NCBI RefSeq assembly: GCF_004340525.1
Contig: NZ_SLWX01000015.1
Location: 1-64,000, forward strand
DNA from: Chromatocurvus halotolerans
GTDB taxonomy: Bacteria > Pseudomonadota > Gammaproteobacteria > Pseudomonadales > Halieaceae
Length of the DNA: 64,000 nucleotides
Direction: 5' to 3'
In this document: one piece after another, positions 1 through 64,000 of the stretch
Layout of the letters: each line of letters opens with the position of its first letter
Position numbering within the stretch: the first letter of the stretch is position 1
Notes under the pieces: model-generated
What the model saw: the letters and a program-made list of their open reading frames with translations, nothing else
Told to the model about the DNA's origin: nothing
Databases searched by the model: none
Made by a program: the position numbers and the translations under genes

Positions 1-133
1 GTGACTTGCGGGAAATCGTTGCAACCGTCCGTGCGTTGGTACCGCCCAAGGCAAAATAGTCACGCTGGCAACGACGTCTTGGAATGACCGGTTACGGTTC
101 GGGGGCCGCACTGACGACAACACTGTCAGTGGG

Positions 134-603
134 TTGCTGGCCCGCGATGGGCGACACTCCCTCGCTTCGACGCCAATCGAGAACCTCGGTAAATACCTCG
201 AAGAGTTTCCGGTGCTGAACGCCCTGTACGACGCCAAGCAACGCCTCAACCGGCTGCTGCTCCTGAAAACCTTGACGAGAAAACGGGCGAAAAAGGCACT
301 GCCCAAGCTGCTCACATTGATCGACCAGCTACATGCCAGCCCGCTTCACGCGCTGGCAAAGACACTGACATCCTGGCTGGAGCCAATCGCCGCCATGTGG
401 CGTTTCTCGAAGAGCAATGGGGTGACTGAGGGCTACCATACCAAGATGGAAATGATGACCAGGAGGGCTTACGGATTCAGGAATTTTGAGAACTATCGAT
501 TGAGAGTCTTAACCCATTGTGGATGGGCGGTGCGGCGTCCCGATGGCATCATTAACCGCGTTTAGTGAAAACCGGTGCATCCCCCGTTAAGTGGGTAGAG
601 CCC
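134..603 (+). mobile_element. ISL3-type transposase C-terminal remnant and IS end
   Basis: This frame (134-565) encodes the C-terminal part of an ISL3-family transposase. It contains SNGVTEGYHTKMEMM followed by RRAYGFRNFENYRLRV, the characteristic end of the ISL3 DDE domain. The N-terminal two thirds are absent, because only noncoding-looking sequence lies at 1-133. The stop is followed by an IS end that contains GTTAAGTGGGTAGAGCC and ends near 603. The same C-terminal coding stretch and IS end recur at 14771-15103, again just left of a tRNA-derived att copy. The remnant cannot encode an active transposase. Confidence 0.75.
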
Positions 604-646
604 ATGCTCCGGAGTCGGCGGGTGATCGCTATAAAAATCAATAAGA

Positions 647-691
647 TGGTGGGCCCAGTAGGACTTGAACCTACGACCAATCGATTATGAG
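647..691 (-). repeat. att copy 1: displaced 3' end of tRNA(CAT)
   Basis: These 45 bp are identical to the 3' part of the tRNA gene at 23678-23754 (T arm, variable loop, and anticodon arm through the anticodon). The 5' half of the tRNA is missing, so this is an attachment-site remnant of integration and not a tRNA gene. It is the left boundary of element A. Confidence 0.9.
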
Positions 692-1039
692 GATGGGGGA
701 GATGCCCGAGCGGCCTCTGAAAGACCAAGAAACGTAAGGGATTCTTCTGGCACTCCCAGCCTCGCGGTCCGAAACCGAACGTATACCGAACCTGGCCTGG
801 ATCGGTTTTCCGCTGCTGTAGCCGTAAGCCGAAGACGGGTAAGGCGTTCTCAAAACCGAACACCGAACCAGATCCGAATGGGCGAGACCGTATGTCCGCT
901 TTCGGCCATTGACAGACATTCTGCCTTTGCATTGCTCCGTGCTCGCCGGAGTGTCGTGTGCAAAAATGCGGCTGGATCAAGGGAGTGCATATTGGAGTAC
1001 GATGCCGCTAGGTGAGGACACATACGACCCTGGGAACAC
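692..1039. other. Intergenic region, no gene recognised
   Basis: Short open frames on both strands show no family resemblance or ribosome-binding site. Near 700-720 a short string resembles the 5' end of a serine tRNA, but no cloverleaf can be completed. Confidence 0.4.
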
Positions 1040-1411
1040 ATGACTAGAAGTGGAAGAGGAAATCGGCGTATACCTACGCTTGTCGTGGGAATGATCTTGA
1101 CGCTTGTCGCGTTTGTGCACTACTACGTGTTTTACGTTCGCCCGTTCAATGCCCTATCTGATCGCGAAATAAGTCTGATAAGGGAGGCGGTCGTTGTATG
1201 CGTAGATATGCCTCTAATTGATTGGATGCCCCTGCGATTCACACCAATCGAAGATGAGAAAGGGATCATGACAGCAATCGGCGCCTCAGTTTTCTACGGC
1301 GTAACGCTATACCGAATCAATCTACGCACAACGGGCGGACGCCTTCAGGGTTGTTCGATAGAGTTTTCCCCTGGGGCTGTCGATGAGCCGGTGACCGAAT
1401 ACACTGCATGA
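1040..1411 (+). CDS. Small membrane-anchored protein of unknown function
   Basis: The 123-residue product has a basic N-terminus and then one hydrophobic segment at about residues 12-32 (PTLVVGMILTLVAFVHYYVF). A mostly soluble tail of about 90 residues follows. This fits an inner-membrane protein with a single anchor and a periplasmic or cytoplasmic domain. I do not recognise the family. The ribosome-binding site is weak, so the start at ATG 1040 is tentative. It is the first gene inside element A next to the att copy, a position where cargo genes are usual. Confidence 0.45.
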   Translation: MTRSGRGNRRIPTLVVGMILTLVAFVHYYVFYVRPFNALSDREISLIREAVVVCVDMPLIDWMPLRFTPIEDEKGIMTAIGASVFYGVTLYRINLRTTGGRLQGCSIEFSPGAVDEPVTEYTA

Positions 1412-1546
1412 ATCGAAAATACGGATCCCCTCCGTGAACGCAACACGAATGGCAGACTTGGGTCGGAAGCGGACATCTCATGTCATTTTGCGAACATCTA
1501 CCTCGCGCCATGATCGGACGGCGTTGTAGCAGAGGAACGTAAATGG

Positions 1547-2272
1547 CTACCCGAGCACGACTTCCTGTAGCTCGTCGATTGACAGCCAGTGCTTGCCCCT
1601 ATGCACCATACGATGACAGTTGGCACAGAGCACCACGAGATCAGACAATTTTGTCTTCTGCCCTGGACGCAGCTGGCTCACCGGGACTGTGTGATGACAT
1701 TCAATGAAGCTCCGACCTCGCTCACCGTATTTTTCCTCGTAGTCAAAACCACACGCTTCGCAGGCAAGCTTGCCAGTAGCCTTCCTTACTGCTTCTTTTT
1801 TCTTGTTTATGATCCCCACGTTCCGCTCTCGCGTTCGATGCGTCCGAATAAGTAGCTTCCCTTCCACCGCCTCGTGGTCAAGGTCATCAGGTTCATCTGT
1901 AACAGCGATCGGCTCGTCTGACATAGCTCCGTCATAAATTGCGGCTGCGGCTTCGCGTAGCGACTTGAGATCATCACCATAGGCCTCAAAAACCTCTCGG
2001 TCCTTTGCTGAAGCTGACGCCAGTCCCGCACCGTCATATGCCGGGTCGAGTGACTTGAAATTCATGAGCTTCATGTAAACGCCGTTAGGGTTCCGGTAAT
2101 CGCCACTGACGGCATTTCCCAAGCGCTTCGCCAGCTTGCGCAGTGTTGAGGAAAGTTCAGCGACTTCCGACGATTGCTTGTCAGGAATCGATGGGGAGTG
2201 TTCAAAGTAGAAATCTAAGGCGAGAATGATTTCATCGTAGTCCCACGGAGGGTTGCGTTTTATTTCGGACAT
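1547..2272 (-). CDS. HNH endonuclease
   Basis: This is a stand-alone HNH nuclease of about 241 residues. The C-terminal third holds the metal-binding and catalytic core: CEACGF, then FIECHHTVPV, then LVVLCANCHRMVH. The two Cys-x-x-Cys pairs structure the fold and ECHH with the later Asn-Cys-His forms the active centre. The N-terminal part contains YRNPNGVYMKLMNF, a stretch shared with McrA-like and other predicted restriction HNH proteins. I chose ATG 2272; the frame could also start at TTG 2278. Its position at the edge of an integrated element suggests a defence or restriction role. Substrate specificity (for example modified cytosine) cannot be read from the sequence. Confidence 0.85.
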   Translation of the reverse strand: MSEIKRNPPWDYDEIILALDFYFEHSPSIPDKQSSEVAELSSTLRKLAKRLGNAVSGDYRNPNGVYMKLMNFKSLDPAYDGAGLASASAKDREVFEAYGDDLKSLREAAAAIYDGAMSDEPIAVTDEPDDLDHEAVEGKLLIRTHRTRERNVGIINKKKEAVRKATGKLACEACGFDYEEKYGERGRSFIECHHTVPVSQLRPGQKTKLSDLVVLCANCHRMVHRGKHWLSIDELQEVVLG

Positions 2273-2519
2273 TTCCAAGACTTTGCTGGCGCCTACGAGG
2301 ACTCATCAGTGGACCACTTTCCGGGCCGACGAAGCAAGTTTTCAGAGCGACGAAATTCGTGCGGTTACGCAACGATCCCGTGGTTTCCACGGCTTCGCGG
2401 CCGGCCACTTATGGCGAAAGCGGAAATGGCTTTAAAGGATTCCGACAGTATACCTCAGGCCGAAATTGATCATCCGCGGCCGGAAGCAACGAATGACCGC
2501 TTTTGATTGCGCTGAAGCT

Positions 2520-2714
2520 TCAGTCAGGAAAACGCTCCCGACACTGGCGCACAATGGCCTTTACACTATTGACGGTTGACGGATCCAGCGCCTCCGTCAT
2601 TTTTTCCACGCATTCCGTCCGTTGCTTAGACGCATCAGGTCCTAGCAGGTAGTAGCCCGTCGCTGAAGCGCCCGCCGTGGCGAGCAGGGTCAGCAGTATC
2701 CACAATGCTGGCAT
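2520..2714 (-). CDS. Small membrane protein, coupled to upstream gene
   Basis: The 64-residue product starts at ATG 2714, which overlaps the stop of the upstream gene as TGATG. It has a good Shine-Dalgarno sequence (GAGGAGG) about seven bases upstream. A hydrophobic segment at residues 2-22 (ALWILLTLLATAGASATGYY) is followed by LLGPDAS and a short charged tail with two cysteines. The motif LLGPDA also occurs in the upstream partner (ALLGPDALRV), so the two are probably related small membrane proteins. No function is known to me. Confidence 0.6.
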   Translation of the reverse strand: MPALWILLTLLATAGASATGYYLLGPDASKQRTECVEKMTEALDPSTVNSVKAIVRQCRERFPD

Positions 2715-3073
2715 CAGATTTCCTCCTCTATGCAAACAGGTTGTCCGTGAAAGACAGCACAGCGCCGGGCTGAAGCTGACGGGTCGTGGCTGGCAGTCGG
2801 GTCAGAATCGTCTATACAGAAGGCCTCACCCCGGTATATGGAGCACTTCGTTCTTCCGCCATTGGGAAGGTGGCCCGCCACCACTACCCCTGCCTCTGGC
2901 GTTGGGTTGTAGAAGTCGATAATGACCCTCAGGGCGTCTGGGCCGAGTAAGGCGATCCCCACTGCCGCGACCAGTTCCACCGCAATGATTGCGCTGGCGA
3001 GAATGCCGATACGACGCAGCCAGGCGATCATGCCGCGACCGCAGCGTTGCATTTGATGGGTAGATCCGTTCAT
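2714..3073 (-). CDS. Membrane protein with two Cys-pair repeats
   Basis: The 119-residue product starts at ATG 3073, preceded by GGAGGT. One transmembrane segment lies at about residues 20-45 (ILASAIIAVELVAAVGIALL). The C-terminal tail carries two copies of a short motif, KCSIYRGEAFCIDD and RCAVFHGQPVCIEE: Cys, hydrophobic, aromatic, Gly, Cys-Ile, acidic. The pattern suggests two small disulphide- or metal-stabilised hairpins, perhaps exposed in the periplasm. It is the first gene of a two-gene unit with translational coupling. The family is not recognised. Confidence 0.6.
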   Translation of the reverse strand: MNGSTHQMQRCGRGMIAWLRRIGILASAIIAVELVAAVGIALLGPDALRVIIDFYNPTPEAGVVVAGHLPNGGRTKCSIYRGEAFCIDDSDPTASHDPSASARRCAVFHGQPVCIEEEI

Positions 3074-3199
3074 GAATACCTCCGTGAGGGGTTGGAAAAG
3101 AAGGGTCTCCCGCCCGCGATAGGCATTTGCCGCGTGCAATCAACTATGCAAGATTGGCCAGGGGGGAGGATAGGGGCCCCATTGCGAGGCCCGGTGTGA

Positions 3200-4378
3200 C
3201 TACTTCGGCATGGACTGACTGATCAAGTCGCCAGCGCTGTTCGCAGCCCGTTGCAGGCTGTCATTCGATAGGTGGGCATAGCGCATCGTCACCTTCGGGT
3301 CTGAGTGACCCAGGGACTGTTGCACCTCGAACAGCGAATGCCCGGAGTTGATCAGCATGGAGGCATAAGAGTGCCGCAGATCGTGGAGCCTGAAGTTCTC
3401 CAGGCCAGCCTGCGTGCGGATTCCGCACCAGACCTTGTTGATGGTGCCAAGGGGACCACATTTGCCGACGAACAACCGATCGCTCGTGCGGCGTTTCGGG
3501 AGGGCCTCAAGCTCATCGAGAACACCCAGAGCGATGCTATTGAGCGCTACCGACCGTCGCTTTTTCGACTTGCTGTTCGTTGCCTGAATCAGCCACGTAC
3601 CGCGGTCACGATCGATATCCGACCATTGCGCAGACAGGGCTTCACCTACACGGGCTCCCGTGGCCAGTAACCACAGTATGGCGCAGCAGACAGGCCGGTT
3701 CGGATGCTGCTTCAAGACCGTCAAGAGCCGTTGCAGCTCGTCCTGGGTGAGATAGCGCTCGATCTGGTTGTCTGCATTGAACTGCTTCACCTTGGCGGCC
3801 GGGTTCTCTCCCAATAGCCCCCAGTCCACGGCCAGATTCAGCGCGTGGCGGAGCAGCTTGAGGTGGTGATCCGCCGTCGCCGGTTTCATGCCCTCATCAA
3901 GTAGCTCATCGTGGAACTGCTGAACCGCATGCCGGGTGATCTTGTTGATGGGCGTTACACCAAATCGGTCACTGAGACGCAGGCGCTGCATGTCGGCGTC
4001 GTTCTTCCAGGTGCGTTTGGCCTGCTTTGCATGCGGCAGGTAGCTGTCCTCGAAGAACCGGTTCCAGGTAGGTACCGCCTTGCGCTGGCGCGTTTCTGCT
4101 TGCGGGTCAGCCCCCAGAGCGATTTCGGCTTTCAATCGCGTTGCACGATGTCGGGCCTCCTTGAGGGACAGTTCCTGGGAGTTACCCAGCTTTCGATGAC
4201 AAGTCTTGGCCTCAGGATTTTTGTAGCGCAGGTACAGCGTACCCTGGTCGGGGCAGGTATCGCGCACCTCCAGATAGAGTCCGGGGATGGCGATGTCGCA
4301 GTACTCGACGCGCCGTTTACCTGTCGGGCAGGGTGGCGGCTTGTCGAGGTGTTTCTGGGTCAGGCGGATTTTAGGCAT
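3200..4378 (-). CDS. Tyrosine-type site-specific integrase (element A)
   Basis: The 392-residue recombinase most likely integrates element A at the tRNA 3' end. The N-terminus has the DUF4102-like arm-binding region typical of P4-type integrases (GLYLEVRDT, LYLRYKNPEAK). The catalytic domain shows LLATGARVGEAL with the first Arg, HDLRHSYASMLI with the His-x-x-Arg pair, and LGHSDPKVTMRYAHL with the second His and the Tyr nucleophile. I chose ATG 4378 because CGGAGGA precedes it at good distance; an upstream ATG in frame has none. It is last in a minus-strand run beginning at radC. It is clearly different from the integrase of element B. Confidence 0.92.
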   Translation of the reverse strand: MPKIRLTQKHLDKPPPCPTGKRRVEYCDIAIPGLYLEVRDTCPDQGTLYLRYKNPEAKTCHRKLGNSQELSLKEARHRATRLKAEIALGADPQAETRQRKAVPTWNRFFEDSYLPHAKQAKRTWKNDADMQRLRLSDRFGVTPINKITRHAVQQFHDELLDEGMKPATADHHLKLLRHALNLAVDWGLLGENPAAKVKQFNADNQIERYLTQDELQRLLTVLKQHPNRPVCCAILWLLATGARVGEALSAQWSDIDRDRGTWLIQATNSKSKKRRSVALNSIALGVLDELEALPKRRTSDRLFVGKCGPLGTINKVWCGIRTQAGLENFRLHDLRHSYASMLINSGHSLFEVQQSLGHSDPKVTMRYAHLSNDSLQRAANSAGDLISQSMPK

Positions 4379-4456
4379 GAGGATTCCTCCGTATTGCCGG
4401 GTTGGTCTAGTGATCGGCCGGGACGTGCCGGCCATGGATAGCGTGTTGGGTGTGTG

Positions 4457-6475
4457 CTAGTTGCTGCCGGTGCCGCCCGTGGTATCGTCGGGCTTCAGCA
4501 CGGCGTAGGTCTGAAGTCCGCGCTCCCCCTTGGTCACGGTCCATCGATGCCGCGTGGGGTCGGTACCTTGCAGCGCATCGATCGTCGCCCGCACCTTCTT
4601 CTGCCCATATTGCGTATCGATCGCGACCGCTTCGATGAGAGCTTGCTTGGAGGTCCTGCCGCGCTGTATATGCTCAATGATCGCGTTCACAAGATCTTCA
4701 GGGTGCTCTGCTCGTGTGGACACATCGGCCTGTAATGCTGCGATGTCGGCCTTGGGGATGCGTTCCACGGATTCGAGCAGTTGGGCGTAGGATAGATCAT
4801 CACCTGCAATGCTGTACTGGAATGCGGCGACGCGGTCAGCTGGACCCCGGTTCTTGATGTTCTCGAAGCGGACGGTACGGTAATCCTCTGTCTCGTTGAG
4901 ATGATCGATCACGAAGGCGCAGTCGGCATCGTCGACGAAATCAGACGTACCAGCAGGTACGAGCCGGCCATCGTCGCCGCGATTCTTGTTTGTATGCGAT
5001 AAAGCGAGGATCGTGCCGCCCTTGAGGACGAATTCCCTCGATGCAGTGCCGAACTCGCGCGCGGCGGTTTTGTCCATGAGACTGGTAAACTTCTTCAGGG
5101 TGTCGAGCACCACGACAATATCCCGTGCCTGGTCCTTCGCCGCCATTGTGCGCAGTAGCCTGAGCAGCATCTCCGGCCGGAAATCGTGGTGCCCAGGGGC
5201 GAGCACGTGGAAGCCATGTTCTTCCGCGAATTCGACCTTGCTCGTCAGGCCTGAGAAGGAGTCGTCTGCGTTGACGTAGTACACGTTGTCTGGGTCAACA
5301 CGCTTCGCGTTAATCGCGTCGATGCACCCATGCATTGCCAGAAGCGTCTTCCCAGAATTGGGTTTGCCGAACCAGACCGTTAGCTGTCCCACACTGGCTA
5401 GCCCGTCGATGAAGAAAACATGGTCCTTCAGATCAGCCCGCATGATTTCGCTGTTTCCGCGTAATGAAAACTGCGCGAGCGGCACAGGTTCTCTGTTCTG
5501 CACGGAGTCTGAGGTCTGGGCAGCCTCTGAGAGCTCGGCAGCGGTGATTGTCGTGGCCGCCGGTTCCGATGGGTCAGGGAACTCACGAGCAATGACCGAC
5601 AAATCAGCACCGTGGTTGCGGGCGATGTAGGCCACCGTGGCGAGCGTGAGGCGGCCGCCTGCATAGCGACGACAATGCACCCACTGCCGCATGATTTCCG
5701 CCCGACCCGGATACTTGGAGCCTCTTGACGACCATTCATCGAAGAGGACGAACGCCTCCTCACTGCCATTGCTCTCTGAGTACAGCGCGGCACACACGCG
5801 GAACCAGTCCTGGTACCCACAGTCGGCGTCAATGGCCGACAAAAGGGCGTTGACGCGTGGTATCGCGTGAAGAAAATCTTCGGATGGCTCACCGAACGCG
5901 GGTAGCTCGTGGTCACTGCCCGGCGTCGGGGCCATGTGCTCTCTCGGCGGTTCCTGGCCGTTATGGCGGAAGATTGCGTCGACCTGGTCCTGTGTGAGCG
6001 CCTGCAGGTCGTTGAAGTGGTCGATCTCATCGATCTCGATGCTCTTACCCGGTGATGGCGGCACTATTACCAACGCACGGCCAGTTTTTATGTCGCACCG
6101 TGTTGGAAACTGCTTCGTGTCAGGCGTGGCGGACTTCGCGAACACCCCATCGGCAAGTCGATAATAGTGATGCTCCCCGCGCCGGGTCTGGACGATAATG
6201 CCGGGCCTTATGTCGAGGCTGTCGCTGAGCTGATGTAGGGCGGCGACCCCCTCCGGCGTGTCGGCGTCGATGACAAACAATCCCCCCTCGGTCAGGACGC
6301 CCAGCCAATGCTCGGGGTGCCGTTCGAAATGGTGTCGTATCTTTTCCTCGTCAAGGTCTTGCTTCCACGGATCCCATTTGCAGGCGGGGTGCTTGGTGCT
6401 CGGGATGATGGGGATAGGGCAGAAGCCCCGGCGAAAGAGATCGAGTGCCGCTTGGCACGTTGCGCTGATTTGCAT
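4457..6475 (-). CDS. Primase/polymerase-AAA helicase fusion (element replication)
   Basis: The 672-residue protein combines three parts. The N-terminus is a bifunctional primase-polymerase domain: FCPIPIIPSTKHPACKW, then LFVIDADTPEG with catalytic acids, then TRRGEHHYYR. The middle is a PriCT-type helical region (YQDWFRVCAALYSES). The C-terminus is a RepA-like AAA ATPase with Walker A GKPNSGKTLLA and Walker B DIVVVLDTLKKF. Such proteins prime and unwind DNA during replication of plasmids, satellite phages and integrative elements, so element A may replicate after excision. ATG 6475 is preceded by AGGAGA. Confidence 0.82.
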   Translation of the reverse strand: MQISATCQAALDLFRRGFCPIPIIPSTKHPACKWDPWKQDLDEEKIRHHFERHPEHWLGVLTEGGLFVIDADTPEGVAALHQLSDSLDIRPGIIVQTRRGEHHYYRLADGVFAKSATPDTKQFPTRCDIKTGRALVIVPPSPGKSIEIDEIDHFNDLQALTQDQVDAIFRHNGQEPPREHMAPTPGSDHELPAFGEPSEDFLHAIPRVNALLSAIDADCGYQDWFRVCAALYSESNGSEEAFVLFDEWSSRGSKYPGRAEIMRQWVHCRRYAGGRLTLATVAYIARNHGADLSVIAREFPDPSEPAATTITAAELSEAAQTSDSVQNREPVPLAQFSLRGNSEIMRADLKDHVFFIDGLASVGQLTVWFGKPNSGKTLLAMHGCIDAINAKRVDPDNVYYVNADDSFSGLTSKVEFAEEHGFHVLAPGHHDFRPEMLLRLLRTMAAKDQARDIVVVLDTLKKFTSLMDKTAAREFGTASREFVLKGGTILALSHTNKNRGDDGRLVPAGTSDFVDDADCAFVIDHLNETEDYRTVRFENIKNRGPADRVAAFQYSIAGDDLSYAQLLESVERIPKADIAALQADVSTRAEHPEDLVNAIIEHIQRGRTSKQALIEAVAIDTQYGQKKVRATIDALQGTDPTRHRWTVTKGERGLQTYAVLKPDDTTGGTGSN

Positions 6476-6571
6476 GGCAGTTCTCCTGTGTTGTTGGATC
6501 ATTCGCCACACAGTTCACCAGCGCGCCTTGCACATCGGGAAAATCCCAACGGGATTCCCGAAAAAAACCTT

Positions 6572-7252
6572 CTATATCTTGTCGAGCTGCTTAAGCCCCT
6601 CTCCTATGGCACGAGATACATTGTCTGTGGATAAGCCGATTTCATACTCGTCGGATCGCAAGTGCCCAAGCCAGCTAGCCGCGATAGAGCTAAGATTCAG
6701 TTTGCCGGTCTGCTTAATGAGCCTGGGGTTGTTGGCTGCGAGATCACGAGCAGCGAGTGCGAGCATGCGCAGCAGTGTGCGGTCTCTGGCGGGCATCTGG
6801 GTGGGGTCGAGTTCTTGCGGTGGCGCGCTTTCTGCCGGTGAGTCTTCTTGCCCGAGTATTCCGTTGATCATTTTTGCTAGCGATGTGGAGGTGACTCGAG
6901 CCTGATACGGATCTTCGGGGATAGCTCCGATGAACGTGAGCACCGTCTTTTCACCGTTGCTTGCTCGATCAAGGTCGAGTGCTACCTCTTGCCAGAATTC
7001 GTGATCGAGGCGCTCGAGCTCACTACGCACGGCGTTGATGATGTCGCTCTCTGAGGCAGTCGATTCAAGAGCACCCTCGACGCTGATTGGCTCCAGCGGT
7101 TCTTTTGTGTGACCGGGTGTGGCCATCGCGATACTGTACTGCGCGTGCTGAGGTAGTAACTGTTTCAGCAGTTCCGAATTGAGTCCGCATCGCCTCAAGG
7201 CGTGGTCACGAATGAGCGCGTCCCGCCCCTCTTGCAGCGTTAATTCCAGCAT
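6572..7252 (-). CDS. Hypothetical protein of element A
   Basis: The 226-residue soluble protein starts at ATG 7252 after CGGAGATAG. It is acidic in the middle and predicted mainly helical (for example SDIINAVRSELERLDHEFWQEVALDLD). I recognise no domain and no catalytic motif. It lies 96 bp upstream of the primase-helicase gene on the same strand, so it may belong to the replication module of the element. Confidence 0.6.
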   Translation of the reverse strand: MLELTLQEGRDALIRDHALRRCGLNSELLKQLLPQHAQYSIAMATPGHTKEPLEPISVEGALESTASESDIINAVRSELERLDHEFWQEVALDLDRASNGEKTVLTFIGAIPEDPYQARVTSTSLAKMINGILGQEDSPAESAPPQELDPTQMPARDRTLLRMLALAARDLAANNPRLIKQTGKLNLSSIAASWLGHLRSDEYEIGLSTDNVSRAIGEGLKQLDKI

Positions 7253-7483
7253 TTTCTATCTCCGATCATGTAGAGCAGAAATCGTACTCAATGCGGGGCA
7301 TTAGGGGTAGCTCTAGGAGTGGCAGATCTGCAAATCTGAAGAACTGCCGAACTGCCGCCCTTATCACTTCAGATTAATATAAACAGGTATAAAAAACTGA
7401 ATGGTTAGGGGCGCCAAACCGTCGACGCCTTTGTCTTTTTCATTCACGAGTCCGGCAGATTTTCAGACTGGCAGCCCCCCTCC
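7253..7483. other. AT-rich intergenic stretch
   Basis: The 231 bp between two minus-strand genes are AT-rich around 7365-7400 (TTAATATAAACAGGTATAAA). This probably contains the promoter of the gene that starts at 7252. I cannot assign the hexamers with confidence. Confidence 0.3.
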
Positions 7484-7747
7484 TCAGGGTAAATGCCTCG
7501 CGGATACTGGCGGCGCTTCCACTTCAACTTCGCTTACCCCCAGCTCCAGCCGCCGGATTTGGAGCCATAGCATCAGGTACTCCTCGAGCAGCCCGGCCGG
7601 CCAGTCCGCGTGCTCCGAATCCAGAATGGCAATCGCCATCTCTTCGTAGCGGTCATATAGGTCTTGCGGTGAATCGGGTTCCCCCGGAAGAAGCGCAACA
7701 GCTTCCTCCAGGCGAGCGCCGACCTCCGCCAATGAGCGGATAGTCAT
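7484..7747 (-). CDS. Small acidic hypothetical protein
   Basis: The 87-residue protein starts at ATG 7747, preceded by AAGGAGGA, which makes a real gene likely. The composition is acidic and helical (LEEAVALLPGEPDSPQDL, LEEYLMLWLQIRRLELG), with no membrane segment. It belongs to the minus-strand run of small genes between radC and the integrase. The function is unknown. Confidence 0.6.
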   Translation of the reverse strand: MTIRSLAEVGARLEEAVALLPGEPDSPQDLYDRYEEMAIAILDSEHADWPAGLLEEYLMLWLQIRRLELGVSEVEVEAPPVSARHLP

Positions 7748-7810
7748 AGGGTCCTCCTTGATTAACGGTGGGTGGTTGAGTCTTTCAATGCCCAGGACGG
7801 GCAGGGAGGG

Positions 7811-7990
7811 TCAGAACTGCAGGGGGTAGTAGGGGTTATCGAATTCAGCGTTTGCGATCAGGTCCAGATCGCTAGCGGCCATAATGCGGGCCTGATCATT
7901 GACCACCTGAGCAAAATCCTCTGGATCAATTTCCCAGGCAGACACGATTTCCAGGGCTTCGGGGATGTAGGTTTCATAGTTCATAGTCAT
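7811..7990 (-). CDS. 59-residue acidic hypothetical protein
   Basis: This short gene has a GGAAGCAATG start region at 7990. The product starts MTMNYETYIPEALEI and ends FDNPYYPLQF; it is strongly acidic and soluble. Its start overlaps the stop of the upstream gene as ATGA, which indicates translational coupling, and the reading frame is closed by TGA at 7811-7813. I do not recognise the family. Confidence 0.55.
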   Translation of the reverse strand: MTMNYETYIPEALEIVSAWEIDPEDFAQVVNDQARIMAASDLDLIANAEFDNPYYPLQF

Positions 7991-8163
7991 TGCTTCCTTT
8001 CGTAGTAGCGGTAGGCGAGGTAGGACAGGCCGCCCAGGGCAGCCAGCAGAACCAGGACGGGATACATCGACATCAGCAGAGCGCTAAAGGCGACGGTGAA
8101 GAACCACAGCGATCCCGACATGAAGCCGAGGACCACGGCGGCGAACAGCAGTAGTGACAGCAT
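7987..8163 (-). CDS. Small two-helix membrane protein
   Basis: The 58-residue product starts at ATG 8163 after AAGGAAAACCC. It is almost entirely hydrophobic, with two likely transmembrane helices (SLLLFAAVVLGFMSGSLWFF and YPVLVLLAALGGLSYLAY). A short cationic end (YRYYERKQ) follows. The longer frame upstream has no ribosome-binding site. It is translationally coupled to the next gene by a 4-bp overlap. No function can be assigned. Confidence 0.55.
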   Translation of the reverse strand: MLSLLLFAAVVLGFMSGSLWFFTVAFSALLMSMYPVLVLLAALGGLSYLAYRYYERKQ

Positions 8164-8381
8164 GGGTTTTCCTTGTGTTGAGTTGAGGGTTTGCGACGTA
8201 CAGAGCGAGCACGGCGGCTCGACGGAAGGCATTGCGCCAGCCGGGTCGGTATAGGGTCGGTTTTCAGGGGGTGAGGGTTTGCCTGCGAGCTGGAGGCCTT
8301 GCGCCACCTGGGGTTATGGGTTCTTCAAAAGCCAGACCAACCGACTAGAGAGCTCTTGTTGATCGTGGGGTAAGTGACCGA

Positions 8382-8927
8382 TCACTTCTCACCGGAGGTC
8401 CCGGCTTTTGCCTTAGTCATACCGGTGCCTGCTTTACCCCTTGCCTTGGCGCGAGGCTTGGCCGGTTTGCTATGGCCAGCCTTCGATCCCTCCATGACGG
8501 ACAGGAAACCGGCGACATCACCAAGCTGGTAGTGCCGCTTTGATTCCGGGACGCGGTCCAGGACTTTCTCGGCAACCAGAGTGGCCAGGAGAAAGCTGGG
8601 GTTGTTGGCCGACCTGCCGACGAACAACTGGCGCAGGGCCATGGATGTGATCGGCTTGTCCTGTGGCCACGCCTCCAGAGCGTTCTGGATGGCCTGGAAG
8701 GGCACCCACTCATCACTGAAAAATCCGCCGCCGCTATTGCTGGCCAGGCGCCAGTGCAGGGCACCATCGGCATCAGTGCCAAGGTGGTAGCCCAGGGTGG
8801 CCTTGCCCTCCAGGGATTTACAGCTGCTCTTGCGCAACAAGGTGACGGTCGGGGTTTCGTCGGTTTTGACGGTGGGGGTTTCGGGGTTATTGGGGTTCTT
8901 TTCGGTCGTGCGAGATTGAGTTGCCAT
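8382..8927 (-). CDS. Hypothetical protein with low-complexity ends
   Basis: The 181-residue protein starts at ATG 8927 behind AGGAGGCC. The N-terminus is rich in Thr, Pro and Asn, and the C-terminus is rich in Lys, Ala and Gly (KPAKPRAKARGKAGTG). The C-terminal tail looks able to bind nucleic acid. The central part (about residues 30-140) is a compact domain containing LGYHLGTDADGALHWRL. Proteins of this general kind are common next to radC in integrative elements. I cannot name a function. Confidence 0.6.
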   Translation of the reverse strand: MATQSRTTEKNPNNPETPTVKTDETPTVTLLRKSSCKSLEGKATLGYHLGTDADGALHWRLASNSGGGFFSDEWVPFQAIQNALEAWPQDKPITSMALRQLFVGRSANNPSFLLATLVAEKVLDRVPESKRHYQLGDVAGFLSVMEGSKAGHSKPAKPRAKARGKAGTGMTKAKAGTSGEK

Positions 8928-9066
8928 AGAGGCCTCCTGATAGTTGAGGTTGTGGGTTGTGTGAGCGCGATTGTCGCGCAGGGTTGTGCTGGCAAGCCGT
9001 TACCGGTCTGCCGAGAATGATGCGATAGGTGGGAAGGCCAGACCTGGCCTGGGGGAGTCCGTCGAG

Positions 9067-9609
9067 CTACAGCAGCCCCATTTCTGCGAAGGACGTGGTG
9101 CCACCCGTCGAGACAATGACGTGATCCAGTACGCGGACATCCATGAGCTGTAACGCCCGTTGCAGGCGTTCTGTGATGCGGCGATCGGCAGCGCTGGGCT
9201 CACTGACGCCGGAGGGATGGTTGTGTACCAGGATCACCGCTGCGGCATTGAGCTCCAGGCAGCGACGGACAACGACACGGGGATACACCGCTGCGCCATC
9301 AATGGTGCCCTGGAAGAGTCGCTCGAAAGCAATGACATGGTGCTGGGCTGTCAGGAACAGGCAGGCGAACTGCTCATCAGGCTCGCGACCGAGTTGTAGC
9401 TGACAGTACTGCCGGACACGGTTTGGGGACGTCAGGGCATCGCTGCGGATCAGGCGGGATTCCAGCAGGACGAGGGCCTTGTCGATGATGCGTTGTTGCG
9501 CTGGGGTCCAGGCATCGGGTAGAAAGGTCTCTGTGGACAGACCATCAGGGTCAATCGGGTCTTCAGGGTTGTTGGGGGGTGTTGCAGCAGAGCGAGGGGT
9601 AGTATTCAT
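9067..9609 (-). CDS. radC: RadC-like JAB-domain protein
   Basis: The 180-residue protein has the JAB/MPN metalloprotease-like fold of the RadC family. It shows EQFACLFLTAQHHVI, then VVVRRCLELNAAAVILVHNHPSG, the metal-binding HNHPSG motif, and the downstream SEPSAADRRIT with the third ligand Asp. It ends TTSFAEMGLL, typical of the family. RadC proteins are frequent on integrative elements and their biochemical role is unsettled; a DNA-repair role for the chromosomal form has been questioned. The usual helix-hairpin-helix N-terminus is replaced by a short Pro/Asn-rich leader. ATG 9609 follows ACGGAGGT. Confidence 0.88.
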   Translation of the reverse strand: MNTTPRSAATPPNNPEDPIDPDGLSTETFLPDAWTPAQQRIIDKALVLLESRLIRSDALTSPNRVRQYCQLQLGREPDEQFACLFLTAQHHVIAFERLFQGTIDGAAVYPRVVVRRCLELNAAAVILVHNHPSGVSEPSAADRRITERLQRALQLMDVRVLDHVIVSTGGTTSFAEMGLL

Positions 9610-9797
9610 AGCGACCTCCGTTTAATAAACGATATGGGAATAAGAATCATTCCTATTTAGATACACACGAAACCGCTCTTTTAAATACCGCCTTGCGGGC
9701 GTGAGGCGGGAGAACCGCGGACGTAGATTCTGGTCTTAGCCACGGCCAGCGTGCCTGTGGTAAAAAAGGGCAAGTTTCGAACAGAGAGGCAGTTGCC
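9610..9797. promoter_or_regulatory. Divergent control region with an imperfect palindrome
   Basis: This AT-rich region separates radC (minus) from the gene at 9798 (plus). An inverted repeat, GGAAT at 9637-9641 and ATTCC at 9649-9653, could be an operator. The promoters themselves are not assigned. Confidence 0.3.
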
Positions 9798-10277
9798 GTG
9801 ATCGCAGAAATTGTTCATCCCGACACCGGAGAGCGCTACACCGTGGATATCCCCACGCTCACGGAGCAGCACCTTGAACGAATGAAACAGGAGTACGCCA
9901 AGGACGTGCAGATAAAGGACTACCTCGAGAGTCTGCCCGTGTCCGCTGAAATCAAGGCGCTACTCTTTCGAATAACCAAATTCACGATAACCGTGGGTAA
10001 CGCGATCATACGATTTGGTAAGCGCCTGCTTGAAATAGCGATGCTGTTGGTCAACAAGTATCCGCACGCTGGCTTGGGTGTGATTCTGGGTGCCCTTATC
10101 GCCAGCCTGATCGGCGCCATACCGCTACTGGGTCCCCCGTTGGCAGCTTTCCTGGGGCCATTGTTAATGCTCTTCGGCCTAGCGAAAGGCCTCTGGGATG
10201 ATGTAAAAGCCCAGGAACCTCGTCTCGCTGGTGACATCCTCGCCTCGGAAGAAGTCTTTCAGCCGTTGGCTGGGTGA
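9798..10277 (+). CDS. Membrane protein paired with TerB-like gene
   Basis: The 159-residue product starts at GTG 9798, preceded by GAGAGG. It has a soluble helical N-terminal half. One or two hydrophobic segments follow at about residues 92-130 (GLGVILGALIASLIGAIPLL and GPPLAAFLGPLLMLFGLA), rich in Gly and Pro. It ends 9 bp before the TerB-like gene, so the two probably form an operon. The sequence suggests an inner-membrane protein; I know no function for it. Confidence 0.6.
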   Translation: MIAEIVHPDTGERYTVDIPTLTEQHLERMKQEYAKDVQIKDYLESLPVSAEIKALLFRITKFTITVGNAIIRFGKRLLEIAMLLVNKYPHAGLGVILGALIASLIGAIPLLGPPLAAFLGPLLMLFGLAKGLWDDVKAQEPRLAGDILASEEVFQPLAG

Positions 10278-10286
10278 CCGTAGACA

Positions 10287-11114
10287 ATGACGATTGATGC
10301 TGAGCTGGAAGATTTCTTCGCCGCTGATATTCAGACCGTTGTTGCCGATTCAGATCGTTTCCGACGAAAACTAGAGATTGGTGGTGAAGCATTCGCCCTG
10401 CTCACCAGGGCCGAAAACACCAGCAGCTACGTCAACGCGCTTTCCGGTGGCGCCGGTGCTGCGGGGGCGACTTATGCCGCCTGGTGGTCGTCGCTTGGTG
10501 TGCTTGGCAAGATCGGCGCGGGGATCGGCATGGTATCTACACCCGTTGGTTGGGTGGGGGCAGCAGGCGCTGTCGGTGCTGGCACGTTCCTGTTAACACA
10601 TCGGCTGCTTAGGAAGATGCGTCAAGCAACAACCGAAGAGATACCTCGGTTTATCAATACACCACTCGACGTGCTGGGAGTAAGTATCAGCGAAATCCTC
10701 GCACCGGTTCTCTGCAAGATTGTGTTGGCTGACGGTGAAGTAGCGGACCAAGAGATTTCGCGGGTGGAATCGTATCTTTGTGATGAATGGGGATACGACG
10801 AGAAGTATGTGAAATCCCTACTGGTTTTCGACGCAAAGCATGTCGCTGACTGGGACTGGAGTCAGCTGGGCGAGGCTATTGCCGGCCTGAGGTCAACGAA
10901 AGATGTCAAAGTCTCTGGCTTTGCGAGAGAGCTGGTGCGCATAGCGGAAGATGTGGCTGAGAGCGATGGCCGTGTTACGCAGAGTGAACGTGTTCAGCTG
11001 GCCCGGTTGCGGGATGCTGTTGGAGTCGACACACCGCGTAGTCTCTGGACTCGCGTGCGTGAAGCCATTAGGCGGTGCATTCAATATATTCGAGGGTTTC
11101 TGCGGCTGGCATAG
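10287..11114 (+). CDS. TerB-like protein with membrane segment
   Basis: The 275-residue protein has a Gly/Ala-rich hydrophobic region at about residues 52-100 (ALSGGAGAAGATYAAWW, GAVGAGTFLLTH). It is followed by a TerB-like all-helical domain in which two acidic metal-binding-type motifs repeat: IVLADGEVADQEISRV and AESDGRVTQSERVQL. TerB domains occur in tellurite-resistance and in membrane stress or phage-defence contexts. Here there are no other ter genes, only the coupled small membrane protein upstream, so tellurite resistance should not be assumed. The pair may act at the inner membrane as an accessory stress or defence module. Confidence 0.7.
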   Translation: MTIDAELEDFFAADIQTVVADSDRFRRKLEIGGEAFALLTRAENTSSYVNALSGGAGAAGATYAAWWSSLGVLGKIGAGIGMVSTPVGWVGAAGAVGAGTFLLTHRLLRKMRQATTEEIPRFINTPLDVLGVSISEILAPVLCKIVLADGEVADQEISRVESYLCDEWGYDEKYVKSLLVFDAKHVADWDWSQLGEAIAGLRSTKDVKVSGFARELVRIAEDVAESDGRVTQSERVQLARLRDAVGVDTPRSLWTRVREAIRRCIQYIRGFLRLA

Positions 11115-11621
11115 GCTGCTGCGTTGCAGTCAACGATTCCGCTTCTAGCAAGAATTCTGAGATTCCGGCAAATCTTGGGCGTGCGTCCGGGCGCGGTGTG
11201 CGGGTTTGCACAAGAGCATTTATAGGCTTGGTAAATCTATGCCCACGATATAGTAGGCATGTCTTCGAGTCAGTAGCCCTCGCTCTTGTGGAAATAACGG
11301 CGACTGTCTCTGCAGTCCAGACGGTAATAGAAAACAGGTGGCATTTGGTTTTTCTACCGTGGCCTATTTACGGCAGCAATACAGCAACCACCGAATGCAG
11401 CGCTTATGAAACGCCTGTGGTCAGTTTCCGGAAGATTTTTTACAATTTCGTTTCAGCAGTGCGATGCTTTTGAGGCATCCGGTTTTCCTCAATGACGGTT
11501 CCAGAACCATCCAGGCCTACCTTGCGAGTAACGGCTTTCACGAGCCTGGCAACTCGTGAACGTGCTCTGCAGCCCCAGAACGGGTAGCCTTACATCTCAT
11601 TCTGATGTGTAGCCACGACCC
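11115..11621. other. 507-bp intergenic region, nothing recognised
   Basis: An open frame on the plus strand crosses part of this stretch, but it lacks a ribosome-binding site, and its composition (many Cys, Ser and Val, no domain) looks like chance. No RNA gene, repeat or terminator stands out. Confidence 0.4.
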
Positions 11622-11909
11622 ATGAGTGTTAACCGTACATACCCCGATCCCGATGCGATTTCAGAAGAAGAGCAAGAACACGACAGCCGGATTGGCGCGA
11701 AGATGCACCTATTCCTTGAGCGCATGATTCGCGCTGCCCGTGAGGAGGAGGGTATCGACGAAGAACGCGCGGTTGATTTGATGTTATGCACTGCCGTGCG
11801 GTTTTATGCTGAGCGGCTTCCCACAAACCCAACAGATATAGCAGTCATGTGCCGATCTATTGCCGAAGAGGTGCTCAGTGGTGCAGATGGCGGGGACAGG
11901 CTGCATTGA
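11622..11909 (+). CDS. Small acidic hypothetical protein
   Basis: The 95-residue protein starts MSVNRTYPDPDAISEEE and is rich in Glu and Arg, predicted helical, with no membrane segment. It ends two bases before the left inverted repeat of the IS3 element. Its last residues (SGADGGDRLH) may therefore be changed by the insertion. No family is recognised. Confidence 0.4.
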   Translation: MSVNRTYPDPDAISEEEQEHDSRIGAKMHLFLERMIRAAREEEGIDEERAVDLMLCTAVRFYAERLPTNPTDIAVMCRSIAEEVLSGADGGDRLH

Positions 11910-11972
11910 TTGGGTTCTACCCCGCTTTTACGGACACTTCAAAGAAGCCCATAATGGGCAAAAGGAGTGTTT

Positions 11973-12260
11973 ATGTCCAAGCGAAGAAAGTATAGCCCCG
12001 AGTTCAAGCGCGGCGCCGTTGAACAGACGCGGCAACCGGGCGTCAGCTGCGCCCAGGTTGCCCGGGAACTGGGAATTGGCGGCAATGTCCTGACCCGCTG
12101 GGTCCGTGAAGCAGACTCCGCAGGCCGGCAAGTATTCGGCGGTACCGGAACTCCCAGGGATGAAGAAGTCGCCCAGCTCAAGCGGGAACTCTCACGGGTA
12201 GAGAAGGAACGCGATTTTTTGCGCGAAGCGGCAACGTTCTTTGCAAAGGAGTCGTCCTGA
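11973..12260 (+). CDS. IS3-family transposase OrfA
   Basis: The 95-residue protein starts at ATG 11973 behind AAGGAG. It has the IS3 OrfA helix-turn-helix ([12 protein letters not shown], then [19 protein letters not shown]) that binds the IS ends. A leucine-zipper-like C-terminus ([19 protein letters not shown]) mediates dimerisation. A run of six T at 12215-12220 lies where a -1 ribosomal shift would fuse OrfA to OrfB, and the OrfB frame is open from there. Confidence 0.9.
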
Positions 12261-12304
12261 AGTATCAGGCGATTCAACGTTGTCGCAGCGAGTTTCCTCT
12301 AAGC

Positions 12305-13129
12305 ATGATGTGTCGATGCCTCAAGGTATCACCGAGTGGTTACTATGATTGGGAATCACGGTTACCCAGTGACCGGCAGTCGGACAATGCGCGCTTGATG
12401 TCGCGTATTCGCCAGATCCACGAGGATAGCCAGGGTGCGATCGGCGTGCCGCGCATGCACGACGACCTTACGCATGAAGGAGAAACAGCGAGCAGGAACC
12501 GCATCGCTCGCCTGATGGCGTCTGAAGGGCTTCAGGGTTGGCCACGACGAAAGAAGCGCGGCCAGAGGGCAAAGCCGGCGCTGTCGCCGCCGGGGATCGA
12601 GAATCGGCTGAATCGTGACTTCAGTGCGCTGGAGCCTGAAACCAAGTGGGTGACTGACATTACGGAGATCCCTACGGGCGAGGGCAAACGGTTTCTATGC
12701 GTCGTCATTGATCTGTTCAACAAACTGGTGGTCGGTTGGTCAATGCACCACCGGCAGGATCGACAAATGGTAATACGCGCGGTCGAGATGGCCGTGTGGC
12801 AACGCCAGGACAAGGGCTCTGTCGTTCTACATTCGGACAGGGGCAGTCAATTTCGAAGCGGTGATTACCAGCGGTTCCTGAAACAGAACGCGTTAATCAG
12901 TTCCATGAGCGCAGTCGGTCACTGCGGCGACAACGCGGCCTGTGAAGGTTTCTTCGGCGTGCTCAAGCGTGAGCGTGTAAACCGGAAAAAATATCGCACA
13001 CGGGATATCGCCAGGTCTGATGTGTTCGACTACATTGAGCGTTTTCACAATCCGCGAAAGCGGCGAAGAGTGGCCAAGCTCGATCTTGAGTACTCAGCCG
13101 TTTTAGAAACGTCCGTAGAAGCGGGGTAG
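12305..13129 (+). CDS. IS3-family transposase OrfB (DDE integrase)
   Basis: The catalytic part of the transposase. The DDE residues are visible: [13 protein letters not shown] (first Asp), [11 protein letters not shown] (second Asp) and [14 protein letters not shown] (Glu). An HTH_21-like region precedes them ([16 protein letters not shown]). The frame is open upstream to 12215. The native product is therefore probably an OrfAB fusion made by -1 frameshifting; ATG 12305 is simply the first Met in frame. No stop or frameshift damages the gene, so the IS may be active. Confidence 0.9.
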
Positions 13130-13134
13130 AACCC

Positions 13135-13404
13135 GTTTCTCGCTGCAGCTTGCCCAAGGCGCCGTGAACGAGCTGATACGCGCGCTGACGCGATACTCCC
13201 ACCTCAGCACATGCGGTCGAAGGTTTTACCCTCCATGCGCAGTTCCATGGCTTGCGTGCGTCGCTCGTGATAATAATTTGAGCAGGTCTCTGTTCGCCTG
13301 GCCAGCGAGGCTAAAAGCGATGGATCCTTGGTGTTGACTTGCGCAATCTTTTTTACATCGCCAAAAACCCCGTAGCTAGCCAGGCTATTCCAACCATAGC
13401 GCAA
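13135..13404 (-). pseudogene. Degenerate HTH DNA-binding gene next to the IS
   Basis: Read on the minus strand, a frame with RRTQAMELRMEGKTFDRM is followed, after a one-base frame change, by EVGVSRQRAYQLVHGALGKL. Together these form a helix-turn-helix similar to sigma-region-4-like or terminase-small-subunit-like DNA-binding proteins. The frame is closed by TGA at the frameshift, and the continuation is cut off by the IS end at 13134. I take it as the remains of a small regulatory gene. Confidence 0.45.
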
Positions 13405-13410
13405 ACAGTG

Positions 13411-14256
13411 TCAACGACGCTCGCGCGCTATACTTGTTCCGACCAAACCCAACAGCAGTAAAGCTAAGGTGCCGGGCGTTGGCACAGTTGAAAAGAGCGC
13501 TGCTTGAGAAAAAACAACGTCGGTACCTTTACCCTTACCGCTGGCATTCACTACAAACTTCGAAACGTCACCGAATTCTGGGGAGACGAAACCTGTGATA
13601 CTAGACGTGTCAATTCGAAGCAGCGCGTCATAGTTCACAAGAAACTGCAGGCTGCTGTAGCGCCGGTCAAGTGCGTCGCTTGTATCACCAGACACTACAG
13701 CAAAACTGCGCAAGGCAGGGGTAAACGTTTGGCCCTGAGGAGCAAACTGGCCCGACGAGCGCGTCGAGGCACCTATTGATCCCGGTCCGCCGCCAGAAGT
13801 ACTAGCACTGCCATCATTGCCGTCAAGCGTCGAGGCCGGAGTCCAATTGCCTGTACCACCGAAATCGAGTTTAAAAAAAGCGGTCGTCAGTTCCTGTGTG
13901 TCCGGGGAGGCATCATTGATGCCTAAACCTATGATTCGGTCGCCAGTCATCCAACTGCCAGTCACAAGGGTTCCAGTGTCGCTTCCTCGGACGTCATCCG
14001 TCGAATTGGCATTGAAACTGTCGCTCGCTGACAAAACAAAGGTAGTGAAATAGGTGTCGAAGTCTGTCGGTTCGCTACCATTGGCTAAGCGTGAAAAAAT
14101 GACATTTTCAGAGTCGCGCGAGTTGCCAATCAGAGTCCAACCATCAGCGGCAGAGTCGCCGGTTAGTATGGCCGCTCCTAAAGCGCTGCCCGCGTAAGCT
14201 ACGGTGGCCATAGCACAAAATATAGGAATTAAAGGTCGTATTGAGAATTTCATCAT
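13411..14256 (-). CDS. PEP-CTERM sorted exported protein
   Basis: The 281-residue protein starts with a signal peptide (FSIRPLIPIFCAMATVAYAG, likely cleavage after SALGA). It ends in a PEP-CTERM-type sorting signal: the variant motif VPTPGTLALLLLGLVG followed by the cationic end ARERR. In known systems such proteins are processed by exosortase and linked to exopolysaccharide production. The body is Ser/Thr/Gly/Asp-rich with no catalytic motif, as is usual for the family. No exosortase is present in the window. The gene stands alone on element A and may depend on chromosomal export machinery. Confidence 0.75.
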   Translation of the reverse strand: MMKFSIRPLIPIFCAMATVAYAGSALGAAILTGDSAADGWTLIGNSRDSENVIFSRLANGSEPTDFDTYFTTFVLSASDSFNANSTDDVRGSDTGTLVTGSWMTGDRIIGLGINDASPDTQELTTAFFKLDFGGTGNWTPASTLDGNDGSASTSGGGPGSIGASTRSSGQFAPQGQTFTPALRSFAVVSGDTSDALDRRYSSLQFLVNYDALLRIDTSSITGFVSPEFGDVSKFVVNASGKGKGTDVVFSQAALFSTVPTPGTLALLLLGLVGTSIARERR

Positions 14257-14770
14257 TTAGCTTTGCTCCTAGCTTTGCTCTGAAATTAAGTTGCTACCTT
14301 CTGAGTTATCCACGTATAAATTACGTGGGCAGCCTAGATGCAGAGTTCATGCCGAAACCCATAAAGGTAAGGAAAACCAATGTGATAAAAATTTCGTGTA
14401 CATTAGTTTCGTGGTGTTTCTTACATCGTGTAAAAAATCTAGACACTTAATTCAAGACAGTCAGATTGATCATTGATCTGGTTTTGCGGGGATTGTTCGT
14501 AATGGATCCACAAACCCCGCCCTTCCTTGAATAAGGCTATCGGCGGGCTCGTGGCACCTAAACCTGGAACTGCCGATATCAGACCCAAGGAATGAACGAT
14601 TCGTTAGCATGGCGGAGGCGGAGGCGGAGGCGGATCGTGCCGTTTACGCTGATGGAAAGTTTATGCGAGCGATGTTCTGGAAGTTGTGGGCGTTGGTCTT
14701 TGCTGGACCCGTACTTCTCGGGGTTGAGTCCAGCGCTCAGACAAGCTACCGCCGTAGCACAGACGAATAC
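14257..14770. other. Regulatory and noncoding stretch upstream of the PEP-CTERM gene
   Basis: A direct repeat TAGCTTTGCTC occurs twice at about 14257-14281. A perfect hairpin, CCACGTA at 14310-14316 and TACGTGG at 14322-14328, lies in AT-rich DNA upstream of the PEP-CTERM start and could be part of its control region. Around 14611-14633 GGAGGC-type units repeat. A frame running from there into the ISL3 remnant is a chance fusion. No gene is supported. Confidence 0.35.
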
Positions 14771-15103
14771 GTTAAGTGGGTAGAACCGCTACATGCCAGC
14801 CCGCTTCACGCGCTGGCAAAGACACTGACATCCTGGCTGGAGCCCATCGCCGCTATGTGGCGTTTCTCGAAGAGCAATGGAGTCACTGAGGGTTACCATA
14901 CCAAGATGGAAATGATGACCAGGAGGGCATACGGATTCAGGAATTTCGAGAACTATCGACTGAGGGTGTTAACCCATTGTGGATGGGATGGCATCATCAA
15001 CCGGGTTTAGTGAAAACCGGTGCATCCCCCGTTAAGTGGGTAGAGCCCATTATTAACCGCGTTTAATGAAAACCGGTGCATCCCCCGTTAAGTGGGTAGA
15101 GCC
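14771..15103 (+). mobile_element. ISL3-type remnant with duplicated IS end
   Basis: An IS-end fragment (GTTAAGTGGGTAGAACC) is joined directly to the C-terminal coding part of the ISL3 transposase (HALAKTLTSWLEPIAAMW to RNFENYRLRV). This shows a large internal deletion. After the stop the IS end occurs twice in tandem (about 14995-15049 and 15050-15103). The coding part is nearly identical to 134-565. The element is dead, but it marks the right end of element A. Confidence 0.75.
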
Positions 15104-15112
15104 TCAAAAAGA

Positions 15113-15159
15113 TGGTGGGCCCAGTAGGACTTGAACCTACGACCAATCGATTATGAGTC
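15113..15159 (-). repeat. att copy 2: tRNA 3'-end duplicate between elements A and B
   Basis: These 47 bp are identical to 23678-23724, the 3' portion of the tRNA gene. They form the junction of two tandem integrations, the right end of element A and the left end of element B. The integrase gene of element B begins 150 bp to the right. Confidence 0.92.
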
Positions 15160-15288
15160 ATATTGGGCGTTGATTTCTCTACATTCTTCAAGATACCGCT
15201 AGATTAATAAATGCCGTAGATACAATCATTTATATGGTTTCTCGGGTTTACGTCGGTTGCCCTTAATGCGCTACAATTCCTCTACAAA

Positions 15289-15306
15289 GTAGCACAGAGG
15301 TAGCAC
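15289..15306 (+). promoter_or_regulatory. Probable integrase arm-binding sites (left end of B)
   Basis: Two copies of GTAGCAC lie at 15289-15295 and 15300-15306, 11 bp apart, between the att copy and the integrase gene. The same pair with the same spacing occurs at the other end of element B (23613-23630). Matching sites near both ends are expected for arm-type binding of a tyrosine integrase. Confidence 0.5.
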
Positions 15307-15309
15307 GGC

Positions 15310-16644
15310 GTGACGCACTCGACCCGGTTTCGGTTTACCAAGGCAGCCATTGATCGATGGCCAACACCTGACAAGCGCACCCGGATTCGGGACGAGGCAC
15401 TCCCCGGACTGATCCTGGAGCTGTCCCCTTCAGGCACTCGGACATTCCGCGTATACAAGAAGCGCAAGGGCGACACGACGGCGATCAGCGTCACGCTGGG
15501 CCGATATCCGGGCATGACTATCGAGCAAGCGCGCAAGGCCGCAATCGAAGCCCTAAAGGAGCTCAACAGCGGCGCAAACCCTAACGAGGAGGCTCGAGTC
15601 CGGCGGAAGGCGCGAATCACGCTCAGAGAGGTGTACGCGGATTACGCGAACTGCAAGGGGCTAAAGGAGAGTACCCGCCGGGGCTACGACACAAACGTTC
15701 GCACCTATCTCAATGAATTCGCGGATCGCCCGCTGTCGGCGTTGGATGAATCGGCAGTGAAGCGTCTGCACCAATCGATCAGCCGGCGCAGCCCCGCCCA
15801 GGCGGATCTGGTGATGCGCTTCGCGCGGGCGCTTTTTAACTTCGCCAAGTACGAATATCGCGGTCCCAATGGGCGCTTCTTGTTCGAGCACAACCCCATC
15901 GCGATCCTTAATCACCAGAAGCTCTGGAACCGGGTACCGAGGCGCAACACCTGCCTGACTCGCGGGCAGTTGCCAGGCTGGTTTGATGCCCTGGACGCAT
16001 TGCGTGGCCTTGGGCCTTATCAATGCGCAGTGTGCGATCTCGCGGAGGTGGCGCTGCTCACCGGCTTGCGTCGGAGCGAGTTGATGGAACTCACCTGGGC
16101 GCAAGTGAATCTCGACGAGGGCCGCTTTTTTATCAGTCGCACGAAAAATGGCGAACCGCTCGAGCTTCCGATCACGACGCACTTGGACGCAATCTTAAGA
16201 CGGCGCCGTGACGCCTCGTTCGACCACCTTGGCTTCGTGTTCAATGCTCCGAATGCGCTTGGAAGGCTCCAAGACCCGCGTAAGGCGCTATCGAAGATAG
16301 CCGAACACGCTGGCGTCGGCTTTACCCTGCATGACTTGCGTCGCACGTTCACGACGACCGCCGAGAGTCTTAACGTGGGTACCTACACCATCAAACGATT
16401 GCTGAATCATCGGACGCGGCGCGATGACGTAACCGCCGGCTACTTGGTCTTGACGCCGGAAGAACTGCGGCAGCCGGCCCAGCGCATCGCTGACGCCATC
16501 ATGACCCACGCAGGGCGCTTTGATGCCGCAAGCGGTGGCATGGATGCCGCCTTGGAGGCGCTCGTTGCGGGGCTGTCCGAGGCGGATAAGCGGCGCCTGA
16601 TCTTTGACCTTTCGGCGCAGCAACGTGTCAGTGAGGCCCTGTGA
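15310..16644 (+). CDS. Tyrosine-type site-specific integrase (element B)
   Basis: The 444-residue recombinase starts at GTG 15310, with no strong ribosome-binding site. The N-terminus is a DUF4102-like arm-binding domain (LPGLILELSPSGTRTFRVY, VTLGRYPGMTIEQARK). The catalytic residues are visible in LLTGLRRSELMELTW (Arg), FTLHDLRRTFTTTAE (His-x-x-Arg), LLNHRTRRDDVTAGYLVL (second His position and Tyr). This is the arrangement of P4-family integrases that target tRNA genes, and it lies next to an att copy. It presumably excises and inserts the 8.6-kb element B. Confidence 0.93.
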   Translation: MTHSTRFRFTKAAIDRWPTPDKRTRIRDEALPGLILELSPSGTRTFRVYKKRKGDTTAISVTLGRYPGMTIEQARKAAIEALKELNSGANPNEEARVRRKARITLREVYADYANCKGLKESTRRGYDTNVRTYLNEFADRPLSALDESAVKRLHQSISRRSPAQADLVMRFARALFNFAKYEYRGPNGRFLFEHNPIAILNHQKLWNRVPRRNTCLTRGQLPGWFDALDALRGLGPYQCAVCDLAEVALLTGLRRSELMELTWAQVNLDEGRFFISRTKNGEPLELPITTHLDAILRRRRDASFDHLGFVFNAPNALGRLQDPRKALSKIAEHAGVGFTLHDLRRTFTTTAESLNVGTYTIKRLLNHRTRRDDVTAGYLVLTPEELRQPAQRIADAIMTHAGRFDAASGGMDAALEALVAGLSEADKRRLIFDLSAQQRVSEAL

Positions 16645-17213
16645 TGAGCGCGCCGACCTACACGGAGACCTTGGCGCTGTTCGTGGGTTTGCCTAGCTGG
16701 ACACTGCGCGCCGCGTGTGACCTCGCAGTAGGGCGGCTGCCGGGCACTCCGGACACCGGGGGGGCTCACCAAGAGGCGGTTTTACTCATACGCGAGGTTG
16801 CGCTCGGATGCGTTGGGGAAGGGCTCTCGGTCGTGAATGATGATGAACGTCCGCATTTACCGTTGCGAGTCGAGCCGCGCCAGTTCGCACACTGGGCTAG
16901 TAAATATGTCCCTGATTTGTTGCACGCCGATTTTCTGAGTCATACGGAGAGCTTGGTTGATTCAAACCTGATCGCCGAGGATGAGGGCAGGAAGCCTGAC
17001 AGCCGGCAAGAAGCGAAATATCGGTGCCGCGGTTTAGCCGCCTACTTTTGGTCGCTCGAGCCCAAGGTCAATATTCGAGAGATGGCAGACCGGGATGAGC
17101 TTCGACGGTTCGGCTGCCCGGAAATGGACACCACGCATAGCCAGCGCCGCAGATGGATAAAGAATCTCGCGCCATCCAATAAGCCTGGACGTCCAAGAAA
17201 GCGCGAGTCATAA
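16644..17213 (+). CDS. Hypothetical protein coupled to integrase
   Basis: The 189-residue soluble protein starts at ATG 16644, overlapping the integrase stop (TGATG); GTG 16641 is a possible alternative. The C-terminus is strongly basic (QRRRWIKNLAPSNKPGRPRK) and could contact DNA. The middle contains RQEAKYRCRGLAAYFW. Tight coupling to the integrase suggests an accessory role in recombination or control, but I recognise no domain. Confidence 0.6.
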   Translation: MSAPTYTETLALFVGLPSWTLRAACDLAVGRLPGTPDTGGAHQEAVLLIREVALGCVGEGLSVVNDDERPHLPLRVEPRQFAHWASKYVPDLLHADFLSHTESLVDSNLIAEDEGRKPDSRQEAKYRCRGLAAYFWSLEPKVNIREMADRDELRRFGCPEMDTTHSQRRRWIKNLAPSNKPGRPRKRES

Positions 17214-17244
17214 AATATACAAACTGAAGCCAAAACTATACATA

Positions 17245-17260
17245 TTTCCCATATGGGAAA
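17245..17260. promoter_or_regulatory. Perfect 16-bp palindrome, operator candidate
   Basis: TTTCCCATATGGGAAA is a perfect palindrome in the AT-rich gap upstream of the AlpA-like regulator at 17361. A dimeric repressor or the regulator itself could bind here. Confidence 0.4.
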
Positions 17261-17360
17261 AGATGCTTTTTCTAAAGCCGCAATTTTTTTCTGATTGATT
17301 CTGATCGATCTTTCCTCCCGAACGCGCCAACGAGGCGCTTGGCATTGAGGAGGATTGCCT

Positions 17361-17564
17361 GTGAGTTCACTTGACCTAATCACCCCCGGCGACGTGGCTG
17401 AACTGCTCGGCATCAGCCAACAGACGCTCGCGGTGTGGCGTTGTAATGGCCGCTATGACTTGCCTTATGTGAAAGTCGGCCGCTACGTCCGGTATCGCCG
17501 CGATGATGTATCGGCTTTTGTGCAGCGTCGTTGCATCGGTGCTGGGGGGAAGAGCGATGGATAA
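17361..17564 (+). CDS. AlpA/MerR-like excisionase or regulator
   Basis: The 67-residue protein starts at GTG 17361 with GAGGAGGA just upstream; a TTG two codons earlier is less likely. It is a winged helix-turn-helix of the AlpA/excisionase type: ITPGDVAELLGISQQTLAVW, then LPYVKVGRYVRYRRDDVSAFV. In related elements such proteins switch on integrase expression or assist excision. The perfect palindrome at 17245-17260 is a plausible target. Confidence 0.8.
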   Translation: MSSLDLITPGDVAELLGISQQTLAVWRCNGRYDLPYVKVGRYVRYRRDDVSAFVQRRCIGAGGKSDG

Positions 17565-18057
17565 TCCCAACAATTCGCTAGGGGATCAGGAGGCAATGTA
17601 TTCCCAAAAAAGCGGCGTTGGTGGGGTTTCTAAGGTGACCGCCTATTTACGTCGGAAAATGGTTCCCCCGGGTAATCCCGGGCCCGCACATCGGGATTTC
17701 GCTGGGAATCCGGAAGCATCGGGTAGCTCCAATGCGGGTGAGGCGGGTCGATCCGCTGGGAACGACCCAGTACTTCCCAGTGCGGTTTGCGTATGCAGCC
17801 TCGGCCGGCATCTATGCCCGCTCCATAGCGATATGGCATTGGTTGGCCCCAGCAAGCCATGTGAAACGGTGGCCGAGGGTTTGGCGCGGGAAGGTTTGCG
17901 TGAAGAGAAGTATCGGGGTTTCTGGATCTTGTGGGGTCCTGCCTATGGCCGCTGGTGCTATATAGCGGCGCCACCAAGGGAGATGAGTACGAATCGACAC
18001 AGGACAGTCGAGTTTGCTCGCACGGAAATCGATCAATATTGGAGGCTATATGGCTGA
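17557..18057 (+). CDS. Hypothetical protein upstream of Rep
   Basis: The 166-residue protein starts at ATG 17557 inside the end of the regulator gene. The N-terminal half is Gly/Pro/Ser-rich and looks disordered. The last 65 residues (EGLAREGLREEKYRGFWILW to ARTEIDQYWRLYG) look like a compact conserved domain. No function is recognised. Its position between regulator and replication protein suggests a role in element maintenance. Confidence 0.5.
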   Translation: MDNPNNSLGDQEAMYSQKSGVGGVSKVTAYLRRKMVPPGNPGPAHRDFAGNPEASGSSNAGEAGRSAGNDPVLPSAVCVCSLGRHLCPLHSDMALVGPSKPCETVAEGLAREGLREEKYRGFWILWGPAYGRWCYIAAPPREMSTNRHRTVEFARTEIDQYWRLYG

Positions 18058-19855
18058 TGCGCCCCATATAGTGCAGCGCAAGCCTGGGGTGACCCCCCAG
18101 GACTGTCGTAAAGCACCAGCGGATTTGCTGGCCTATTATTTTCATGACCCAGGCCGTCCGCCTGTTGGCGAGCCCCCTTCCGAAATTTTATATTCTAATA
18201 AGCCGGCAAAGCCGGCTTTTTTGGGTCCCGGCGATAGCCGGGACCATAGGCTAGTCCGGGAGTCCAAAAGTCAGACATGCCCCAACAGCGAGCAAATTTT
18301 GGACGATGGGCGGGCCTGGCGGTCGACTCTAGCCTCTGCGCCCGACCCATGGATCGCGCCACGCCCCAGAAGCGCGGCAGGCGCGCCAGGCGTTTACGGC
18401 GTGGTCGAATATCGGGCGTGGTGCGACGAATATCGAATCCGCACAGAGGCAGATTGCGGGCCCGCACCGCCCCCACAGGCAGGCGGCCGCCGCTCGGCGA
18501 TGCTCACCGAGCGCGCGGCGATGAAGCTCGCGGAGGCGGGGCGTTATATGGCGAGCTGCCACGGTGGCTTTAGGACTTTCCTGACCCTAACGTTTGACGC
18601 AGTTAGCCGCGCTCGCCTGGCCTTACCGAAGAATTCGGACATCAGCGGGCCCTGGTCGCCGTTCCCGCGGATCATTGATCGCCCCGCGTCCTGTCTCCGG
18701 ACCGCCACGCCGACCACGATACAGAGCGAGGTGTCGCGATTCTTCGACGGCGCGCGAAAGATGCATTACCGAGGCTGGGTAACGCGGAAAGGCCGCCGTG
18801 TCCCGGGCTCGCCGCCCTGCCACGACGACGCCGTAACCCGCGCTGCTCTCGCGAATAAACGAAAAGAGGCGGCAGGCATGGTGTCACCCTGGCCACGCAG
18901 CAAACGGGCGCCTATGCGGGCGGTGGAGGCGACGCGCGACTATTTCCCGGAAGTCCCGCGTCGGCCGCTGAGGTACTGCTGGGTGGCGGAGAACCCGGTA
19001 AACGCATCGGGCGAGCAGAACCCCCACGTTCATGTACTGATGGATTGGGGCGTCCCATATCATCTATTCAAGGATTGGGCGGTACGCCTCGAGAAATTGT
19101 GGGGGCAGGGCTTTGCCCATCTCGAGAAAATTCGCGAGGCCCAGGCCGCGACTGGCTACCTGCTCAAGGCGTTGGGTTATATGACGAAAGGCGCGCAGGC
19201 TGCCGACCAAGGGCCGATACGGGGCAACCGTTATGCAATCTCGCAAGGCGCGCACGCACCGCCCTGGGTGACCATCGAAAAAAGGGAGCTGCGGGCCCTT
19301 GGCGCCCTCATCGCCGATATCGCGGACCATTGTCAGCATGTCTATGCCCGGCAACAGGCCGAGCTGCGCCGCTCGCGTGAGGAATGTGAGGCCGCAAGAG
19401 ACGCCTCGAGGAAGATCCGCGAACAGGGTCGAGAGCCCTCAAAGGAGCGCCGGGCTATCCTTGAGCGTGCCCGGCGCCGGCTTGAGAGGTGTCGCCGCCA
19501 CGACCGCGCGAGGCCGATCGTTGCGAACCGTTACCGGATAATTTGCCGGGGGCGTGATGCGTTCCGCGAGGTCCGTACTTGGCTGGGCCAAGCGAGACAC
19601 TACCCCTCGGGCGTGGTTTCGTATCTGCCGGAAAAGCCGGCGGGTGAATACTGGGAAGTGACCAAGAAACCGCCGCCGGCCGATGTAGCCGAGATGCGCC
19701 GCTGTATCGGCTGGCGCCGGCAGTGTAGGGAGGCTGAGCGACGCAAGTGGACAGACTGGGAATGGATGCAAGCTCGGGACGAGTATGAACAATGCGCCAC
19801 GATGCTTTCGGAGCGCGAATTAGAGCGCGCTGAATGTACTTTGCGCCCTCGCTAA
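18050..19855 (+). CDS. HUH-type rolling-circle replication protein (element B)
   Basis: The frame from ATG 18050 (behind GGAGGC) gives 601 residues. The conserved part lies in the middle: FRTFLTLTFDA (motif 1), NPHVHVLMDWG (the metal-binding His-hydrophobic-His of HUH endonucleases), and AATGYLLKALGYMTKG with the candidate catalytic tyrosines. Such proteins nick one strand at an origin and start rolling-circle replication, so B may replicate after excision. The C-terminal 200 residues are very rich in Arg and Glu (coiled-coil-like). The first 65 codons overlie three strong hairpins and may not be coding, so the true start may be downstream. Confidence 0.65.
   Translation: MADAPHIVQRKPGVTPQDCRKAPADLLAYYFHDPGRPPVGEPPSEILYSNKPAKPAFLGPGDSRDHRLVRESKSQTCPNSEQILDDGRAWRSTLASAPDPWIAPRPRSAAGAPGVYGVVEYRAWCDEYRIRTEADCGPAPPPQAGGRRSAMLTERAAMKLAEAGRYMASCHGGFRTFLTLTFDAVSRARLALPKNSDISGPWSPFPRIIDRPASCLRTATPTTIQSEVSRFFDGARKMHYRGWVTRKGRRVPGSPPCHDDAVTRAALANKRKEAAGMVSPWPRSKRAPMRAVEATRDYFPEVPRRPLRYCWVAENPVNASGEQNPHVHVLMDWGVPYHLFKDWAVRLEKLWGQGFAHLEKIREAQAATGYLLKALGYMTKGAQAADQGPIRGNRYAISQGAHAPPWVTIEKRELRALGALIADIADHCQHVYARQQAELRRSREECEAARDASRKIREQGREPSKERRAILERARRRLERCRRHDRARPIVANRYRIICRGRDAFREVRTWLGQARHYPSGVVSYLPEKPAGEYWEVTKKPPPADVAEMRRCIGWRRQCREAERRKWTDWEWMQARDEYEQCATMLSERELERAECTLRPR
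18083..18245 (+). other. Cluster of three strong hairpins (terminator and/or origin)
   Basis: Three perfect stems lie in 163 bp. They are CCTGGGG 18083-18089 with CCCCAGG to 18101, AAGCCGGC 18200-18207 with GCCGGCTT 18211-18218 followed by TTTT, and GGTCCCGGC 18224-18232 with GCCGGGACC 18237-18245. The second looks exactly like an intrinsic terminator. The group could be an attenuator ahead of Rep or the double-strand origin that Rep nicks. Confidence 0.55.
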
Positions 19856-19910
19856 GAAGCCGCCCGGGTCACTCATGTGGCACCGCCAATGCCTTTGAGT
19901 GAATGCTGAA

Positions 19911-21011
19911 TTATCTTTGACGCGAGCGCGAAACCTGAAACGTGACGGCCCGCGAATCCCAATCGGCAATATCCCAGGGATTGAAAAGTTCGAGCTTGCC
20001 CCCCGCCGCCGCTGGCGGTGAGACCGATTTATCGAGCTCTATGTTACTTACCAGGGCGAGAGCGGTTTTGCCGGCTTGCTCGGTGTGCAACGCGACTTCG
20101 TTGGCGGTCATCAATACTGCGTCCAGGAGTGCGCTGGTCGTTCCCTTGACCTCGACTTTGATCGCGACGCCGTCGCGTTCCGCCAGGAAGTCATAGGGCT
20201 TGCTAGCCGATGTGTCCTCCACGGCATACCCTTCAAGCTCAAGCTGGCGCTTGGCAACCGCCATTGCGCACAGCTCGACTGCACGCCTCTCGTCGCCGGT
20301 AAGCGCGAATCCCTGGCGGTTGGCTGCCGTCTGGCGGGTTGGGTTCGTAATCGCCTCTATAGCGCTTAAATCGATTTCTCGGGCGTTCAAGTTGCGCCCG
20401 CGATCAACGGACGCGTATATGATCGCGAGCAGCCCCAGCGCCTCCGCTATGGCGTCGAGAAACGCCTGCTCGTCTAGGTTCTCGGGGTCAAACGCCCGAG
20501 CCAGCGCCGTAGCGCGTTCAAAAGACTTCGGCAGTGCGGCGGTCGCACCTAGCTCTATTTGGTCCGGGAAGCCGGAAACATCGGCGCCGGCTTCCTCCAA
20601 TTCTTGAAGCATCCATAAGATGCGGGCATCGAGTTCTTCGCCGGATGTTGTCCGAAGGTCTCCGCGCTCCGCATCCCAGGTCGAAGAGCTGCACCCCAGG
20701 GTGACGTATACGCGCCGACCATCCCGAGAAAAATGAATAACGACGTAGTAGCCATCGGTCGCGTTCGGCGAGCGCTCTCGGCAATGGAAGCGCACCCAGG
20801 GAGCTTCTGTTTTGCGCCCTATGCCGTCTTTACCGTGCACAGCTAGGGTGGCAGCGAACTGCCCCATTCGCGCTGTGAGGGCCGGCCAGGCGCTCCTGAA
20901 AAGGTTAGGCAAAGTTTGGCGAATTAATTCCCCTCGTTGCTTCATCGCGGGGGTGTTTTCGCTGGTGTACTCGCGTTGCAAGTTTGCTATCCGAGCAATT
21001 TCACTTTTCAT
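19911..21011 (-). CDS. DUF3578 (MrcB-like) / DUF3883 protein, likely restriction-type nuclease
   Basis: The 366-residue protein has two recognisable parts. Residues about 60-150 (APWVRFHCRERSPNATDGYY, VVIHFSRDGRRVYVTLGCSS) match the MrcB/DUF3578 N-terminal domain found in McrB-like, modification-dependent restriction proteins. Residues about 245-320 (VELCAMAVAKRQLELEGYAV, KPYDFLAERDG, IKVEVKGTTS) match DUF3883, a PD-(D/E)xK-like nuclease fold in which Asp and the Glu-x-Lys of VEVKG are the expected catalytic residues. The combination points to DNA recognition plus cleavage, so antiphage defence is the most likely role. There is no AAA motor next to it. Confidence 0.75.
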   Translation of the reverse strand: MKSEIARIANLQREYTSENTPAMKQRGELIRQTLPNLFRSAWPALTARMGQFAATLAVHGKDGIGRKTEAPWVRFHCRERSPNATDGYYVVIHFSRDGRRVYVTLGCSSSTWDAERGDLRTTSGEELDARILWMLQELEEAGADVSGFPDQIELGATAALPKSFERATALARAFDPENLDEQAFLDAIAEALGLLAIIYASVDRGRNLNAREIDLSAIEAITNPTRQTAANRQGFALTGDERRAVELCAMAVAKRQLELEGYAVEDTSASKPYDFLAERDGVAIKVEVKGTTSALLDAVLMTANEVALHTEQAGKTALALVSNIELDKSVSPPAAAGGKLELFNPWDIADWDSRAVTFQVSRSRQR

Positions 21012-21160
21012 TGTTTCATCCGTGCTGGTCTTGATTCGGGATAGTTCGCGGCATTTACTTCCGGGCCTGATTCCTTAGCGACTAACTACATTACATCAAG
21101 CCGTATAGTTGCTAGCATCTCCGTGCAAAGCCTTCCCGCCCCTCACAAAAGAGATTGGGT
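21012..21160. promoter_or_regulatory. Divergent promoter region of the defence genes
   Basis: The 149 bp separate the DUF3578/DUF3883 gene (minus) from the DUF4145 gene (plus) and must carry both promoters. The hexamers cannot be assigned reliably. Confidence 0.3.
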
Positions 21161-21739
21161 ATGTCGAAATATCAGGGTGTTCCATGGGCCAACGCGTCCA
21201 ATCTCGGTTCAAAAGGTTATCGTTGCGGCTACTGCGGAATCAATGTTGCCTCAAGCCTGGGGTTCGTCGCTGCCGACTCGATCGAGGGGCGCTATGCCGA
21301 AATTCGCCTTTGCTCTCATTGCGCCAAGCCGACATTTTTCCACGGGCAGAGCAGATGCCCTGACGTAGCTCCCGGGAATGAGGTCGACCACGTTCCAGAT
21401 GGGGTGTACGCGTTATACCAGGAGGCGAGGAATGCCGCAGCCGCTAACGCCTACACGGCCTCCGTGCTCGCGAGCCGGAAGTTGCTGATGAACATTGCGG
21501 TCTCGCAAGGAGCCCCCGAAAAACTTCGGTTCATCGAATATGTAGATTTTCTTGCGGATGGGGGCTTTATTCCTCCAAACGGAAGGGGCTGGGTTGACCA
21601 CATTAGAACCAAGGGAAATGAAGCCACCCACGAAATTGTCTTAATGGAACGTGAGGGTGCTGCAGAACTCATTTCCTTTTCGGAAATGCTACTTAAGTTT
21701 ATTTTTGAATTCCCGGCAAGAGTGCCGATTGAACAATAA
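21161..21739 (+). CDS. DUF4145-domain protein
   Basis: The 192-residue protein begins with a zinc-ribbon-like part (GYRCGYCGINVAS, then LCSHCAKPTFF: four Cys in two pairs). A DUF4145 helical domain follows (NAYTASVLASRKLLMNIAV, WVDHIRTKGNEATHEI, FSEMLLKFIFEFP). DUF4145 proteins occur often in defence islands and in restriction systems, and the fold is related to HEPN. The conserved RTKGNEATHE includes the Arg and His spaced as in that family. I chose ATG 21161; TTG 21155 is also in frame. Its neighbours make a defence role likely. Confidence 0.75.
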   Translation: MSKYQGVPWANASNLGSKGYRCGYCGINVASSLGFVAADSIEGRYAEIRLCSHCAKPTFFHGQSRCPDVAPGNEVDHVPDGVYALYQEARNAAAANAYTASVLASRKLLMNIAVSQGAPEKLRFIEYVDFLADGGFIPPNGRGWVDHIRTKGNEATHEIVLMEREGAAELISFSEMLLKFIFEFPARVPIEQ

Positions 21740-21979
21740 AACGCCAACGCGGCCGGTTGTAGGAGAATAACCTACAGTTTGCTGAGTAGCTCTGTTGAGG
21801 CGCGGTCAGGCGCTCGGACTCGGAATTGAATGGGCGTTCTCGCACTAGATTGCTGACCCAAAGATAGACTACTCAGAAAGGGATGCTGATGAAATCGAGG
21901 TTTTCAAAACCTCGTAAGATAAACGCAGCGAGATCCTGATCAATTACGCGAAAACCACGAGAATCTCCAGCACTCGAAA
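21740..21979. other. Leader region between DUF4145 gene and DRT2 ncRNA
   Basis: No gene. A 6-bp stem (TGTAGG 21758-21763 with CCTACA 21771-21776) and a perfect stem (CGAGGTTTT 21896-21904 with AAAACCTCG 21906-21914) could end transcription from the DUF4145 gene. The promoter of the ncRNA should lie in this stretch, but I cannot assign its hexamers. Confidence 0.4.
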
Positions 21980-22033
21980 AGTATGCTACCATACTTAGGC
22001 CTGGCGGCTCGGGCGCTAGGGAATGTCACAGAA

Positions 22034-22136
22034 TGTCAAGCCATTCCAGGCAGCCTTCACGGCAGCCTGTCATGATTGACGCGAGCATTGCGACGGTAAT
22101 CCGCATGGATACCTCCTTTGTGATATAGACATTATA
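22034..22136 (-). promoter_or_regulatory. Split promoter completed only in concatemeric cDNA
   Basis: On the minus strand TTGACA (22039-22034) and TATAAT (22136-22131) are both perfect consensus, but in the genome the -10 comes before the -35. In head-to-tail repeats the spacer is 3 nt (22033-22031) plus 14 nt (22150-22137), exactly 17 bp, the optimum. Transcription would start near 22124, about 20 nt before the ATG. Confidence 0.75.
22104..22119 (-). promoter_or_regulatory. Shine-Dalgarno and start codon of the latent gene
   Basis: On the minus strand AAAGGAGGT (22119-22111) is followed after four bases by ATG (22106-22104). This is close to the ideal ribosome-binding arrangement and lies just downstream of the junction promoter. 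Confidence 0.75.
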
Positions 22137-22213
22137 TATCATTGCTAACAGAAGCGGCGCGGCCCCGAGTTATGCTCTGGGTGGGATGGTGAGAGAAAGT
22201 CCACTTGGTTAAG

Positions 22214-22260
22214 CCGGAGAGGGGTTTGGATCGCCGCAGTCCTTTACCCTCTCCGGTTTT
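22214..22260 (+). terminator. Hairpin with T run at the 3' end of the ncRNA
   Basis: A perfect 10-bp G+C-rich stem (22214-22223 with 22247-22256) and a 23-nt loop are followed by TTTT. It lies 15-18 bp before the RT start. It may terminate or process the ncRNA, let some transcription through to the RT, and serve as an RT-binding stem. Confidence 0.6.
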
Positions 22261-22274
22261 GCTAAGAGGAAAAG

Positions 22275-23552
22275 ATGGCAACAGACGACTTCAGCTGGTA
22301 TCGCCATCGTAACTATCTGCACTTCGATAACCCGTTAGGTAAAAAATCGGCAGAAGCGCTTGTTAAAAATCCGCTAAGAGTTAAATCTCATTCTTTCTAC
22401 CCCCTGATTTCCTACGAAATTGAGTCAATCAAGATCGCCAAGGATGCGGCATCAGGTAGTATTGAAAAGAAAAAGAAGCCGCGGCCTATCCGTTATGCTG
22501 CCCACGCAGACAGTCATATATATAGCTTCTACTCAACAATCCTTTCGCAAAAATACGAAGATCTACTTAGAGACAAAGCGCTATCAGAGCATGTTCTGGC
22601 GTTCAGGCCGCTGGGAAAAAATAATATAGATTTTGCGGCCGAAGCATTCGAAGACATACGAGTCATGGGGACTTGTGCTGCAGTAGCTCTCGATATCACC
22701 GGATTTTTCGACAATATAGATCACGCTATTCTTAAAGATGCGTGGTGCGATTTGTTGGGCGAAGCTCGGCTGCCGGGCGACCACTTCGCAATCTTCAAGT
22801 CCCTTACCGCTTACTCTTATGTCCCCAAGCTTGCGCTTTATCGCCAGTTGGGAATATCGCAACATAACCCAAAAAATAACCGGAAAAGAGTTTGCGAGCC
22901 GCGGATATTTCGCGAAATAGTGCGAGGTGGGAACCTCATTACAACTAATGAGAATGCTTATGGAATTCCGCAGGGCTCACCGATCAGTGCGCTGCTTTCG
23001 AATATTTATATGGTTGAATTTGATGAAGAGGCGTCCAAACTCGCGCGCTCTATAAACGGAAAGTATTATCGGTATTGCGATGACATTTTGTTCATTGTTC
23101 CAATTGACCAAAAGGACCGCATAGCAAACAAAGCGAAGACCATGATCAGAGGTCTCAAGTTAGAAATAAATAAAAAGAAAATAGCGGTTAGAAGCTTTAC
23201 TCAGCGCGGGAATATCCAAAGAGCCGATTACCCCCTTCAATACCTTGGGTTCACATTTGATGGCGAGCGGATACTTATACGCTCGGCGGCGCTAGCTCGA
23301 TATTCTGACAAAATGAAACGGGGGGTTAAATTCGCCAAAGCCACGATGCGGAAAAGGAACGGCCTAAGGGTTTTACGGGGGGAGCCGGTAAAGCCTCTTT
23401 ATCGCAAAAGTTTGTATCGACTTTACTCCCACGTCGGAAGGCGAAATTTTCTTAGCTACGGGTATAGAGCCGCAAGAAGGATGAACTCCCCTGCGATAAA
23501 GCGTCAACTTAAACCCTTATGGCGTAGGCTGGAAGAGGAAATTGAAAGGTAA
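22275..23552 (+). CDS. drt2: DRT2-type antiviral reverse transcriptase
   Basis: The 425-residue protein is a single RT domain with thumb and nothing fused. Motifs in order: YLHFDNP near residue 14, KPRPIRYAAHADSHIY near 68-83, motif A ALDITGFFDNIDH at 138-150, motif B GIPQGSPISALLSNIY at 230-245, catalytic YCDD at 267-270, and LQYLGFTFDG at 321-330. Length, motifs and the ncRNA upstream fit the defence-associated RT group DRT2 (UG2), not retrons or group II introns, which have other partners. ATG 22275 follows AAGAGGAAAAG. The gene is richer in A+T than its neighbours, which suggests transfer. In DRT2 the RT makes concatemeric cDNA from its ncRNA during phage infection. Confidence 0.88.
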   Translation: MATDDFSWYRHRNYLHFDNPLGKKSAEALVKNPLRVKSHSFYPLISYEIESIKIAKDAASGSIEKKKKPRPIRYAAHADSHIYSFYSTILSQKYEDLLRDKALSEHVLAFRPLGKNNIDFAAEAFEDIRVMGTCAAVALDITGFFDNIDHAILKDAWCDLLGEARLPGDHFAIFKSLTAYSYVPKLALYRQLGISQHNPKNNRKRVCEPRIFREIVRGGNLITTNENAYGIPQGSPISALLSNIYMVEFDEEASKLARSINGKYYRYCDDILFIVPIDQKDRIANKAKTMIRGLKLEINKKKIAVRSFTQRGNIQRADYPLQYLGFTFDGERILIRSAALARYSDKMKRGVKFAKATMRKRNGLRVLRGEPVKPLYRKSLYRLYSHVGRRNFLSYGYRAARRMNSPAIKRQLKPLWRRLEEEIER

Positions 23553-23612
23553 GCAATGTCCGGGCGCCCTTGGCCCGAGAAGCTGCAGTGACCCCGGCAA
23601 TTCATCTAAAAA

Positions 23613-23630
23613 GTAGCACATTGGTAGCAC
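23613..23630 (+). promoter_or_regulatory. Probable integrase arm-binding sites (right end of B)
   Basis: GTAGCAC occurs at 23613-23619 and 23624-23630, 11 bp apart, as at 15289-15306. It lies between the RT gene and the tRNA. Confidence 0.5.
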
Positions 23631-23677
23631 GAGGGCTCTACGTAAGAAGGCAATTGATCGTAACTTATTGAAAGTAT

Positions 23678-23754
23678 TGGTGGGCCCAGTAGGACTTGAA
23701 CCTACGACCAATCGATTATGAGTCGACTGCTCTGACCAACTGAGCTATGGGCCC
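23678..23754 (-). tRNA. tRNA with anticodon CAT (Ile2 or elongator Met), integration site
   Basis: The minus strand reads GGGCCCATAGCTCAGTTGG at the 5' end (23754 downward). The D arm, an anticodon loop CTCATAA (anticodon CAT at 23720-23718), a T arm with GGTTCAAGTCC and an encoded CCA at the 3' end follow. The acceptor stem GGGCCCA pairs with TGGGCCC. With CAT the gene may be the lysidine-modified isoleucine tRNA or elongator methionine; sequence alone does not settle this. Its 3' end is the target used by at least two elements, and the gene is kept intact by the element's own copy. Confidence 0.93.
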
Positions 23755-23790
23755 TTCAGAGATGTCGCCAGACACGCGCGATCAGCGCGA

Positions 23791-23796
23791 AGTATA
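23791..23796 (-). promoter_or_regulatory. Candidate -10 box of the tRNA gene
   Basis: TATACT on the minus strand lies 37 bp upstream of the tRNA 5' end. No good -35 is visible. Confidence 0.35.
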
Positions 23797-23983
23797 AACC
23801 GGCCGCCCTGGCGTGGCCAGACACCACGTTGTTCAATATCCAGTCGTCATGTCACGGTAGTGGCCGGTTTAGTCGCGCTGGCTTTGTGTCATGAGCCTGA
23901 TGTTTCTCCGACAAAGTGATAACGTAAGCTGGCGAGGCGTCGATGACGCAGATCGTGGACTATCCATAACAGGGGGCTAGGTT

Positions 23984-24616
23984 ATGATGTTTGTTGAATT
24001 TCTTTTCCGCTGGGGGCACGTGCTGTTCGGTATCACCTGGATTGGCATGCTCTACTATTTCAATTTTGTACAGGGTGAGTACTTCAAGGAAGCAGAGGCG
24101 GACGCCAAGGCTGACGCCACGCGTAAGCTCGCGCCACGTGCCTTATGGTGGTTTCGCTGGGGAGCTATGTTCACCTTCCTTACGGGGCTGTATCTTCTCT
24201 ATGCCCTTGGTGGCGGCATCAACCAGTACATCGCGCTAGGTGCGGTCATGGGCATCCTCATGTTCCTCAACGTCTGGCTGGTTATCTGGCCGGCCCAGAA
24301 GATTGTGGTCGGCCTTGTCGAGGGGGATAAGGCAAAGGCGGCGCCCAAAGCGCTGTTGGCATCGCGCACAAACACGCTGTTTTCGGCCCCGATGCTCTGG
24401 GGCATGCTCGCCTCGAAGCACGGCGGCTACAGTGCTGCGGGTCTTGGCGGGATCAGTTTCGCCGATATGGGTTTTCTCATTCCCCTCCTGTTGATCGTCG
24501 CGTTGGAAGTGAACGCGCTGGTCGGCAAGCTGGGTCCCATGGCGTCCGTGAAAGGCGTTATCCACATGAGTCTTGCGCTCACGGCTGTCGTGTACCTGCT
24601 GGTACATTTCCTGTAA
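23984..24616 (+). CDS. PuuD-like membrane protein (urate hydroxylase membrane domain family)
   Basis: The 210-residue integral membrane protein starts near ATG 23984 after GGGGGCTAGG. It opens with EFLFRWGHVLFGITWIGMLY, a signature of the DUF989/PuuD membrane domain, and has about five hydrophobic segments. Full-length PuuD proteins add a C-terminal cytochrome c domain and oxidise urate. Here that domain is absent, so catalysis of urate oxidation should not be assumed. Conserved His and Trp residues in the first helix could bind haem. It stands alone downstream of the tRNA. Confidence 0.75.
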   Translation: MMFVEFLFRWGHVLFGITWIGMLYYFNFVQGEYFKEAEADAKADATRKLAPRALWWFRWGAMFTFLTGLYLLYALGGGINQYIALGAVMGILMFLNVWLVIWPAQKIVVGLVEGDKAKAAPKALLASRTNTLFSAPMLWGMLASKHGGYSAAGLGGISFADMGFLIPLLLIVALEVNALVGKLGPMASVKGVIHMSLALTAVVYLLVHFL

Positions 24617-24737
24617 CTGACGGGATTCGGGCGAGTTTGCTGGCAACGGTTCAATAGGGGGCCAGAGAAAAAACCAAAGCACCGGACGAGCGCGTTAACT
24701 TACGTTTGCATCGCCCGGTGGTCGCCCGCTCATGCCA

Positions 24738-25220
24738 TTAATGTTGATGCCCACCCGGCCCATGCACGTGCCGGTGGGCTATCTCTTCACGTGAGGCGGC
24801 ACGCACGTCCACGATCTCGATATCGAACACGAGGTCCTGCCCGGCCAGGGGGTGGTTGGTGTCGAGATCGGCGCTGAATTTCCCCGCCTTGATCACGGTC
24901 GCTGCGCGGCGGCCCTTGTCAGTGTTGATCTGCACCAGCATGCCGGGTCTTAGTCGACCCTTGAACACCAGGTGTTTTACCGGTACCCGCTGCTGGCGCT
25001 CTGGGTCGCGTTCACCGTAGGCATCCTGGGCGGTGAGGCTGACGCTGAAGATATCCCCTGCGGTTCTGCCCTCCATGTCTTTTTCGAGCCCCGGGAGAAT
25101 GTTGCCGGCGCCGTGAAGGTAGGCGGATGGATCGCCGCCCCGGGAGGTTTCCAGTTGATCGCCGGCGGCGTTGCGGAGCGTGTAATGGAAGGTGACGACA
25201 GTATTTCGGTCAATATTCAT
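24738..25220 (-). CDS. FKBP-type peptidyl-prolyl isomerase (SlyD-like)
   Basis: The 160-residue protein catalyses cis-trans isomerisation of prolyl bonds and probably works as a cytoplasmic folding helper. It starts MNIDRNTVVTFHYTLRNAAG and has PGLEKDMEGRTAGDIFSVSL. The central inserted flap (QRVPVKHLVFKGRLRPGMLV) is typical of the SlyD group. It continues with NHPLAGQDLVFDIEIVDVR, a nearly invariant SlyD motif, and ends in a His-rich tail (HRHVHGPGGHQH) that may bind nickel or other metal. Confidence 0.9.
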   Translation of the reverse strand: MNIDRNTVVTFHYTLRNAAGDQLETSRGGDPSAYLHGAGNILPGLEKDMEGRTAGDIFSVSLTAQDAYGERDPERQQRVPVKHLVFKGRLRPGMLVQINTDKGRRAATVIKAGKFSADLDTNHPLAGQDLVFDIEIVDVRAASREEIAHRHVHGPGGHQH

Positions 25221-25328
25221 CGAGTATTGCGCTATTGAAAGTTCGGGAGCGCGATTACAGGGGAAAATGGTCTCGCAGGCAAGTCTCCTTTCGCCTGCCC
25301 GGCTGGCTACCGAGGAGAGTAACGCCCT

Positions 25329-26672
25329 TTACCCATTCTCAACCAACGCCTCCCCCAGCGCATTCACCAGACTGTCAATTTCCTCCCGCTCTATCACGAA
25401 AGGCAGCCCCATCTGCAGGGTGTCGCCGCCGTAGCGCACGTAGAACCCCTTGTCCCACAGGCGCATGGCCACCTCGAAGGGACGTCGCGTGGGGTCCCCG
25501 TCTTTCGCCTCAAGCGTCAGTGCTGCGGCGAAGCCGTAGTTGCGGATATCCGCAACATGCGGGCAGCATTTCAGCTGGTGCACGGCATCTTCGAAATGCG
25601 GCGCCAGGTCCGCGACCTGCGCCGGCAGTTCTTCTTTTACCAACAGGTCCAGCGCAGCAAGCCCAGCGGCGCAGGCCACCGGATGCGCGGAATAGGTGTA
25701 GCCGTGGGCAAATTCCAGCAGGTGTTCCGGCGTATCCTGCGCCATGAAGGTCTGGTAGATCTCGCTGGAGGCGATCACCGCACCCATGGGTACGGCGCCG
25801 TTGGTCATCTGCTTGGCAATGTTCATGATGTCGGGGACGACCCCGAAGGCATCGGCGCCGGTCATGGCACCGCAGCGACCGAACGCGGTAATCACCTCGT
25901 CGAAAATCAGCAGGATGTCGTGTGCGCTGCAGATGTCGCGCAGGCGCTGCAGGTAGCCCACCGGGGGCGGCAGTACGCCGGTGGAGCCGGCCATGGGCTC
26001 AACGATCACCGCGGCAATGTTACTGGCGTCGTGCAGGGCGATGAGCTCGAGCAGTTCGTCGGCGAGGTGGGCGCCGTGCTCGGGCATGCCGCGACTGAAG
26101 AGGTTTTCGGGCAGCAGCGTGTGGCGCAGGTGATCGGCCTCCACGGCCTGGCCGAACATCTTGCGGTTGGCGCCGATGCCGCCCACGGAAATGCCGCCGA
26201 AGTTCACGCCGTGGTAGCCCCTGGCGCGACCGATGAGACGGGTCTTTTCCGGCCGGCCGCGCAAACGCCAGTAGGCCCGGGCCATTTTCAGGGAGGTGTC
26301 GGTGGATTCAGAACCGGAATTGGTGAAAAACACATGATCCAGACCCGCTGGGGTCAGATCCCGCAGGCGGTTGGCCAGCTGGAAAGACAGGGGCTGGCCG
26401 ACCTGGAAGGCGGGGGAGTAGTCCAGGGTCTTCAGCTGCCGGTAGACCGCCTCGGCGATTTCGGGGCGATTGTGCCCAAGGCCGCAGGTCCAGAGGCCGG
26501 AGAGTCCGTCCAGAATGCGCCTTCCGCGATCGTCAATGTAGTAGATGCCCTGTGCGCCCACCAGCATACGCGGGTCGTTCTTGAACTGGCGGTTGCCCGT
26601 GTAGGGCATCCAGTGGGCTTCCAGTTCGTCACGGGTGAGGGGACTGTGTGTCTCGGGGAGTACGGAAGTCAT
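25329..26672 (-). CDS. Omega-amino acid--pyruvate aminotransferase (class III)
   Basis: The 447-residue PLP enzyme transfers the amino group of beta-alanine or related omega-amino acids to pyruvate, giving alanine. The class III fold is shown by FFTNSGSESTDTSLKMARAY, RARGYHGVNFGG, LLIFDEVITAFGRCG and the PLP-lysine region PDIMNIAKQMTNGAVPMGAV. HWMPYTGNRQFKNDPRMLVG near the N-terminus is typical of the beta-alanine:pyruvate group. I chose ATG 26672 (GAGG upstream); ATG 26696 is possible. Its neighbour is alanine dehydrogenase, so the two can recycle alanine to pyruvate and ammonia. Confidence 0.87.
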   Translation of the reverse strand: MTSVLPETHSPLTRDELEAHWMPYTGNRQFKNDPRMLVGAQGIYYIDDRGRRILDGLSGLWTCGLGHNRPEIAEAVYRQLKTLDYSPAFQVGQPLSFQLANRLRDLTPAGLDHVFFTNSGSESTDTSLKMARAYWRLRGRPEKTRLIGRARGYHGVNFGGISVGGIGANRKMFGQAVEADHLRHTLLPENLFSRGMPEHGAHLADELLELIALHDASNIAAVIVEPMAGSTGVLPPPVGYLQRLRDICSAHDILLIFDEVITAFGRCGAMTGADAFGVVPDIMNIAKQMTNGAVPMGAVIASSEIYQTFMAQDTPEHLLEFAHGYTYSAHPVACAAGLAALDLLVKEELPAQVADLAPHFEDAVHQLKCCPHVADIRNYGFAAALTLEAKDGDPTRRPFEVAMRLWDKGFYVRYGGDTLQMGLPFVIEREEIDSLVNALGEALVENG

Positions 26673-26827
26673 CGCGGTTGCCTCGCTGGCTGTCATCGCA
26701 TGATGCACACCAGTGTACGCCCGGTTTCCCGCCTGGAGAAGCGCCCGCTCAGAAGGCCCGTGCAGAGGTGTTTGCCGCAGTGTCGGTCCCGGCAGGTGCC
26801 AGGGCACCCGCCGGGTCTGCCGTACCG

Positions 26828-27946
26828 TCAGCCGCGGAGTATGTCAGCCACAGGGGTGTACGCGTGGCCGAGTGCGTCAGCGACAGCCTTGTAGGTGACC
26901 TTGCCGTGGCAGACGTTGAGGCCATTGGCGAGGTGCTTGTCCTCGGCCAGGGCGCCGCGCCATCCGAGGTCTGCAATGCGCAGTGCGCGGGGCAGTGTCA
27001 CGTTGTTCAGCGCGTAAGTGGAGGTGCGGGCGACGGCGCCGGGCATATTGGCAACGCAGTAGTGCACGACGCCTTCCTCAACATAGGTGGGGTCGTCGTG
27101 CGTGGTGGCGTGGGAGGTCTCAAAGCAGCCGCCCTGGTCGATGGCGACATCGACGACGACCGCTCCACGATGCATGGTCTTGAGCATGTCCCGGGTCACC
27201 AGTTTGGGCGCGGCGGCGCCAGGTACCAGAACGGCGCCGATCACCAGGTCGGCCTCGGCCACGCATTCGGCGAGATTGGCGGTGTTCGAGAAGCGCGTCT
27301 TGGCGCGGGCCTCGAAATAAATGCCCAGGCGCTCCAGCACCGTGGGTGAGCGGTCGAGAATGGTGACATCGGCACCCAGGCCGACCGCCATCTGCGCCGC
27401 ATTGAAGCCAACCACGCCACCGCCGATAATCGCCACTTTGCCCGGTGCAACGCCGGGAACGCCACCCAGCAGTACGCCGCGTCCGCCGCGGGCTTTTTCC
27501 AGCGCGCCGGCGCCGGCCTGGGCCGACATGCGCCCGGCCACCTGGCTCATGGGCTTGAGCAGCGGCAGGCCACCGTCCTCGTCGGTCACGGTTTCGTAGG
27601 CAATGCAGACGGCGCCGGAAGCGATCAGGTCGCGGGTCTGGTCCGGGTCGGGCGCCAGGTGCAGGTAGGTATACAGAATCTGGCCTTCGCGCAGCATCTT
27701 GCGCTCGTCCGCCTGCGGCTCTTTCACCTTCACGACCATGTCGCAGCGTTCAAAAATCTCTGCCGCGGTGTCCACCACTTCCGCCCCGGCGGCGCGATAG
27801 GCGTCATCGGTGGCATCGATACCCAGGCCCGCGCCCGTCTGCACGAGAACCTCATGGCCGCGGGCCGTGAGCTCCTGTGTGCTTTCTGGTGTCAGGCCCA
27901 CGCGGTATTCGTGATTTTTTATTTCTTTAGGGGTACCTACGATCAT
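26828..27946 (-). CDS. ald: Alanine dehydrogenase
   Basis: The 372-residue NAD-dependent enzyme interconverts L-alanine and pyruvate plus ammonia. It starts [20 protein letters not shown], the family signature with the substrate-binding Arg and Lys. It has the second signature [20 protein letters not shown] (Rossmann glycine motif) and [20 protein letters not shown] with the active-site His/Asp region. It lies 156 bp from the transaminase gene on the same strand and is divergent from an Lrp-type regulator, a common arrangement for ald. Confidence 0.95.
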
Positions 27947-28146
27947 GGGAGTCTCCGGTGGTGTCTGGGCTGGTAAGTGTCCGCAGATTGCCTGTCACTC
28001 CGCTGCCGTTGGCTGCGTGAGCAGTACATATCTCGCCCTGCGAGTGTGACATTACTCCGCGTGAAAATTTTCCGGTTTTTTGACTGAAAAGGGCCGAGTT
28101 ATGCGTTTTAATGGCGCGCAGATGCAAAATAGCAGGAAAAAAACGC
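27947..28146. promoter_or_regulatory. Divergent control region ald / Lrp regulator
   Basis: The 200 bp between the two starts should carry both promoters and the regulator's binding sites. AT-rich tracts lie near 28065-28140. No clear consensus promoter is assigned. Confidence 0.35.
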
Positions 28147-28617
28147 ATGGATCGCTTTGATCGCAGGATAATTGCCGCGCTGCAGCAGGATTCTGCCCAG
28201 CCGATTGCCGCCCTCGCTGATGCTATCGGCCTGTCCACCTCGGCCTGTCACCGGCGCATACGATCGCTGGAAGAGGCGGGGGTGATTGTCGGCTACGCGG
28301 CGCGTATCAACCGGGCGGCGCTTGGGCTGTCACTGCTGGTGTTTGTCGAGATCAGTCTGAACTCCCAGGCGCTGGAGGTGCTTGAGGCCTTCGAAAATGC
28401 CGTGCAGGGATTCGATGACATTCTGGAGTGCCATCTCACCAGCGGCGATGCCGACTACATCCTGCGGGTGGTTGCCAGGGACATGGAAGACTACGCCGAC
28501 ATCCACCGCAACTGCCTGGCGCGGCTGCCCCACGTCTCGAGCATGCAGACCATTTTCACCCTGCGCCCGGTCAAGACTTGGCGTGGCTATCCGATACCCG
28601 TGGCGCCGGCGGTCTAG
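28147..28617 (+). CDS. Lrp/AsnC-family transcriptional regulator
   Basis: The 156-residue regulator starts at ATG 28147 (MDRFDRRIIAALQQD). It has the AsnC helix-turn-helix (AQPIAALADAIGLSTSACHRRIRSLEE, quoted here in two overlapping parts: AQPIAALADAIGL and STSACHRRIRSLEE). A RAM ligand-binding domain follows (DDILECHLTSGDADYILRVV). Its divergent position next to ald and the omega-transaminase strongly suggests that it senses an amino acid and controls those genes. It overlaps the convergent peptidase gene by 4 bp. Confidence 0.9.
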   Translation: MDRFDRRIIAALQQDSAQPIAALADAIGLSTSACHRRIRSLEEAGVIVGYAARINRAALGLSLLVFVEISLNSQALEVLEAFENAVQGFDDILECHLTSGDADYILRVVARDMEDYADIHRNCLARLPHVSSMQTIFTLRPVKTWRGYPIPVAPAV

Positions 28618-29726
28618 GCGGCTTCCGCGGCAGACTGGGCCGACAGGCGTCCAAGCACGTCGAGGAAGGCGTTGACGGAGGTGATCGGCGCCGATTCCAG
28701 CATGGTGTGATAGCCGGAGGTGGGTATCTGCAGGGTGGTCCCATCCACCAGGCCGCTGGATGCGGCAATAATCCGACCGAGCTCGGTAGAGCCCAGGCTG
28801 GCTGGTGGCTCGCCGCGTTCGGCGGCGCGCCTGTTCTGGTCTTCCACCCAGGTATCCTTGTAGAGCACGCCATAGCCGGCTTCCCTGCAGGAGGCAGCAA
28901 GGCGTTGCGTCAGCGCGCGATTGAAGCTGGCATTGGCATCACGGTTGCGCAACACCAGATGCTGTGCGGCGGCGGCTTCCAGCGTCGGGAAGGGACTGGT
29001 ATCCACCACAATCAGCTGGTTGGTGGAGCCGCCGAAGCGCCGGAACCACTCCAGCAGATAGCGCCAGCTCTTGCCGGCCTCTTCCTGGGCGGTGAAGAAT
29101 GCTGTGCCTTCGAACCCGCACTCGAACAGATACACGAGGGCGGCAATGGTAATGACGTTGTCCAGCTGGCCCTGAAGCGCCTGCGGCGTGATCTTCAGGT
29201 GATCGGTGAAGGCGACCGGCGTGCCCGCAATCAGGTGGTTCAGGCCGTTGATCTCGAAGATGAGATTGTTGCGGAATTCACAGATATAGCTGCTGCGGGT
29301 ATCGCCACGACCCAGGTAGGCGCCGGACCAGGGATCGTAGGCGAACACGGGCATCTGGGTGAAGCGGCCGACAATCTTGCGCATCAGCTGCTCCGAGACG
29401 GAATTGCCGAGCAGGTCGGAGCGCGCGCCGGCCACGAAGGCGGCGTACTGGAATTCGTTGGGCCCGGTGCAGACCAGGCCGTGACGGTCGGCGTGAGCCG
29501 AGAACATGATGCTGTTCGGCTTGCGCCCCTGGGCCACCAGCAGACCCTCGTACCAGGTGACATTGGCGCCGCGCTCTTCCAGTTCGCGCTGCAGGCAGCG
29601 GAAAAACGCATGCTCGGCGCCGACAACCGAGGGCTGGCGCAGCAGCGATGCCAGCAGCGCGGTGAAGCGATCGGGCAGTGCGCCGCCCGGCCTGTCGGAT
29701 ACGCTTTTCTGGGAAGAGTCGCTCAT
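28614..29726 (-). CDS. M42/M20-like zinc aminopeptidase family protein
   Basis: The 370-residue cytoplasmic hydrolase has the co-catalytic zinc motifs of the M42/M28/M20 clan: SIMFSAHADRHGLV (first His/Asp), LKITPQALQGQLDNVITIAA (Asp ligand), FFTAQEEAGKS (the catalytic Glu-Glu) and IVVDTSPFPT (Asp). QIPTSGYHTMLESAP supplies the last His. It probably releases amino acids from peptides, fitting the neighbouring amino-acid genes. The exact substrate is unknown. Confidence 0.8.
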   Translation of the reverse strand: MSDSSQKSVSDRPGGALPDRFTALLASLLRQPSVVGAEHAFFRCLQRELEERGANVTWYEGLLVAQGRKPNSIMFSAHADRHGLVCTGPNEFQYAAFVAGARSDLLGNSVSEQLMRKIVGRFTQMPVFAYDPWSGAYLGRGDTRSSYICEFRNNLIFEINGLNHLIAGTPVAFTDHLKITPQALQGQLDNVITIAALVYLFECGFEGTAFFTAQEEAGKSWRYLLEWFRRFGGSTNQLIVVDTSPFPTLEAAAAQHLVLRNRDANASFNRALTQRLAASCREAGYGVLYKDTWVEDQNRRAAERGEPPASLGSTELGRIIAASSGLVDGTTLQIPTSGYHTMLESAPITSVNAFLDVLGRLSAQSAAEAA

Positions 29727-29791
29727 CGGTCAAGTATATCCGTAAATCGCCCGGTGTCGTCATGCGACATGTCGCGATGGCCCCTCCCGGA

Positions 29792-30421
29792 TTACTCTTC
29801 ACGCTTGCGGCCAGTGATCATCGCGCGCGGCAGGTTTTCGCGGTGTGCCAGGCTTGACGCGAGTACACCCAGGATGTGCAGGCCTACCAGCCACAGTGTC
29901 GACGTTGCTGCGACCTCGTGGATGTCTTCCCAGCGCTCCTCTGACGCTGACTCATCATCATGCTTTTCTCGAGTCATCGAGGACGCCGTCGATCGATCCT
30001 CCACCGGATTTATGTAAGCTGCCAGTGGACCTGCGTTCTCCTCTATGGCGTACAGCACCATTCCCGAGCCGGCGGTCACACTGAGCGCCAGCAGGAGCGC
30101 TATCGTCATGGCGCCGCCTGCGGGGTTGTGACCGAGGTAGCGCGGCGCCTTGCCGCGGGGGAGCGCCTTCAGGTAAGCAATAACGGTGCGTGGACTGCGA
30201 ACGAAATCGGTGAATCGCGCGCGCCGGGGTCCAACGATGCCCCAGACAAGACGAATGGCTATCGCCGCTGCGATAGCGTAGCCGGACCAGACGTGGACAA
30301 GATCCCACTCCTCTGCACTCAGCCAGGCGACCAGAAAGCCAATGGCCAAAACCCAGTGTCCGACGCGTACAATCGGATCCCACACGTAAACTGTTTTCGG
30401 TGTCTCTAACATTGTTTTCAC
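29792..30421 (-). CDS. Cytochrome b561-family membrane protein
   Basis: The 209-residue protein has four to five transmembrane helices and haem-ligand histidines in VRVGHWVLAIGFLVAW, WDLVHVWSGYAI and DIHEVAATSTLWLVGLHILG. This matches the bacterial cytochrome b561 / Ni-Fe hydrogenase b-type family. A hydrophilic insert rich in Asp and Glu (TREKHDDESASEERWED) precedes the last helices. These proteins shuttle electrons between quinol and a periplasmic partner. No partner cytochrome is adjacent. Confidence 0.87.
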   Translation of the reverse strand: MKTMLETPKTVYVWDPIVRVGHWVLAIGFLVAWLSAEEWDLVHVWSGYAIAAAIAIRLVWGIVGPRRARFTDFVRSPRTVIAYLKALPRGKAPRYLGHNPAGGAMTIALLLALSVTAGSGMVLYAIEENAGPLAAYINPVEDRSTASSMTREKHDDESASEERWEDIHEVAATSTLWLVGLHILGVLASSLAHRENLPRAMITGRKREE

Positions 30422-30528
30422 TCCTTGTCGTGATCTTGTACCGACGAGTGAGTGTTGGTGTTACTGGCGCCTGCGTCCATGCGCCAAATGGCCCATGCCG
30501 CGGGATCGCCGCCTAGGGAGGGGTTTTT

Positions 30529-31050
30529 ATGTCGAATGACCTATCGGACAGGGCTGCAATGACCTTGATGTTTGGCCTTTTTTTCCTGATCGGCGGTGTG
30601 ATGCTGTTTGACGTCGTGACCGATTACCGGGAGGGCGTGAGTGTGGCGCATCTGCTTGTCGAAAGCGTTGTGCTGTTGTTGGCGGGGATCGGCTGTGGCG
30701 TTGTAGTGATTCGTACATACCAGGCGCGGCGTTCGCTGGCGACGCTGCGCAACGATCTACAGCATGCTCAACGCCGGGCGGTGCACTGGCAGCGTGAGAA
30801 CGAAAAGCAAGTGCAGGGAATCGCCCAGTCGATCAAGGCGCAATTTGCCGTCTGGGGGTATACGGAGGCCGAGTCAGACGTCGCTCTGCTGCTGATAAAG
30901 GGGCTGAGTCATCGCGAAATCGCGAGCTTGCGCGACACTAGCGAGCGCACGGTAAGCCACCAGGCCCAGGCGGCGTATCGGAAAGCATCGCTGCCCGGTC
31001 GGACCGCGCTATCCGCCTTCTTTTTGGAAGATATGCTACCTGGCAGGTGA
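30529..31050 (+). CDS. Membrane-anchored LuxR-type regulator
   Basis: The 173-residue protein has two transmembrane helices (LMFGLFFLIGGVMLFDV and LLVESVVLLLAGIGCGVVVI), a coiled-coil linker of about 40 residues, and a C-terminal LuxR/GerE helix-turn-helix (GYTEAESDVALLLIKGLSHR, EIASLRDTSERTVSHQAQ). The regulator would stay in the membrane while binding DNA. It is divergent from the cytochrome b561 gene, so it may sense a membrane or redox state. Its end overlaps the convergent ubiC by 15 bp. Confidence 0.83.
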   Translation: MSNDLSDRAAMTLMFGLFFLIGGVMLFDVVTDYREGVSVAHLLVESVVLLLAGIGCGVVVIRTYQARRSLATLRNDLQHAQRRAVHWQRENEKQVQGIAQSIKAQFAVWGYTEAESDVALLLIKGLSHREIASLRDTSERTVSHQAQAAYRKASLPGRTALSAFFLEDMLPGR

Positions 31051-31611
31051 TGCGCCGGACAGTGTCCGGGACGACCAGCGGCGCTGGCTGCGCTGCAGCG
31101 AGCGGTGATCACACCAGGGACGGAAGGACTCGAGAAAAATCTCGGCCACCAGCAGCGGGCGCCGGTTGAGCAGAAAGACAGACCGTCGACCCCAGGCGGG
31201 CTGATCCTGGTGCAGGTCCTCGGGTATCAGCGGCGTCGAGCCGGGCAACCGGGCAACTTCAAAGGGCCTGCGCCGTAGCCCCGGGCTGCTGAACAGGATG
31301 CTGCCCAGGGAGCGATTCTGCAGCTGTCGCAGCCAGCGCAGTTCCCCGGTGAGGGTAGTGCTGGGAAACACACTGCGGGCAAAGACCACGGGCTGTCCAT
31401 CGCGTAGCAGAACCACTTCCCGGATCAACGCCATCTGTTTCGACGGCAGGTTGAGCGCCTTGCGTTCGCTGAGCGTCGGCTTGTGCCAGCCCTGGCTGCG
31501 TCGCTGCACGCTGAAGGGCGCGCCACCGAGCTGCAGCCGCTGCGTCAGCGAATCGGTATCCAGCAGCCAATGGCTGACGGGCTGCAGCTGACGCTTCGGC
31601 CAGGCGGCCAA
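31036..31611 (-). CDS. ubiC: Chorismate pyruvate-lyase
   Basis: The 191-residue enzyme removes pyruvate from chorismate to give 4-hydroxybenzoate, the first committed step of ubiquinone synthesis. Family features: SHWLLDTDSLTQRLQ, ALIREVVLLRDGQPVVFARS, RSLGSILFSSPGLRR and WGRRSVFLLNRRPLLVAEIF with the conserved final Glu. It follows rpoD on the same strand. The C-terminal tail after RPWCD is unusually long and basic for UbiC. Confidence 0.87.
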   Translation of the reverse strand: MAAWPKRQLQPVSHWLLDTDSLTQRLQLGGAPFSVQRRSQGWHKPTLSERKALNLPSKQMALIREVVLLRDGQPVVFARSVFPSTTLTGELRWLRQLQNRSLGSILFSSPGLRRRPFEVARLPGSTPLIPEDLHQDQPAWGRRSVFLLNRRPLLVAEIFLESFRPWCDHRSLQRSQRRWSSRTLSGASPAR

Positions 31612-31714
31612 AGGCCGCCAGGGAGATGTGAACGGTGCGCTGATCAGGGTGCTGCGAGTCCCGGGGCCGCGATGGGGTCAGATGGCTGCCGGCGACTGCC
31701 TTTCACGCTGCGGC

Positions 31715-33520
31715 TTATTCATCGAGGAAACTGCGCAGGTAGTCGGAGCGCGTGGGATGGCGCAGCTTGCGCAGTGCCTTGGCTTCGATCTGCCGGATAC
31801 GCTCGCGGGTGACGTCGAACTGTTTGCCGACCTCCTCCAGCGTGTGATCCGTGTTCATGTCGATGCCAAAGCGCATGCGCAGCACTTTCGCTTCGCGCGC
31901 GGTAAGGCCACCCAGCACATCCTTGGTGGCTTCCTGCAGGCCCTGGCCGGTTGCCGAATCCACCGGTGAGTGGATGGTGTGATCCTCAATGAAATCGCCC
32001 AGGTGCGAATCTTCGTCGTCGCCGATGGGTGTCTCCATGGAAATGGGCTCTTTGGCGATCTTCAGCACCTTGCGCACCTTGTCTTCCGGCATGTCCATGC
32101 GTTCGCCCAGTTCTTCCGGCGTCGGCTCGCGGCCCATTTCCTGCAGCATCTGGCGGGAAATGCGGTTCAGCTTGTTGATCGTCTCGATCATGTGCACGGG
32201 AATACGGATGGTGCGCGCCTGGTCGGCAATGGAGCGGGTGATCGCCTGGCGAATCCACCAGGTGGCGTATGTGGAGAACTTGTAGCCGCGGCGGTACTCG
32301 AACTTGTCCACCGCCTTCATCAGGCCGATGTTGCCTTCCTGGATGAGGTCGAGGAACTGCAGGCCGCGGTTGGTGTACTTCTTGGCGATGGAGATCACCA
32401 GGCGCAGGTTGGCCTCGACCATTTCCTTCTTGGCGCGACGCGCGCGGGCCTCACCCATCGACATGCGGCGGTTGATTTCCTTGATTTCCAGGACGCTGAG
32501 CCCGGCCTGCTCTTCTATCTGCTGAATGCGCCGCTGTGCCCGCTGAATGTCTTCCTTGCGTGCCGTCAGCTTTGCACCGTAATCCTTTTTACGGGCGAGG
32601 CGGGTAACCCACTTGACGTCGGCTTCGCTGCCCTGGAACGACTGGATGAAGTCCTTGCGCGGCATGCCGCAATCACGCACCGCGATGGCCATGATCTCGC
32701 GTTCCTGATCGCGAACCATGTTCAGTGAGCTGCGCGCCGCTTCGTTCAGCGGCTCGAAGGTTTTTGGCGTGAACTTGAAGAACTTGAACAGCTCGCCGAG
32801 CTTTTCCATTTCGGCAATGGTGGTCTTGTCGCTGCGGCCCTTGTCGGCAATCGCCTTCTCGACCTTGTTGTACTGGCGCTTGAGCGCCGTGAAGCGCTTT
32901 TTTGCCTCGACGGGGTCAGGTCCGGTTTCGGTCTCTTCCTCGGTGTCTTCGCTGGCGGCAGCGGCGGCTTCGGCGATCTGTGCCGCCGAGGGGACGTGGT
33001 CTGCGGGGTCGAGGTAGCCAACAAGAATGTCACTCAGGCGACGCTCTTCCTTGGTGACGAGGGCGTACTCGTCGAGGATGGTCTTCACGGCGCCGGGATA
33101 GAACGCGAGGGCAGCCATTAATTCACGGATGCCTTCTTCAATGCGCTTGGCGATAACGATCTCGCCTTCCCGGGTGAGCAGCTCGACGGTGCCCATTTCG
33201 CGCATGTACATGCGCACCGGGTCGGTGGTGCGACCGGCTTCGGTCTCGACGGCGGCGAGGGCGGCGGCGGCTTCGGCGGCGGCGATGTCATCCGCAGAGC
33301 TGTCGCCCTCGGTCATGATCAGCTCGTCGGTGTCCGGCGCCTGCTCGTAGACATGGATACCCATGTCGTTGATCATCTGTATGATGTCTTCGACCTGATC
33401 CGGATCGGAAATGTCTTCCGGCAGGTGATCGTTGACTTCCGCGTACGTCAGATAACCCTGTTCTTTGCCCTTGGCGATCAGGGATCTCAGGCGAGACTGC
33501 TGTTTAACGACATTGGCCAT
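31715..33520 (-). CDS. rpoD: RNA polymerase sigma-70 (primary sigma factor)
   Basis: The 601-residue housekeeping sigma factor directs RNA polymerase to -10/-35 promoters. Region 1.1 lies at the N-terminus ([20 protein letters not shown]), followed by the acidic nonconserved region. Region 2 contains [20 protein letters not shown] and [20 protein letters not shown]. Region 4 is [20 protein letters not shown] and [19 protein letters not shown]. It is the last gene of the rpsU-yqeY-dnaG-rpoD series, with its own promoter upstream. Confidence 0.98.
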
Positions 33521-33567
33521 TAATAAACCCTACGTCAATATGTAAAATACAAAAAAGTCAGCCGGCC

Positions 33568-33573
33568 ATTATA
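33568..33573 (-). promoter_or_regulatory. -10 box of a promoter for rpoD
   Basis: TATAAT on the minus strand, in the context CGCTATAATGG, lies 48 bp upstream of the rpoD start, within the 314-bp dnaG-rpoD gap. The -35 is not obvious. The rest of the gap (33574-33834) shows no gene. Confidence 0.5.
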
Positions 33574-33834
33574 GCGTGAAACGGCAGAATATGCCCACAA
33601 TGTGTCCGGGAAATATTTCGTTGCACTTTTTTTGCGTGCGTTTTGCGTGCTTTTTGCGCTTTGTGCTCAGGTGCTCTGTCAGGTGTCCCTTCTTGCTCTG
33701 TGCACCTTGCACTGGCTCTGCCGGGCGTCGCGAGATGCATGCTGTAACGGCCTGGCCTGGCAGCTGCCCGCAAAGGGGCGAAAGCAGGGCGCGAACTTTG
33801 CAGTGGCAGCGTTGCAGCTGCGCCAGAGAAGGGA

Positions 33835-35778
33835 TTATCCCCCTCTGTGTCTCTTGTCGAGTTGTTGCAGTTGGTGCAATAGCTCTTTCAATTCCTGTTT
33901 TTGTTCCACGCCCATGAGAGCGTAGTCGGTACTTCGCAATTTGTCGACTTGTGCTTCAAGGCGTGCGCGCTGGGGCAGCAGTACGAGGCGCGACATGGTG
34001 TCCCGGAACTGCTCTTCAATGCCGTCGGCCGGAATCAGGCGCTCCTGACCAGCAAGGCGGTTCAGCAATTCGCCCTCGGGCGTGCCATACCAGTGGCCCA
34101 GCAGCATCGCGGTGCTGGACTCGGGCCGGCGCTGCAGCAGCGTGAGAATGTCGCGCAGCAGCGCCGCATCGTCGCCCTGCAGATCCGCCAGTTCACCCGG
34201 GTCGGCGATGGCCGCCGCCTCCGGCTTGTGCAGCAGCAGGGCAATGGCGCTTTGCGCCAGGTTGGCGTGGCCGCCGTTGGCGGCGCGCAGGGGCTGGCGC
34301 TTGCGCGGGGAGTCTGCGGATGGGTAGTCGTCGGCCGGGTCCGGGCCGTAGGGTCCGTCGTACTCAGGACCGGGGTCTCCGGCTTCCCTGTGCTCCGCAG
34401 TCTGCTGCCCGGCGGCATCAAACCGCGGATCGTGCGCTTTGGCGTCGCCGTCCGCCGGACGGGCTGGCAACGGCGGTACCTCCAGCTTCATGAGGCTGGC
34501 CAGTTCCAGGCCGGTGCGCTCTGCCAGCTCACGGAACATCAGTTCGCGGTACACCCCGACCGGCAGCTGGCGCAGGTACGGCAGCACCTGCTGGCTGTAG
34601 CGGGCGCGACCGTCCAGCGTTGCGGTATCCAGACCCTCGGCGAGATTCTCGAACAGGAACTGCTCCAGTGGCCGGGCGCTGGCAACCTGGTGGCTGAAGG
34701 CATCCGCCCCCTCGCGGCGGACCATGGTATCCGGGTCATCCCCTTCGGGCAGGAACAGGAATCGCGCCTGGCGACCATCGGTCATGCAGGGCAGTGTGGC
34801 TTCCAGCGCGCGAAAGGCCGCCTTGCGTCCGGCCTCATCGCCATCAAAACAAAACACCACTTCCGGACTCAGGCGAAAAATGCGCTCGAGGTGGGTCTTG
34901 CTGGTGGCGGTGCCGAGGGTGGCGGTGGCGTTGCTGATGCCGCTCTGAGCCAGGGCAATCACGTCCATATAGCCCTCGACCACCAGCAGGCGGTCGAGTT
35001 TGCGGTTGGCCTGGCGTGCCTCGTAAAGGCCGTAGAGCTCGCGGCCCTTGTTGAAGATGGGGGTTTCCGGCGAATTCAGGTATTTCGGCTTGTCATCGCC
35101 AAGTACGCGGCCGCCGAAGGCAACGATGCGTCCGCGCTGGTCGCGGATGGGAAAGACGATGCGATCGCGGAAGCGGTCGTACAGGCGGCCGGCGTCGTTC
35201 CTGACCAGCATGCCCGTGTCCAGCAGCTGTCGCCGCGGTTCGTCGCCGTCGCCCAGGGCCTTGAGCAGGTTGTCCCAGCCCGGGGGGGCAAAGCCCAGGC
35301 CAAAGCTGCGGGCAATTTCGCCGGACAGGCCGCGCCCTTTCAGGTAGTCGACCGCCCGGCTGGCCTGGGCGTGTGTGCGCAGGGCGTGCTGGTAAAAGCG
35401 CGCGGTCTTCTCCAGCAGGGCATACAGGGGTCGGTGCTGTGATTCGGCGGATGCCGTCTGCCCGCCGCGGCCGCTGTCTTCCCGGGGAATGGCCAGGCCC
35501 AGCCCATTGGCCAGGGTTTCCACGGCCTGGGGGAAGTCCACGTTGTCGTAATCCATGATAAAGCCGAGGGCGTTGCCGCCGGCGCCGCAGCCAAAGCAGT
35601 AGAAGAACTGCTTGTCAGGATTGACCGTGAAGGAGGGCGTTTTTTCGTCGTGGAAGGGACAGCGGGCGCTGTAGTTCTTGCCGGTCTTCTTCAGCTTGAC
35701 CCGCCGGTCGACGATATCGACCAGGTCAACCCGCTCCAGCAGATCGTCGAGAAAGCTTTGTGGAATGCGTCCTGCCAT
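33835..35778 (-). CDS. dnaG: DNA primase
   Basis: The 647-residue enzyme makes RNA primers for replication. The N-terminal zinc finger is CPFHDEKTPSFTVNPDK with YCFGCGAGGNALGF. The TOPRIM catalytic core has LLVVEGYMDVIALAQSGI and FCFDGDEAGRKAAFRALEA. The C-terminal helicase-binding domain starts after a long low-complexity linker (about residues 425-510). ATG 35778 gives the usual start MAGRIPQSFLDDLLERVDLV. Confidence 0.97.
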   Translation of the reverse strand: MAGRIPQSFLDDLLERVDLVDIVDRRVKLKKTGKNYSARCPFHDEKTPSFTVNPDKQFFYCFGCGAGGNALGFIMDYDNVDFPQAVETLANGLGLAIPREDSGRGGQTASAESQHRPLYALLEKTARFYQHALRTHAQASRAVDYLKGRGLSGEIARSFGLGFAPPGWDNLLKALGDGDEPRRQLLDTGMLVRNDAGRLYDRFRDRIVFPIRDQRGRIVAFGGRVLGDDKPKYLNSPETPIFNKGRELYGLYEARQANRKLDRLLVVEGYMDVIALAQSGISNATATLGTATSKTHLERIFRLSPEVVFCFDGDEAGRKAAFRALEATLPCMTDGRQARFLFLPEGDDPDTMVRREGADAFSHQVASARPLEQFLFENLAEGLDTATLDGRARYSQQVLPYLRQLPVGVYRELMFRELAERTGLELASLMKLEVPPLPARPADGDAKAHDPRFDAAGQQTAEHREAGDPGPEYDGPYGPDPADDYPSADSPRKRQPLRAANGGHANLAQSAIALLLHKPEAAAIADPGELADLQGDDAALLRDILTLLQRRPESSTAMLLGHWYGTPEGELLNRLAGQERLIPADGIEEQFRDTMSRLVLLPQRARLEAQVDKLRSTDYALMGVEQKQELKELLHQLQQLDKRHRGG

Positions 35779-35895
35779 GGGGTCTCTGCGCTGCGCGGGC
35801 CGGAGTGGCTCAGCCGGCGGATGGTAACGCAAAATCCGGCGACGCTGTCGAGGTGACTGCCGCGGAAGGAGTCGCCGCTGGACGGATTGCCGGGG

Positions 35896-36351
35896 TCAGG
35901 CGTTCAGTCTGGCCTTGACCCGCTGGCTGACAGTGCCCATGTCGGCGCGGCCCTGCAGTTTTGGCTTGAGTTCTGCCATCACTGTACCCATCGCCTGCAT
36001 ACCGCTGGCGCCGCTGCTGGCAATAGCCTCGTCAATCAGGGTGTCGAGTTCGGCGTCCGAGAGCTGGCGGGGCAGGAATTCCTGGATCACGGCTATTTCC
36101 GCCGCTTCCTTGTCGGCCAGCTCCTGGCGCCCGGCGTCTTCGTACTGGGACTGGGAATCCCGGCGCTGCTTGACCATCTTGTCGAGAACGGCAAGCGCCC
36201 TTGCATCATCAACGTCGACACGCTCGTCCACTTCAATGCGCTTGAACTCTGACTGAATCAGCCGGATGGTGCCCAGCCTGTCCTTGTCCCGCGCCCGCAT
36301 GGCGTCCTTCATGGCCGCCTTGATGGTGTCTACGAGGGAGGTGTCACTCAT
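35896..36351 (-). CDS. yqeY: GatB/YqeY-domain protein
   Basis: The 151-residue helical protein contains the YqeY domain shared with the tail of the GatB amidotransferase subunit (LIQSEFKRIEVDERV, FLPRQLSDAELDTLIDEAI, MGTVMAELKPKLQGRADMG). It is normally found between rpsU and dnaG, as here. A tRNA-related role is presumed from the GatB similarity but has not been shown to my knowledge. Confidence 0.92.
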   Translation of the reverse strand: MSDTSLVDTIKAAMKDAMRARDKDRLGTIRLIQSEFKRIEVDERVDVDDARALAVLDKMVKQRRDSQSQYEDAGRQELADKEAAEIAVIQEFLPRQLSDAELDTLIDEAIASSGASGMQAMGTVMAELKPKLQGRADMGTVSQRVKARLNA

Positions 36352-36375
36352 GGTGCGAGGGCGGGAAAGGCGCGA

Positions 36376-36591
36376 TCAGTACAGACGGACGCGCTTGCGG
36401 TTTTCCCGGGAGAGCTTCTTCAGGTGACGCTTCACGGCAGCGGCAGCAGCGCGCTTGCGCACAGTGGTCGGCTTTTCGTAATGCTCGCGACGACGCACTT
36501 CCGACAGTACGCCGGCCTTTTCACAGGAGCGCTTGAAACGGCGCAGGGCGACGTCAAAGGGCTCGTTGTCTTTTACCTTGATCTGAGGCAT
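36376..36591 (-). CDS. rpsU: Ribosomal protein bS21
   Basis: The 71-residue basic protein of the small ribosomal subunit takes part in initiation. It starts [20 protein letters not shown] and has [20 protein letters not shown]. First gene of the macromolecular-synthesis series, divergent from tsaD. Confidence 0.97.
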
Positions 36592-36805
36592 TCACAATTC
36601 CTGTCAATTAATCCACGGCAAATGGGCAAGCAGGCCACATCGCCAGAAAGGGCGCGCATTCTAAACGCAAGACGCGCGGTTTGCAAAGCCCCGTTTTGCG
36701 GTGCCCTTTTCGGGTCAGGCCGCGATCGGACCTGACCCGAAAGAGGGACCTCACTCCATCGGTGCGGTATCATGCCGCCCTCAGACTTTCCCGGAAGCAG
36801 AAACG

Positions 36806-37849
36806 ATGCGCGTTCTCGGACTGGAAACCTCATGCGACGAAACCGGCGTGGCGATCTACGACACGGATCGGGGCCTGCTCGCGCACGCGCTGTACAGCCA
36901 GATCGCGGTGCACGCCGAGTACGGCGGCGTGGTGCCGGAGCTGGCGTCCCGCGATCACATCCGCAAGACGCTTCCTTTAATACAGCAGGTTCTGGACGAG
37001 GCGGACTGCGCAGCCACCGATATCGACGGTATTGCCTACACGGCAGGCCCCGGCCTGGTGGGCGCCCTGATGGTGGGTGCCACGCTGGCGCGCTCGCTCG
37101 CGCTGGGCTGGGGCATCCCCTCGCTGGGCGTGCATCATATGGAAGGCCATCTGCTGGCGCCGATGCTCGAAGCGCGCGCCCCCGACTTTCCGTTCATTGC
37201 TCTCCTGGTGTCTGGCGGCCACACGCAGCTGGTGCGCGTGGACGACATTGGTGAGTACCGGGTGCTCGGTGAGTCGGTGGATGACGCCGCCGGGGAGGCC
37301 TTCGACAAGGTGGCGAAAATGCTCAACCTGCCGTACCCCGGCGGTCCGCACGTGGCGCGCCTGGCCGAGGCCGGCACGCCGGGCCGCTTTGATTTCCCCC
37401 GTCCCATGGTCAACCGCCCCGGGCTCGACTTCAGCTTCAGCGGATTGAAGACCCACACCCTCACCACGGTGCGCGAGTGCTCGGTGGATGGCGTGCTGCC
37501 GGAGCAGGATCGCTGCGATATCGCGCGCGCCTTTGAGGAGGCGGTGGTGGCGACCCTGGTGATCAAGTGTCGCCGCGCCCTGGAGCAGGAACAGCTCTCT
37601 ACCCTGGTCATGGCGGGCGGGGTGAGCGCCAACCGCAACCTGCGCGCACGGCTGGATGCCGATCTGGGCAAGCGCGGCATGCAGGTGTTCTACCCGGCGC
37701 CGGAGTTCTGCACCGATAACGGCGCCATGATTGCCTATGCCGGCGCCCGGCGACTGGCGGTCGGGCAGGTGGACGCCTTTGAGACCGCCGTGCGCCCAAG
37801 ATGGCCCATGCACGAACTGCCGCCGCTGACGGGCGAGCGCGCCGCATGA
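36806..37849 (+). CDS. tsaD: tRNA N6-threonylcarbamoyladenosine transferase
   Basis: The 347-residue enzyme forms the t6A37 modification of ANN-decoding tRNAs together with TsaB, TsaC and TsaE. It starts [20 protein letters not shown] at ATG 36806. Metal-binding histidines lie in [18 protein letters not shown]-binding motifs include [26 protein letters not shown] and [13 protein letters not shown]. It overlaps folB by 4 bp (ATGA), so tsaD-folB-folK is an operon. Confidence 0.97.
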
Positions 37850-38205
37850 GCGATACCGTGTTTATCCGCGAGTTGCGCATCGACACCGTGATCGGCGTGT
37901 ACGAGTGGGAGCGGCAGGTGCAGCAGACGCTGCTGCTGGATATCGACATGTGCGCGGACGTCGCCGCGGGCGCCGCTACCGACAAGGTGGAAGACGCCCT
38001 GGATTACAGCGCCGTATCCGATCGCCTGCGGCAATACGCCGCAGAAAACAGCGTGCAGCTGGTGGAAACCCTGGCCGAGCGCTTTGCCAGCCTGGTGCGG
38101 GAGGAATTCCGGGTCAGCTGGCTGCGCCTGCGCCTGTGCAAGCCCGGCGCCGTGGCGGGCGCCCGGGATGTGGGCGTGATCATCGAGCGCGGCGAGCGCC
38201 CCTGA
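37846..38205 (+). CDS. folB: Dihydroneopterin aldolase
   Basis: The 119-residue enzyme of folate synthesis converts dihydroneopterin to 6-hydroxymethyl-dihydropterin. It starts [20 protein letters not shown], with the conserved GVYEWER. It also has [19 protein letters not shown] and [13 protein letters not shown], and ends with the VGVIIER strand. The start overlaps tsaD, and the stop overlaps folK by one base. Confidence 0.95.
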
Positions 38206-38717
38206 TGGCAACGGTGTTTCTCGGGCTCGGCAGCAATATTCGCCGCGAGCATTACATCGGCGTGGGGCTGGACGCGCTGGCAGCGCTTTTCGGTGAGCCT
38301 TGCACTTCCTCTGTGTACGACGGCGATGCTATCGGCTTCAGCGGCGAGCCCTTCCTCAACCTCGTGGCGCGCATCGAGACCGACCTTCCCGTCGGCGAAC
38401 TTGCCCGGCAGCTGCGCCAGCTGGAGTACGCCCACGGCCGTCCCGAGAACGCCACCCGCAACAGCCCGCGCCAGCTGGATATCGACATCCTCACCTATGA
38501 CAACCGGGTGGCCGTGGTGGACGGGGTGATTCTGCCGCGCCCGGAGATTCTCACCAATGCCTTTGTGCTGCGCCCGCTGGCGGAGCTGGCGCCGCAGCGG
38601 CTGCACCCCGCGGAAGGCAAAAGCTACGCGGCGCTGTGGGCGGACTATGACCATAGGGCGCAGCGGCTCAAGGCCGTGGAATTTTCCTGGCGGGGCCGGG
38701 AGTTGCCGCTGTTGTAG
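38205..38717 (+). CDS. folK: 2-amino-4-hydroxy-6-hydroxymethyldihydropteridine pyrophosphokinase
   Basis: The 170-residue kinase transfers pyrophosphate from ATP to the FolB product. It has [20 protein letters not shown] at the start, FLNLVARIETDL, and the active-site motif NSPRQLDIDILTYDN. HPPK-type ILPRPEILTNAFVLRPLAEL follows. It is directly coupled to folB. Confidence 0.93.
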   Translation: MATVFLGLGSNIRREHYIGVGLDALAALFGEPCTSSVYDGDAIGFSGEPFLNLVARIETDLPVGELARQLRQLEYAHGRPENATRNSPRQLDIDILTYDNRVAVVDGVILPRPEILTNAFVLRPLAELAPQRLHPAEGKSYAALWADYDHRAQRLKAVEFSWRGRELPLL

Positions 38718-38758
38718 AGCTCTTCGCGCTGAGTGGCGGTTGTCAACGTGGCGCTGTG

Positions 38759-39136
38759 TCAGGCCAGTTGCACGATCTGATTGAGAAGAGCCAGTGTTTC
38801 GGCAAAGCGTGCATCACTGATTTTCTTCATCGGGTGAGGTGCGCCATTACGCTGTCGCCAGTCGAAGGACTTCGGCTGGTGGCAAAGCACATAGCTCGTG
38901 CGCCCCGCTTTGCGCCCGCCGGCAACACCCGCCGCCACGGCAAAAGGGTTGTCAGCGTTGTAGGCGGCGGTGGTCATGGGTAGCCCCACCACGAGTGAGG
39001 TGTGCTCGTTGAACGCTCGTGGCGACAGGACGAGGAAAGGATGCACATCTCGCATTTCCTTGCCGCGCTGGGGGCTACAATCAATCCAGATGATGTCCTG
39101 GCGGTCGGGTACCCAGCCCTTTGCCGGTTTTACCAC
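38759..39136 (-). CDS. mazF: MazF/PemK-type mRNA endonuclease toxin
   Basis: The 125-residue toxin of a type II system cleaves mRNA. It has DIIWIDCSPQRGKEMRDVHP with the catalytic Arg, PFLVLSPRAFNEHTSLVVGL with the Ser/Thr region, and DARFAETLALLNQIV at the end. It overlaps the antitoxin gene by 7 bp. Confidence 0.9.
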   Translation of the reverse strand: MVKPAKGWVPDRQDIIWIDCSPQRGKEMRDVHPFLVLSPRAFNEHTSLVVGLPMTTAAYNADNPFAVAAGVAGGRKAGRTSYVLCHQPKSFDWRQRNGAPHPMKKISDARFAETLALLNQIVQLA

Positions 39137-39384
39137 CGTTCCGCGCCCAGACTCTCATCGACAGGCATGGCCTCTCCGCCGTGACGTTCGGGATCGAATC
39201 TCGCGAGGCGCTGCTCCAGGCTCAGGGCTTCATCATGTATTGGGGTGATGATGATCCGTTCGCCTTCCACGGTAATGCGCACCCGCTGGTCGGCATGCAG
39301 GTGCGCTGCGCGGGCGATGGCCGCAGGGAGGCGCACGCCGAGATTGTTACCCCAGTGCTTGATGTCAAGAACGGTCTCGGTCAT
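39130..39384 (-). CDS. mazE: MazE/AbrB-type antitoxin
   Basis: The 84-residue antitoxin starts at ATG 39384 (MTETVLDIKHWGNNLGVRLP). It has the swapped-hairpin AbrB DNA-binding fold, with AAHLHADQRVRITVEGERII. The acidic C-terminal tail (FDPERHGGEAMPVDES) should wrap around MazF. It probably represses its own operon. No promoter is assigned in the gap upstream of 39384. Confidence 0.88.
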   Translation of the reverse strand: MTETVLDIKHWGNNLGVRLPAAIARAAHLHADQRVRITVEGERIIITPIHDEALSLEQRLARFDPERHGGEAMPVDESLGAERW

Positions 39385-39573
39385 GGTCGCTCCAGTATCG
39401 ATGTTTAAACTAAGTATAGACTTTGGCTGCCGTGTTTGCCATGGCCGGCCCTGCCGAGGGCGGATGCTACCGTTGTGAGGAGTGCGGATTTCGAAAACAT
39501 GCACCCTTGCGTCAAATTCGCTTGCTTTCTATGGAAATAACGACTAGCGATTATTTCTTCGGAGGTAGGGAAA

Positions 39574-39869
39574 ATGTCACAGGTAAAGGTCGCCAAAAGC
39601 CAGGAGCGGGGACGCGTCATCACCGTTGCCGTGTTGCGTGCGTCTGAAACGCTGGGTCTCTCTGGTAAAGAATTAGGCCGGGTGCTCGGCGTTTCCGAAC
39701 CTTCGGTGTCTCGCTTGACGCCATCACAGCGGGTGATTCGAAGGTGGCGCGTGCCTGGCTACGGAATGAGAACCGAGCGTTAGGGGGTAGGCCCATCGAC
39801 CAGATTCAGACGATTTCGGGTTTGACGCATGACCTTGCCTACCTGGATTCCCGGCGCGCTCCGCTCTGA
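39574..39869 (+). pseudogene. Broken Xre/MbcA (DUF2384) antitoxin gene
   Basis: The frame starting at ATG 39574 encodes VLRASETLGLSGKELGRVLG and VSEPSVSRL, the N-terminal HTH of MbcA/ParS/Xre antitoxins. The continuation lies in another frame, LDAITAGDSKVARAWLRNEN then RALGGRPIDQIQTISGL and LAYLDSRRAPL, ending at TGA 39867-39869. About 25 central residues are missing at the junction, so an out-of-frame deletion has killed the gene. The RES-domain toxin usually found downstream is absent; cca follows. Confidence 0.75.
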
Positions 39870-39923
39870 GAAGCGGCCTCTCGAGGCGGGCTGTGTTTTG
39901 TCTGGTTTGACTTAGCTCAACGT

Positions 39924-41144
39924 TTACCTGCGCCGAAACGCTTCCAGCCTCCGCACACGCTCCCGAGCAATGCCTTCCCCGATGTCCTTGCCCTGCAAAC
40001 CCCGCTCGACAAAAGACTTCGCCGTAATGCCCACCGCAATATCTCGTGCCTCGCGCAGGTAGTCGGCCTGCGGGTAGGGCGCGTCTTCCTTGCCCATCCG
40101 TCCGCGGGCATCGGCCTCGCAGACCGCGAGAAAGGCGTCGAAGCGCCCTTCCGGACGCAGGGCGCCGGTCGCGGTGAGCAGCCTGAGCAGGGTCTTGCCG
40201 GTCAGTTCACGGCAGCGATGGGCGAGCAGGTGGTATTCGCAGGCAGTGAGGGCGAGCTCCCGGTGAGCATTGGGGGCCTTGATGCGATCGCACAGGGTAT
40301 TGACCCGCCGCAGGCCGCGCTTTTCGTGGCCAATGTGCCGTGGCAGTTCGTCTCTGGGGGTGTCGGCCTTGCCGAGATCGTGCAGCAGGGCGGCCCAGCG
40401 TACCTCGCTTCTGTCCGACAGGCGCGCGGCTTGGGTCAGTACCATCAGGGTGTGCACGCCGCTGTCGACTTCGGGATGGTATTCCGCCCGCTGCGGCACA
40501 CCGAACAGCGCGTCGACTTCCGGGAACAGCGCAGCGAGAGCGCCACAGTCGCGCAGCACGCGGAAATAGGTGGCGGGATCGTCCTCGCGCAGGGCGCGCT
40601 CTGTCTCCACCCAGACCCGCTCCATCGCCAGGTGTGCCAGCTCGCCCTGCTCGGTGATGGTGGCCATGAGCTCGAGGGTTTCCGGCGCGACGCGAAAGCC
40701 GAGTGGCGCGTAGCGGGCGGCAAAGCGGGCCGTGCGCAGGACGCGCAGCGGGTCTTCCACGAAGGCCTCGCTGACGTGGCGCAGTACCCGCTGTTCCAGA
40801 TCGCGGCGGCCACCGTAGGGGTCGATCAGGGTGCCGTCGGGATGCTGGGCAATCGCATTGATGGTGAGATCGCGCCGGCGCAGGTCCTCCTCCAGCGTGA
40901 CCGAGGGCTCGAAGTGCACCGCAAAGCCCGTGTAGCCGTGGCCCTGCTTGCGCTCGGTGCGCGCGAGGGCGTATTCCTCCTTTGTCTCCGGATGCAGAAA
41001 GACCGGAAAGTCCTTGCCGACAGGTGTGAAGCCCTGATCGAGGAGGTCCTGGGGTGTGGCGCCAACGACAACCCAGTCCCGCTCGTGGAAGGGGACGCCG
41101 AGGAGTGCATCGCGGACCGCGCCGCCGACCAGGTAGGTTTGCAT
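39924..41144 (-). CDS. cca: Multifunctional CCA tRNA nucleotidyltransferase
   Basis: The 406-residue enzyme adds or repairs the CCA end of tRNAs. It starts MQTYLVGGAVRDALLGVPFH, and has ERDWVVVGATPQDLL, the RRDLTINAIAQHPDGTLIDP motif and EDPLRVLRTARFAARY. The C-terminal HD domain (WAALLHDLGKADTP) gives phosphatase/phosphodiesterase activity and marks the gammaproteobacterial form. Confidence 0.96.
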   Translation of the reverse strand: MQTYLVGGAVRDALLGVPFHERDWVVVGATPQDLLDQGFTPVGKDFPVFLHPETKEEYALARTERKQGHGYTGFAVHFEPSVTLEEDLRRRDLTINAIAQHPDGTLIDPYGGRRDLEQRVLRHVSEAFVEDPLRVLRTARFAARYAPLGFRVAPETLELMATITEQGELAHLAMERVWVETERALREDDPATYFRVLRDCGALAALFPEVDALFGVPQRAEYHPEVDSGVHTLMVLTQAARLSDRSEVRWAALLHDLGKADTPRDELPRHIGHEKRGLRRVNTLCDRIKAPNAHRELALTACEYHLLAHRCRELTGKTLLRLLTATGALRPEGRFDAFLAVCEADARGRMGKEDAPYPQADYLREARDIAVGITAKSFVERGLQGKDIGEGIARERVRRLEAFRRR

Positions 41145-41293
41145 GAGGGGAGTCTACCAGCTGGCAGCGTTGATGGAGTTAAAGCTGGCAGTATGACAGC
41201 CAGCGGTGAAAACGGTCCGGCTATCGCAATGACATGAGCAGCCACCTGGGGATCCAGTTCGGCGGGGGTGTCTTCCGGCTTGGCGTCGACAGC

Positions 41294-42226
41294 TCAACGG
41301 ACTGGTTTGACCGCAGGAGAGTCCTGCACCTGCTGCAATAAGGCAGAGACTTCGGCGATCAGGTGCTGCTTGAACTTCGGTTTCTGCAACGTGCGCTGCA
41401 ACACCTCCTGGGGAACGAAGCGAGAGATCTCCCGTTGAAATACCGCGTCCTCAACGATCGCAGGTAGTCGGTCAGACATCTGCGCGAGCTTATCCGGGTA
41501 GTCTTCAATGCGGTAATCGGCAATCTTGTTCGCGACCCAGTCAGCGCGCACTTTCGCGCCCTGCTGTTTCAGCCAGCGTAAATCCCAGATATCGCGGTGG
41601 CGCACGTAGCCGGTGGTATTGACCAGGGATACCAGCTTGTCGGCCATTACCTCGTCCAGAGTTTCCGTCAGTACAAGGGTGTCACTGTAGCCGTCTGGCA
41701 GGAATCTGTAGTTAAGCTGCAAGGCTTTAGGTTCGCGTGAGTAGGCGTTGATATTGGCGACCTCCAGCTTGATGCGCTGTCGGGGAATATCCCTCCGCGC
41801 CGGGGAGGTGGTGACGGCGATCTGCCATTTGTCGATTTTCAGATCGGCATATTCACGCTCATATCTCAGGTCCTGCGGTTCTCTGACGCTGACTTCCAGC
41901 CCATAGCGCTGCCCAATGTAATGTTCGATACAGTCCTTTATTGGCTCTAGCTGTTGCCTGTTAAAGCCACTGCCGCCGACGAAGTCCAGATCCTCACTGA
42001 ATCGGGGAGAATTGTGGCACAGACGTAACGCAGTTCCTCCCTGAAAGGTCAGCCGGTCCAGCAGGCCGGCATTGTCCAGGCAGTAGAGAATATCGTAGTG
42101 CAGCAACTCTTTCTGAATCACTGGCCGCATGTGGCCGCGGCCAGGCTCGCTCATGGCCAATGCGGTCAGGCGCTCCAGGTCCGCTTTGTTGACGGGTTCA
42201 GCCACGGGCTGACAACTCCTGCTCAT
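41294..42226 (-). CDS. abiEii: AbiEii/AbiGii-type nucleotidyltransferase toxin
   Basis: The 310-residue toxin of a type IV toxin-antitoxin and phage-abortive system. The nucleotidyltransferase site is in LTFQGGTALRLCHNSPRFSE with DLDFVGGS (Gly-Gly, then Asp-x-Asp). IKLEVANINAY supplies a further conserved acid, and TLDEVMADKLVSL follows. The start at ATG 42226 lies inside the antitoxin gene (29-bp overlap), indicating coupled translation. Confidence 0.88.
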   Translation of the reverse strand: MSRSCQPVAEPVNKADLERLTALAMSEPGRGHMRPVIQKELLHYDILYCLDNAGLLDRLTFQGGTALRLCHNSPRFSEDLDFVGGSGFNRQQLEPIKDCIEHYIGQRYGLEVSVREPQDLRYEREYADLKIDKWQIAVTTSPARRDIPRQRIKLEVANINAYSREPKALQLNYRFLPDGYSDTLVLTETLDEVMADKLVSLVNTTGYVRHRDIWDLRWLKQQGAKVRADWVANKIADYRIEDYPDKLAQMSDRLPAIVEDAVFQREISRFVPQEVLQRTLQKPKFKQHLIAEVSALLQQVQDSPAVKPVR

Positions 42227-42737
42227 TCACCAGATGGGTGTTCCTGCCCACTCTCTTCAGGTCGCGCCAGGCTGCCGCCGGGGTCGCCAACTTCAGAGGC
42301 CTGCCAACGTCACGAATGCCCGGCAGGATGTCGATCGGCTCACGCTTGGTGTGGGTAAATTCGATAGTACCAAAGGGCGTCCGGTACTCGCCCTTGCGTC
42401 CCGTGGTCATTACGGTTAACCGGTCTACCGGAATCTGGGAAATCGCCCCGTATTCACTCAAGGCCGATTCCAGGCTGACATAATTGTAGTCGCCCCGACG
42501 CAGCGCCCTGGCAACGTGCTCTATGGTGTCGCTGCCCGCGCTGCGGCTGCGCGCGTAAACATACACCCCACGCACCGGGCGCAGCAGAATTTCCTTTGTT
42601 ACCAGTCGTTGCAGGCCGGCCTTCAGGGCGCGAGGGTGGTCTTCGTGAAAAATCTTCGCGAGGTCTGCGCGAGCAAACACGTAACGTCCCTGTCTGTCCC
42701 AGAGATCAAGTCGTTTGAGCGCGGTGAGGGTGTCCAT
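42198..42737 (-). CDS. abiEi: AbiEi-type antitoxin/regulator
   Basis: The 179-residue partner starts at ATG 42737 (MDTLTALKRLDLWDRQGRYV). The N-terminal winged helix (FARADLAKIFHEDHPRALKA, LQRLVTKEILLRPVRGVYV) binds the operator. The C-terminal domain (YVSLESALSEYGAISQIP, TFGTIEFTHTK-like) is the antitoxin part. It lies upstream of the toxin in the same unit. Confidence 0.87.
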   Translation of the reverse strand: MDTLTALKRLDLWDRQGRYVFARADLAKIFHEDHPRALKAGLQRLVTKEILLRPVRGVYVYARSRSAGSDTIEHVARALRRGDYNYVSLESALSEYGAISQIPVDRLTVMTTGRKGEYRTPFGTIEFTHTKREPIDILPGIRDVGRPLKLATPAAAWRDLKRVGRNTHLVNEQELSARG

Positions 42738-42855
42738 GGATTTAAGTATACGTGAAGGACGCTCTTTCGTGGCCTTCGTGTGCACTTGTTATTCAGGAGT
42801 AAAAGAGGCGTAGCAAATCGCATTTGTTGATCAATTCTGGCGCTCTATCTCGAGA

Positions 42856-43659
42856 TCAGCTCCTACCAGGACCTGAGCCCACAGCACCACCGTCAAATAA
42901 GGCATTGAGATAAGCGGCAGTGCGCACACCAGCCTGGGAGATCCTGCGCTGGATCGTGCTGGTCCAGGCATAGCGATAATCCCAGCCCAGGTCAGGGTCC
43001 TCGGGGTAGATGCGGTCACGTAGCGCGGCGCTTTCGGCAATCCACACCAGCGGGTCCGGGTCGTTCCATGCGCGAAACTCCTCGCTCGAGAGTTTTCTGT
43101 CCAGCCACTCCACCCACTCGCTGTAGGCGAGCTGCTCACTGTCAATGATCTGACTGTCCCACAACCGGTGCAGGTTGGTGGACTGCCCGAAATACGTGAC
43201 CCGCGCGTCATTGCCGCCGCGGTCGGTGCCGTTGCCCGCGTGCAGCGGCTGATGCAGATCGCCAATGATGTGCACGATGAAACGCAGCGCCAGGGCCCGG
43301 TCCTGCGCCGAGGTGCCCTTCGCGCGCAGATCGTCCGAGAACTTCTGTAAGGCGCTGTAGGCATCCCCTTCCCTCGGCGCTCCCACTTCCTCATAGGTCT
43401 TGCCTTCCGGCACCGTCACGTAATGCCAGGGGCTGGCGGTTCGCTGCCAGAATTCGGAGGGGTCCGAGCGCATGAAGTCCGGCCAGGTGGACGCCTCCAC
43501 CAGGGTCTCCTGGCCCAGGATGTCCGCTATCGCGAGGCGCGCTTCCGGCGACAGGTAGCGCTCGGCTATCCCGGCCGCAGCCCGGTGCCCCGTTGCGCCC
43601 CAGCCGAAGGCCGAGACGGAGAAAAAGAATAGCAGTAGTGGGGTAAGACGCGTTTTCAC
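42856..43659 (-). CDS. Secreted S1/P1-type nuclease
   Basis: The 267-residue zinc-dependent nuclease has a signal peptide (TRLTPLLLFFFSVSAFG) and a predicted mature N-terminus WGATGHRAAAGIAERYL. Its Trp is the zinc ligand in this family. Further ligands are STWPDFMR (Asp), PWHYVTVP (His), RFIVHIIGDLHQPLHAGN (His, Asp, His, His), and NLHRLWDSQII. It probably degrades single-stranded DNA or RNA outside the inner membrane to recover phosphate or nucleotides. Confidence 0.92.
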   Translation of the reverse strand: MKTRLTPLLLFFFSVSAFGWGATGHRAAAGIAERYLSPEARLAIADILGQETLVEASTWPDFMRSDPSEFWQRTASPWHYVTVPEGKTYEEVGAPREGDAYSALQKFSDDLRAKGTSAQDRALALRFIVHIIGDLHQPLHAGNGTDRGGNDARVTYFGQSTNLHRLWDSQIIDSEQLAYSEWVEWLDRKLSSEEFRAWNDPDPLVWIAESAALRDRIYPEDPDLGWDYRYAWTSTIQRRISQAGVRTAAYLNALFDGGAVGSGPGRS

Positions 43660-43894
43660 GGCGTTGTCCTCTGGCAGTCGGGTCGTGTCCCGGGTAATGA
43701 TGCCATTGTGAAGCCCGATGGCAGCATTTGCGAGGGGGTATCGGGCGGAACCTGATCCTGACGCTGTGCTCGCCGTGCTTCCGGGCGCACAGCGTGAGCC
43801 GTGCCGCCATCGGTCTTGTCCGGGGCATATGATGCTTTGGTGCTTTGGTGATAAGCTGCTATGCTTGTTTGGTGTTTAGCTGGAAGTCGTCAAC

Positions 43895-44131
43895 ATGAGC
43901 CGTCTGACAATCACCCTTGATGATGAGATGCATCGTGCCCTCAAGGAAACAGCGGCGCGGCAGGGGCGTTCAATTGCGTCGATTATTGATGAAAGCTTGC
44001 GTCTGCGTGGCATTCAGGGTTCGGCGAGCGCGCGGGTCCTGGTCGCACAGGCCCGTGAGCGTTCGCAGTTGAGTGACGATGAGGCAATGGCGGTGGCGGT
44101 CGACGAGACGCATGTAGCGCGCGACCGGTGA
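43895..44131 (+). CDS. Ribbon-helix-helix antitoxin
   Basis: The 78-residue protein starts MSRLTITLDDEMHRALKETA, a CopG/Arc-type ribbon-helix-helix DNA-binding fold. It ends in a toxin-binding tail. It overlaps the PIN-domain toxin by GTGA and should neutralise it and repress the operon. Confidence 0.85.
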   Translation: MSRLTITLDDEMHRALKETAARQGRSIASIIDESLRLRGIQGSASARVLVAQARERSQLSDDEAMAVAVDETHVARDR

Positions 44132-44559
44132 GGCCGCCTGTAGTCGTTGATACCAACGTAGTGGTCGCCGGGCTGATTACGGGCGCAAAAGAGAGTCCGG
44201 TGGTGGTTATTCTGGATGCAATGTTGTCCGGCCAGTTGCTCTATCTGCTATCGCCAGCATTGCTTGCGGAGTATCGCGCTGTGTTACTGCGGCCAAAGCT
44301 GACCGCGCTGCACGGGCTGGTGGTAGCCGACGTCGATCAGCTACTGGTCGAGCTTACCGCCAACGGAATATGGCGCGAGCCGGCTGCCGCACCACACGCG
44401 CCGGATCGCAATGATGATCATCTTTGGGAACTGCTCCATGATTTTCCGGGGAGTGCCTTGATCACCGGAGATCGCCTGCTGCAGGAGAAACCGCCTGCGG
44501 GAATCTCTGTCATCTCTCCGTCAGCCTGGATTCACGGCATCGCCAGCTCGCTTCAGTAA
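44128..44559 (+). CDS. PIN-domain RNase toxin
   Basis: The 143-residue toxin starts at GTG 44128. Acidic residues of the PIN active site are seen in VVVDTNVVVAGLITG, LSPALLAEYRAVLLRP and ALITGDRLL, with DRNDDHLWELL in between. It belongs to the COG1569-like group of VapC-type RNases. Confidence 0.87.
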   Translation: MRPPVVVDTNVVVAGLITGAKESPVVVILDAMLSGQLLYLLSPALLAEYRAVLLRPKLTALHGLVVADVDQLLVELTANGIWREPAAAPHAPDRNDDHLWELLHDFPGSALITGDRLLQEKPPAGISVISPSAWIHGIASSLQ

Positions 44560-44582
44560 CCGCTGTCTGAACCTGACAGCGC

Positions 44583-45419
44583 TTAGCCAGCCACCCCATC
44601 CCGACACCGACAGCTCTCCCGCTCCCCCGTCTCCAGGCAGTACAGGGTCATGTGTCCGCCCCACACGCAGCCGGTATCCAGCGCGATCGCGTTGGGGTCA
44701 CCGGTCTGGCCCTGAATGGACGCCCAGTGGCCGAAGACGATGCGGTCCTTCGCGGCGCGGCGCTGCGGGTGCTGGAACCAGGCGCGCAGGCCGGGATCGC
44801 TGGCCGCGGGCTCACCGGGGTCGTGCAGCGGGCCCTTGCTCACCAGGTCCAGCCGGCCCTCGGCCGTGCAGTAGCGCATGCGAGTGAAGTAGTTGGTAAT
44901 CACTCGCAGGCGGTCGTTGCCGGTCAGGGCGTCGTTCCAGATATCCGGTGAGTTGCCGTACATGGCGGCAAAGAAGTCTTCATAACAGTCACCGCGCAGC
45001 ACCGCCTCCACTTCCCGCGCCCGCGCCGCCGACTCAGCCACCGACCACTGCGGCGGAATCCCTGCGTGCACCATCGTCACGCCGTGCTCCTGCCATAGCA
45101 GCGGCCGCTGGCGCAGCCAGTCAAGGAGGGTGTCGCGATCGGGCGCGGCCAGAATCGGCGCCAGGGTATCGCTACGGGACAGCGTCTTGTGCCCCGCGGC
45201 GGCGGCCAGCAGGTGCAGATCGTGATTGCCCAGCACCATGCGGATATTGTCCCGGCGCTCGTGGAACCAGCGCAGGGTGTCGAGGCAGCTCGGACCGCGA
45301 TTGACGATATCCCCCACCGACCACAGCATGTCCCGGTCGGTGTTGAAGTTCACCCGCTCCAGCAGGCACTGCAGCGGCTGCAGACAGCCCTGGAGATCAC
45401 CAACGGCCCAGGTGCTCAC
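44583..45419 (-). CDS. apaH: Symmetrical bis(5'-nucleosyl)-tetraphosphatase
   Basis: The 278-residue phosphatase hydrolyses Ap4A, and decaps Np4-capped RNA in E. coli. Metallophosphatase motifs: TWAVGDLQGCLQPL (Gly-Asp), VGDIVNRGPSCLDTL, MVLGNHDLHLLA (Gly-Asn-His-Asp), VHAGIPPQWS and FGHWASIQG. Third gene of the rsmA-apaG-apaH series, as in E. coli. Confidence 0.95.
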   Translation of the reverse strand: MSTWAVGDLQGCLQPLQCLLERVNFNTDRDMLWSVGDIVNRGPSCLDTLRWFHERRDNIRMVLGNHDLHLLAAAAGHKTLSRSDTLAPILAAPDRDTLLDWLRQRPLLWQEHGVTMVHAGIPPQWSVAESAARAREVEAVLRGDCYEDFFAAMYGNSPDIWNDALTGNDRLRVITNYFTRMRYCTAEGRLDLVSKGPLHDPGEPAASDPGLRAWFQHPQRRAAKDRIVFGHWASIQGQTGDPNAIALDTGCVWGGHMTLYCLETGERESCRCRDGVAG

Positions 45420-45458
45420 GCCCGCGTCTCTCTCAGCCTAGCCGCTCAACCCAGCTGC

Positions 45459-45872
45459 TCAGTTCAGCGCCGTGGGCGTGTGCAGGGTGAAAGCGCGGAT
45501 GGGCACCTCGAAGGCGGGCTGCTCTTTCGGGTCCATCTCGCCGCCATCGTGCACGATCATCGTGTATTCCCCCTGCATATAGCCCACTGGCGTCGGCAGC
45601 GTGGCGCCGCTGGTGTAGCGAAAGTGGGTGCCGGGCTCGATCACCGGCTGCTCGCCCACCACGCCGTCGCCGCGCACTTCCTGTACGTCGCCGTTGCCAT
45701 CGGTGATCTGCCAGTGCCGGGACAGCAGCTGCACCGGCTGCCTGCCGAAATTGGTGATGTCGATGGTGTAGGCAAAGGTGAACTGGCCACTCTCCGGGCT
45801 GGAGTGCGAGGGCAGGTAGGTGGTGCGGACGTCGACGGTGACGTTGTCAGGGTCGAAGGCTTTCTCAGTCAT
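45459..45872 (-). CDS. apaG: ApaG protein
   Basis: The 137-residue protein has a single ApaG/DUF525 beta-sandwich: FTFAYTIDITNFGRQPVQLL, SRHWQITDGNGDVQEVRGDG, VVGEQPVIEPGTHFRYTSGA. The biochemical role is unclear. Its start overlaps the rsmA stop by 8 bp. Confidence 0.94.
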   Translation of the reverse strand: MTEKAFDPDNVTVDVRTTYLPSHSSPESGQFTFAYTIDITNFGRQPVQLLSRHWQITDGNGDVQEVRGDGVVGEQPVIEPGTHFRYTSGATLPTPVGYMQGEYTMIVHDGGEMDPKEQPAFEVPIRAFTLHTPTALN

Positions 45873-46665
45873 GAAGTTGGTTCGCTATGGCAATGAAATC
45901 AGTGAGTTGCAGTGTTTCGGCGCGGGCGCCCGGGTCTATATCCAGGTCCTTGAGCTGCGCATCCGTGGCGATGCCCTTCAGGTTGTTACGCAGTGTCTTG
46001 CGGCGCTGGGCAAAGGCGGCCTGCACCGTGCTGCGCAGCGTCTCCACATCCACTGCGGGGTAGGGCGAGTGGCGCCAGGGTGTGAGTCGCACGATGGCGG
46101 ACTGCACTTTGGGCGGTGGGTTGAAGGCGCTGGGTGGCACGTCAAACAGGTGCTCCACATAGCAGTGATACTGCGCCATGATGCCCAGGCGCCCCCAGTC
46201 CCCGCCGCCGGGCTGGGCCGCGAGGCGCTTCACCACCTCAAGCTGCAGCATGAAGTGCATGTCCTCGATGATGGCGGTGTTCTCCAGCAGCCGGAAAATC
46301 AGCGGGGTGGAGATGTTGTAGGGCAGGTTGCCGACCACGCGCAGGCGCTCGTCGCGTTCGCCGTTGCGCCCGTCATTCAGCAACGCCGCGTAGTCGAACT
46401 CGAGCGCATCGGCACTGTGCAGCTTGAAGCGGGGGTAAATGCTGAAGGCCGCCAGCAGGCCGGCGGTGAGGTCGCGATCCAGCTCGATGGCGTCCAGGTA
46501 GCAGCCGCTGCTGACCAGCGCCTCGGTGAGTGCGCCGCGTCCGGGACCGATTTCCACCACGCGATCATCGGTGCGCGGCGCTACCGCACTTTCAATGCGG
46601 CTGACAATGGCACCATCTTCCAGAAAATTCTGGCCAAAGCGCTTTCTGGGGCGTGCGGCTCTCAT
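45865..46665 (-). CDS. rsmA: 16S rRNA dimethyladenosine transferase
   Basis: The 266-residue methyltransferase dimethylates the two adenosines near the 3' end of 16S rRNA. It starts at ATG 46665 (MRAARPRKRFGQNFLEDGAI). It has VVEIGPGRGALTEALVSSG for SAM binding and RVVGNLPYNISTPLIFRLLE, the NLPY catalytic motif. It is divergent from the exporter permease, with only 79 bp between. Confidence 0.96.
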   Translation of the reverse strand: MRAARPRKRFGQNFLEDGAIVSRIESAVAPRTDDRVVEIGPGRGALTEALVSSGCYLDAIELDRDLTAGLLAAFSIYPRFKLHSADALEFDYAALLNDGRNGERDERLRVVGNLPYNISTPLIFRLLENTAIIEDMHFMLQLEVVKRLAAQPGGGDWGRLGIMAQYHCYVEHLFDVPPSAFNPPPKVQSAIVRLTPWRHSPYPAVDVETLRSTVQAAFAQRRKTLRNNLKGIATDAQLKDLDIDPGARAETLQLTDFIAIANQLHD

Positions 46666-46744
46666 GCCGGCAATTGTACGGCGTGGGGGTGGGAAGTACA
46701 GCGCGGGCTGGTAACATTGCGCCTCCATTGCCGCAGATGCCCGC

Positions 46745-47521
46745 ATGACACTCCGCCACACCCTCAGCCTGATGGACACCATGGCCCGCATGTCGCTCAA
46801 GGCCGACGCGTCCCGCTATTTCCTGGGGTATATCTGGTGGGTGCTGGAGCCGCTGCTCTATGTGGCCGTGTTCTACGTGGTGTTCGAGATCATTCTGCAG
46901 AACCGGCAGGAAAACTTCCTGGTGTTCCTGATGTGCGGCAAGCTGGTGTTCATCTGGTTCTCCAAGTCCATCAACCAGGCCTCCCGCAGCATCGTGCTGG
47001 CGCAGGGGCTGATCGCCAAGATCGACATTCCCAAGGCGCTGTTTCCGCTCGCCACCATTCATGAAGGGCTATACAAACAGGCCTCGGTATTCCTGCTGCT
47101 GGTTGTTGTGCTGTGGATGAACGGCTACGGCGTCAGCGCCAGCTGGCTGTGGCTGCTGCCGCTGATGCTGGTGAGCTACCTGATGATTGTGGCGGGGTCG
47201 CTGATCGGCGCATTTCTGGTGTGTCTGGCGTTTGATTTCAGCATGTTCATCAGTCTGGGGATGATCTTTCTGATGTTTACTTCGGGGGTGTTCTGGGACG
47301 TGCGCAGCCTCACCGATCCGGCGATGATCCAGACCGTGCTGACCGTGAATCCGCTGGCGTTCATGCTGGATGCGTACCGGCAGGTGCTGATGCATGGTGT
47401 GGCGCCGGCGGGCGGGCATCTGCTTGCGATTGGCCTGGGTTCCCTGGCGGTGGCGCTGCTGATGGTTCGCGTAATGCAGCGGCGTGGGCAGTTTCTGGCG
47501 CTGAAGGCGATTACGGCGTGA
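46745..47521 (+). CDS. ABC-2-type polysaccharide export permease
   Basis: The 258-residue inner-membrane permease has six hydrophobic segments and belongs to the ABC-2/Wzm family that exports O-antigen-like or capsular glycans. The N-terminal amphipathic part (MARMSLKADASRYFLGYIWW) and the VLEPLLYVAVFYVVFEIIL helix are typical. The gene ends GCGTGA, the same sequence that overlaps the start of the ATPase gene at 50623. The two genes were therefore probably once coupled, and are now split by the 3.1-kb patch. Confidence 0.87.
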   Translation: MTLRHTLSLMDTMARMSLKADASRYFLGYIWWVLEPLLYVAVFYVVFEIILQNRQENFLVFLMCGKLVFIWFSKSINQASRSIVLAQGLIAKIDIPKALFPLATIHEGLYKQASVFLLLVVVLWMNGYGVSASWLWLLPLMLVSYLMIVAGSLIGAFLVCLAFDFSMFISLGMIFLMFTSGVFWDVRSLTDPAMIQTVLTVNPLAFMLDAYRQVLMHGVAPAGGHLLAIGLGSLAVALLMVRVMQRRGQFLALKAITA

Positions 47522-47567
47522 CCTGAGCCCACAAGCGACATACGCGCCTTTGTCGCATTCACGCAGA

Positions 47568-47886
47568 TTACGGCGAATGGATGGGCCATCCGGCGGGCCC
47601 AGCCTGCTGCAGCGAATCCAGGTCCTGCGAGGCGTTTTCGATGCCAAACACGCCGCTCAAGGGCGAATGTCGGGCAGCCAGCTGCGCGTCAGTATAGCGT
47701 CCCTCATCGATTAGATAATAGCGCAGGTGGGGCTGATACATTCGCAGGAACTCCGGTGGTTCCGGCCGGATCATCTTCTAGATGTCGTCAAATAGCGGTG
47801 TGATGTGGTTGCCGAAGTGGATCTGCAACGTTGTACGGTCCATTGGCGCGGCGATCCTGGGCGGGGCAAATCACTCAACCAACTGC
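47568..47886 (-). pseudogene. Rpn-family nuclease remnant
   Basis: The minus strand encodes pieces of the Rpn protein found complete at 49277-50245. Nearest the original start is FAPPRIAAPMDRTTLQI and HFGNHITPLFDD. After a deletion and stop the frame continues MIRPEPPEFLRMYQPHLRYY and GVFGIENASQDLDSLQQA. It then runs into unrelated sequence. The gene is dead. Confidence 0.8.
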
Positions 47887-47894
47887 TACAGGAA

Positions 47895-47962
47895 ATATGG
47901 AACAGAGAGCGGGCCCCGGCAAGCCGATGGCCACATCTGTTGGAAAGTGCGCCTCCGCGGAA
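47895..47962. repeat. Rpn-associated repeat, copy 1 (short)
   Basis: About 68 bp containing CCGGCAAGCCGATGGCCACA and CCTCCGCGGAA, very similar to copies 2 (48628-48729) and 3 (50263-50366). It lies directly upstream of the Rpn remnant. Confidence 0.75.
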
Positions 47963-48124
47963 GCCGCTGACGGCGGTGATAGTCTCGGCACATGACGCAG
48001 CGGGAACTGGGCATTACCGAAAGTCCTGTGTCCCTCCTCGTTAAGCAAGCAGTTGCAAGGGTATACTGCACAAATCGCCTGACATCTCTTTGGCGCCTCT
48101 TTGGGTGGGGCTTGGGAGCAAGGC

Positions 48125-48418
48125 ATGGAAAAACGCAGAGTACTTTCGTTGCTCAAGAAAAGCATGGGCGAGGTGCGTGACGACTTCGGTGTCACCAGGC
48201 TCAGCCTGTTTGGGTCTACCGCTCGCGATGAGGCCGGTGAACGCAGCGATGTGGATGTCCTTGTGGCCTTTGATGGGCCGGCGACTTCGGCGCGTTATTT
48301 CGGTCTGTTGTTCTACCTGGAGGATCTTTTGGGGTGTCCGGTTGACCTGGTGACGGACAAGGCCTTGAGAGCAGAGCTCCGCCCCTATATTGAACGAGAG
48401 CTGATCCGTGTCGGATGA
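48125..48418 (+). CDS. MNT-type nucleotidyltransferase antitoxin
   Basis: The 97-residue protein is a minimal nucleotidyltransferase (MntA type): RLSLFGSTARDEAGERSDVD carries the Gly-Ser and the Asp-x-Asp, followed by VLVAFDGPATSARY. In complete MNT/HEPN modules it inactivates the HEPN RNase toxin by adding AMP to it. ATG 48125 is preceded by GGGAGCAAGGC. The HEPN partner overlaps by 11 bp but is truncated, so this gene is probably an orphan. Confidence 0.85.
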   Translation: MEKRRVLSLLKKSMGEVRDDFGVTRLSLFGSTARDEAGERSDVDVLVAFDGPATSARYFGLLFYLEDLLGCPVDLVTDKALRAELRPYIERELIRVG

Positions 48419-48707
48419 GAGCAGTCGAGCCTGGATGTTCTATCTTGACGATATGATTGGTTTTACAGAGCGAGTCCTTACATACACTGAGGGCTACGAC
48501 AAAACAGGCTTCGTGTCGAGTGGCATCACGTACGATGCAACATTGCGAAACCTCGAGCTAATCGGCGAAGCGGCAACACATGTTCCTACTGAAGTGCGCG
48601 AGCGGTATCCAAGGGTGCCCTGGCGCCTGCTGGTCAGTGTTTGTGGGCGCTCAGAATCAGAATATGGGACAGAGCAGAGGCCCCGGCAAGCCGATGGCCA
48701 CATCTGA
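48408..48707 (+). pseudogene. Truncated HEPN (DUF86) toxin
   Basis: Starting at GTG 48408, the frame encodes a HEPN domain (YLDDMIGFTERVLTYTEGYD, ATLRNLELIGEAATHVPTEV, RERYPRVPWR). It runs at about 48628 into the Rpn-associated repeat, and the last residues (SESEYGTEQRPRQADGHI) are translated repeat. The catalytic Arg-x4-6-His motif and the C-terminal helix, which should follow VPWR, are lost. The product cannot be an active RNase. Confidence 0.78.
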
Positions 48708-48729
48708 TGGAAAGTGCACCTCCGCGGAA
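48628..48729. repeat. Rpn-associated repeat, copy 2
   Basis: About 102 bp similar to 50263-50366, from TGCTGGTC to CCTCCGCGGAA. It cuts the HEPN gene and lies just before the 5'-truncated HTH antitoxin. Confidence 0.75.
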
Positions 48730-48816
48730 ACGCCAATGCAATGTGCAAGCCAGGGCAGGGACGACCCAATATAGCTGTTACAGGTCCCGGTTAAACGAGA
48801 TATCGGTGCTGAGATA

Positions 48817-49074
48817 TTGGATGGCATCAGAGAAATCCAGCAGTACAAGAAGGGCAAGGTTGAATTAAAAGCCACGGAGCTTTCGGAACCCTCAGCTCCG
48901 CAAGTCATTCGCTCAAAACTCAACATGTCGCAATCGGCATTTGCTGGTTTACTGGGTGTCAGTATGCGTACGCTCCAGGATTGGGAGCAAGGTCGCCGTG
49001 AACCGCAAGGCCCGGCCGTGGCTCTGTTGCGTATTGCGGAGCAACACCCCGAGGTTTTTACGCAGCTCCACTAA
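48817..49074 (+). CDS. HTH-type (HigA/NadS-like) antitoxin, 5'-truncated
   Basis: The 85-residue frame opens at TTG 48817 and contains SQSAFAGLLGVSMRTLQDWE and QGRREPQGPAVALLRIAEQH, an Xre helix-turn-helix of the HigA/NadS antitoxins. The frame is open for 13 codons further upstream (VKRDIGAEIL), which matches the usual N-terminus, but no start codon is left there because a stop and repeat sequence precede it. No toxin gene is adjacent. Confidence 0.7.
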   Translation: MDGIREIQQYKKGKVELKATELSEPSAPQVIRSKLNMSQSAFAGLLGVSMRTLQDWEQGRREPQGPAVALLRIAEQHPEVFTQLH

Positions 49075-49112
49075 ACGTGTAACACGTGCAGGCTGTCGGA
49101 AAGATTCTCGCT

Positions 49113-49145
49113 GCACTCTCGTCGCACTCTCGTCGCACTCTCGCA
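49113..49145. repeat. 11-bp tandem repeat, three units
   Basis: GCACTCTCGTC occurs three times head to tail, the last unit ending GCA instead of GTC. It lies downstream of the HTH antitoxin. Confidence 0.7.
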
Positions 49146-49181
49146 ATTTGCCGCAGCTGCAGGCGCCATGCGATCTGGGCG

Positions 49182-49222
49182 GTTTTTTGGTCACTGTCTG
49201 GCGTTCTTGATCACCAAAAAAC
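49182..49222. terminator. Inverted repeat, possible bidirectional terminator
   Basis: GTTTTTTGGT at 49182-49191 pairs with ACCAAAAAAC at 49213-49222. It lies between the convergent HTH and Rpn genes. The stem is A+T-rich, so the terminator call is weak. Confidence 0.35.
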
Positions 49223-49276
49223 GACTCCGCGGAGATTTTTTTGCCAGCGTAAAAGCCGGGTCAGCCTTTCGATAGC

Positions 49277-50245
49277 CTATTTTGCATTCCCAAGCAGCTC
49301 CTCAACACTCGCCGTCACCAGAATTTCATCGGCCCAGGCCTCCAGCTGCTCGGCGGAAGCGGTTTCCAGCCGCTTCGCAGCCCAGTCCGGCAGCTCGCCG
49401 AAGCGGCGGGCCAGCTGCCGCTGCAGAACGCGTCGCTCACCTTCAAGGCGACCTTCCCGCCGCTCCTTCTCACCCAGGTACCCCCATTTTTTCGCCAGCA
49501 TATCTTTTTGCTCCACGACACTGTTCAGTTGATCCAGGTCTACACTCACCCCCAGCCGCTGCAGGTGACGCTTCAGCCAGCGGGTGATTATCGCGTCTGT
49601 GCGCTCCTTGTTCGGGTCTGCGCGGATGATGGCAATTACCCGATCCACAGCCTGCTGCAGCGAATCCAGGTCCTGCGAGGCGTTTTCGATGCCAAACACG
49701 CCGCTCAAGGGCGAATGTCGGGCACGTAACTCTTCGCCAGTATAGCTCCCCTCATCGATTAGATAATAGCGCAGGTGGGGCTGATACACTCGCAGGAACT
49801 CCGGTGGTTCCGGCCGGATCATGTTGTAGATGTCCTGGTGGGCGGTCCAGCGCCGCGAGCCGTTGTAGAGCACAATCGGCAGTACCGGCGGCAGTCCCTT
49901 GCCGGCGGTGGTGGCGCCTGACTTCAGCAGGTTGTCGTAGAAACAGGCCACGTAGTGCAACAGCCGGAGCGGCATGCGCCGGTCCAGGCTGGACTGGAAT
50001 TCCAACAGCATGTAGAGGTACACCCTGGTTTCCATTCCCTGCGAGTGGATCGCCACCGACCACACCACGTCCTCGAACTTCTCCTCAAATAGCGGTGTGA
50101 TGTAGTTGCCGGAGTGGATCTGCAGCGTTGTAAAGTCCATTAGCGCGGCGATCCTGGGCGGGGCAAATTCCTCAACCAACTGCTGCACAAACTCCGGGTG
50201 ACTGAAGAGCTCCTTGTAGCCGGTATCGTGGTGCTGGCTGGCCAT
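49277..50245 (-). CDS. Rpn-family recombination-promoting nuclease
   Basis: The 322-residue protein starts at ATG 50245 (MASQHHDTGYKELFSHPEFV). It has the Rpn/transposase_31 PD-(D/E)xK fold: TTLQIHSGNYITPLFEEKFE, then VYLYMLLEFQSSLDRRMPLR with the Glu-x-Gln active-site strand, then LPPVLPIVLYNGSRRWTAHQ. The C-terminus is a DUF4351-like helical tail. Rpn proteins are DNA nucleases linked to RecA-independent recombination. A dead copy lies at 47568-47886 and a tail fragment at 50370-50450, so the family has multiplied locally. Confidence 0.85.
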   Translation of the reverse strand: MASQHHDTGYKELFSHPEFVQQLVEEFAPPRIAALMDFTTLQIHSGNYITPLFEEKFEDVVWSVAIHSQGMETRVYLYMLLEFQSSLDRRMPLRLLHYVACFYDNLLKSGATTAGKGLPPVLPIVLYNGSRRWTAHQDIYNMIRPEPPEFLRVYQPHLRYYLIDEGSYTGEELRARHSPLSGVFGIENASQDLDSLQQAVDRVIAIIRADPNKERTDAIITRWLKRHLQRLGVSVDLDQLNSVVEQKDMLAKKWGYLGEKERREGRLEGERRVLQRQLARRFGELPDWAAKRLETASAEQLEAWADEILVTASVEELLGNAK

Positions 50246-50262
50246 CGCGCCCTCCGTGGCGG

Positions 50263-50366
50263 TGCTGGTCGGCGTTTTTTGGGCGCTCGAAATCAGAGCA
50301 TGGAACAGAGAAGAGGCCCCCGGCAAGCCGATGGCCGCATCTGATGGAAAGTGCACCTCCACGGAA
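50263..50366. repeat. Rpn-associated repeat, copy 3
   Basis: About 104 bp just upstream of the intact Rpn gene, similar to copies 1 and 2. It includes GGCAAGCCGATGGCC and CCTCCACGGAA. Confidence 0.75.
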
Positions 50367-50450
50367 ACGTTATTTGCCAGCGTGAAAGCCGGCTCAGCCT
50401 TTCTGTCACCTATTTTGCATTCCCAGGCAGCGTCTCAAATTGCTCCACGA
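50367..50450 (-). pseudogene. 3'-end fragment of another Rpn copy
   Basis: The sequence TTTGCCAGCGTGAAAGCCGG to CCTATTTTGCATTCCCAGGC matches the 3' end and flank of the intact Rpn gene (49238-49295), including the codons for GNAK and stop. The rest of the gene is gone. Confidence 0.65.
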
Positions 50451-50466
50451 CAGTTGTACGGCCTTG

Positions 50467-50626
50467 TTTGTACGATGTAGGGGTGGGAAGTGCAGTTGAG
50501 GCTGGTAACATGCGCTTTATAATCGACGCAGACAGCCGCATGCCGCTCAGACAAACCCTCAGCCAGAATCTCAGCCGCCTTATCGACTCGAAGGCCCGCA
50601 TGGCACTGAAGGCGATTACGGCGTGA
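50467..50626 (+). pseudogene. Shrunken duplicate of the exporter permease gene
   Basis: The region repeats, with divergence, the sequence upstream of and at the start of the permease gene (46673-46800), including GGGGTGGGAAGT and GGCTGGTAACAT. It then jumps to the last 21 bp of the permease (CTGAAGGCGATTACGGCGTGA). The result is a 38-codon frame (50510-50626) with MPLRQTLSQNL and MALKAITA. It overlaps the ATPase start by GTGA. It may still act as leader and ribosome-loading site for the ATPase. Confidence 0.75.
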
Positions 50627-51423
50627 GCGTAGAGAAGGGCCAGCAAAGGGTGGCGGGCGCTGTCGGGGACGCGCCTGGCGACAGGTGCGTCTCCAGCGCT
50701 GGCGCTGGCGTCGCCCGTGGCGAGGTAATGCTGGAGCTGGTGGATGTCTACCACAGTTACCATGCCCGCAAGGACAACTTCGAGCACGGCGTGCACCGGG
50801 TGCTCGATGGCGTGTCCCTCAAGCTGCACCGCGGCGAGACCCTGGGCATTATTGGTCGCAACGGCGCCGGCAAGACCACCCTGCTGCGGCTGATGGCGGG
50901 TATTCTGGCGCCCTCGCGGGGAACCGTGTGGCGCCGGCCGGGCATCAGCTGTTCCTTGCTCACCATTGGACTGGGCTTTCAGCCCTCGCTGTCCGGGCGG
51001 GATAATGCGCTGCTTTCCGCGATGTTGCAGGGCGCGACGAAGCGTGAGGCTGAGGGGTATCTTGCTGATATTCAGGAGTTTTCCGAGCTCGGACATTCCT
51101 TTGACGAGCCGGTGAAAACCTATTCTGCAGGCATGCGTGCGCGGTTGGGGTTCACCACCGCATTGATGACCCATGTGGATGTGTTGCTGATTGATGAAGT
51201 GCTGGGGGTGGGCGATGCCGCTTTCCGGCAGAAGGCGTCAACGGCCATGCGCGACAAGGTGGGTGGGGATCAGACGGTGGTGCTGGTGTCGCATATGGCG
51301 GAGCAGGTGCGGCAGCTGTGTGGGCGGGCGGTGTTGTTGGAGGAGGCGCGGGTAGCGGCTGAGGGGGAGGTTGACGGGGTGCTGGACGTGTATGCCCAGC
51401 CCTCGGGGACTGCGCCCGCCTGA
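50623..51423 (+). CDS. ABC polysaccharide exporter ATPase (Wzt-like)
   Basis: The 266-residue ATPase starts at GTG 50623, though ATG 50728 (MLELVDVYHSYHARK) may be the true core start. Walker A is IIGRNGAGKTTLLRL, the signature is VKTYSAGMRARLGF, and Walker B is VDVLLIDEVLGVGDAAF. The His switch lies in VVLVSHMAEQVRQL. It lacks the C-terminal sugar-recognition domain of long Wzt proteins. It should power the permease at 46745-47521. Confidence 0.87.
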   Translation: MSVEKGQQRVAGAVGDAPGDRCVSSAGAGVARGEVMLELVDVYHSYHARKDNFEHGVHRVLDGVSLKLHRGETLGIIGRNGAGKTTLLRLMAGILAPSRGTVWRRPGISCSLLTIGLGFQPSLSGRDNALLSAMLQGATKREAEGYLADIQEFSELGHSFDEPVKTYSAGMRARLGFTTALMTHVDVLLIDEVLGVGDAAFRQKASTAMRDKVGGDQTVVLVSHMAEQVRQLCGRAVLLEEARVAAEGEVDGVLDVYAQPSGTAPA

Positions 51424-51451
51424 TCTCGCATAAGGCTTGCCAGCTCTCTGG

Positions 51452-52759
51452 TCATTGCGACAGCAGCACGTCGAGCTGCTGCAAAACGTCGGCATCCAGG
51501 GCACCGGCCTCGCGCTGAAGGCTCAACCAGTTGAAGAGATAGCCATACACGGCCTGCCAGTAGTCACGCTGGGCCCGAGTGCGGTTGTGTAGGGCCTCGA
51601 GCACGGCGGCTGACGTGGCGCTTCCCAGGCCACGCGCCTTGCGCATGGCCTCATAGGAGGTGTTGGCGGATTCGACGCTGAGCTTGCTTGCCTCCACGCG
51701 GCGCTTCGCCGCCGTGGTGGTAAGCCAGGCGCTGCGCACGCGTTTGAGCACTTCGCGCCGCACGGCCGTTTCTTCCTCTTGTGCAATGTAGTAATTGGAC
51801 CAGGCCTCGCGCATGCGTCCGCGCGTGGCACCGCCGCGAAACAGCGGTATGCTTACTTCAATGCCAATGTATTCCACTTCACGCGGCGGCGACTGCAGGT
51901 TATCAAAGCCAACGTCGGCTTCCTGGTAACTGAGCACCAGATCTGCGGTTGGCAGGTGTCCACCGCGCTGCTCTTCAACGCTCATGCGCGAGGCCTCTAT
52001 CGCGTCCTGCTTGCTCAGCAGCAGCGCATTATCAGACACCGCACGGGCTTCCCAGGTTTTTATATCGCCCGACAGTGGCGGTAACTCCGCCGATTCCCTC
52101 ACATCTGCGAGCGCCGCTACCCCCGTGCCGGTGAGTGCGGTAATTTCCTCCCGCGCCAGCGCGGCCTCGTTTTCAGCGTCGATCAGTTCTGTGCGCACGG
52201 TGTCGACGCGGGCACGGGTTTCCAGCAGGTCGGTAATGCGGGCAAGCTTGCGCTCGTAAAGCGCAGTTGCCTCTTCAAGCTGCTCTTCAACCAGCGTCTT
52301 TTCGGCCTGCAGCAGCTCGACGTTGCGATCGGCCAGCAACACATTGAGGTAACGTTCAGACACGTCGATGGAGAGCTGACCGAGTGCCTCGAGCAGTTCA
52401 TTCTCCCGCTGATCGACAACGCGACTGGCGCGCCGACTGGCGGAAATGCTTTGCCAGTTGAACAGCATCTGCCGCAGCTGGATATTGCGCCGCTCGCCCG
52501 GGAAATTCTGTCGGGTGCCCTGGGCATCATCAAACGCGACCTGGTTGTCTGTCCACTGGCCGCTGGCAGTGACCTGTGGCAGCAGGCTACCTCGCGCAAT
52601 CTGACTGCCCGCCTCGCCGCCCTCGACGCGCAGGCGCGCAATGTTGATGTTGGGGTCATTTTCCAGCGCCAGTCCGTACACGTCGAGCAGCGTATCCATG
52701 GCGGTGGCGGCAACGCTGGTTTGCAGCGCCAGAAAAAACAGCGCGAGGCGAAGAACCAT
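51452..52759 (-). CDS. TolC-family outer-membrane channel (type I secretion)
   Basis: The 435-residue protein has a signal peptide (LRLALFFLALQTSVAATA) and the two long coiled-coil OEP repeats of TolC-like channels. It shows GLALENDPNINIARLR, VSERYLNVLLADRNVEL and VLKRVRSAWLTTTAAKRRVE. It is the outer-membrane part of the type I system whose other genes lie immediately upstream on the same strand (9-bp gap). Confidence 0.9.
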   Translation of the reverse strand: MVLRLALFFLALQTSVAATAMDTLLDVYGLALENDPNINIARLRVEGGEAGSQIARGSLLPQVTASGQWTDNQVAFDDAQGTRQNFPGERRNIQLRQMLFNWQSISASRRASRVVDQRENELLEALGQLSIDVSERYLNVLLADRNVELLQAEKTLVEEQLEEATALYERKLARITDLLETRARVDTVRTELIDAENEAALAREEITALTGTGVAALADVRESAELPPLSGDIKTWEARAVSDNALLLSKQDAIEASRMSVEEQRGGHLPTADLVLSYQEADVGFDNLQSPPREVEYIGIEVSIPLFRGGATRGRMREAWSNYYIAQEEETAVRREVLKRVRSAWLTTTAAKRRVEASKLSVESANTSYEAMRKARGLGSATSAAVLEALHNRTRAQRDYWQAVYGYLFNWLSLQREAGALDADVLQQLDVLLSQ

Positions 52760-52767
52760 ATGGCGCG

Positions 52768-54114
52768 TCAGTCCTCGTTCAGGGAGCGTGCCAGCATATT
52801 GCTGGCAGGCGTTATCAGGTATTGCAGCAGTGTGCGTTCGCCGGTCTTGATCAGCACTTCGGCGGGCATGCCCGGAAGCAGTTGACCACCGTTCAGGCGC
52901 TCGCTGAGTCCCGCGCGCTCTATGGCGACATCGGCGGCGTAATAGGGATTGCCGGTCTGCTCATCAACAAGGCGGTCTGCGGAGATCTTGACCAGTGTTC
53001 CCTGCACCGTATACGTGTTTTTGAACGCGCTGAAGCGGATTTCCGCCTGTGTGCCAATTTCTACCCGGTCAATGTCTGCCGGCGATACTCTGGCATCCAC
53101 AATCAGCTCATCGTTCTCCGGGACAATTTCCAGAAGCGTGTCGCCGGGTTTCACGACGCCGCCGATGGTATGGGTGTTCATGCCGAAGGCCAGGCCAGAG
53201 ACGGGCGCCCGCAGTATCACGCGGCGTGTGCGATCCTCCAGTGCGATGCGTCGCTGCGTGAGGTCAAAGAGCTTTGCCTGCGTCTCCGAGGCTTCATCGG
53301 CCACGTCTTTCACAAAGGTGCGGTTAAGCTGCAGAATTTCCAGCCGCGCCTCACCGATGCGGACGCGTGAAGCCGCGATGGATGACTCATGATTGGCAAT
53401 TTCGCCAAGGACGGTGGAGCGCGTGCGCTGCAATTCCCGCAGGCGCTGTTTGTCGACAAAGCCCTCTTCCAGCATGGCGGTGAGGTCGACAATTTCCTCG
53501 TCGAGAAGCCTGGCAACGGTGCGCTTGCCCTCGAGCTGCGCCTGCAGCCCTTCAATCTGGGCCTCCAGCTGCTCTATCTGGAGTTCAAACACGTTGATCT
53601 GTCCGAGCCGCTCATCCCGTCGTGCATCGAAAATGCTGCGCTCATTCAGCCTGGCTTCGCGCGCCCGCTCATCGTCGACCTCAAGCTCCAGCGAAAAGGT
53701 AATGTCGTCCACGCCAGCGCGTTCAGCGGCAAGCCGGTCGGAGAGTGCCCGGGCGGCATAATACTGCCCCATCACAATGCCGAGTTCTGCCCGTGACTGC
53801 GTTGCATCAAGCTCCAGTAGCGGCTGTCCTTCCTGGACGCGCTCGCCTTCCTGGACATGAATCTGTTTAACAATGCCGCCCTCAAGGTGCTGCACGGCCT
53901 TGCGATGGCCCTGTACGGCGACAACGCCCGGTGCCAGTGCCGCACTGTCCAGCGGGGCGAGCACGGACCACAGGCCGAAAACGCCGAACACCAGCAGCAC
54001 GATTATTGTGCCAATGCGCCGTGGGCTGGCGTCCGAGGTCTCGGCGACCGGGAGGTTGGCCGGGGCGTCCGTGGTGGTGCTGGGTAACTGCTCTTGCTGT
54101 GTGGGTTCGCTCAT
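52768..54114 (-). CDS. HlyD/PrtE-family membrane fusion protein
   Basis: The 448-residue adaptor has one N-terminal transmembrane helix (IGTIIVLLVFGVFGLWSVLA) and the lipoyl half-motifs (GVVAVQGHRKAVQHLEGGIV, VILRAPVSGLAFGMNTHTIG). A long coiled-coil hairpin lies between them, and a C-terminal beta-barrel ends LPGMPAEVLIKTGERTLLQY. It bridges the ATPase and the outer channel. Confidence 0.93.
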   Translation of the reverse strand: MSEPTQQEQLPSTTTDAPANLPVAETSDASPRRIGTIIVLLVFGVFGLWSVLAPLDSAALAPGVVAVQGHRKAVQHLEGGIVKQIHVQEGERVQEGQPLLELDATQSRAELGIVMGQYYAARALSDRLAAERAGVDDITFSLELEVDDERAREARLNERSIFDARRDERLGQINVFELQIEQLEAQIEGLQAQLEGKRTVARLLDEEIVDLTAMLEEGFVDKQRLRELQRTRSTVLGEIANHESSIAASRVRIGEARLEILQLNRTFVKDVADEASETQAKLFDLTQRRIALEDRTRRVILRAPVSGLAFGMNTHTIGGVVKPGDTLLEIVPENDELIVDARVSPADIDRVEIGTQAEIRFSAFKNTYTVQGTLVKISADRLVDEQTGNPYYAADVAIERAGLSERLNGGQLLPGMPAEVLIKTGERTLLQYLITPASNMLARSLNED

Positions 54115-54118
54115 GCCC

Positions 54119-55876
54119 TTAGCCCTGCCCCGTGGTCGATGGCGGCGCTGTGTTTGCGCCCGGGCGGGGCGCCGGGCTTGCCAGTTTCAGGCCCTCGGTC
54201 TGCCCCTTCAGGCGGGTCAATACCGTATCACGAGGGCCAAAATCGGCGACGCGTCCCTCGCGCATCAGCAGCAGTTTGTCGACCTCACTGAGAATTGCCG
54301 TGCGATGGCTGATAATCAGGAGCGTGCAGCCGCGTTCCTTCAGTTTGCGCAGCGCCTGCTGCAGCGCGGCATTGCCCTGGTCATCAAGGTTGGAGTTGGG
54401 CTCATCCAGAATCACGATGGCGGGCTCGCCATACAGCGCCCGTGCCAGGCCAATGCGCTGGCGCTGGCCACCTGACAGTACGCCGCCACTCTGGCCGATG
54501 ACCGTGTCATAGCCGTTGGGCAACTGCAGAATCATCTCGTGCACACCGGCATCGCGAGCCGCCTGCACAATGCGCTCGGCATCCAGCTCACCAAAGCGGG
54601 CAATGTTCTCGCCCACCGTGCCGTCGAACAGCTCAATGTCCTGGGGCAGATAGCCGATGTGTGGGCCCAGCTGCTCCCGGTTGTAAGACGTGGACTCGGC
54701 CCCATCGATGCGTACGGCCCCGGCAGCGGTTGGCCAGATGCCGATAATGGCGCGGATAAGCGTGGACTTGCCGGCCGCGCTTGGCCCGATGACGCCCACG
54801 GCGTCGCCCGGCGCAATGGCAAACGTGGCTCCCATCACCACTGGCGTACGCGCCCCCGGCGGGACGATGGCGGCACCTTCAGCGCTGATGGCGCCCTCGG
54901 GCGCGGGCAGCGTGAGGCCGGACTCCGTTGCCGGAAATTTGTCGAGAAGCTCATTCAGACGCTGGTACTGGCCGCGGGCGGAGACAAAGCCTTTCCAGGC
55001 ACCGATCATCTGGTCCACCGGCGCCAGCGCCCGACCCAGCAGGATGGCACCCGCAATCATGGTGCCCGGGGAGATTTCCTGCTGCACGGCGAGATAGGCG
55101 CCAAGACCAAGCGCCAGCGACTGCACGGCAAGCCGCAGGGTTTTGGACGCGGCGGTGAAGATGCCGGCGCGGTCGCTGGCCAGCCCCTGGTAATAGACCA
55201 CGCTCTGGTTGCGCTCGGACCAGCGGCTTCTCAGGCGCTCCAGCATGCCCATGGAGGCGATGACTTCGGCGTTGCGCAGGTTGGTGGTGGTGGCGGCCGA
55301 GGTTGTGCTGTGTTCGCGGTTTGCCTCGGACAGCGGTGGCGATGTCAGGCGCTCGTTGGCGATGGCCAGGGTTATCAGCAGCATGGCCGCGACCACGCCG
55401 AGTACGCCAATCAACGGGTGGAACAGGAACATGATCAGCAGATAAACGGGAAGCCAGGGGGCATCAAAAAACGCGTAGGGGCCGTTGCCGCTGAGGAACT
55501 GCCGCAGCCCATTCAGATCCTGCAAAGGCTGCGTGCTGCCGGTTTCTGTGCCGCTCATCAGGGCGCGCTTGAAACACAGATCGTAGAGCCGCGGGCTCAG
55601 GGATGCCTCCAGCCGGGCGCTGACGCGCACCAGAATGCGCGAGCGCACCCACTCCAGCGCGCCCATCGTGCCGAGCAGGAACATGGCGATCAGGGTCAGC
55701 ATCGTGAGGGTGGGCAGGCTGCCGCTCGTGACCACGCGGTCGTATACCTGCAGCATGTAAAACGCGGGCACGAGCATGAGCAGGTTGCTGAACATGCTGA
55801 ACACGCCAACCGCAAAAAAGGAATCGCGGCACTGCTGCAACGCCTTCTGCAGGTCGGTTTTTGGCTTCTCGGTCAA
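54119..55876 (-). CDS. Type I secretion ATPase/permease (PrtD-like)
   Basis: The 585-residue half-transporter has an N-terminal six-helix domain (FFAVGVFSMFSNLLMLVPAF, ALEWVRSRILVRVS) and an ABC domain. The ABC domain has Walker A IGPSAAGKSTLIRAI, signature LSGGQRQRIGLARALYG and Walker B AIVILDEPNSNLDDQG. It lacks the C39 peptidase-like domain of HlyB, which fits the PrtD/AprD group that exports RTX proteases and related proteins. The substrate is not in the window. Confidence 0.93.
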   Translation of the reverse strand: MTEKPKTDLQKALQQCRDSFFAVGVFSMFSNLLMLVPAFYMLQVYDRVVTSGSLPTLTMLTLIAMFLLGTMGALEWVRSRILVRVSARLEASLSPRLYDLCFKRALMSGTETGSTQPLQDLNGLRQFLSGNGPYAFFDAPWLPVYLLIMFLFHPLIGVLGVVAAMLLITLAIANERLTSPPLSEANREHSTTSAATTTNLRNAEVIASMGMLERLRSRWSERNQSVVYYQGLASDRAGIFTAASKTLRLAVQSLALGLGAYLAVQQEISPGTMIAGAILLGRALAPVDQMIGAWKGFVSARGQYQRLNELLDKFPATESGLTLPAPEGAISAEGAAIVPPGARTPVVMGATFAIAPGDAVGVIGPSAAGKSTLIRAIIGIWPTAAGAVRIDGAESTSYNREQLGPHIGYLPQDIELFDGTVGENIARFGELDAERIVQAARDAGVHEMILQLPNGYDTVIGQSGGVLSGGQRQRIGLARALYGEPAIVILDEPNSNLDDQGNAALQQALRKLKERGCTLLIISHRTAILSEVDKLLLMREGRVADFGPRDTVLTRLKGQTEGLKLASPAPRPGANTAPPSTTGQG

Positions 55877-55978
55877 AACGGCCTCGGACTGGCTTTGAAT
55901 GGTGGTGGCACCGGGGACGCAGTGTATCGCGAAGCCAGGTGGGTAAACACCCCCACGCCAGGGGGCGCGCGGCCCGCG

Positions 55979-56755
55979 TCAGGAAAAACTGAGCTCGTCG
56001 TCGCCGTCGCCAAACAGCGATTCGAGGTCGACTTCTGCCGGCTGCGTCCGGGCGGCATGAAAACGCGCGCGGTCTTTGAGGTGCCGGAACTGCTGCCCGG
56101 CCAGCATCTGCGTGTAGGCGAGTGCGAGTGCGCCGCCGTCGCGCAGCGCTGCAAAGGCATCCGCCGGCAGTTGATTCAGCGCGGTCTCATCGACGCGCCA
56201 CAGCCCCTCGAGCATCACCGGGTCGGCGTTTTCATCCGCGGCGACCTTGAGCGGCCAGGGCGCGAGCACGCCAGCGGACGCCAGTGCCGCGGCGGCGGCC
56301 AGTGTGGCTTTCCGGTTGGCGGCGCACTGGGTGAGAAAATCCAGGGTCTCCTGCGCCTTGGCGGTAAGGTTGCCACTGGCATCAAAAAGCGCGGTGCCCT
56401 CATCGGGGCTGCAAAGGTGCGTTTTTTCAATGCAGAACACCTCCTCGCCCTGGCCCTCCGTCGTTGGCAGCAGGCGGAACGGATAACCGCGCAGCGCCGC
56501 GGGCACATACTCGGCCAGCCACTGGCCATCGGTGTTGACGTACAGGTTGCCGGCCCCCGGCAAAGTCAGCAATGCGACCGGCGTCATGACTTCGGCATCG
56601 CGGATGAAGGCCAGTACATAATGCGGCATAAGCCGCGGCAGCTCCGCCATCAGCACCGGGACCACTTTCTGCGCCGCAGCGAAGGCATAATCGCTGCGCG
56701 CCAGGTACGCCGCGTCGGCATGCGCTGATCGGGAAACCGCTGTCCACTCGCTCAT
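55979..56755 (-). CDS. SapC-family protein
   Basis: The 258-residue soluble protein shows the SapC pattern: YAFAAAQKVVPVLMAELPRL, HYVLAFIRDAEVMTPVALLT, GYPFRLLPTT and an acidic tail (DLESLFGDGDDELSF). SapC-like proteins are found beside surface-layer and type I secreted proteins; the molecular role is not established. The start overlaps the methyltransferase stop by 4 bp. Confidence 0.8.
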   Translation of the reverse strand: MSEWTAVSRSAHADAAYLARSDYAFAAAQKVVPVLMAELPRLMPHYVLAFIRDAEVMTPVALLTLPGAGNLYVNTDGQWLAEYVPAALRGYPFRLLPTTEGQGEEVFCIEKTHLCSPDEGTALFDASGNLTAKAQETLDFLTQCAANRKATLAAAAALASAGVLAPWPLKVAADENADPVMLEGLWRVDETALNQLPADAFAALRDGGALALAYTQMLAGQQFRHLKDRARFHAARTQPAEVDLESLFGDGDDELSFS

Positions 56756-58284
56756 ACCGCCACCCCGAGTGCCAGCAGCGCCGGCAGGGCTTTCTCGTCA
56801 AAGGTGAGCGCCTGTGCCTCCAGTTCCGCCAGATTGTCCTGCGCCGATTCAATCGGTGCGCCGTCTCTGACCAGCCGCTGTCCCTGCGCGTTGAGCAGAT
56901 CCCAGGCGTAATGAGCCCAGTCTTTGGGCGTCTGGTAGCCGGCCTCACGAGCCAGCAGGAACAGCTGGGCGAAGCGACCGACGCTCAATCCGCCGCCGGT
57001 GACCGGGCTTGCCAGATGCGCCACGCTGCCAGCGCCGCGTGCCTGCTTCATCAATGCCCGGTTGAGCTTGCCGCAGCTATCTGTCGTGGCACGGGTGTCG
57101 GGCTGCACCAGATGAAGATGCCCCGCGCCCGACAGTATCGTTGCCACCTCCACCAGCTGCGGCAGGTTAAGGCCATGATCCGCCAGTGAGGTTTCCAGCT
57201 CGCCGAGGCGGCGCGGCCGATGATCACCCAGCTGGCGAAGGACGGGGGCGTACACGGATTCCGTGAGCGTTGCCTCGCCGAGGGCTCCATTGACCTTGAG
57301 CGGCACGTCGTCGGCGGGGGTTACCAGCACCACCGACAGGTCACGCAGAGCCTCCAGCCGGGTCAGCGCGTCCAGCTCACGCCTGCCCTTTATCCAGTAG
57401 TCGCGCCGAAACTGCTGATTCACCATGAAATCGCGGGTGCTCTCGCGCAGAAGCGGGTCGGGGATATCCCGCAGCAGTTGCTGCTGATCGTCGGTGAGGT
57501 TGATGCTGTCAACGGTGTCAAGTGGATGGGCGGAGCAGGCGAAGGTGAGCCTGGCCGGTGCCAGCCAGTCGGCCAGCGTGTCGACATGCATCGGCTGCCA
57601 GCTGGCGTTGAAGTATTCGTGGGCCAGGTATTGCCGGTTCTGTTCCCTGAGCTTTTTCAGGCGCTCCGCGATTTGCGGGTTGGCCCGGGCGTAGGCCGGG
57701 TTGGTGTCCATCAGTCGCTCGGCAAAGCCGATGGCATCGCCAATGCGATCCTCGATGTTGCGCCCCGGGGCCGCCAGCGTTTCTGCATGCGCGTGGAGCA
57801 GATGACGCAGGGGCGCGAAGGCGGCCCATCCCGGCTGGGTGTTGTAACTGATGTAAAGCACGCCGCCCACCCGCAGCCGGCGGGCCAGCAAATCCACGAT
57901 GTGTTGACGGTTGGTGTCCGAGATCCAGCTCCAGATGCCATGCAGCGCAATGAAGTCGAACTCGGGCAGGTCATCCCGCTGACAGAATTGCTCGAACGCC
58001 TCGTCATGCAGCGCTGCGGGGCTACCTGCGGCTGCCGCTAGCGATCGGGCGTAGCCGGCCTGTGCCGGGTTGAAGTCTGTGCCGTACCAGCGGGCAGCGC
58101 CGGCGGCTGCGTGTACATTGATGCTGACTCCCTGGCCAAACCCCAGCTCGCAGGCGTTGGTGACTGACGGTGGCACAATTCCCGCTTTCAGCAAGGGCAG
58201 GGCCATGCGCGCAGGATTGAGCTCGGGGTAATAGCCATGGGTATAGGTAATGTCTGCCCGATACCCGGCGGTCCAATCATTCAT
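56752..58284 (-). CDS. SAM-dependent methyltransferase with regulatory domain
   Basis: The 510-residue protein has a class I methyltransferase domain: ACELGFGQGVSINVHAAAG for SAM binding, ARWYGTDFNPAQAGYARSLA, FDFIALHGIWSWISD and GGVLYISYNTQPGWA. A C-terminal half of the PKMT regulatory type follows (DFMVNQQFRRDYWIKGRREL). Related proteins modify cell-surface proteins in some bacteria. Coupling to the SapC gene suggests that it acts on a surface or secreted protein. Confidence 0.83.
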   Translation of the reverse strand: MNDWTAGYRADITYTHGYYPELNPARMALPLLKAGIVPPSVTNACELGFGQGVSINVHAAAGAARWYGTDFNPAQAGYARSLAAAAGSPAALHDEAFEQFCQRDDLPEFDFIALHGIWSWISDTNRQHIVDLLARRLRVGGVLYISYNTQPGWAAFAPLRHLLHAHAETLAAPGRNIEDRIGDAIGFAERLMDTNPAYARANPQIAERLKKLREQNRQYLAHEYFNASWQPMHVDTLADWLAPARLTFACSAHPLDTVDSINLTDDQQQLLRDIPDPLLRESTRDFMVNQQFRRDYWIKGRRELDALTRLEALRDLSVVLVTPADDVPLKVNGALGEATLTESVYAPVLRQLGDHRPRRLGELETSLADHGLNLPQLVEVATILSGAGHLHLVQPDTRATTDSCGKLNRALMKQARGAGSVAHLASPVTGGGLSVGRFAQLFLLAREAGYQTPKDWAHYAWDLLNAQGQRLVRDGAPIESAQDNLAELEAQALTFDEKALPALLALGVAV

Positions 58285-58302
58285 GAATAGGTAACCTTTC
58301 TG

Positions 58303-59331
58303 TCAGTGCGCTGAGTGTTGTTGCCGCGCCGCGTACTCATCCGATGCGCGAAGTTCTGCCTTGATGCCCCGAATATCCAGCTGCCCAGCCAGCAGCCGCG
58401 CATGGTAGTGCTCAAGGCCAGCTGCGTCAGGCGCCCGACTCAGCACCTCACGGTAGGCCGCCTCAATGTCCGCTCGACCCCGCCCGGGGCGCAGTGCGTG
58501 GCGCAGGCGCTGCCACCACCGCGTACCCTCGCCTGTCGCATGACGGTGTTGCGCGGCGGCGGGCACGGGCCAGGCGTGCGAGTCGAGACGCCGGCTCACC
58601 TGCTCTGCCTTTTCACTGGGCACCAGCAGGAAGTCCCAGTAATACGCGTCCACCAACGACAGCCAATCGGCACGGTCGACACAGCGGTGGCCCAGCAGGT
58701 CCATGATGCAGTAGTCCATGGATGCCGCGAGCTCGAACAGGTCTCCCGGCTGGCGCCCGTACACGCTGAAGGAGGGTGAGCCATACTCGACGGCCAGAAG
58801 AGGCCGGAACCGCTGTATAGCGGCGTTGCCCCCCTGCAGAACGTCAATCTCGGCGCCCTCAACGTCAACCTTGATAAAGTGCAGGGCGCTCAGCTGTTCG
58901 TCCGCCACCAGCTGGTCGACGGTGCCGACGTCGACATCGATTTCCCGTATCCTCGCCGAGGATTCATCGTTGTAGTGGCGTCGACGCAGTCCACTCTCTT
59001 CCGGTGCGGCGCTGTTGACGGTAAAGCGTGCCGTGCCGGCCTCCGCCCCCAGTGCACGGGTCACTACCTGTACATCCACGGCATCTCGGTAACGCGTCTG
59101 CAAGTAGCTGGCCTGTTCAGGCTGGGGTTCCACGGCGTAGATACGGGCACAGCGAACGGGGTGCCGAAAGCAGTCGACATGCCTGCCGGTATGGGCGCCA
59201 ACATCAATCACAACGGCGCCGGGCTGAAGAAGCTGGCTGTAGCTTCGCGCCAGCGTGGCTTCCCAATCCCAGTGCTGCGCGTTCGGGGCCTGCTTTTGCA
59301 GCCGTGCCAGGTAATCTGTCGCCGATTCCAA
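58303..59331 (-). CDS. FkbM-family methyltransferase with DUF4214 tail
   Basis: The 342-residue protein has the FkbM methyltransferase fold (VVIDVGAHTGRHVDCFRHPV, RIYAVEPQPEQASYLQTRY, FIKVDVEGAEIDVLQGGNAA). A C-terminal DUF4214 repeat follows (EAAYREVLSRAPDAAGLEHY). FkbM enzymes O-methylate sugars. DUF4214 modules are found in S-layer-like and RTX-type secreted proteins, so an enzyme acting on a glycosylated surface layer is plausible. Confidence 0.85.
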   Translation of the reverse strand: MESATDYLARLQKQAPNAQHWDWEATLARSYSQLLQPGAVVIDVGAHTGRHVDCFRHPVRCARIYAVEPQPEQASYLQTRYRDAVDVQVVTRALGAEAGTARFTVNSAAPEESGLRRRHYNDESSARIREIDVDVGTVDQLVADEQLSALHFIKVDVEGAEIDVLQGGNAAIQRFRPLLAVEYGSPSFSVYGRQPGDLFELAASMDYCIMDLLGHRCVDRADWLSLVDAYYWDFLLVPSEKAEQVSRRLDSHAWPVPAAAQHRHATGEGTRWWQRLRHALRPGRGRADIEAAYREVLSRAPDAAGLEHYHARLLAGQLDIRGIKAELRASDEYAARQQHSAH

Positions 59332-59572
59332 CCGTGTCTCCCTTGAGCATCATGGCACGCCTCTTTGCACAGGGCGTGGGCGCGATCCGCCGGCCACCAA
59401 AACCCCAGATGGTATCGGGACTCTCGCCTTCTTGCGAGCGCCAGTAACAGCCAGTCGTCAGGGCTGCGTGATCTTTATTCCCGTGGCGGCTGCGTCTCTA
59501 GGCATAGTTGAACGCCATGTTACACTGCCGCGCTTTCGCGCAGCTCCAGCAAGGCAGAGCCTCCCCGTAGCC
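59332..59572. promoter_or_regulatory. Divergent region between methyltransferase and glycosyltransferase genes
   Basis: The 241 bp separate the minus-strand FkbM gene from the plus-strand glycan cluster. An open frame runs from 59432 into the glycosyltransferase, but it shows no family similarity before ATG 59573. No consensus promoter is assigned. Confidence 0.35.
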
Positions 59573-61957
59573 ATGAAAATTGCCCTCGTCGCGCCCAGTC
59601 CCGTCCCGTTTGCTATTGGTGGCGCCGAAAATCTCTGGGCGTCCTGGCTCGCGGCGTTCAATGCCGCCCCCGGCGTGCAGGCAGATCTGATCAAGCTGCC
59701 CTCTCCCGAGGCCGACTTCTGGTCCATTATCGATAGCTACCGGCAGTTCTGCGAACTCGATCTGCAGCATTTTGATCGCGTGATCAGCACGAAATACCCG
59801 GCGTGGATGGTGGCTCATCCGGATCACCATGTGTATCTGCAGCACACCTTGCGCGGACTCTACGATAGCTGGCCGGCGGATCTGTCCCCTGAGGTGCCGG
59901 CCGCGGACGCAGCGCCTGTCGCGGCGCTGCTCTCCCTGCTGGCGCGCGCGCGGGGCTCACGCGACGCGCTGCCGGACATCTTTGCCAGCCTGGCGGCGCT
60001 GCGGGCAGCGCGTGAGACCCTGCCACTTGAGCTGTTCACCCTGCCGGGAGCGCTACTGCGACAGGTAGTGCACACGCTGGACAGCATCGGGCTCGCGCGC
60101 CAGGCCGTGCGTCGCTATGCCGCCATTTCGCATGAGGTTGCCGCGCGCCCGGCCTACTTCCCGCCGGAAGTCGATCGGGAGTCCGAGGTGGAGGTGTGGC
60201 ATCACCCCACGCTGACCCGGCCACCCCCGGATCCTGATATGCGTCTGCCGGCGGGCGCCATTTTTACCGCCAGTCGGCTGGACGCGCCGAAGCGACTGGA
60301 CCTGATTATCCGCGCCTATCAGCAGTCGGATCTGGGGCAGCCGCTGGTGATCGCCGGTGAGGGACCGCAACGGGCAGAGCTGGAAGCGCTGGCGGAGCAG
60401 GGCTGTGATGTACGGCTGCTCGGGCGGCTGGACGATGCGGCACTGGCTGCGGCGTACCGCCAGGCGGCTTTTGTGGTTTTTGTGCCACAGCGTGAAGATT
60501 ATGGCCTGATCACGCTTGAAGCGCTGCAGGCGGGCCGCCCGGTGCTGACCTGCAGCGACAGCGGCGGCGTACTGGAACTTGTGCGCGATGGCGAAAATGG
60601 GCTGGTAAGCGCGCCGGAGCCGGCGGCCCTGGCGGGCGCCATGCGTCGCCTGGCGACGGAGCCCGGCTTGCAGGCGCGGCTGGCGCGTTCGGCAAAAGGC
60701 AGTGTGGCACACATTCAGTGGCCGCCTTTAGTGAAGGCGTTTACCGGGTGTCCGCGTCGGCTCCTGGTGGTGAATACCTTCAGTGCCCTGCCGGCGATGA
60801 GCGGTGGCCAGCTCAGGCTGTTTCATCTGTACAGTGAGCTGGCGCGTCTGGCGGATGTGCACCTGGTCAATCTGGATCACAACGCGACTGAAGCGCAGAC
60901 CCGGTGGCTGGCCCCGGGACTGCGCGAAACACGCGTGCCCATGAGCGCGGAGCATCGTGCCTGTGAGCGTGCGCTGAGCGCGCGTCTGGGGGCATCCAGC
61001 GTGGATATGGCGGCGGCGCTTCATCCGGAGCTCAGCCCCGAGTGGCTCACGGCGATTGCGCGTGCGGCCGACACCGCGGATATGGTGATACTGAGCCATC
61101 CCTATGGCTGGCCAGCGCTGCAGGCCTGTGACGTGAGCCTTCCTACCGTTTATGAGGCGCACAATGTCGAGGCAGATCTGAAGGCCTCACTATTCACGGC
61201 TGACGCGCCGGAGCTGGCGGCGGTGCGCCGGATAGAGGGCAGCTGTGCTCGCACGGCACAGGCCGTTGTGTGCTGCAGCGTGCAGGACGCGGCGCGCATG
61301 CAGGAACTCTACGACCTGCCGCAATGCCCGGAGGTGGTGGCCAATGGCGTGGCGGCACACAGCTATACGGCGCCGGAGACGGCAAGCCGCGAGGCGCTGC
61401 GGGAGCGCCTCGGCCTTGCGCCCGCGCAGTCGCTGGCCGTGTTTGTCGGCAGCCTGCACGGCCCGAATGTTGAAGCTGCACTGGCGCTGCCCGCCCTTGC
61501 CCGTGCATGCCCGGACACCGTGATTTGCCTGATCGGCAGTGTTTGCGAGGCCCCTGAGCTGGGTGATCTGGCGCCACTGCCCGGGAATCTCTGGCGGACA
61601 GGTCGGGTCAGTCATGCCGAGCTTCGCGTGTGGCTGGCGGCGGCAGATGTCGGCTTGAACCCGGTGCGAAGCGGCTCGGGCACCAATCTCAAACTGCTGG
61701 AGTACGCTGCCGCGGGTCTGCCGATACTGAGCACACCGTTTGGCGGGCGCGGCGGCCTGCTGCGGGCCGATGAGCATTTCATGACCGCCGAGCCGGAAGG
61801 TTTCGCTGATGCGCTGCGCACCTTGCTCGCAGCGCCGGCGGCGCCCGAACGCTCAGCCCGCGCTGACGCGGCGCGGCGGCAAGCCCGGGGGGCGGGTGAC
61901 TGGAGGCATATCGCCAAATCCTTCTGGCGCGTCCTGGAGCCGGTGCTGTGCGACTGA
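59573..61957 (+). CDS. Two-domain GT4-type glycosyltransferase
   Basis: The 794-residue protein starts at ATG 59573 (MKIALVAPSPVPFAIGGAEN). It is two glycosyltransferase units in one chain. The first has SRLDAPKRLDLIIRAYQQSD and EDYGLITLEALQAGRPVLTC. The second, from about residue 390, has VYEAHNVEADLKASLFT and GSGTNLKLLEYAAAGLPILS. Each could add one sugar to the same glycan. It overlaps the next gene by 10 bp and opens a plus-strand export cluster. Confidence 0.86.
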   Translation: MKIALVAPSPVPFAIGGAENLWASWLAAFNAAPGVQADLIKLPSPEADFWSIIDSYRQFCELDLQHFDRVISTKYPAWMVAHPDHHVYLQHTLRGLYDSWPADLSPEVPAADAAPVAALLSLLARARGSRDALPDIFASLAALRAARETLPLELFTLPGALLRQVVHTLDSIGLARQAVRRYAAISHEVAARPAYFPPEVDRESEVEVWHHPTLTRPPPDPDMRLPAGAIFTASRLDAPKRLDLIIRAYQQSDLGQPLVIAGEGPQRAELEALAEQGCDVRLLGRLDDAALAAAYRQAAFVVFVPQREDYGLITLEALQAGRPVLTCSDSGGVLELVRDGENGLVSAPEPAALAGAMRRLATEPGLQARLARSAKGSVAHIQWPPLVKAFTGCPRRLLVVNTFSALPAMSGGQLRLFHLYSELARLADVHLVNLDHNATEAQTRWLAPGLRETRVPMSAEHRACERALSARLGASSVDMAAALHPELSPEWLTAIARAADTADMVILSHPYGWPALQACDVSLPTVYEAHNVEADLKASLFTADAPELAAVRRIEGSCARTAQAVVCCSVQDAARMQELYDLPQCPEVVANGVAAHSYTAPETASREALRERLGLAPAQSLAVFVGSLHGPNVEAALALPALARACPDTVICLIGSVCEAPELGDLAPLPGNLWRTGRVSHAELRVWLAAADVGLNPVRSGSGTNLKLLEYAAAGLPILSTPFGGRGGLLRADEHFMTAEPEGFADALRTLLAAPAAPERSARADAARRQARGAGDWRHIAKSFWRVLEPVLCD

Positions 61958-63117
61958 TCCTCGCCGTCGATGCCATTTTTCCACCCCTCACCGGTATTGG
62001 GCGCTATGCGCTTGAGCTGGCGCAGGGGCTGGCGGCGAGCGGTGAATTCGACTCGCTGCGCTATTATCTGCACGGCCGCTGGTTGACCGCAGCGCCGGGT
62101 GCCTCGCCCGAGGACAACAGCGCCATCGCCGACGGCGGCCGGCCCGGTATACTGGCCAAAGCCCGGGTGCAGCTGGCGCAGGTTCCCCTGGCGGTGCGTG
62201 TCTATGCGGCGCTGGCGCCGCGCGTGGCCAGCCTGCGACTGCGCCGCTACCGCGATCATGTTTTTCACTCGCCCAATTTCATCCTGCCGCCCTTTGCCGG
62301 ACCCTCAGTGGCCACCGTGCACGATTTATCCACCGTCATGTATCCGCAGTTTCACCCGGCGGCGCGGGTCGCGCTGATGCAGCGGGCCATGCCGCAAACG
62401 GTGGCACGCGCCACGCGGCTGATCACGCCGTCCGAGTCTGTGCGCCGGGAGGTGATTGCCCACTTCGGTCTGGCGGCGGGCCGCGTGGTGGCGACGCCGC
62501 TGGGGGTTGATCCTGTATTTGCGCCGCGGTGTGCCACGGATCTGGCCTCCGACCTGCGGACGCTCGGGCTGCAAGCGGGCACCTACCTTCTTTGTGTCGC
62601 CACGCTGGAGCCGCGCAAGAACATCGGGCGCTTACTGGATGCCTACCAGGATCTGCCGCAGGCGCTGCGGCAGCGCTACCCGCTGGTGCTGGCGGGTGCA
62701 CCCGGCTGGCATGGCGAAGCCCTGAACCGGCGCATCCGCGACCTGGCGCAGGGCGGCCAGGTGCGCCAGCTTGGCTATGTGTCCCAGGCGCAACTGCCTG
62801 CGCTGTATGCCGGCGCGCGCCTGTTTGCCTTTCCCGCCCTGTATGAGGGTTTCGGTCTGCCGGTACTGGAGGCGATGGCCAGTGGAGTGCCCGTGGTGAC
62901 CAGTGACTGCTCCTCGTTGCCGGAGGTGGCGGGCGATGCGGCGCTGCTGGTCAATCCTCTGGACACCGATGCGCTTCGTGCCGCACTGGCGCGCGGCCTG
63001 GAGGATGAGGGCTGGCGCGGTGTGGCGCGCGAGCGCGGCCTGGCGCGGGCCGCGGAGCGCAGTTGGCCGCAGTGCGTTGCCCGAACACTGGCGGTATATC
63101 GGAGCCTGTCGGCATGA
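61948..63117 (+). CDS. GT4-family glycosyltransferase
   Basis: The 389-residue enzyme starts at GTG 61948 (RLILAVDAIFPPLTGIGRYA). It has the GT-B fold: HSPNFILPPFAGPSVATVHD in the acceptor half, then LLCVATLEPRKNIGRLLDAY and LFAFPALYEGFGLPVLEAMA with the donor-binding Glu-x7-Glu. It is a retaining mannosyl/rhamnosyl-type transferase by family; the sugar is unknown. ATGA overlap with the permease. Confidence 0.9.
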   Translation: MRLILAVDAIFPPLTGIGRYALELAQGLAASGEFDSLRYYLHGRWLTAAPGASPEDNSAIADGGRPGILAKARVQLAQVPLAVRVYAALAPRVASLRLRRYRDHVFHSPNFILPPFAGPSVATVHDLSTVMYPQFHPAARVALMQRAMPQTVARATRLITPSESVRREVIAHFGLAAGRVVATPLGVDPVFAPRCATDLASDLRTLGLQAGTYLLCVATLEPRKNIGRLLDAYQDLPQALRQRYPLVLAGAPGWHGEALNRRIRDLAQGGQVRQLGYVSQAQLPALYAGARLFAFPALYEGFGLPVLEAMASGVPVVTSDCSSLPEVAGDAALLVNPLDTDALRAALARGLEDEGWRGVARERGLARAAERSWPQCVARTLAVYRSLSA

Positions 63118-63884
63118 ATCCGTCACTGGTCTGGAACTTCACCCGCCAGGAACTGGTGGACCGATACGCCGGCTCCTCTCTCGGTTTCGCCTGGGCATTC
63201 ATTCAGCCGCTGGTGCTGCTGTTTATTTTTGTCGTGATTTTCGGCGGCATCATGGGCGCGCGCCTGCCCGGGGTGGAGGGCGGCTGGGCCTACAGCATTT
63301 ATCTGGTGGCCGGCATGCTGCCGTGGCTGGCGTTTTCCGCCACGCTGATGCGCACATCCACGGTGTTTGTGGACAAACAGGGCGTGCTGTCCAAGGTGGG
63401 CCTGTCGCTGCCGGTGCTGCCGCTGTTCATCGTGATCGCCGAGACAGTCACCTTTGCGATCGCCCTCGGACTGTTTGCGCTGCTGCTGGTGAGTATTGAT
63501 CACCCCTGGCGGTTGCAGGTGCTGGCGCTGCCGCTGGTGTTTGCGGTGCAGCAGGCGCTGGCGCTGGGCCTGGGGCTGTTGCTGGCAACGCTGAACGTGT
63601 TCCTGCGCGATGTGCGCGAGTTCGTGGCCGTGCTCACGCAGCTGTGGTTCTGGCTGACGCCCATTGTGTGGGTGCCCGGCATTGTGGACACGGGCCTTTA
63701 CAGCAGGCTTTACCGCCTAAACCCCCTGCTGCCGCTTACCGAGTCCTACCACGCCATGTTTATCGGCGAGGCCGTGCTGCCGCTGAAGGCGCTCGCCGGC
63801 GTCGCTGCGCTGGCGCTGGCAGCGCTCGCGCTGGGCTGGTTTACGGTGCGCTGGCTGGAGCGGGAAATTCGGGACACGCTATGA
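63114..63884 (+). CDS. ABC-2-type polysaccharide export permease (second exporter)
   Basis: The 256-residue Wzm-like permease starts at ATG 63114. It has NFTRQELVDRYAGSSLGFAW at the N-terminus, six hydrophobic segments (LVLLFIFVVIFGGIMGARL, LALGLGLLLATLNVFLRDVR) and the LWFWLTPIVWVPGIV segment. It should export the glycan built by the two upstream glycosyltransferases. Confidence 0.92.
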   Translation: MNPSLVWNFTRQELVDRYAGSSLGFAWAFIQPLVLLFIFVVIFGGIMGARLPGVEGGWAYSIYLVAGMLPWLAFSATLMRTSTVFVDKQGVLSKVGLSLPVLPLFIVIAETVTFAIALGLFALLLVSIDHPWRLQVLALPLVFAVQQALALGLGLLLATLNVFLRDVREFVAVLTQLWFWLTPIVWVPGIVDTGLYSRLYRLNPLLPLTESYHAMFIGEAVLPLKALAGVAALALAALALGWFTVRWLEREIRDTL

Positions 63885-64000
63885 TTCAGGTCGATAACGT
63901 GTGCAAGCAGTTCCGCCTTTACCGTCGCCCGGTGGATCGTGTCAAGGAGCGGCTATTCCGCCGCTCTTTTCACAGCGTGCACCAGGCGCTGGATAACGTC
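63881..64000 (+). CDS. ABC polysaccharide exporter ATPase (cut by the window edge)
   Basis: The first 40 codons are visible. They begin MIQVDNVCKQFRLYRRPVDR and include VKERLFRRSFHSVHQALDNV, the typical N-terminus of Wzt-like ATPases with the sugar-exporter insertion. The start overlaps the permease stop (ATGA). The Walker motifs lie beyond the window. Confidence 0.88.
   Translation, partial: MIQVDNVCKQFRLYRRPVDRVKERLFRRSFHSVHQALDNV

What the first reader, a model, noticed from the sequence alone, without database searches (positions are those of the whole stretch)
22031..22150. Hidden never-ending gene (neo) in the DRT2 template
Two ACAGAA motifs lie exactly 120 nt apart (22028, 22148). Joined head to tail, the minus-strand unit has one frame of 40 codons with no stop, closing on itself because 120 is divisible by three. 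The other minus frames and all plus frames have stops. No linear gene finder would report it, since the gene exists only after the RT makes concatemers. A stop-free 40-codon run has a fair chance alone; the accompanying start signals and promoter make it convincing. Known DRT2 systems make such a Neo protein; this locus appears to be a further variant with its own 40-residue repeat.
Basis: partly seen in the sequence, partly recalled or inferred. Interest (0 to 1): 0.96.

Follow-up and report, generated by a model that had tools for sequence, protein, structure and literature searches.

The report
Canonical DRT2 locus with neo gene
This is a bacterial anti-phage system of the known DRT2 kind, whose reverse transcriptase is expected to copy a 120-base RNA template over and over into a stop-less gene; it is a good new example of something described in 2024, not a new kind of system.

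Summary
ACAGAA occurs at 22028 and 22148, 120 nt apart, just upstream of an intact DRT2 reverse transcriptase (22275-23552). Joined head to tail, the minus strand has one stop-free frame of 40 codons; the other five frames have stops. Openness alone proves little (36% of simulated units have an open frame). Other signals decide: the junction forms a perfect TTGACA-17 bp-TATAAT promoter; AAAGGAGG and an ATG lead into the open frame; 0 of 20,000 simulated sequences meet the whole rule. Fourteen of 14 close units, window included, keep this frame open at 99-132 nt, all divisible by three; the other minus frames are open in none. A fifteenth, L090, does not fit. These are published features of DRT2/neo, so this is a new member of a known kind, on an 8.6-kb integrative element. 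Amino-acid-level selection on Neo was not detected. A possibly new side result: in divergent DRT2s other short repeats (GUUU, GUU, GAAG) replace ACA while the 17-bp junction promoter and endless frame persist, in 15 of 31 loci against 17 of 6200 simulated. Nothing was tested in cells.

The parts
22275..23552 (+). DRT2 reverse transcriptase, 425 aa, YCDD at residues 267-270
   Evidence: PADLOC Drt2 PDLC02173 E=7.6e-196; Pfam RVT_1 E=4e-16; YCDD invariant in the alignment of 8 RTs
22028..22147 (-). neo repeat unit: template on the + strand ncRNA, Neo coded on the minus strand; 120 nt, 40 codons, no stop when concatenated
22028..22030 (+). ACA-1 (end of the template, expected to be copied as TGT)
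   Evidence: sequence; invariant in the alignment of 14 ncRNAs, L090 not included
22148..22150 (+). ACA-2 (expected re-annealing site for the TGT cDNA end)
   Evidence: sequence; ACA, AUA or GCA in the 13 other units that fit
22034..22039 (-). -35 box TTGACA, upstream of the -10 only after concatenation
22131..22136 (-). -10 box TATAAT, 17 bp from the -35 across the repeat junction
22112..22119 (-). Shine-Dalgarno AAAGGAGG
22104..22106 (-). ATG start codon of neo, unit position 42
   Evidence: the same unit position in 13 of 14 units, window included (L004: 33)
22146..22265 (+). 3' scaffold of the ncRNA (Rfam RF03016, RT-12), directly after the template
   Evidence: 69.6 bits against a gathering score of 44.2
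22000..22020 (+). 5' hairpin of the ncRNA just before ACA-1 (7 pairs)
   Evidence: RNAalifold on 14 sequences; 6 of the 7 pairs have at least one sequence with both sides changed
15113..15159 (+). 47-nt copy of the tRNA-Met 3' end: likely left att site of the element carrying DRT2
23678..23724 (+). the same 47 nt inside the intact tRNA-Met gene (23678-23754, minus): likely right att site
15310..16644 (+). tyrosine integrase of the element
   Evidence: Pfam Phage_integrase and Arm-DNA-bind_3

Best explanation
This is a DRT2 anti-phage system. The ncRNA (about 21985-22265; ends inferred) is bound by the RT. The RT copies 22147 down to 22028 into cDNA ending in TGT, moves that end from ACA-1 to ACA-2 and repeats, giving 120-nt tandem repeats. 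Once double-stranded, each junction forms a TTGACA-17-TATAAT promoter; transcription and translation from the ATG give a Neo protein of 40-residue repeats (MRITVAMLASIMTGCREGCLEWLDILLAMIYNVYITKEVS) that would arrest the infected cell. Shown here: the sequence features and their conservation. Inferred from the published Klebsiella system: the RT reaction, the phage trigger, transcription, translation and toxicity.
For: DRT2 profile match over the whole RT. RT-12 RNA between template and RT. Unit, single open frame, perfect junction promoter, Shine-Dalgarno and ATG in frame. 14 of 14 units (window plus 13 relatives) open in the same minus frame, 0 of 14 in the other two minus frames, plus frames 1, 1 and 8 of 14 (L090 left out of this count). 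Lengths 99, 111, 117, 120 and 132 nt, all divisible by three; Shine-Dalgarno with a start at unit position 42 in 13 of 14. Neo frame hydrophobic: GRAVY +0.84 in the window, positive in 14 of 14 (in several relatives another frame is positive too). 0 of 20,000 simulated sequences meet the rule. ncRNA helices with changes on both sides in 25 of 33 pairs. The published mechanism has these same features (PMC12039810: passages and discussion read; PMC11100668: passages and one section read).
Against: No purifying selection on Neo residues was detected: window against L002 has 2 synonymous and 13 non-synonymous codon changes, neo-frame conservation P=0.09 against reshuffled changes, and plus frame 1 scores higher than the neo frame. 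No consensus sigma-70 promoter was found for the ncRNA itself. L090 (46% RT identity) does not fit: its ACU/ACU unit is 145 nt and the corresponding frame has stops. Nothing was tested in cells.
Confidence: 0.93

Rival explanations
1. The open frame is chance: the RT makes cDNA from this ncRNA, but no protein is made and the cDNA acts by itself.
For: Stop-free circular frames are common in this GC-rich DNA (36% simulated, 82% of real pieces), and no amino-acid-level selection was seen.
Against: Frame, start, promoter spacing and length modulo three are kept together in 14 of 14 units while 0 of 14 are open in the other two minus frames (L090 left out); 0 of 20,000 simulated sequences meet the full rule.
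Confidence: 0.03
2. The locus is intact by sequence but silent or inactive in this host, for example because the ncRNA is not expressed.
For: No consensus promoter in 21700-22300. Two relatives carry a damaged RT: L003 has one in-frame stop and L025 has many stops in the frame read.
Against: The window RT is full length with YCDD, and the ncRNA and neo signals are intact. A weak ncRNA promoter would be missed by the scan.
Confidence: 0.1
3. The template lies elsewhere, with another unit length.
For: One further ACA lies inside the template at 22129.
Against: That ACA gives 101 nt, not divisible by three, with a poor junction promoter. The alignment places ACA-1 and ACA-2 at conserved positions.
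Confidence: 0.02

Closest known systems
Klebsiella pneumoniae DRT2 (KpnDRT2), PMC12039810 and PMC11100668
   Same: RT with upstream ncRNA, 120-nt template, ACA-1/ACA-2, TTGACA and TATAAT 17 bp apart across the junction, single endless frame, hydrophobic Neo (passages read)
   Different: Host (a Halieaceae relative, inferred) and presumably the Neo sequence, which was not compared letter by letter; no experiment has been done on this one
Parahaliea mediterranea DRT2 (L002; the same stretch as L083)
   Same: RT 70% identical; 120-nt unit, same frame, same start position, same promoter
   Different: ACA-2 is AUA, which still pairs with the TGT cDNA end if a G-U wobble is allowed
Rfam RF03016 RT-12 RNA
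   Same: Matches 22146-22265 at 69.6 bits, model positions 1-117 of 117
   Different: The model begins next to ACA-2, so it covers the scaffold and not the template or neo

Membership tests
DRT2 (UG2 reverse transcriptase defence system) | RT of the Drt2 family over its full length | tested here: met
   PDLC02173, 649 bits, residues 3-424 of 425
DRT2 (UG2 reverse transcriptase defence system) | YCDD catalytic motif | tested here: met
   Residues 267-270, invariant in the 8 aligned RTs
DRT2 (UG2 reverse transcriptase defence system) | Structured ncRNA directly upstream of the RT | tested here: met
   RF03016 at 22146-22265; consensus fold of 14 sequences
DRT2 neo gene | Template flanked by two ACA motifs | tested here: met
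   22028-22030 and 22148-22150
DRT2 neo gene | Unit length divisible by three, one frame without stops across the junction | tested here: met
   120 nt, minus frame 2 only
DRT2 neo gene | -35 and -10 boxes that form a promoter only at the repeat junction | tested here: met
   TTGACA-17-TATAAT
[quoted passage not shown]
   AAAGGAGG, ATG at unit position 42
DRT2 neo gene | Concatemeric cDNA made on phage infection | not testable with these tools
   Needs cells, phage and sequencing
DRT2 neo gene | Neo protein made and growth-arresting | not testable with these tools
   Needs expression and mass spectrometry

The most novel reading that the evidence does not exclude
Beyond this window: the DRT2 jump motif is not fixed as ACA. 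Short repeats of other sequence at the two template ends can serve, and lineages have swapped them: GUUU in Bacilli, GUU and GAAG in Alphaproteobacteria, perhaps AGG in Sphingomonadales and Rhodobacterales, and others in a Clostridioides phage and a Ruminococcus locus. In the loci that fit (AGG apart), the two arms add up so that -35 and -10 come together at 17 bp, the length stays divisible by three and neo stays endless. Many divergent DRT2s, in which the preprint found Neo hard to annotate, would then use the same mechanism. Within the ACA clade, AUA and GCA at ACA-2 would be kept because dG:rU and dT:rG wobbles still pair with TGT.
Probability: 0.65. Interest if true: 0.55.

Novelty: new member of a known kind. 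Interest (0 to 1): 0.4.

Why it matters
It adds a Halieaceae-type member (whether the published homologue tables already hold it was not checked) to the genes that exist only after reverse transcription, and one more natural Neo sequence for asking what Neo does. The comparison made for it suggests how to find neo in DRT2 clades where annotation was difficult: look for any short repeat that brings TTGACA and TATAAT to 17 bp, rather than for ACA. That makes the template-jump model testable by natural variation.

Tried and rejected
Search for the window's DRT2 in E. coli genomes by DNA: no match; E. coli relatives were reached through the Photobacterium locus (3 of 5426 genomes, two distinct loci used). 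RF03016 in 398 genomes of the phylum: only the window's own genome, with the stricter filters that the tool uses for many genomes. RT in 369 genomes of the class and 140 of the family: 2 each, the own genome counted. Viral contigs with the window RT alone: 4 weak relatives; with the RT alignment: the seven useful ones, L099-L105; with the Bacilli and the Sphingomonadales/Rhodobacterales RT alignments: none. Plasmids with the Bacillus RT at E 1e-60: none.

Amino-acid selection on Neo: tested, not found. Finite Neo proteins in L090 (145 nt, 99 aa) and L008 (152 nt, 48 aa) were considered and not claimed: for L090 another motif (UUGA, 144 nt, 16-bp spacer) gives an endless frame, though from a TTG with a weaker Shine-Dalgarno. 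A structure prediction of Neo was not run: a junction-crossing repeat is not a linear product of the window, and the two papers report low-confidence models or an alpha-solenoid-like model.

Rows dropped before counts: L083 (same stretch as L002), L001 and L088 (own genome), L105 (no upstream DNA), L094 (too little upstream DNA), L018 and L022 (upstream short or N-terminus missing), L027-L081, L084-L087 and L106-L178 (other RTs or partial matches, upstream not examined), plasmid hits H10 and H14 (near-duplicates, not fetched). L090 was left out of the 14 and included. The 31 divergent loci were picked by hand as relatives with most of the RT and some upstream DNA; they are not independent (L009 and L010 RTs are 93% identical, L017 and L019 96%).

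Full report
What was checked. ACAGAA lies at 22028 and 22148, 120 nt apart. The circular unit has one stop-free minus frame; the other five frames have stops. The open frame alone is not evidence: 36% of 20,000 Markov units and 15,059 of 18,252 overlapping real 120-nt pieces of the window have at least one open frame on a strand.

What it is. The gene at 22275-23552 is a full-length Drt2 RT with YCDD. Between it and the template lies Rfam RT-12 (22146-22265). On the minus strand, concatenation puts TTGACA (22034-22039) 17 bp from TATAAT (22131-22136), followed by AAAGGAGG and an ATG that opens the endless frame. The Neo repeat read from that ATG is MRITVAMLASIMTGCREGCLEWLDILLAMIYNVYITKEVS; among the window's minus frames only this one is hydrophobic (GRAVY +0.84 against -0.28 and -0.82). 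Of 20,000 Markov-simulated upstream regions, none meets the full rule with a perfect promoter.

Relatives. Fourteen further close DRT2 loci were compared (RT about 46-70% identical): Parahaliea, Alishewanella, an unnamed gammaproteobacterium, a Planctomycetales bin, Photobacterium, Nitratidesulfovibrio (L090), two E. coli, and six viral contigs. Thirteen of these 14, and the window, have a unit divisible by three (99-132 nt), the same minus frame open, and a Shine-Dalgarno with a start codon leading into it. The two other minus frames are open in none of these 14 units; the plus frames in 1, 1 and 8. Seven of the 13 relatives (L097-L103) form one close group, so they are not independent. The exception is L090, whose ACU/ACU unit is 145 nt and whose corresponding frame has stops. 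ACA-2 is AUA in Parahaliea and Photobacterium and GCA in L104; both still pair with the TGT cDNA end if wobbles are allowed. The consensus fold of 14 ncRNAs has 33 pairs, of which 25 have at least one sequence with both sides changed.

Against. Between the window and L002 there are 2 synonymous and 13 non-synonymous codon changes, and the neo frame is not significantly better conserved than a reshuffled control (P=0.09; plus frame 1 scores higher). This agrees with the statement in PMC12039810 that most conserved Neo residues can be put down to promoter and ACA conservation (passage read). So the case rests on openness, signals and length, not on residue conservation. No consensus promoter for the ncRNA itself was found.

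How it works. Taken from the Klebsiella system (PMC12039810: passages and discussion; PMC11100668: passages and one section): template jumping between the ACA motifs, second-strand synthesis, transcription from the junction promoter, and a growth-arresting Neo. Every step beyond the sequence features is inferred for this locus.

Surroundings. A 47-nt piece of the tRNA-Met gene (23678-23724) recurs at 15113, and 45 nt of it at 647. With the integrase at 15310-16644 this marks an 8.6-kb integrative element carrying DRT2, in tandem with a second stretch from 647 to 15112 that has an integrase-like gene at 3200-4435 (recognised by eye, not by a profile search). The only other DRT2 found in 140 genomes of the window's family lies on a contig of the same length, with the same upstream sequence, as that of Parahaliea mediterranea, a Halieaceae species. 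In the genome tallies the RT occurs in 2 of 140 genomes of the family and 2 of 369 drawn from the class, the own genome counted each time.

Side result. One fixed rule (17-bp spacer, at most two promoter mismatches, a 3-nt repeat at the template ends, length divisible by three, Shine-Dalgarno and start into an endless frame) is met by 13 of 15 close loci, the window included, and by 15 of 31 divergent ones, against 6 of 3000 and 17 of 6200 Markov-simulated sequences. The two close misses are L002 (AUA at ACA-2) and L090. Of the 15 divergent hits, 7 have a perfect promoter (L007, L009, L010, L013, L020, L025, L184), 2 have one mismatch (L096, L182) and 6 have two (L012, L014, L017, L019, L093, L179); in L012, L014 and L093 the unit is doubtful. 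In Bacilli (L007, L009, L010, L013, L025) the shared repeat is GUUU, with units of 147, 147, 147, 138 and 147 nt and arms of 6+7, 5+8, 5+8, 6+7 and 5+8 nt (counted by hand) that with the motif give the 17-bp spacer found. In L017, L019, L096 and L179 the repeat can be read as GUU with 129 nt (in L017 and L019 ACA gives the same unit); in Azospirillum L182 as GAAG with 132 nt. Nine loci were first read after the idea was formed; 5 of these 9 meet the rule (L020, L025, L179, L182, L184) and 4 do not (L026, L180, L181, L183). Three loci (L005, L006, L095) share AGG, have units of 108, 120 and 96 nt and an open frame, but lack the 17-bp spacing, and in L095 no Shine-Dalgarno-led start was found. 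All 16 divergent misses are these three, L008, six Lachnospiraceae-type loci (L011, L015, L016, L021, L023, L024), both Calothrix loci (L091, L092), L026, L180, L181 and L183, so the rule does not cover the family. The motif names were given after seeing the sequences; the null has the same freedom. PMC11100668 says that Neo annotation was harder in divergent clades and suggests alternative mechanisms. In this library, a search for DRT2 with template jumping and homologs listed only the two papers already used, and one for DRT2 with GUUU listed none; NAR paper PMC12596737 was seen in passages only and none of those described swapped motifs. The final journal version of PMC11100668 was not seen.

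Verdict. A canonical DRT2/neo locus: confirmed, well supported by comparison, and a new member of a known kind.

Noticed in passing
window 647-691, 15113-15159, 23678-23724: Three copies of the tRNA-Met 3' end suggest two tandem integrative elements (about 14.5 kb and 8.6 kb); the second carries DRT2.
   Followed up: partly
L007, L009, L010, L013, L025: Bacilli DRT2 loci have GUUU in place of ACA at both template ends, units of 147 or 138 nt, a perfect 17-bp junction promoter and an endless frame.
   Followed up: partly
L184 and L020, upstream of the RT: A Clostridioides phage and a Ruminococcus bin also meet the 17-bp rule with a perfect promoter, with units of 132 and 138 nt and yet other end repeats.
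   Followed up: no
L005, L006, L095: DRT2 with AGG at both template ends, units of 108, 120 and 96 nt with an open frame, but -35/-10 spacing near 11 bp; an extended -10 (TGn) may replace the -35.
   Followed up: partly
L002, L089, L104 (ACA-2 position): ACA-2 is AUA or GCA while ACA-1 stays ACA; pairing with the TGT cDNA end is kept through a wobble.
   Followed up: partly
L090 and L008, upstream of the RT: Units of 145 and 152 nt are not divisible by three; a junction-crossing ORF with a Shine-Dalgarno would end after 99 and 48 residues. Either the motif was assigned wrongly or these make a finite Neo.
   Followed up: partly
L096 1683-1817 and L179 486-614, minus strand: Hypothetical proteins AYD04577.1 and WSG77506.1 are the single-pass linear piece of neo, so some neo fragments are already in databases as orphan small proteins.
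   Followed up: yes
L025, about 2650-4000: The Robertmurraya RT shows many stops in the frame read (frameshifts not separated) while its neo template unit is open and intact.
   Followed up: no
window 21155-21739: DUF4145 protein with a weak PD-T7-4 defence match (E=3e-05) just upstream of the ncRNA.
   Followed up: no
window 19911-21011, minus strand: MrcB_N plus NOV_C protein, possibly restriction-like, on the same element.
   Followed up: no
window 1547-2278, minus strand: HNH-type protein with a weak match to a type IV restriction model on the neighbouring element.
   Followed up: no
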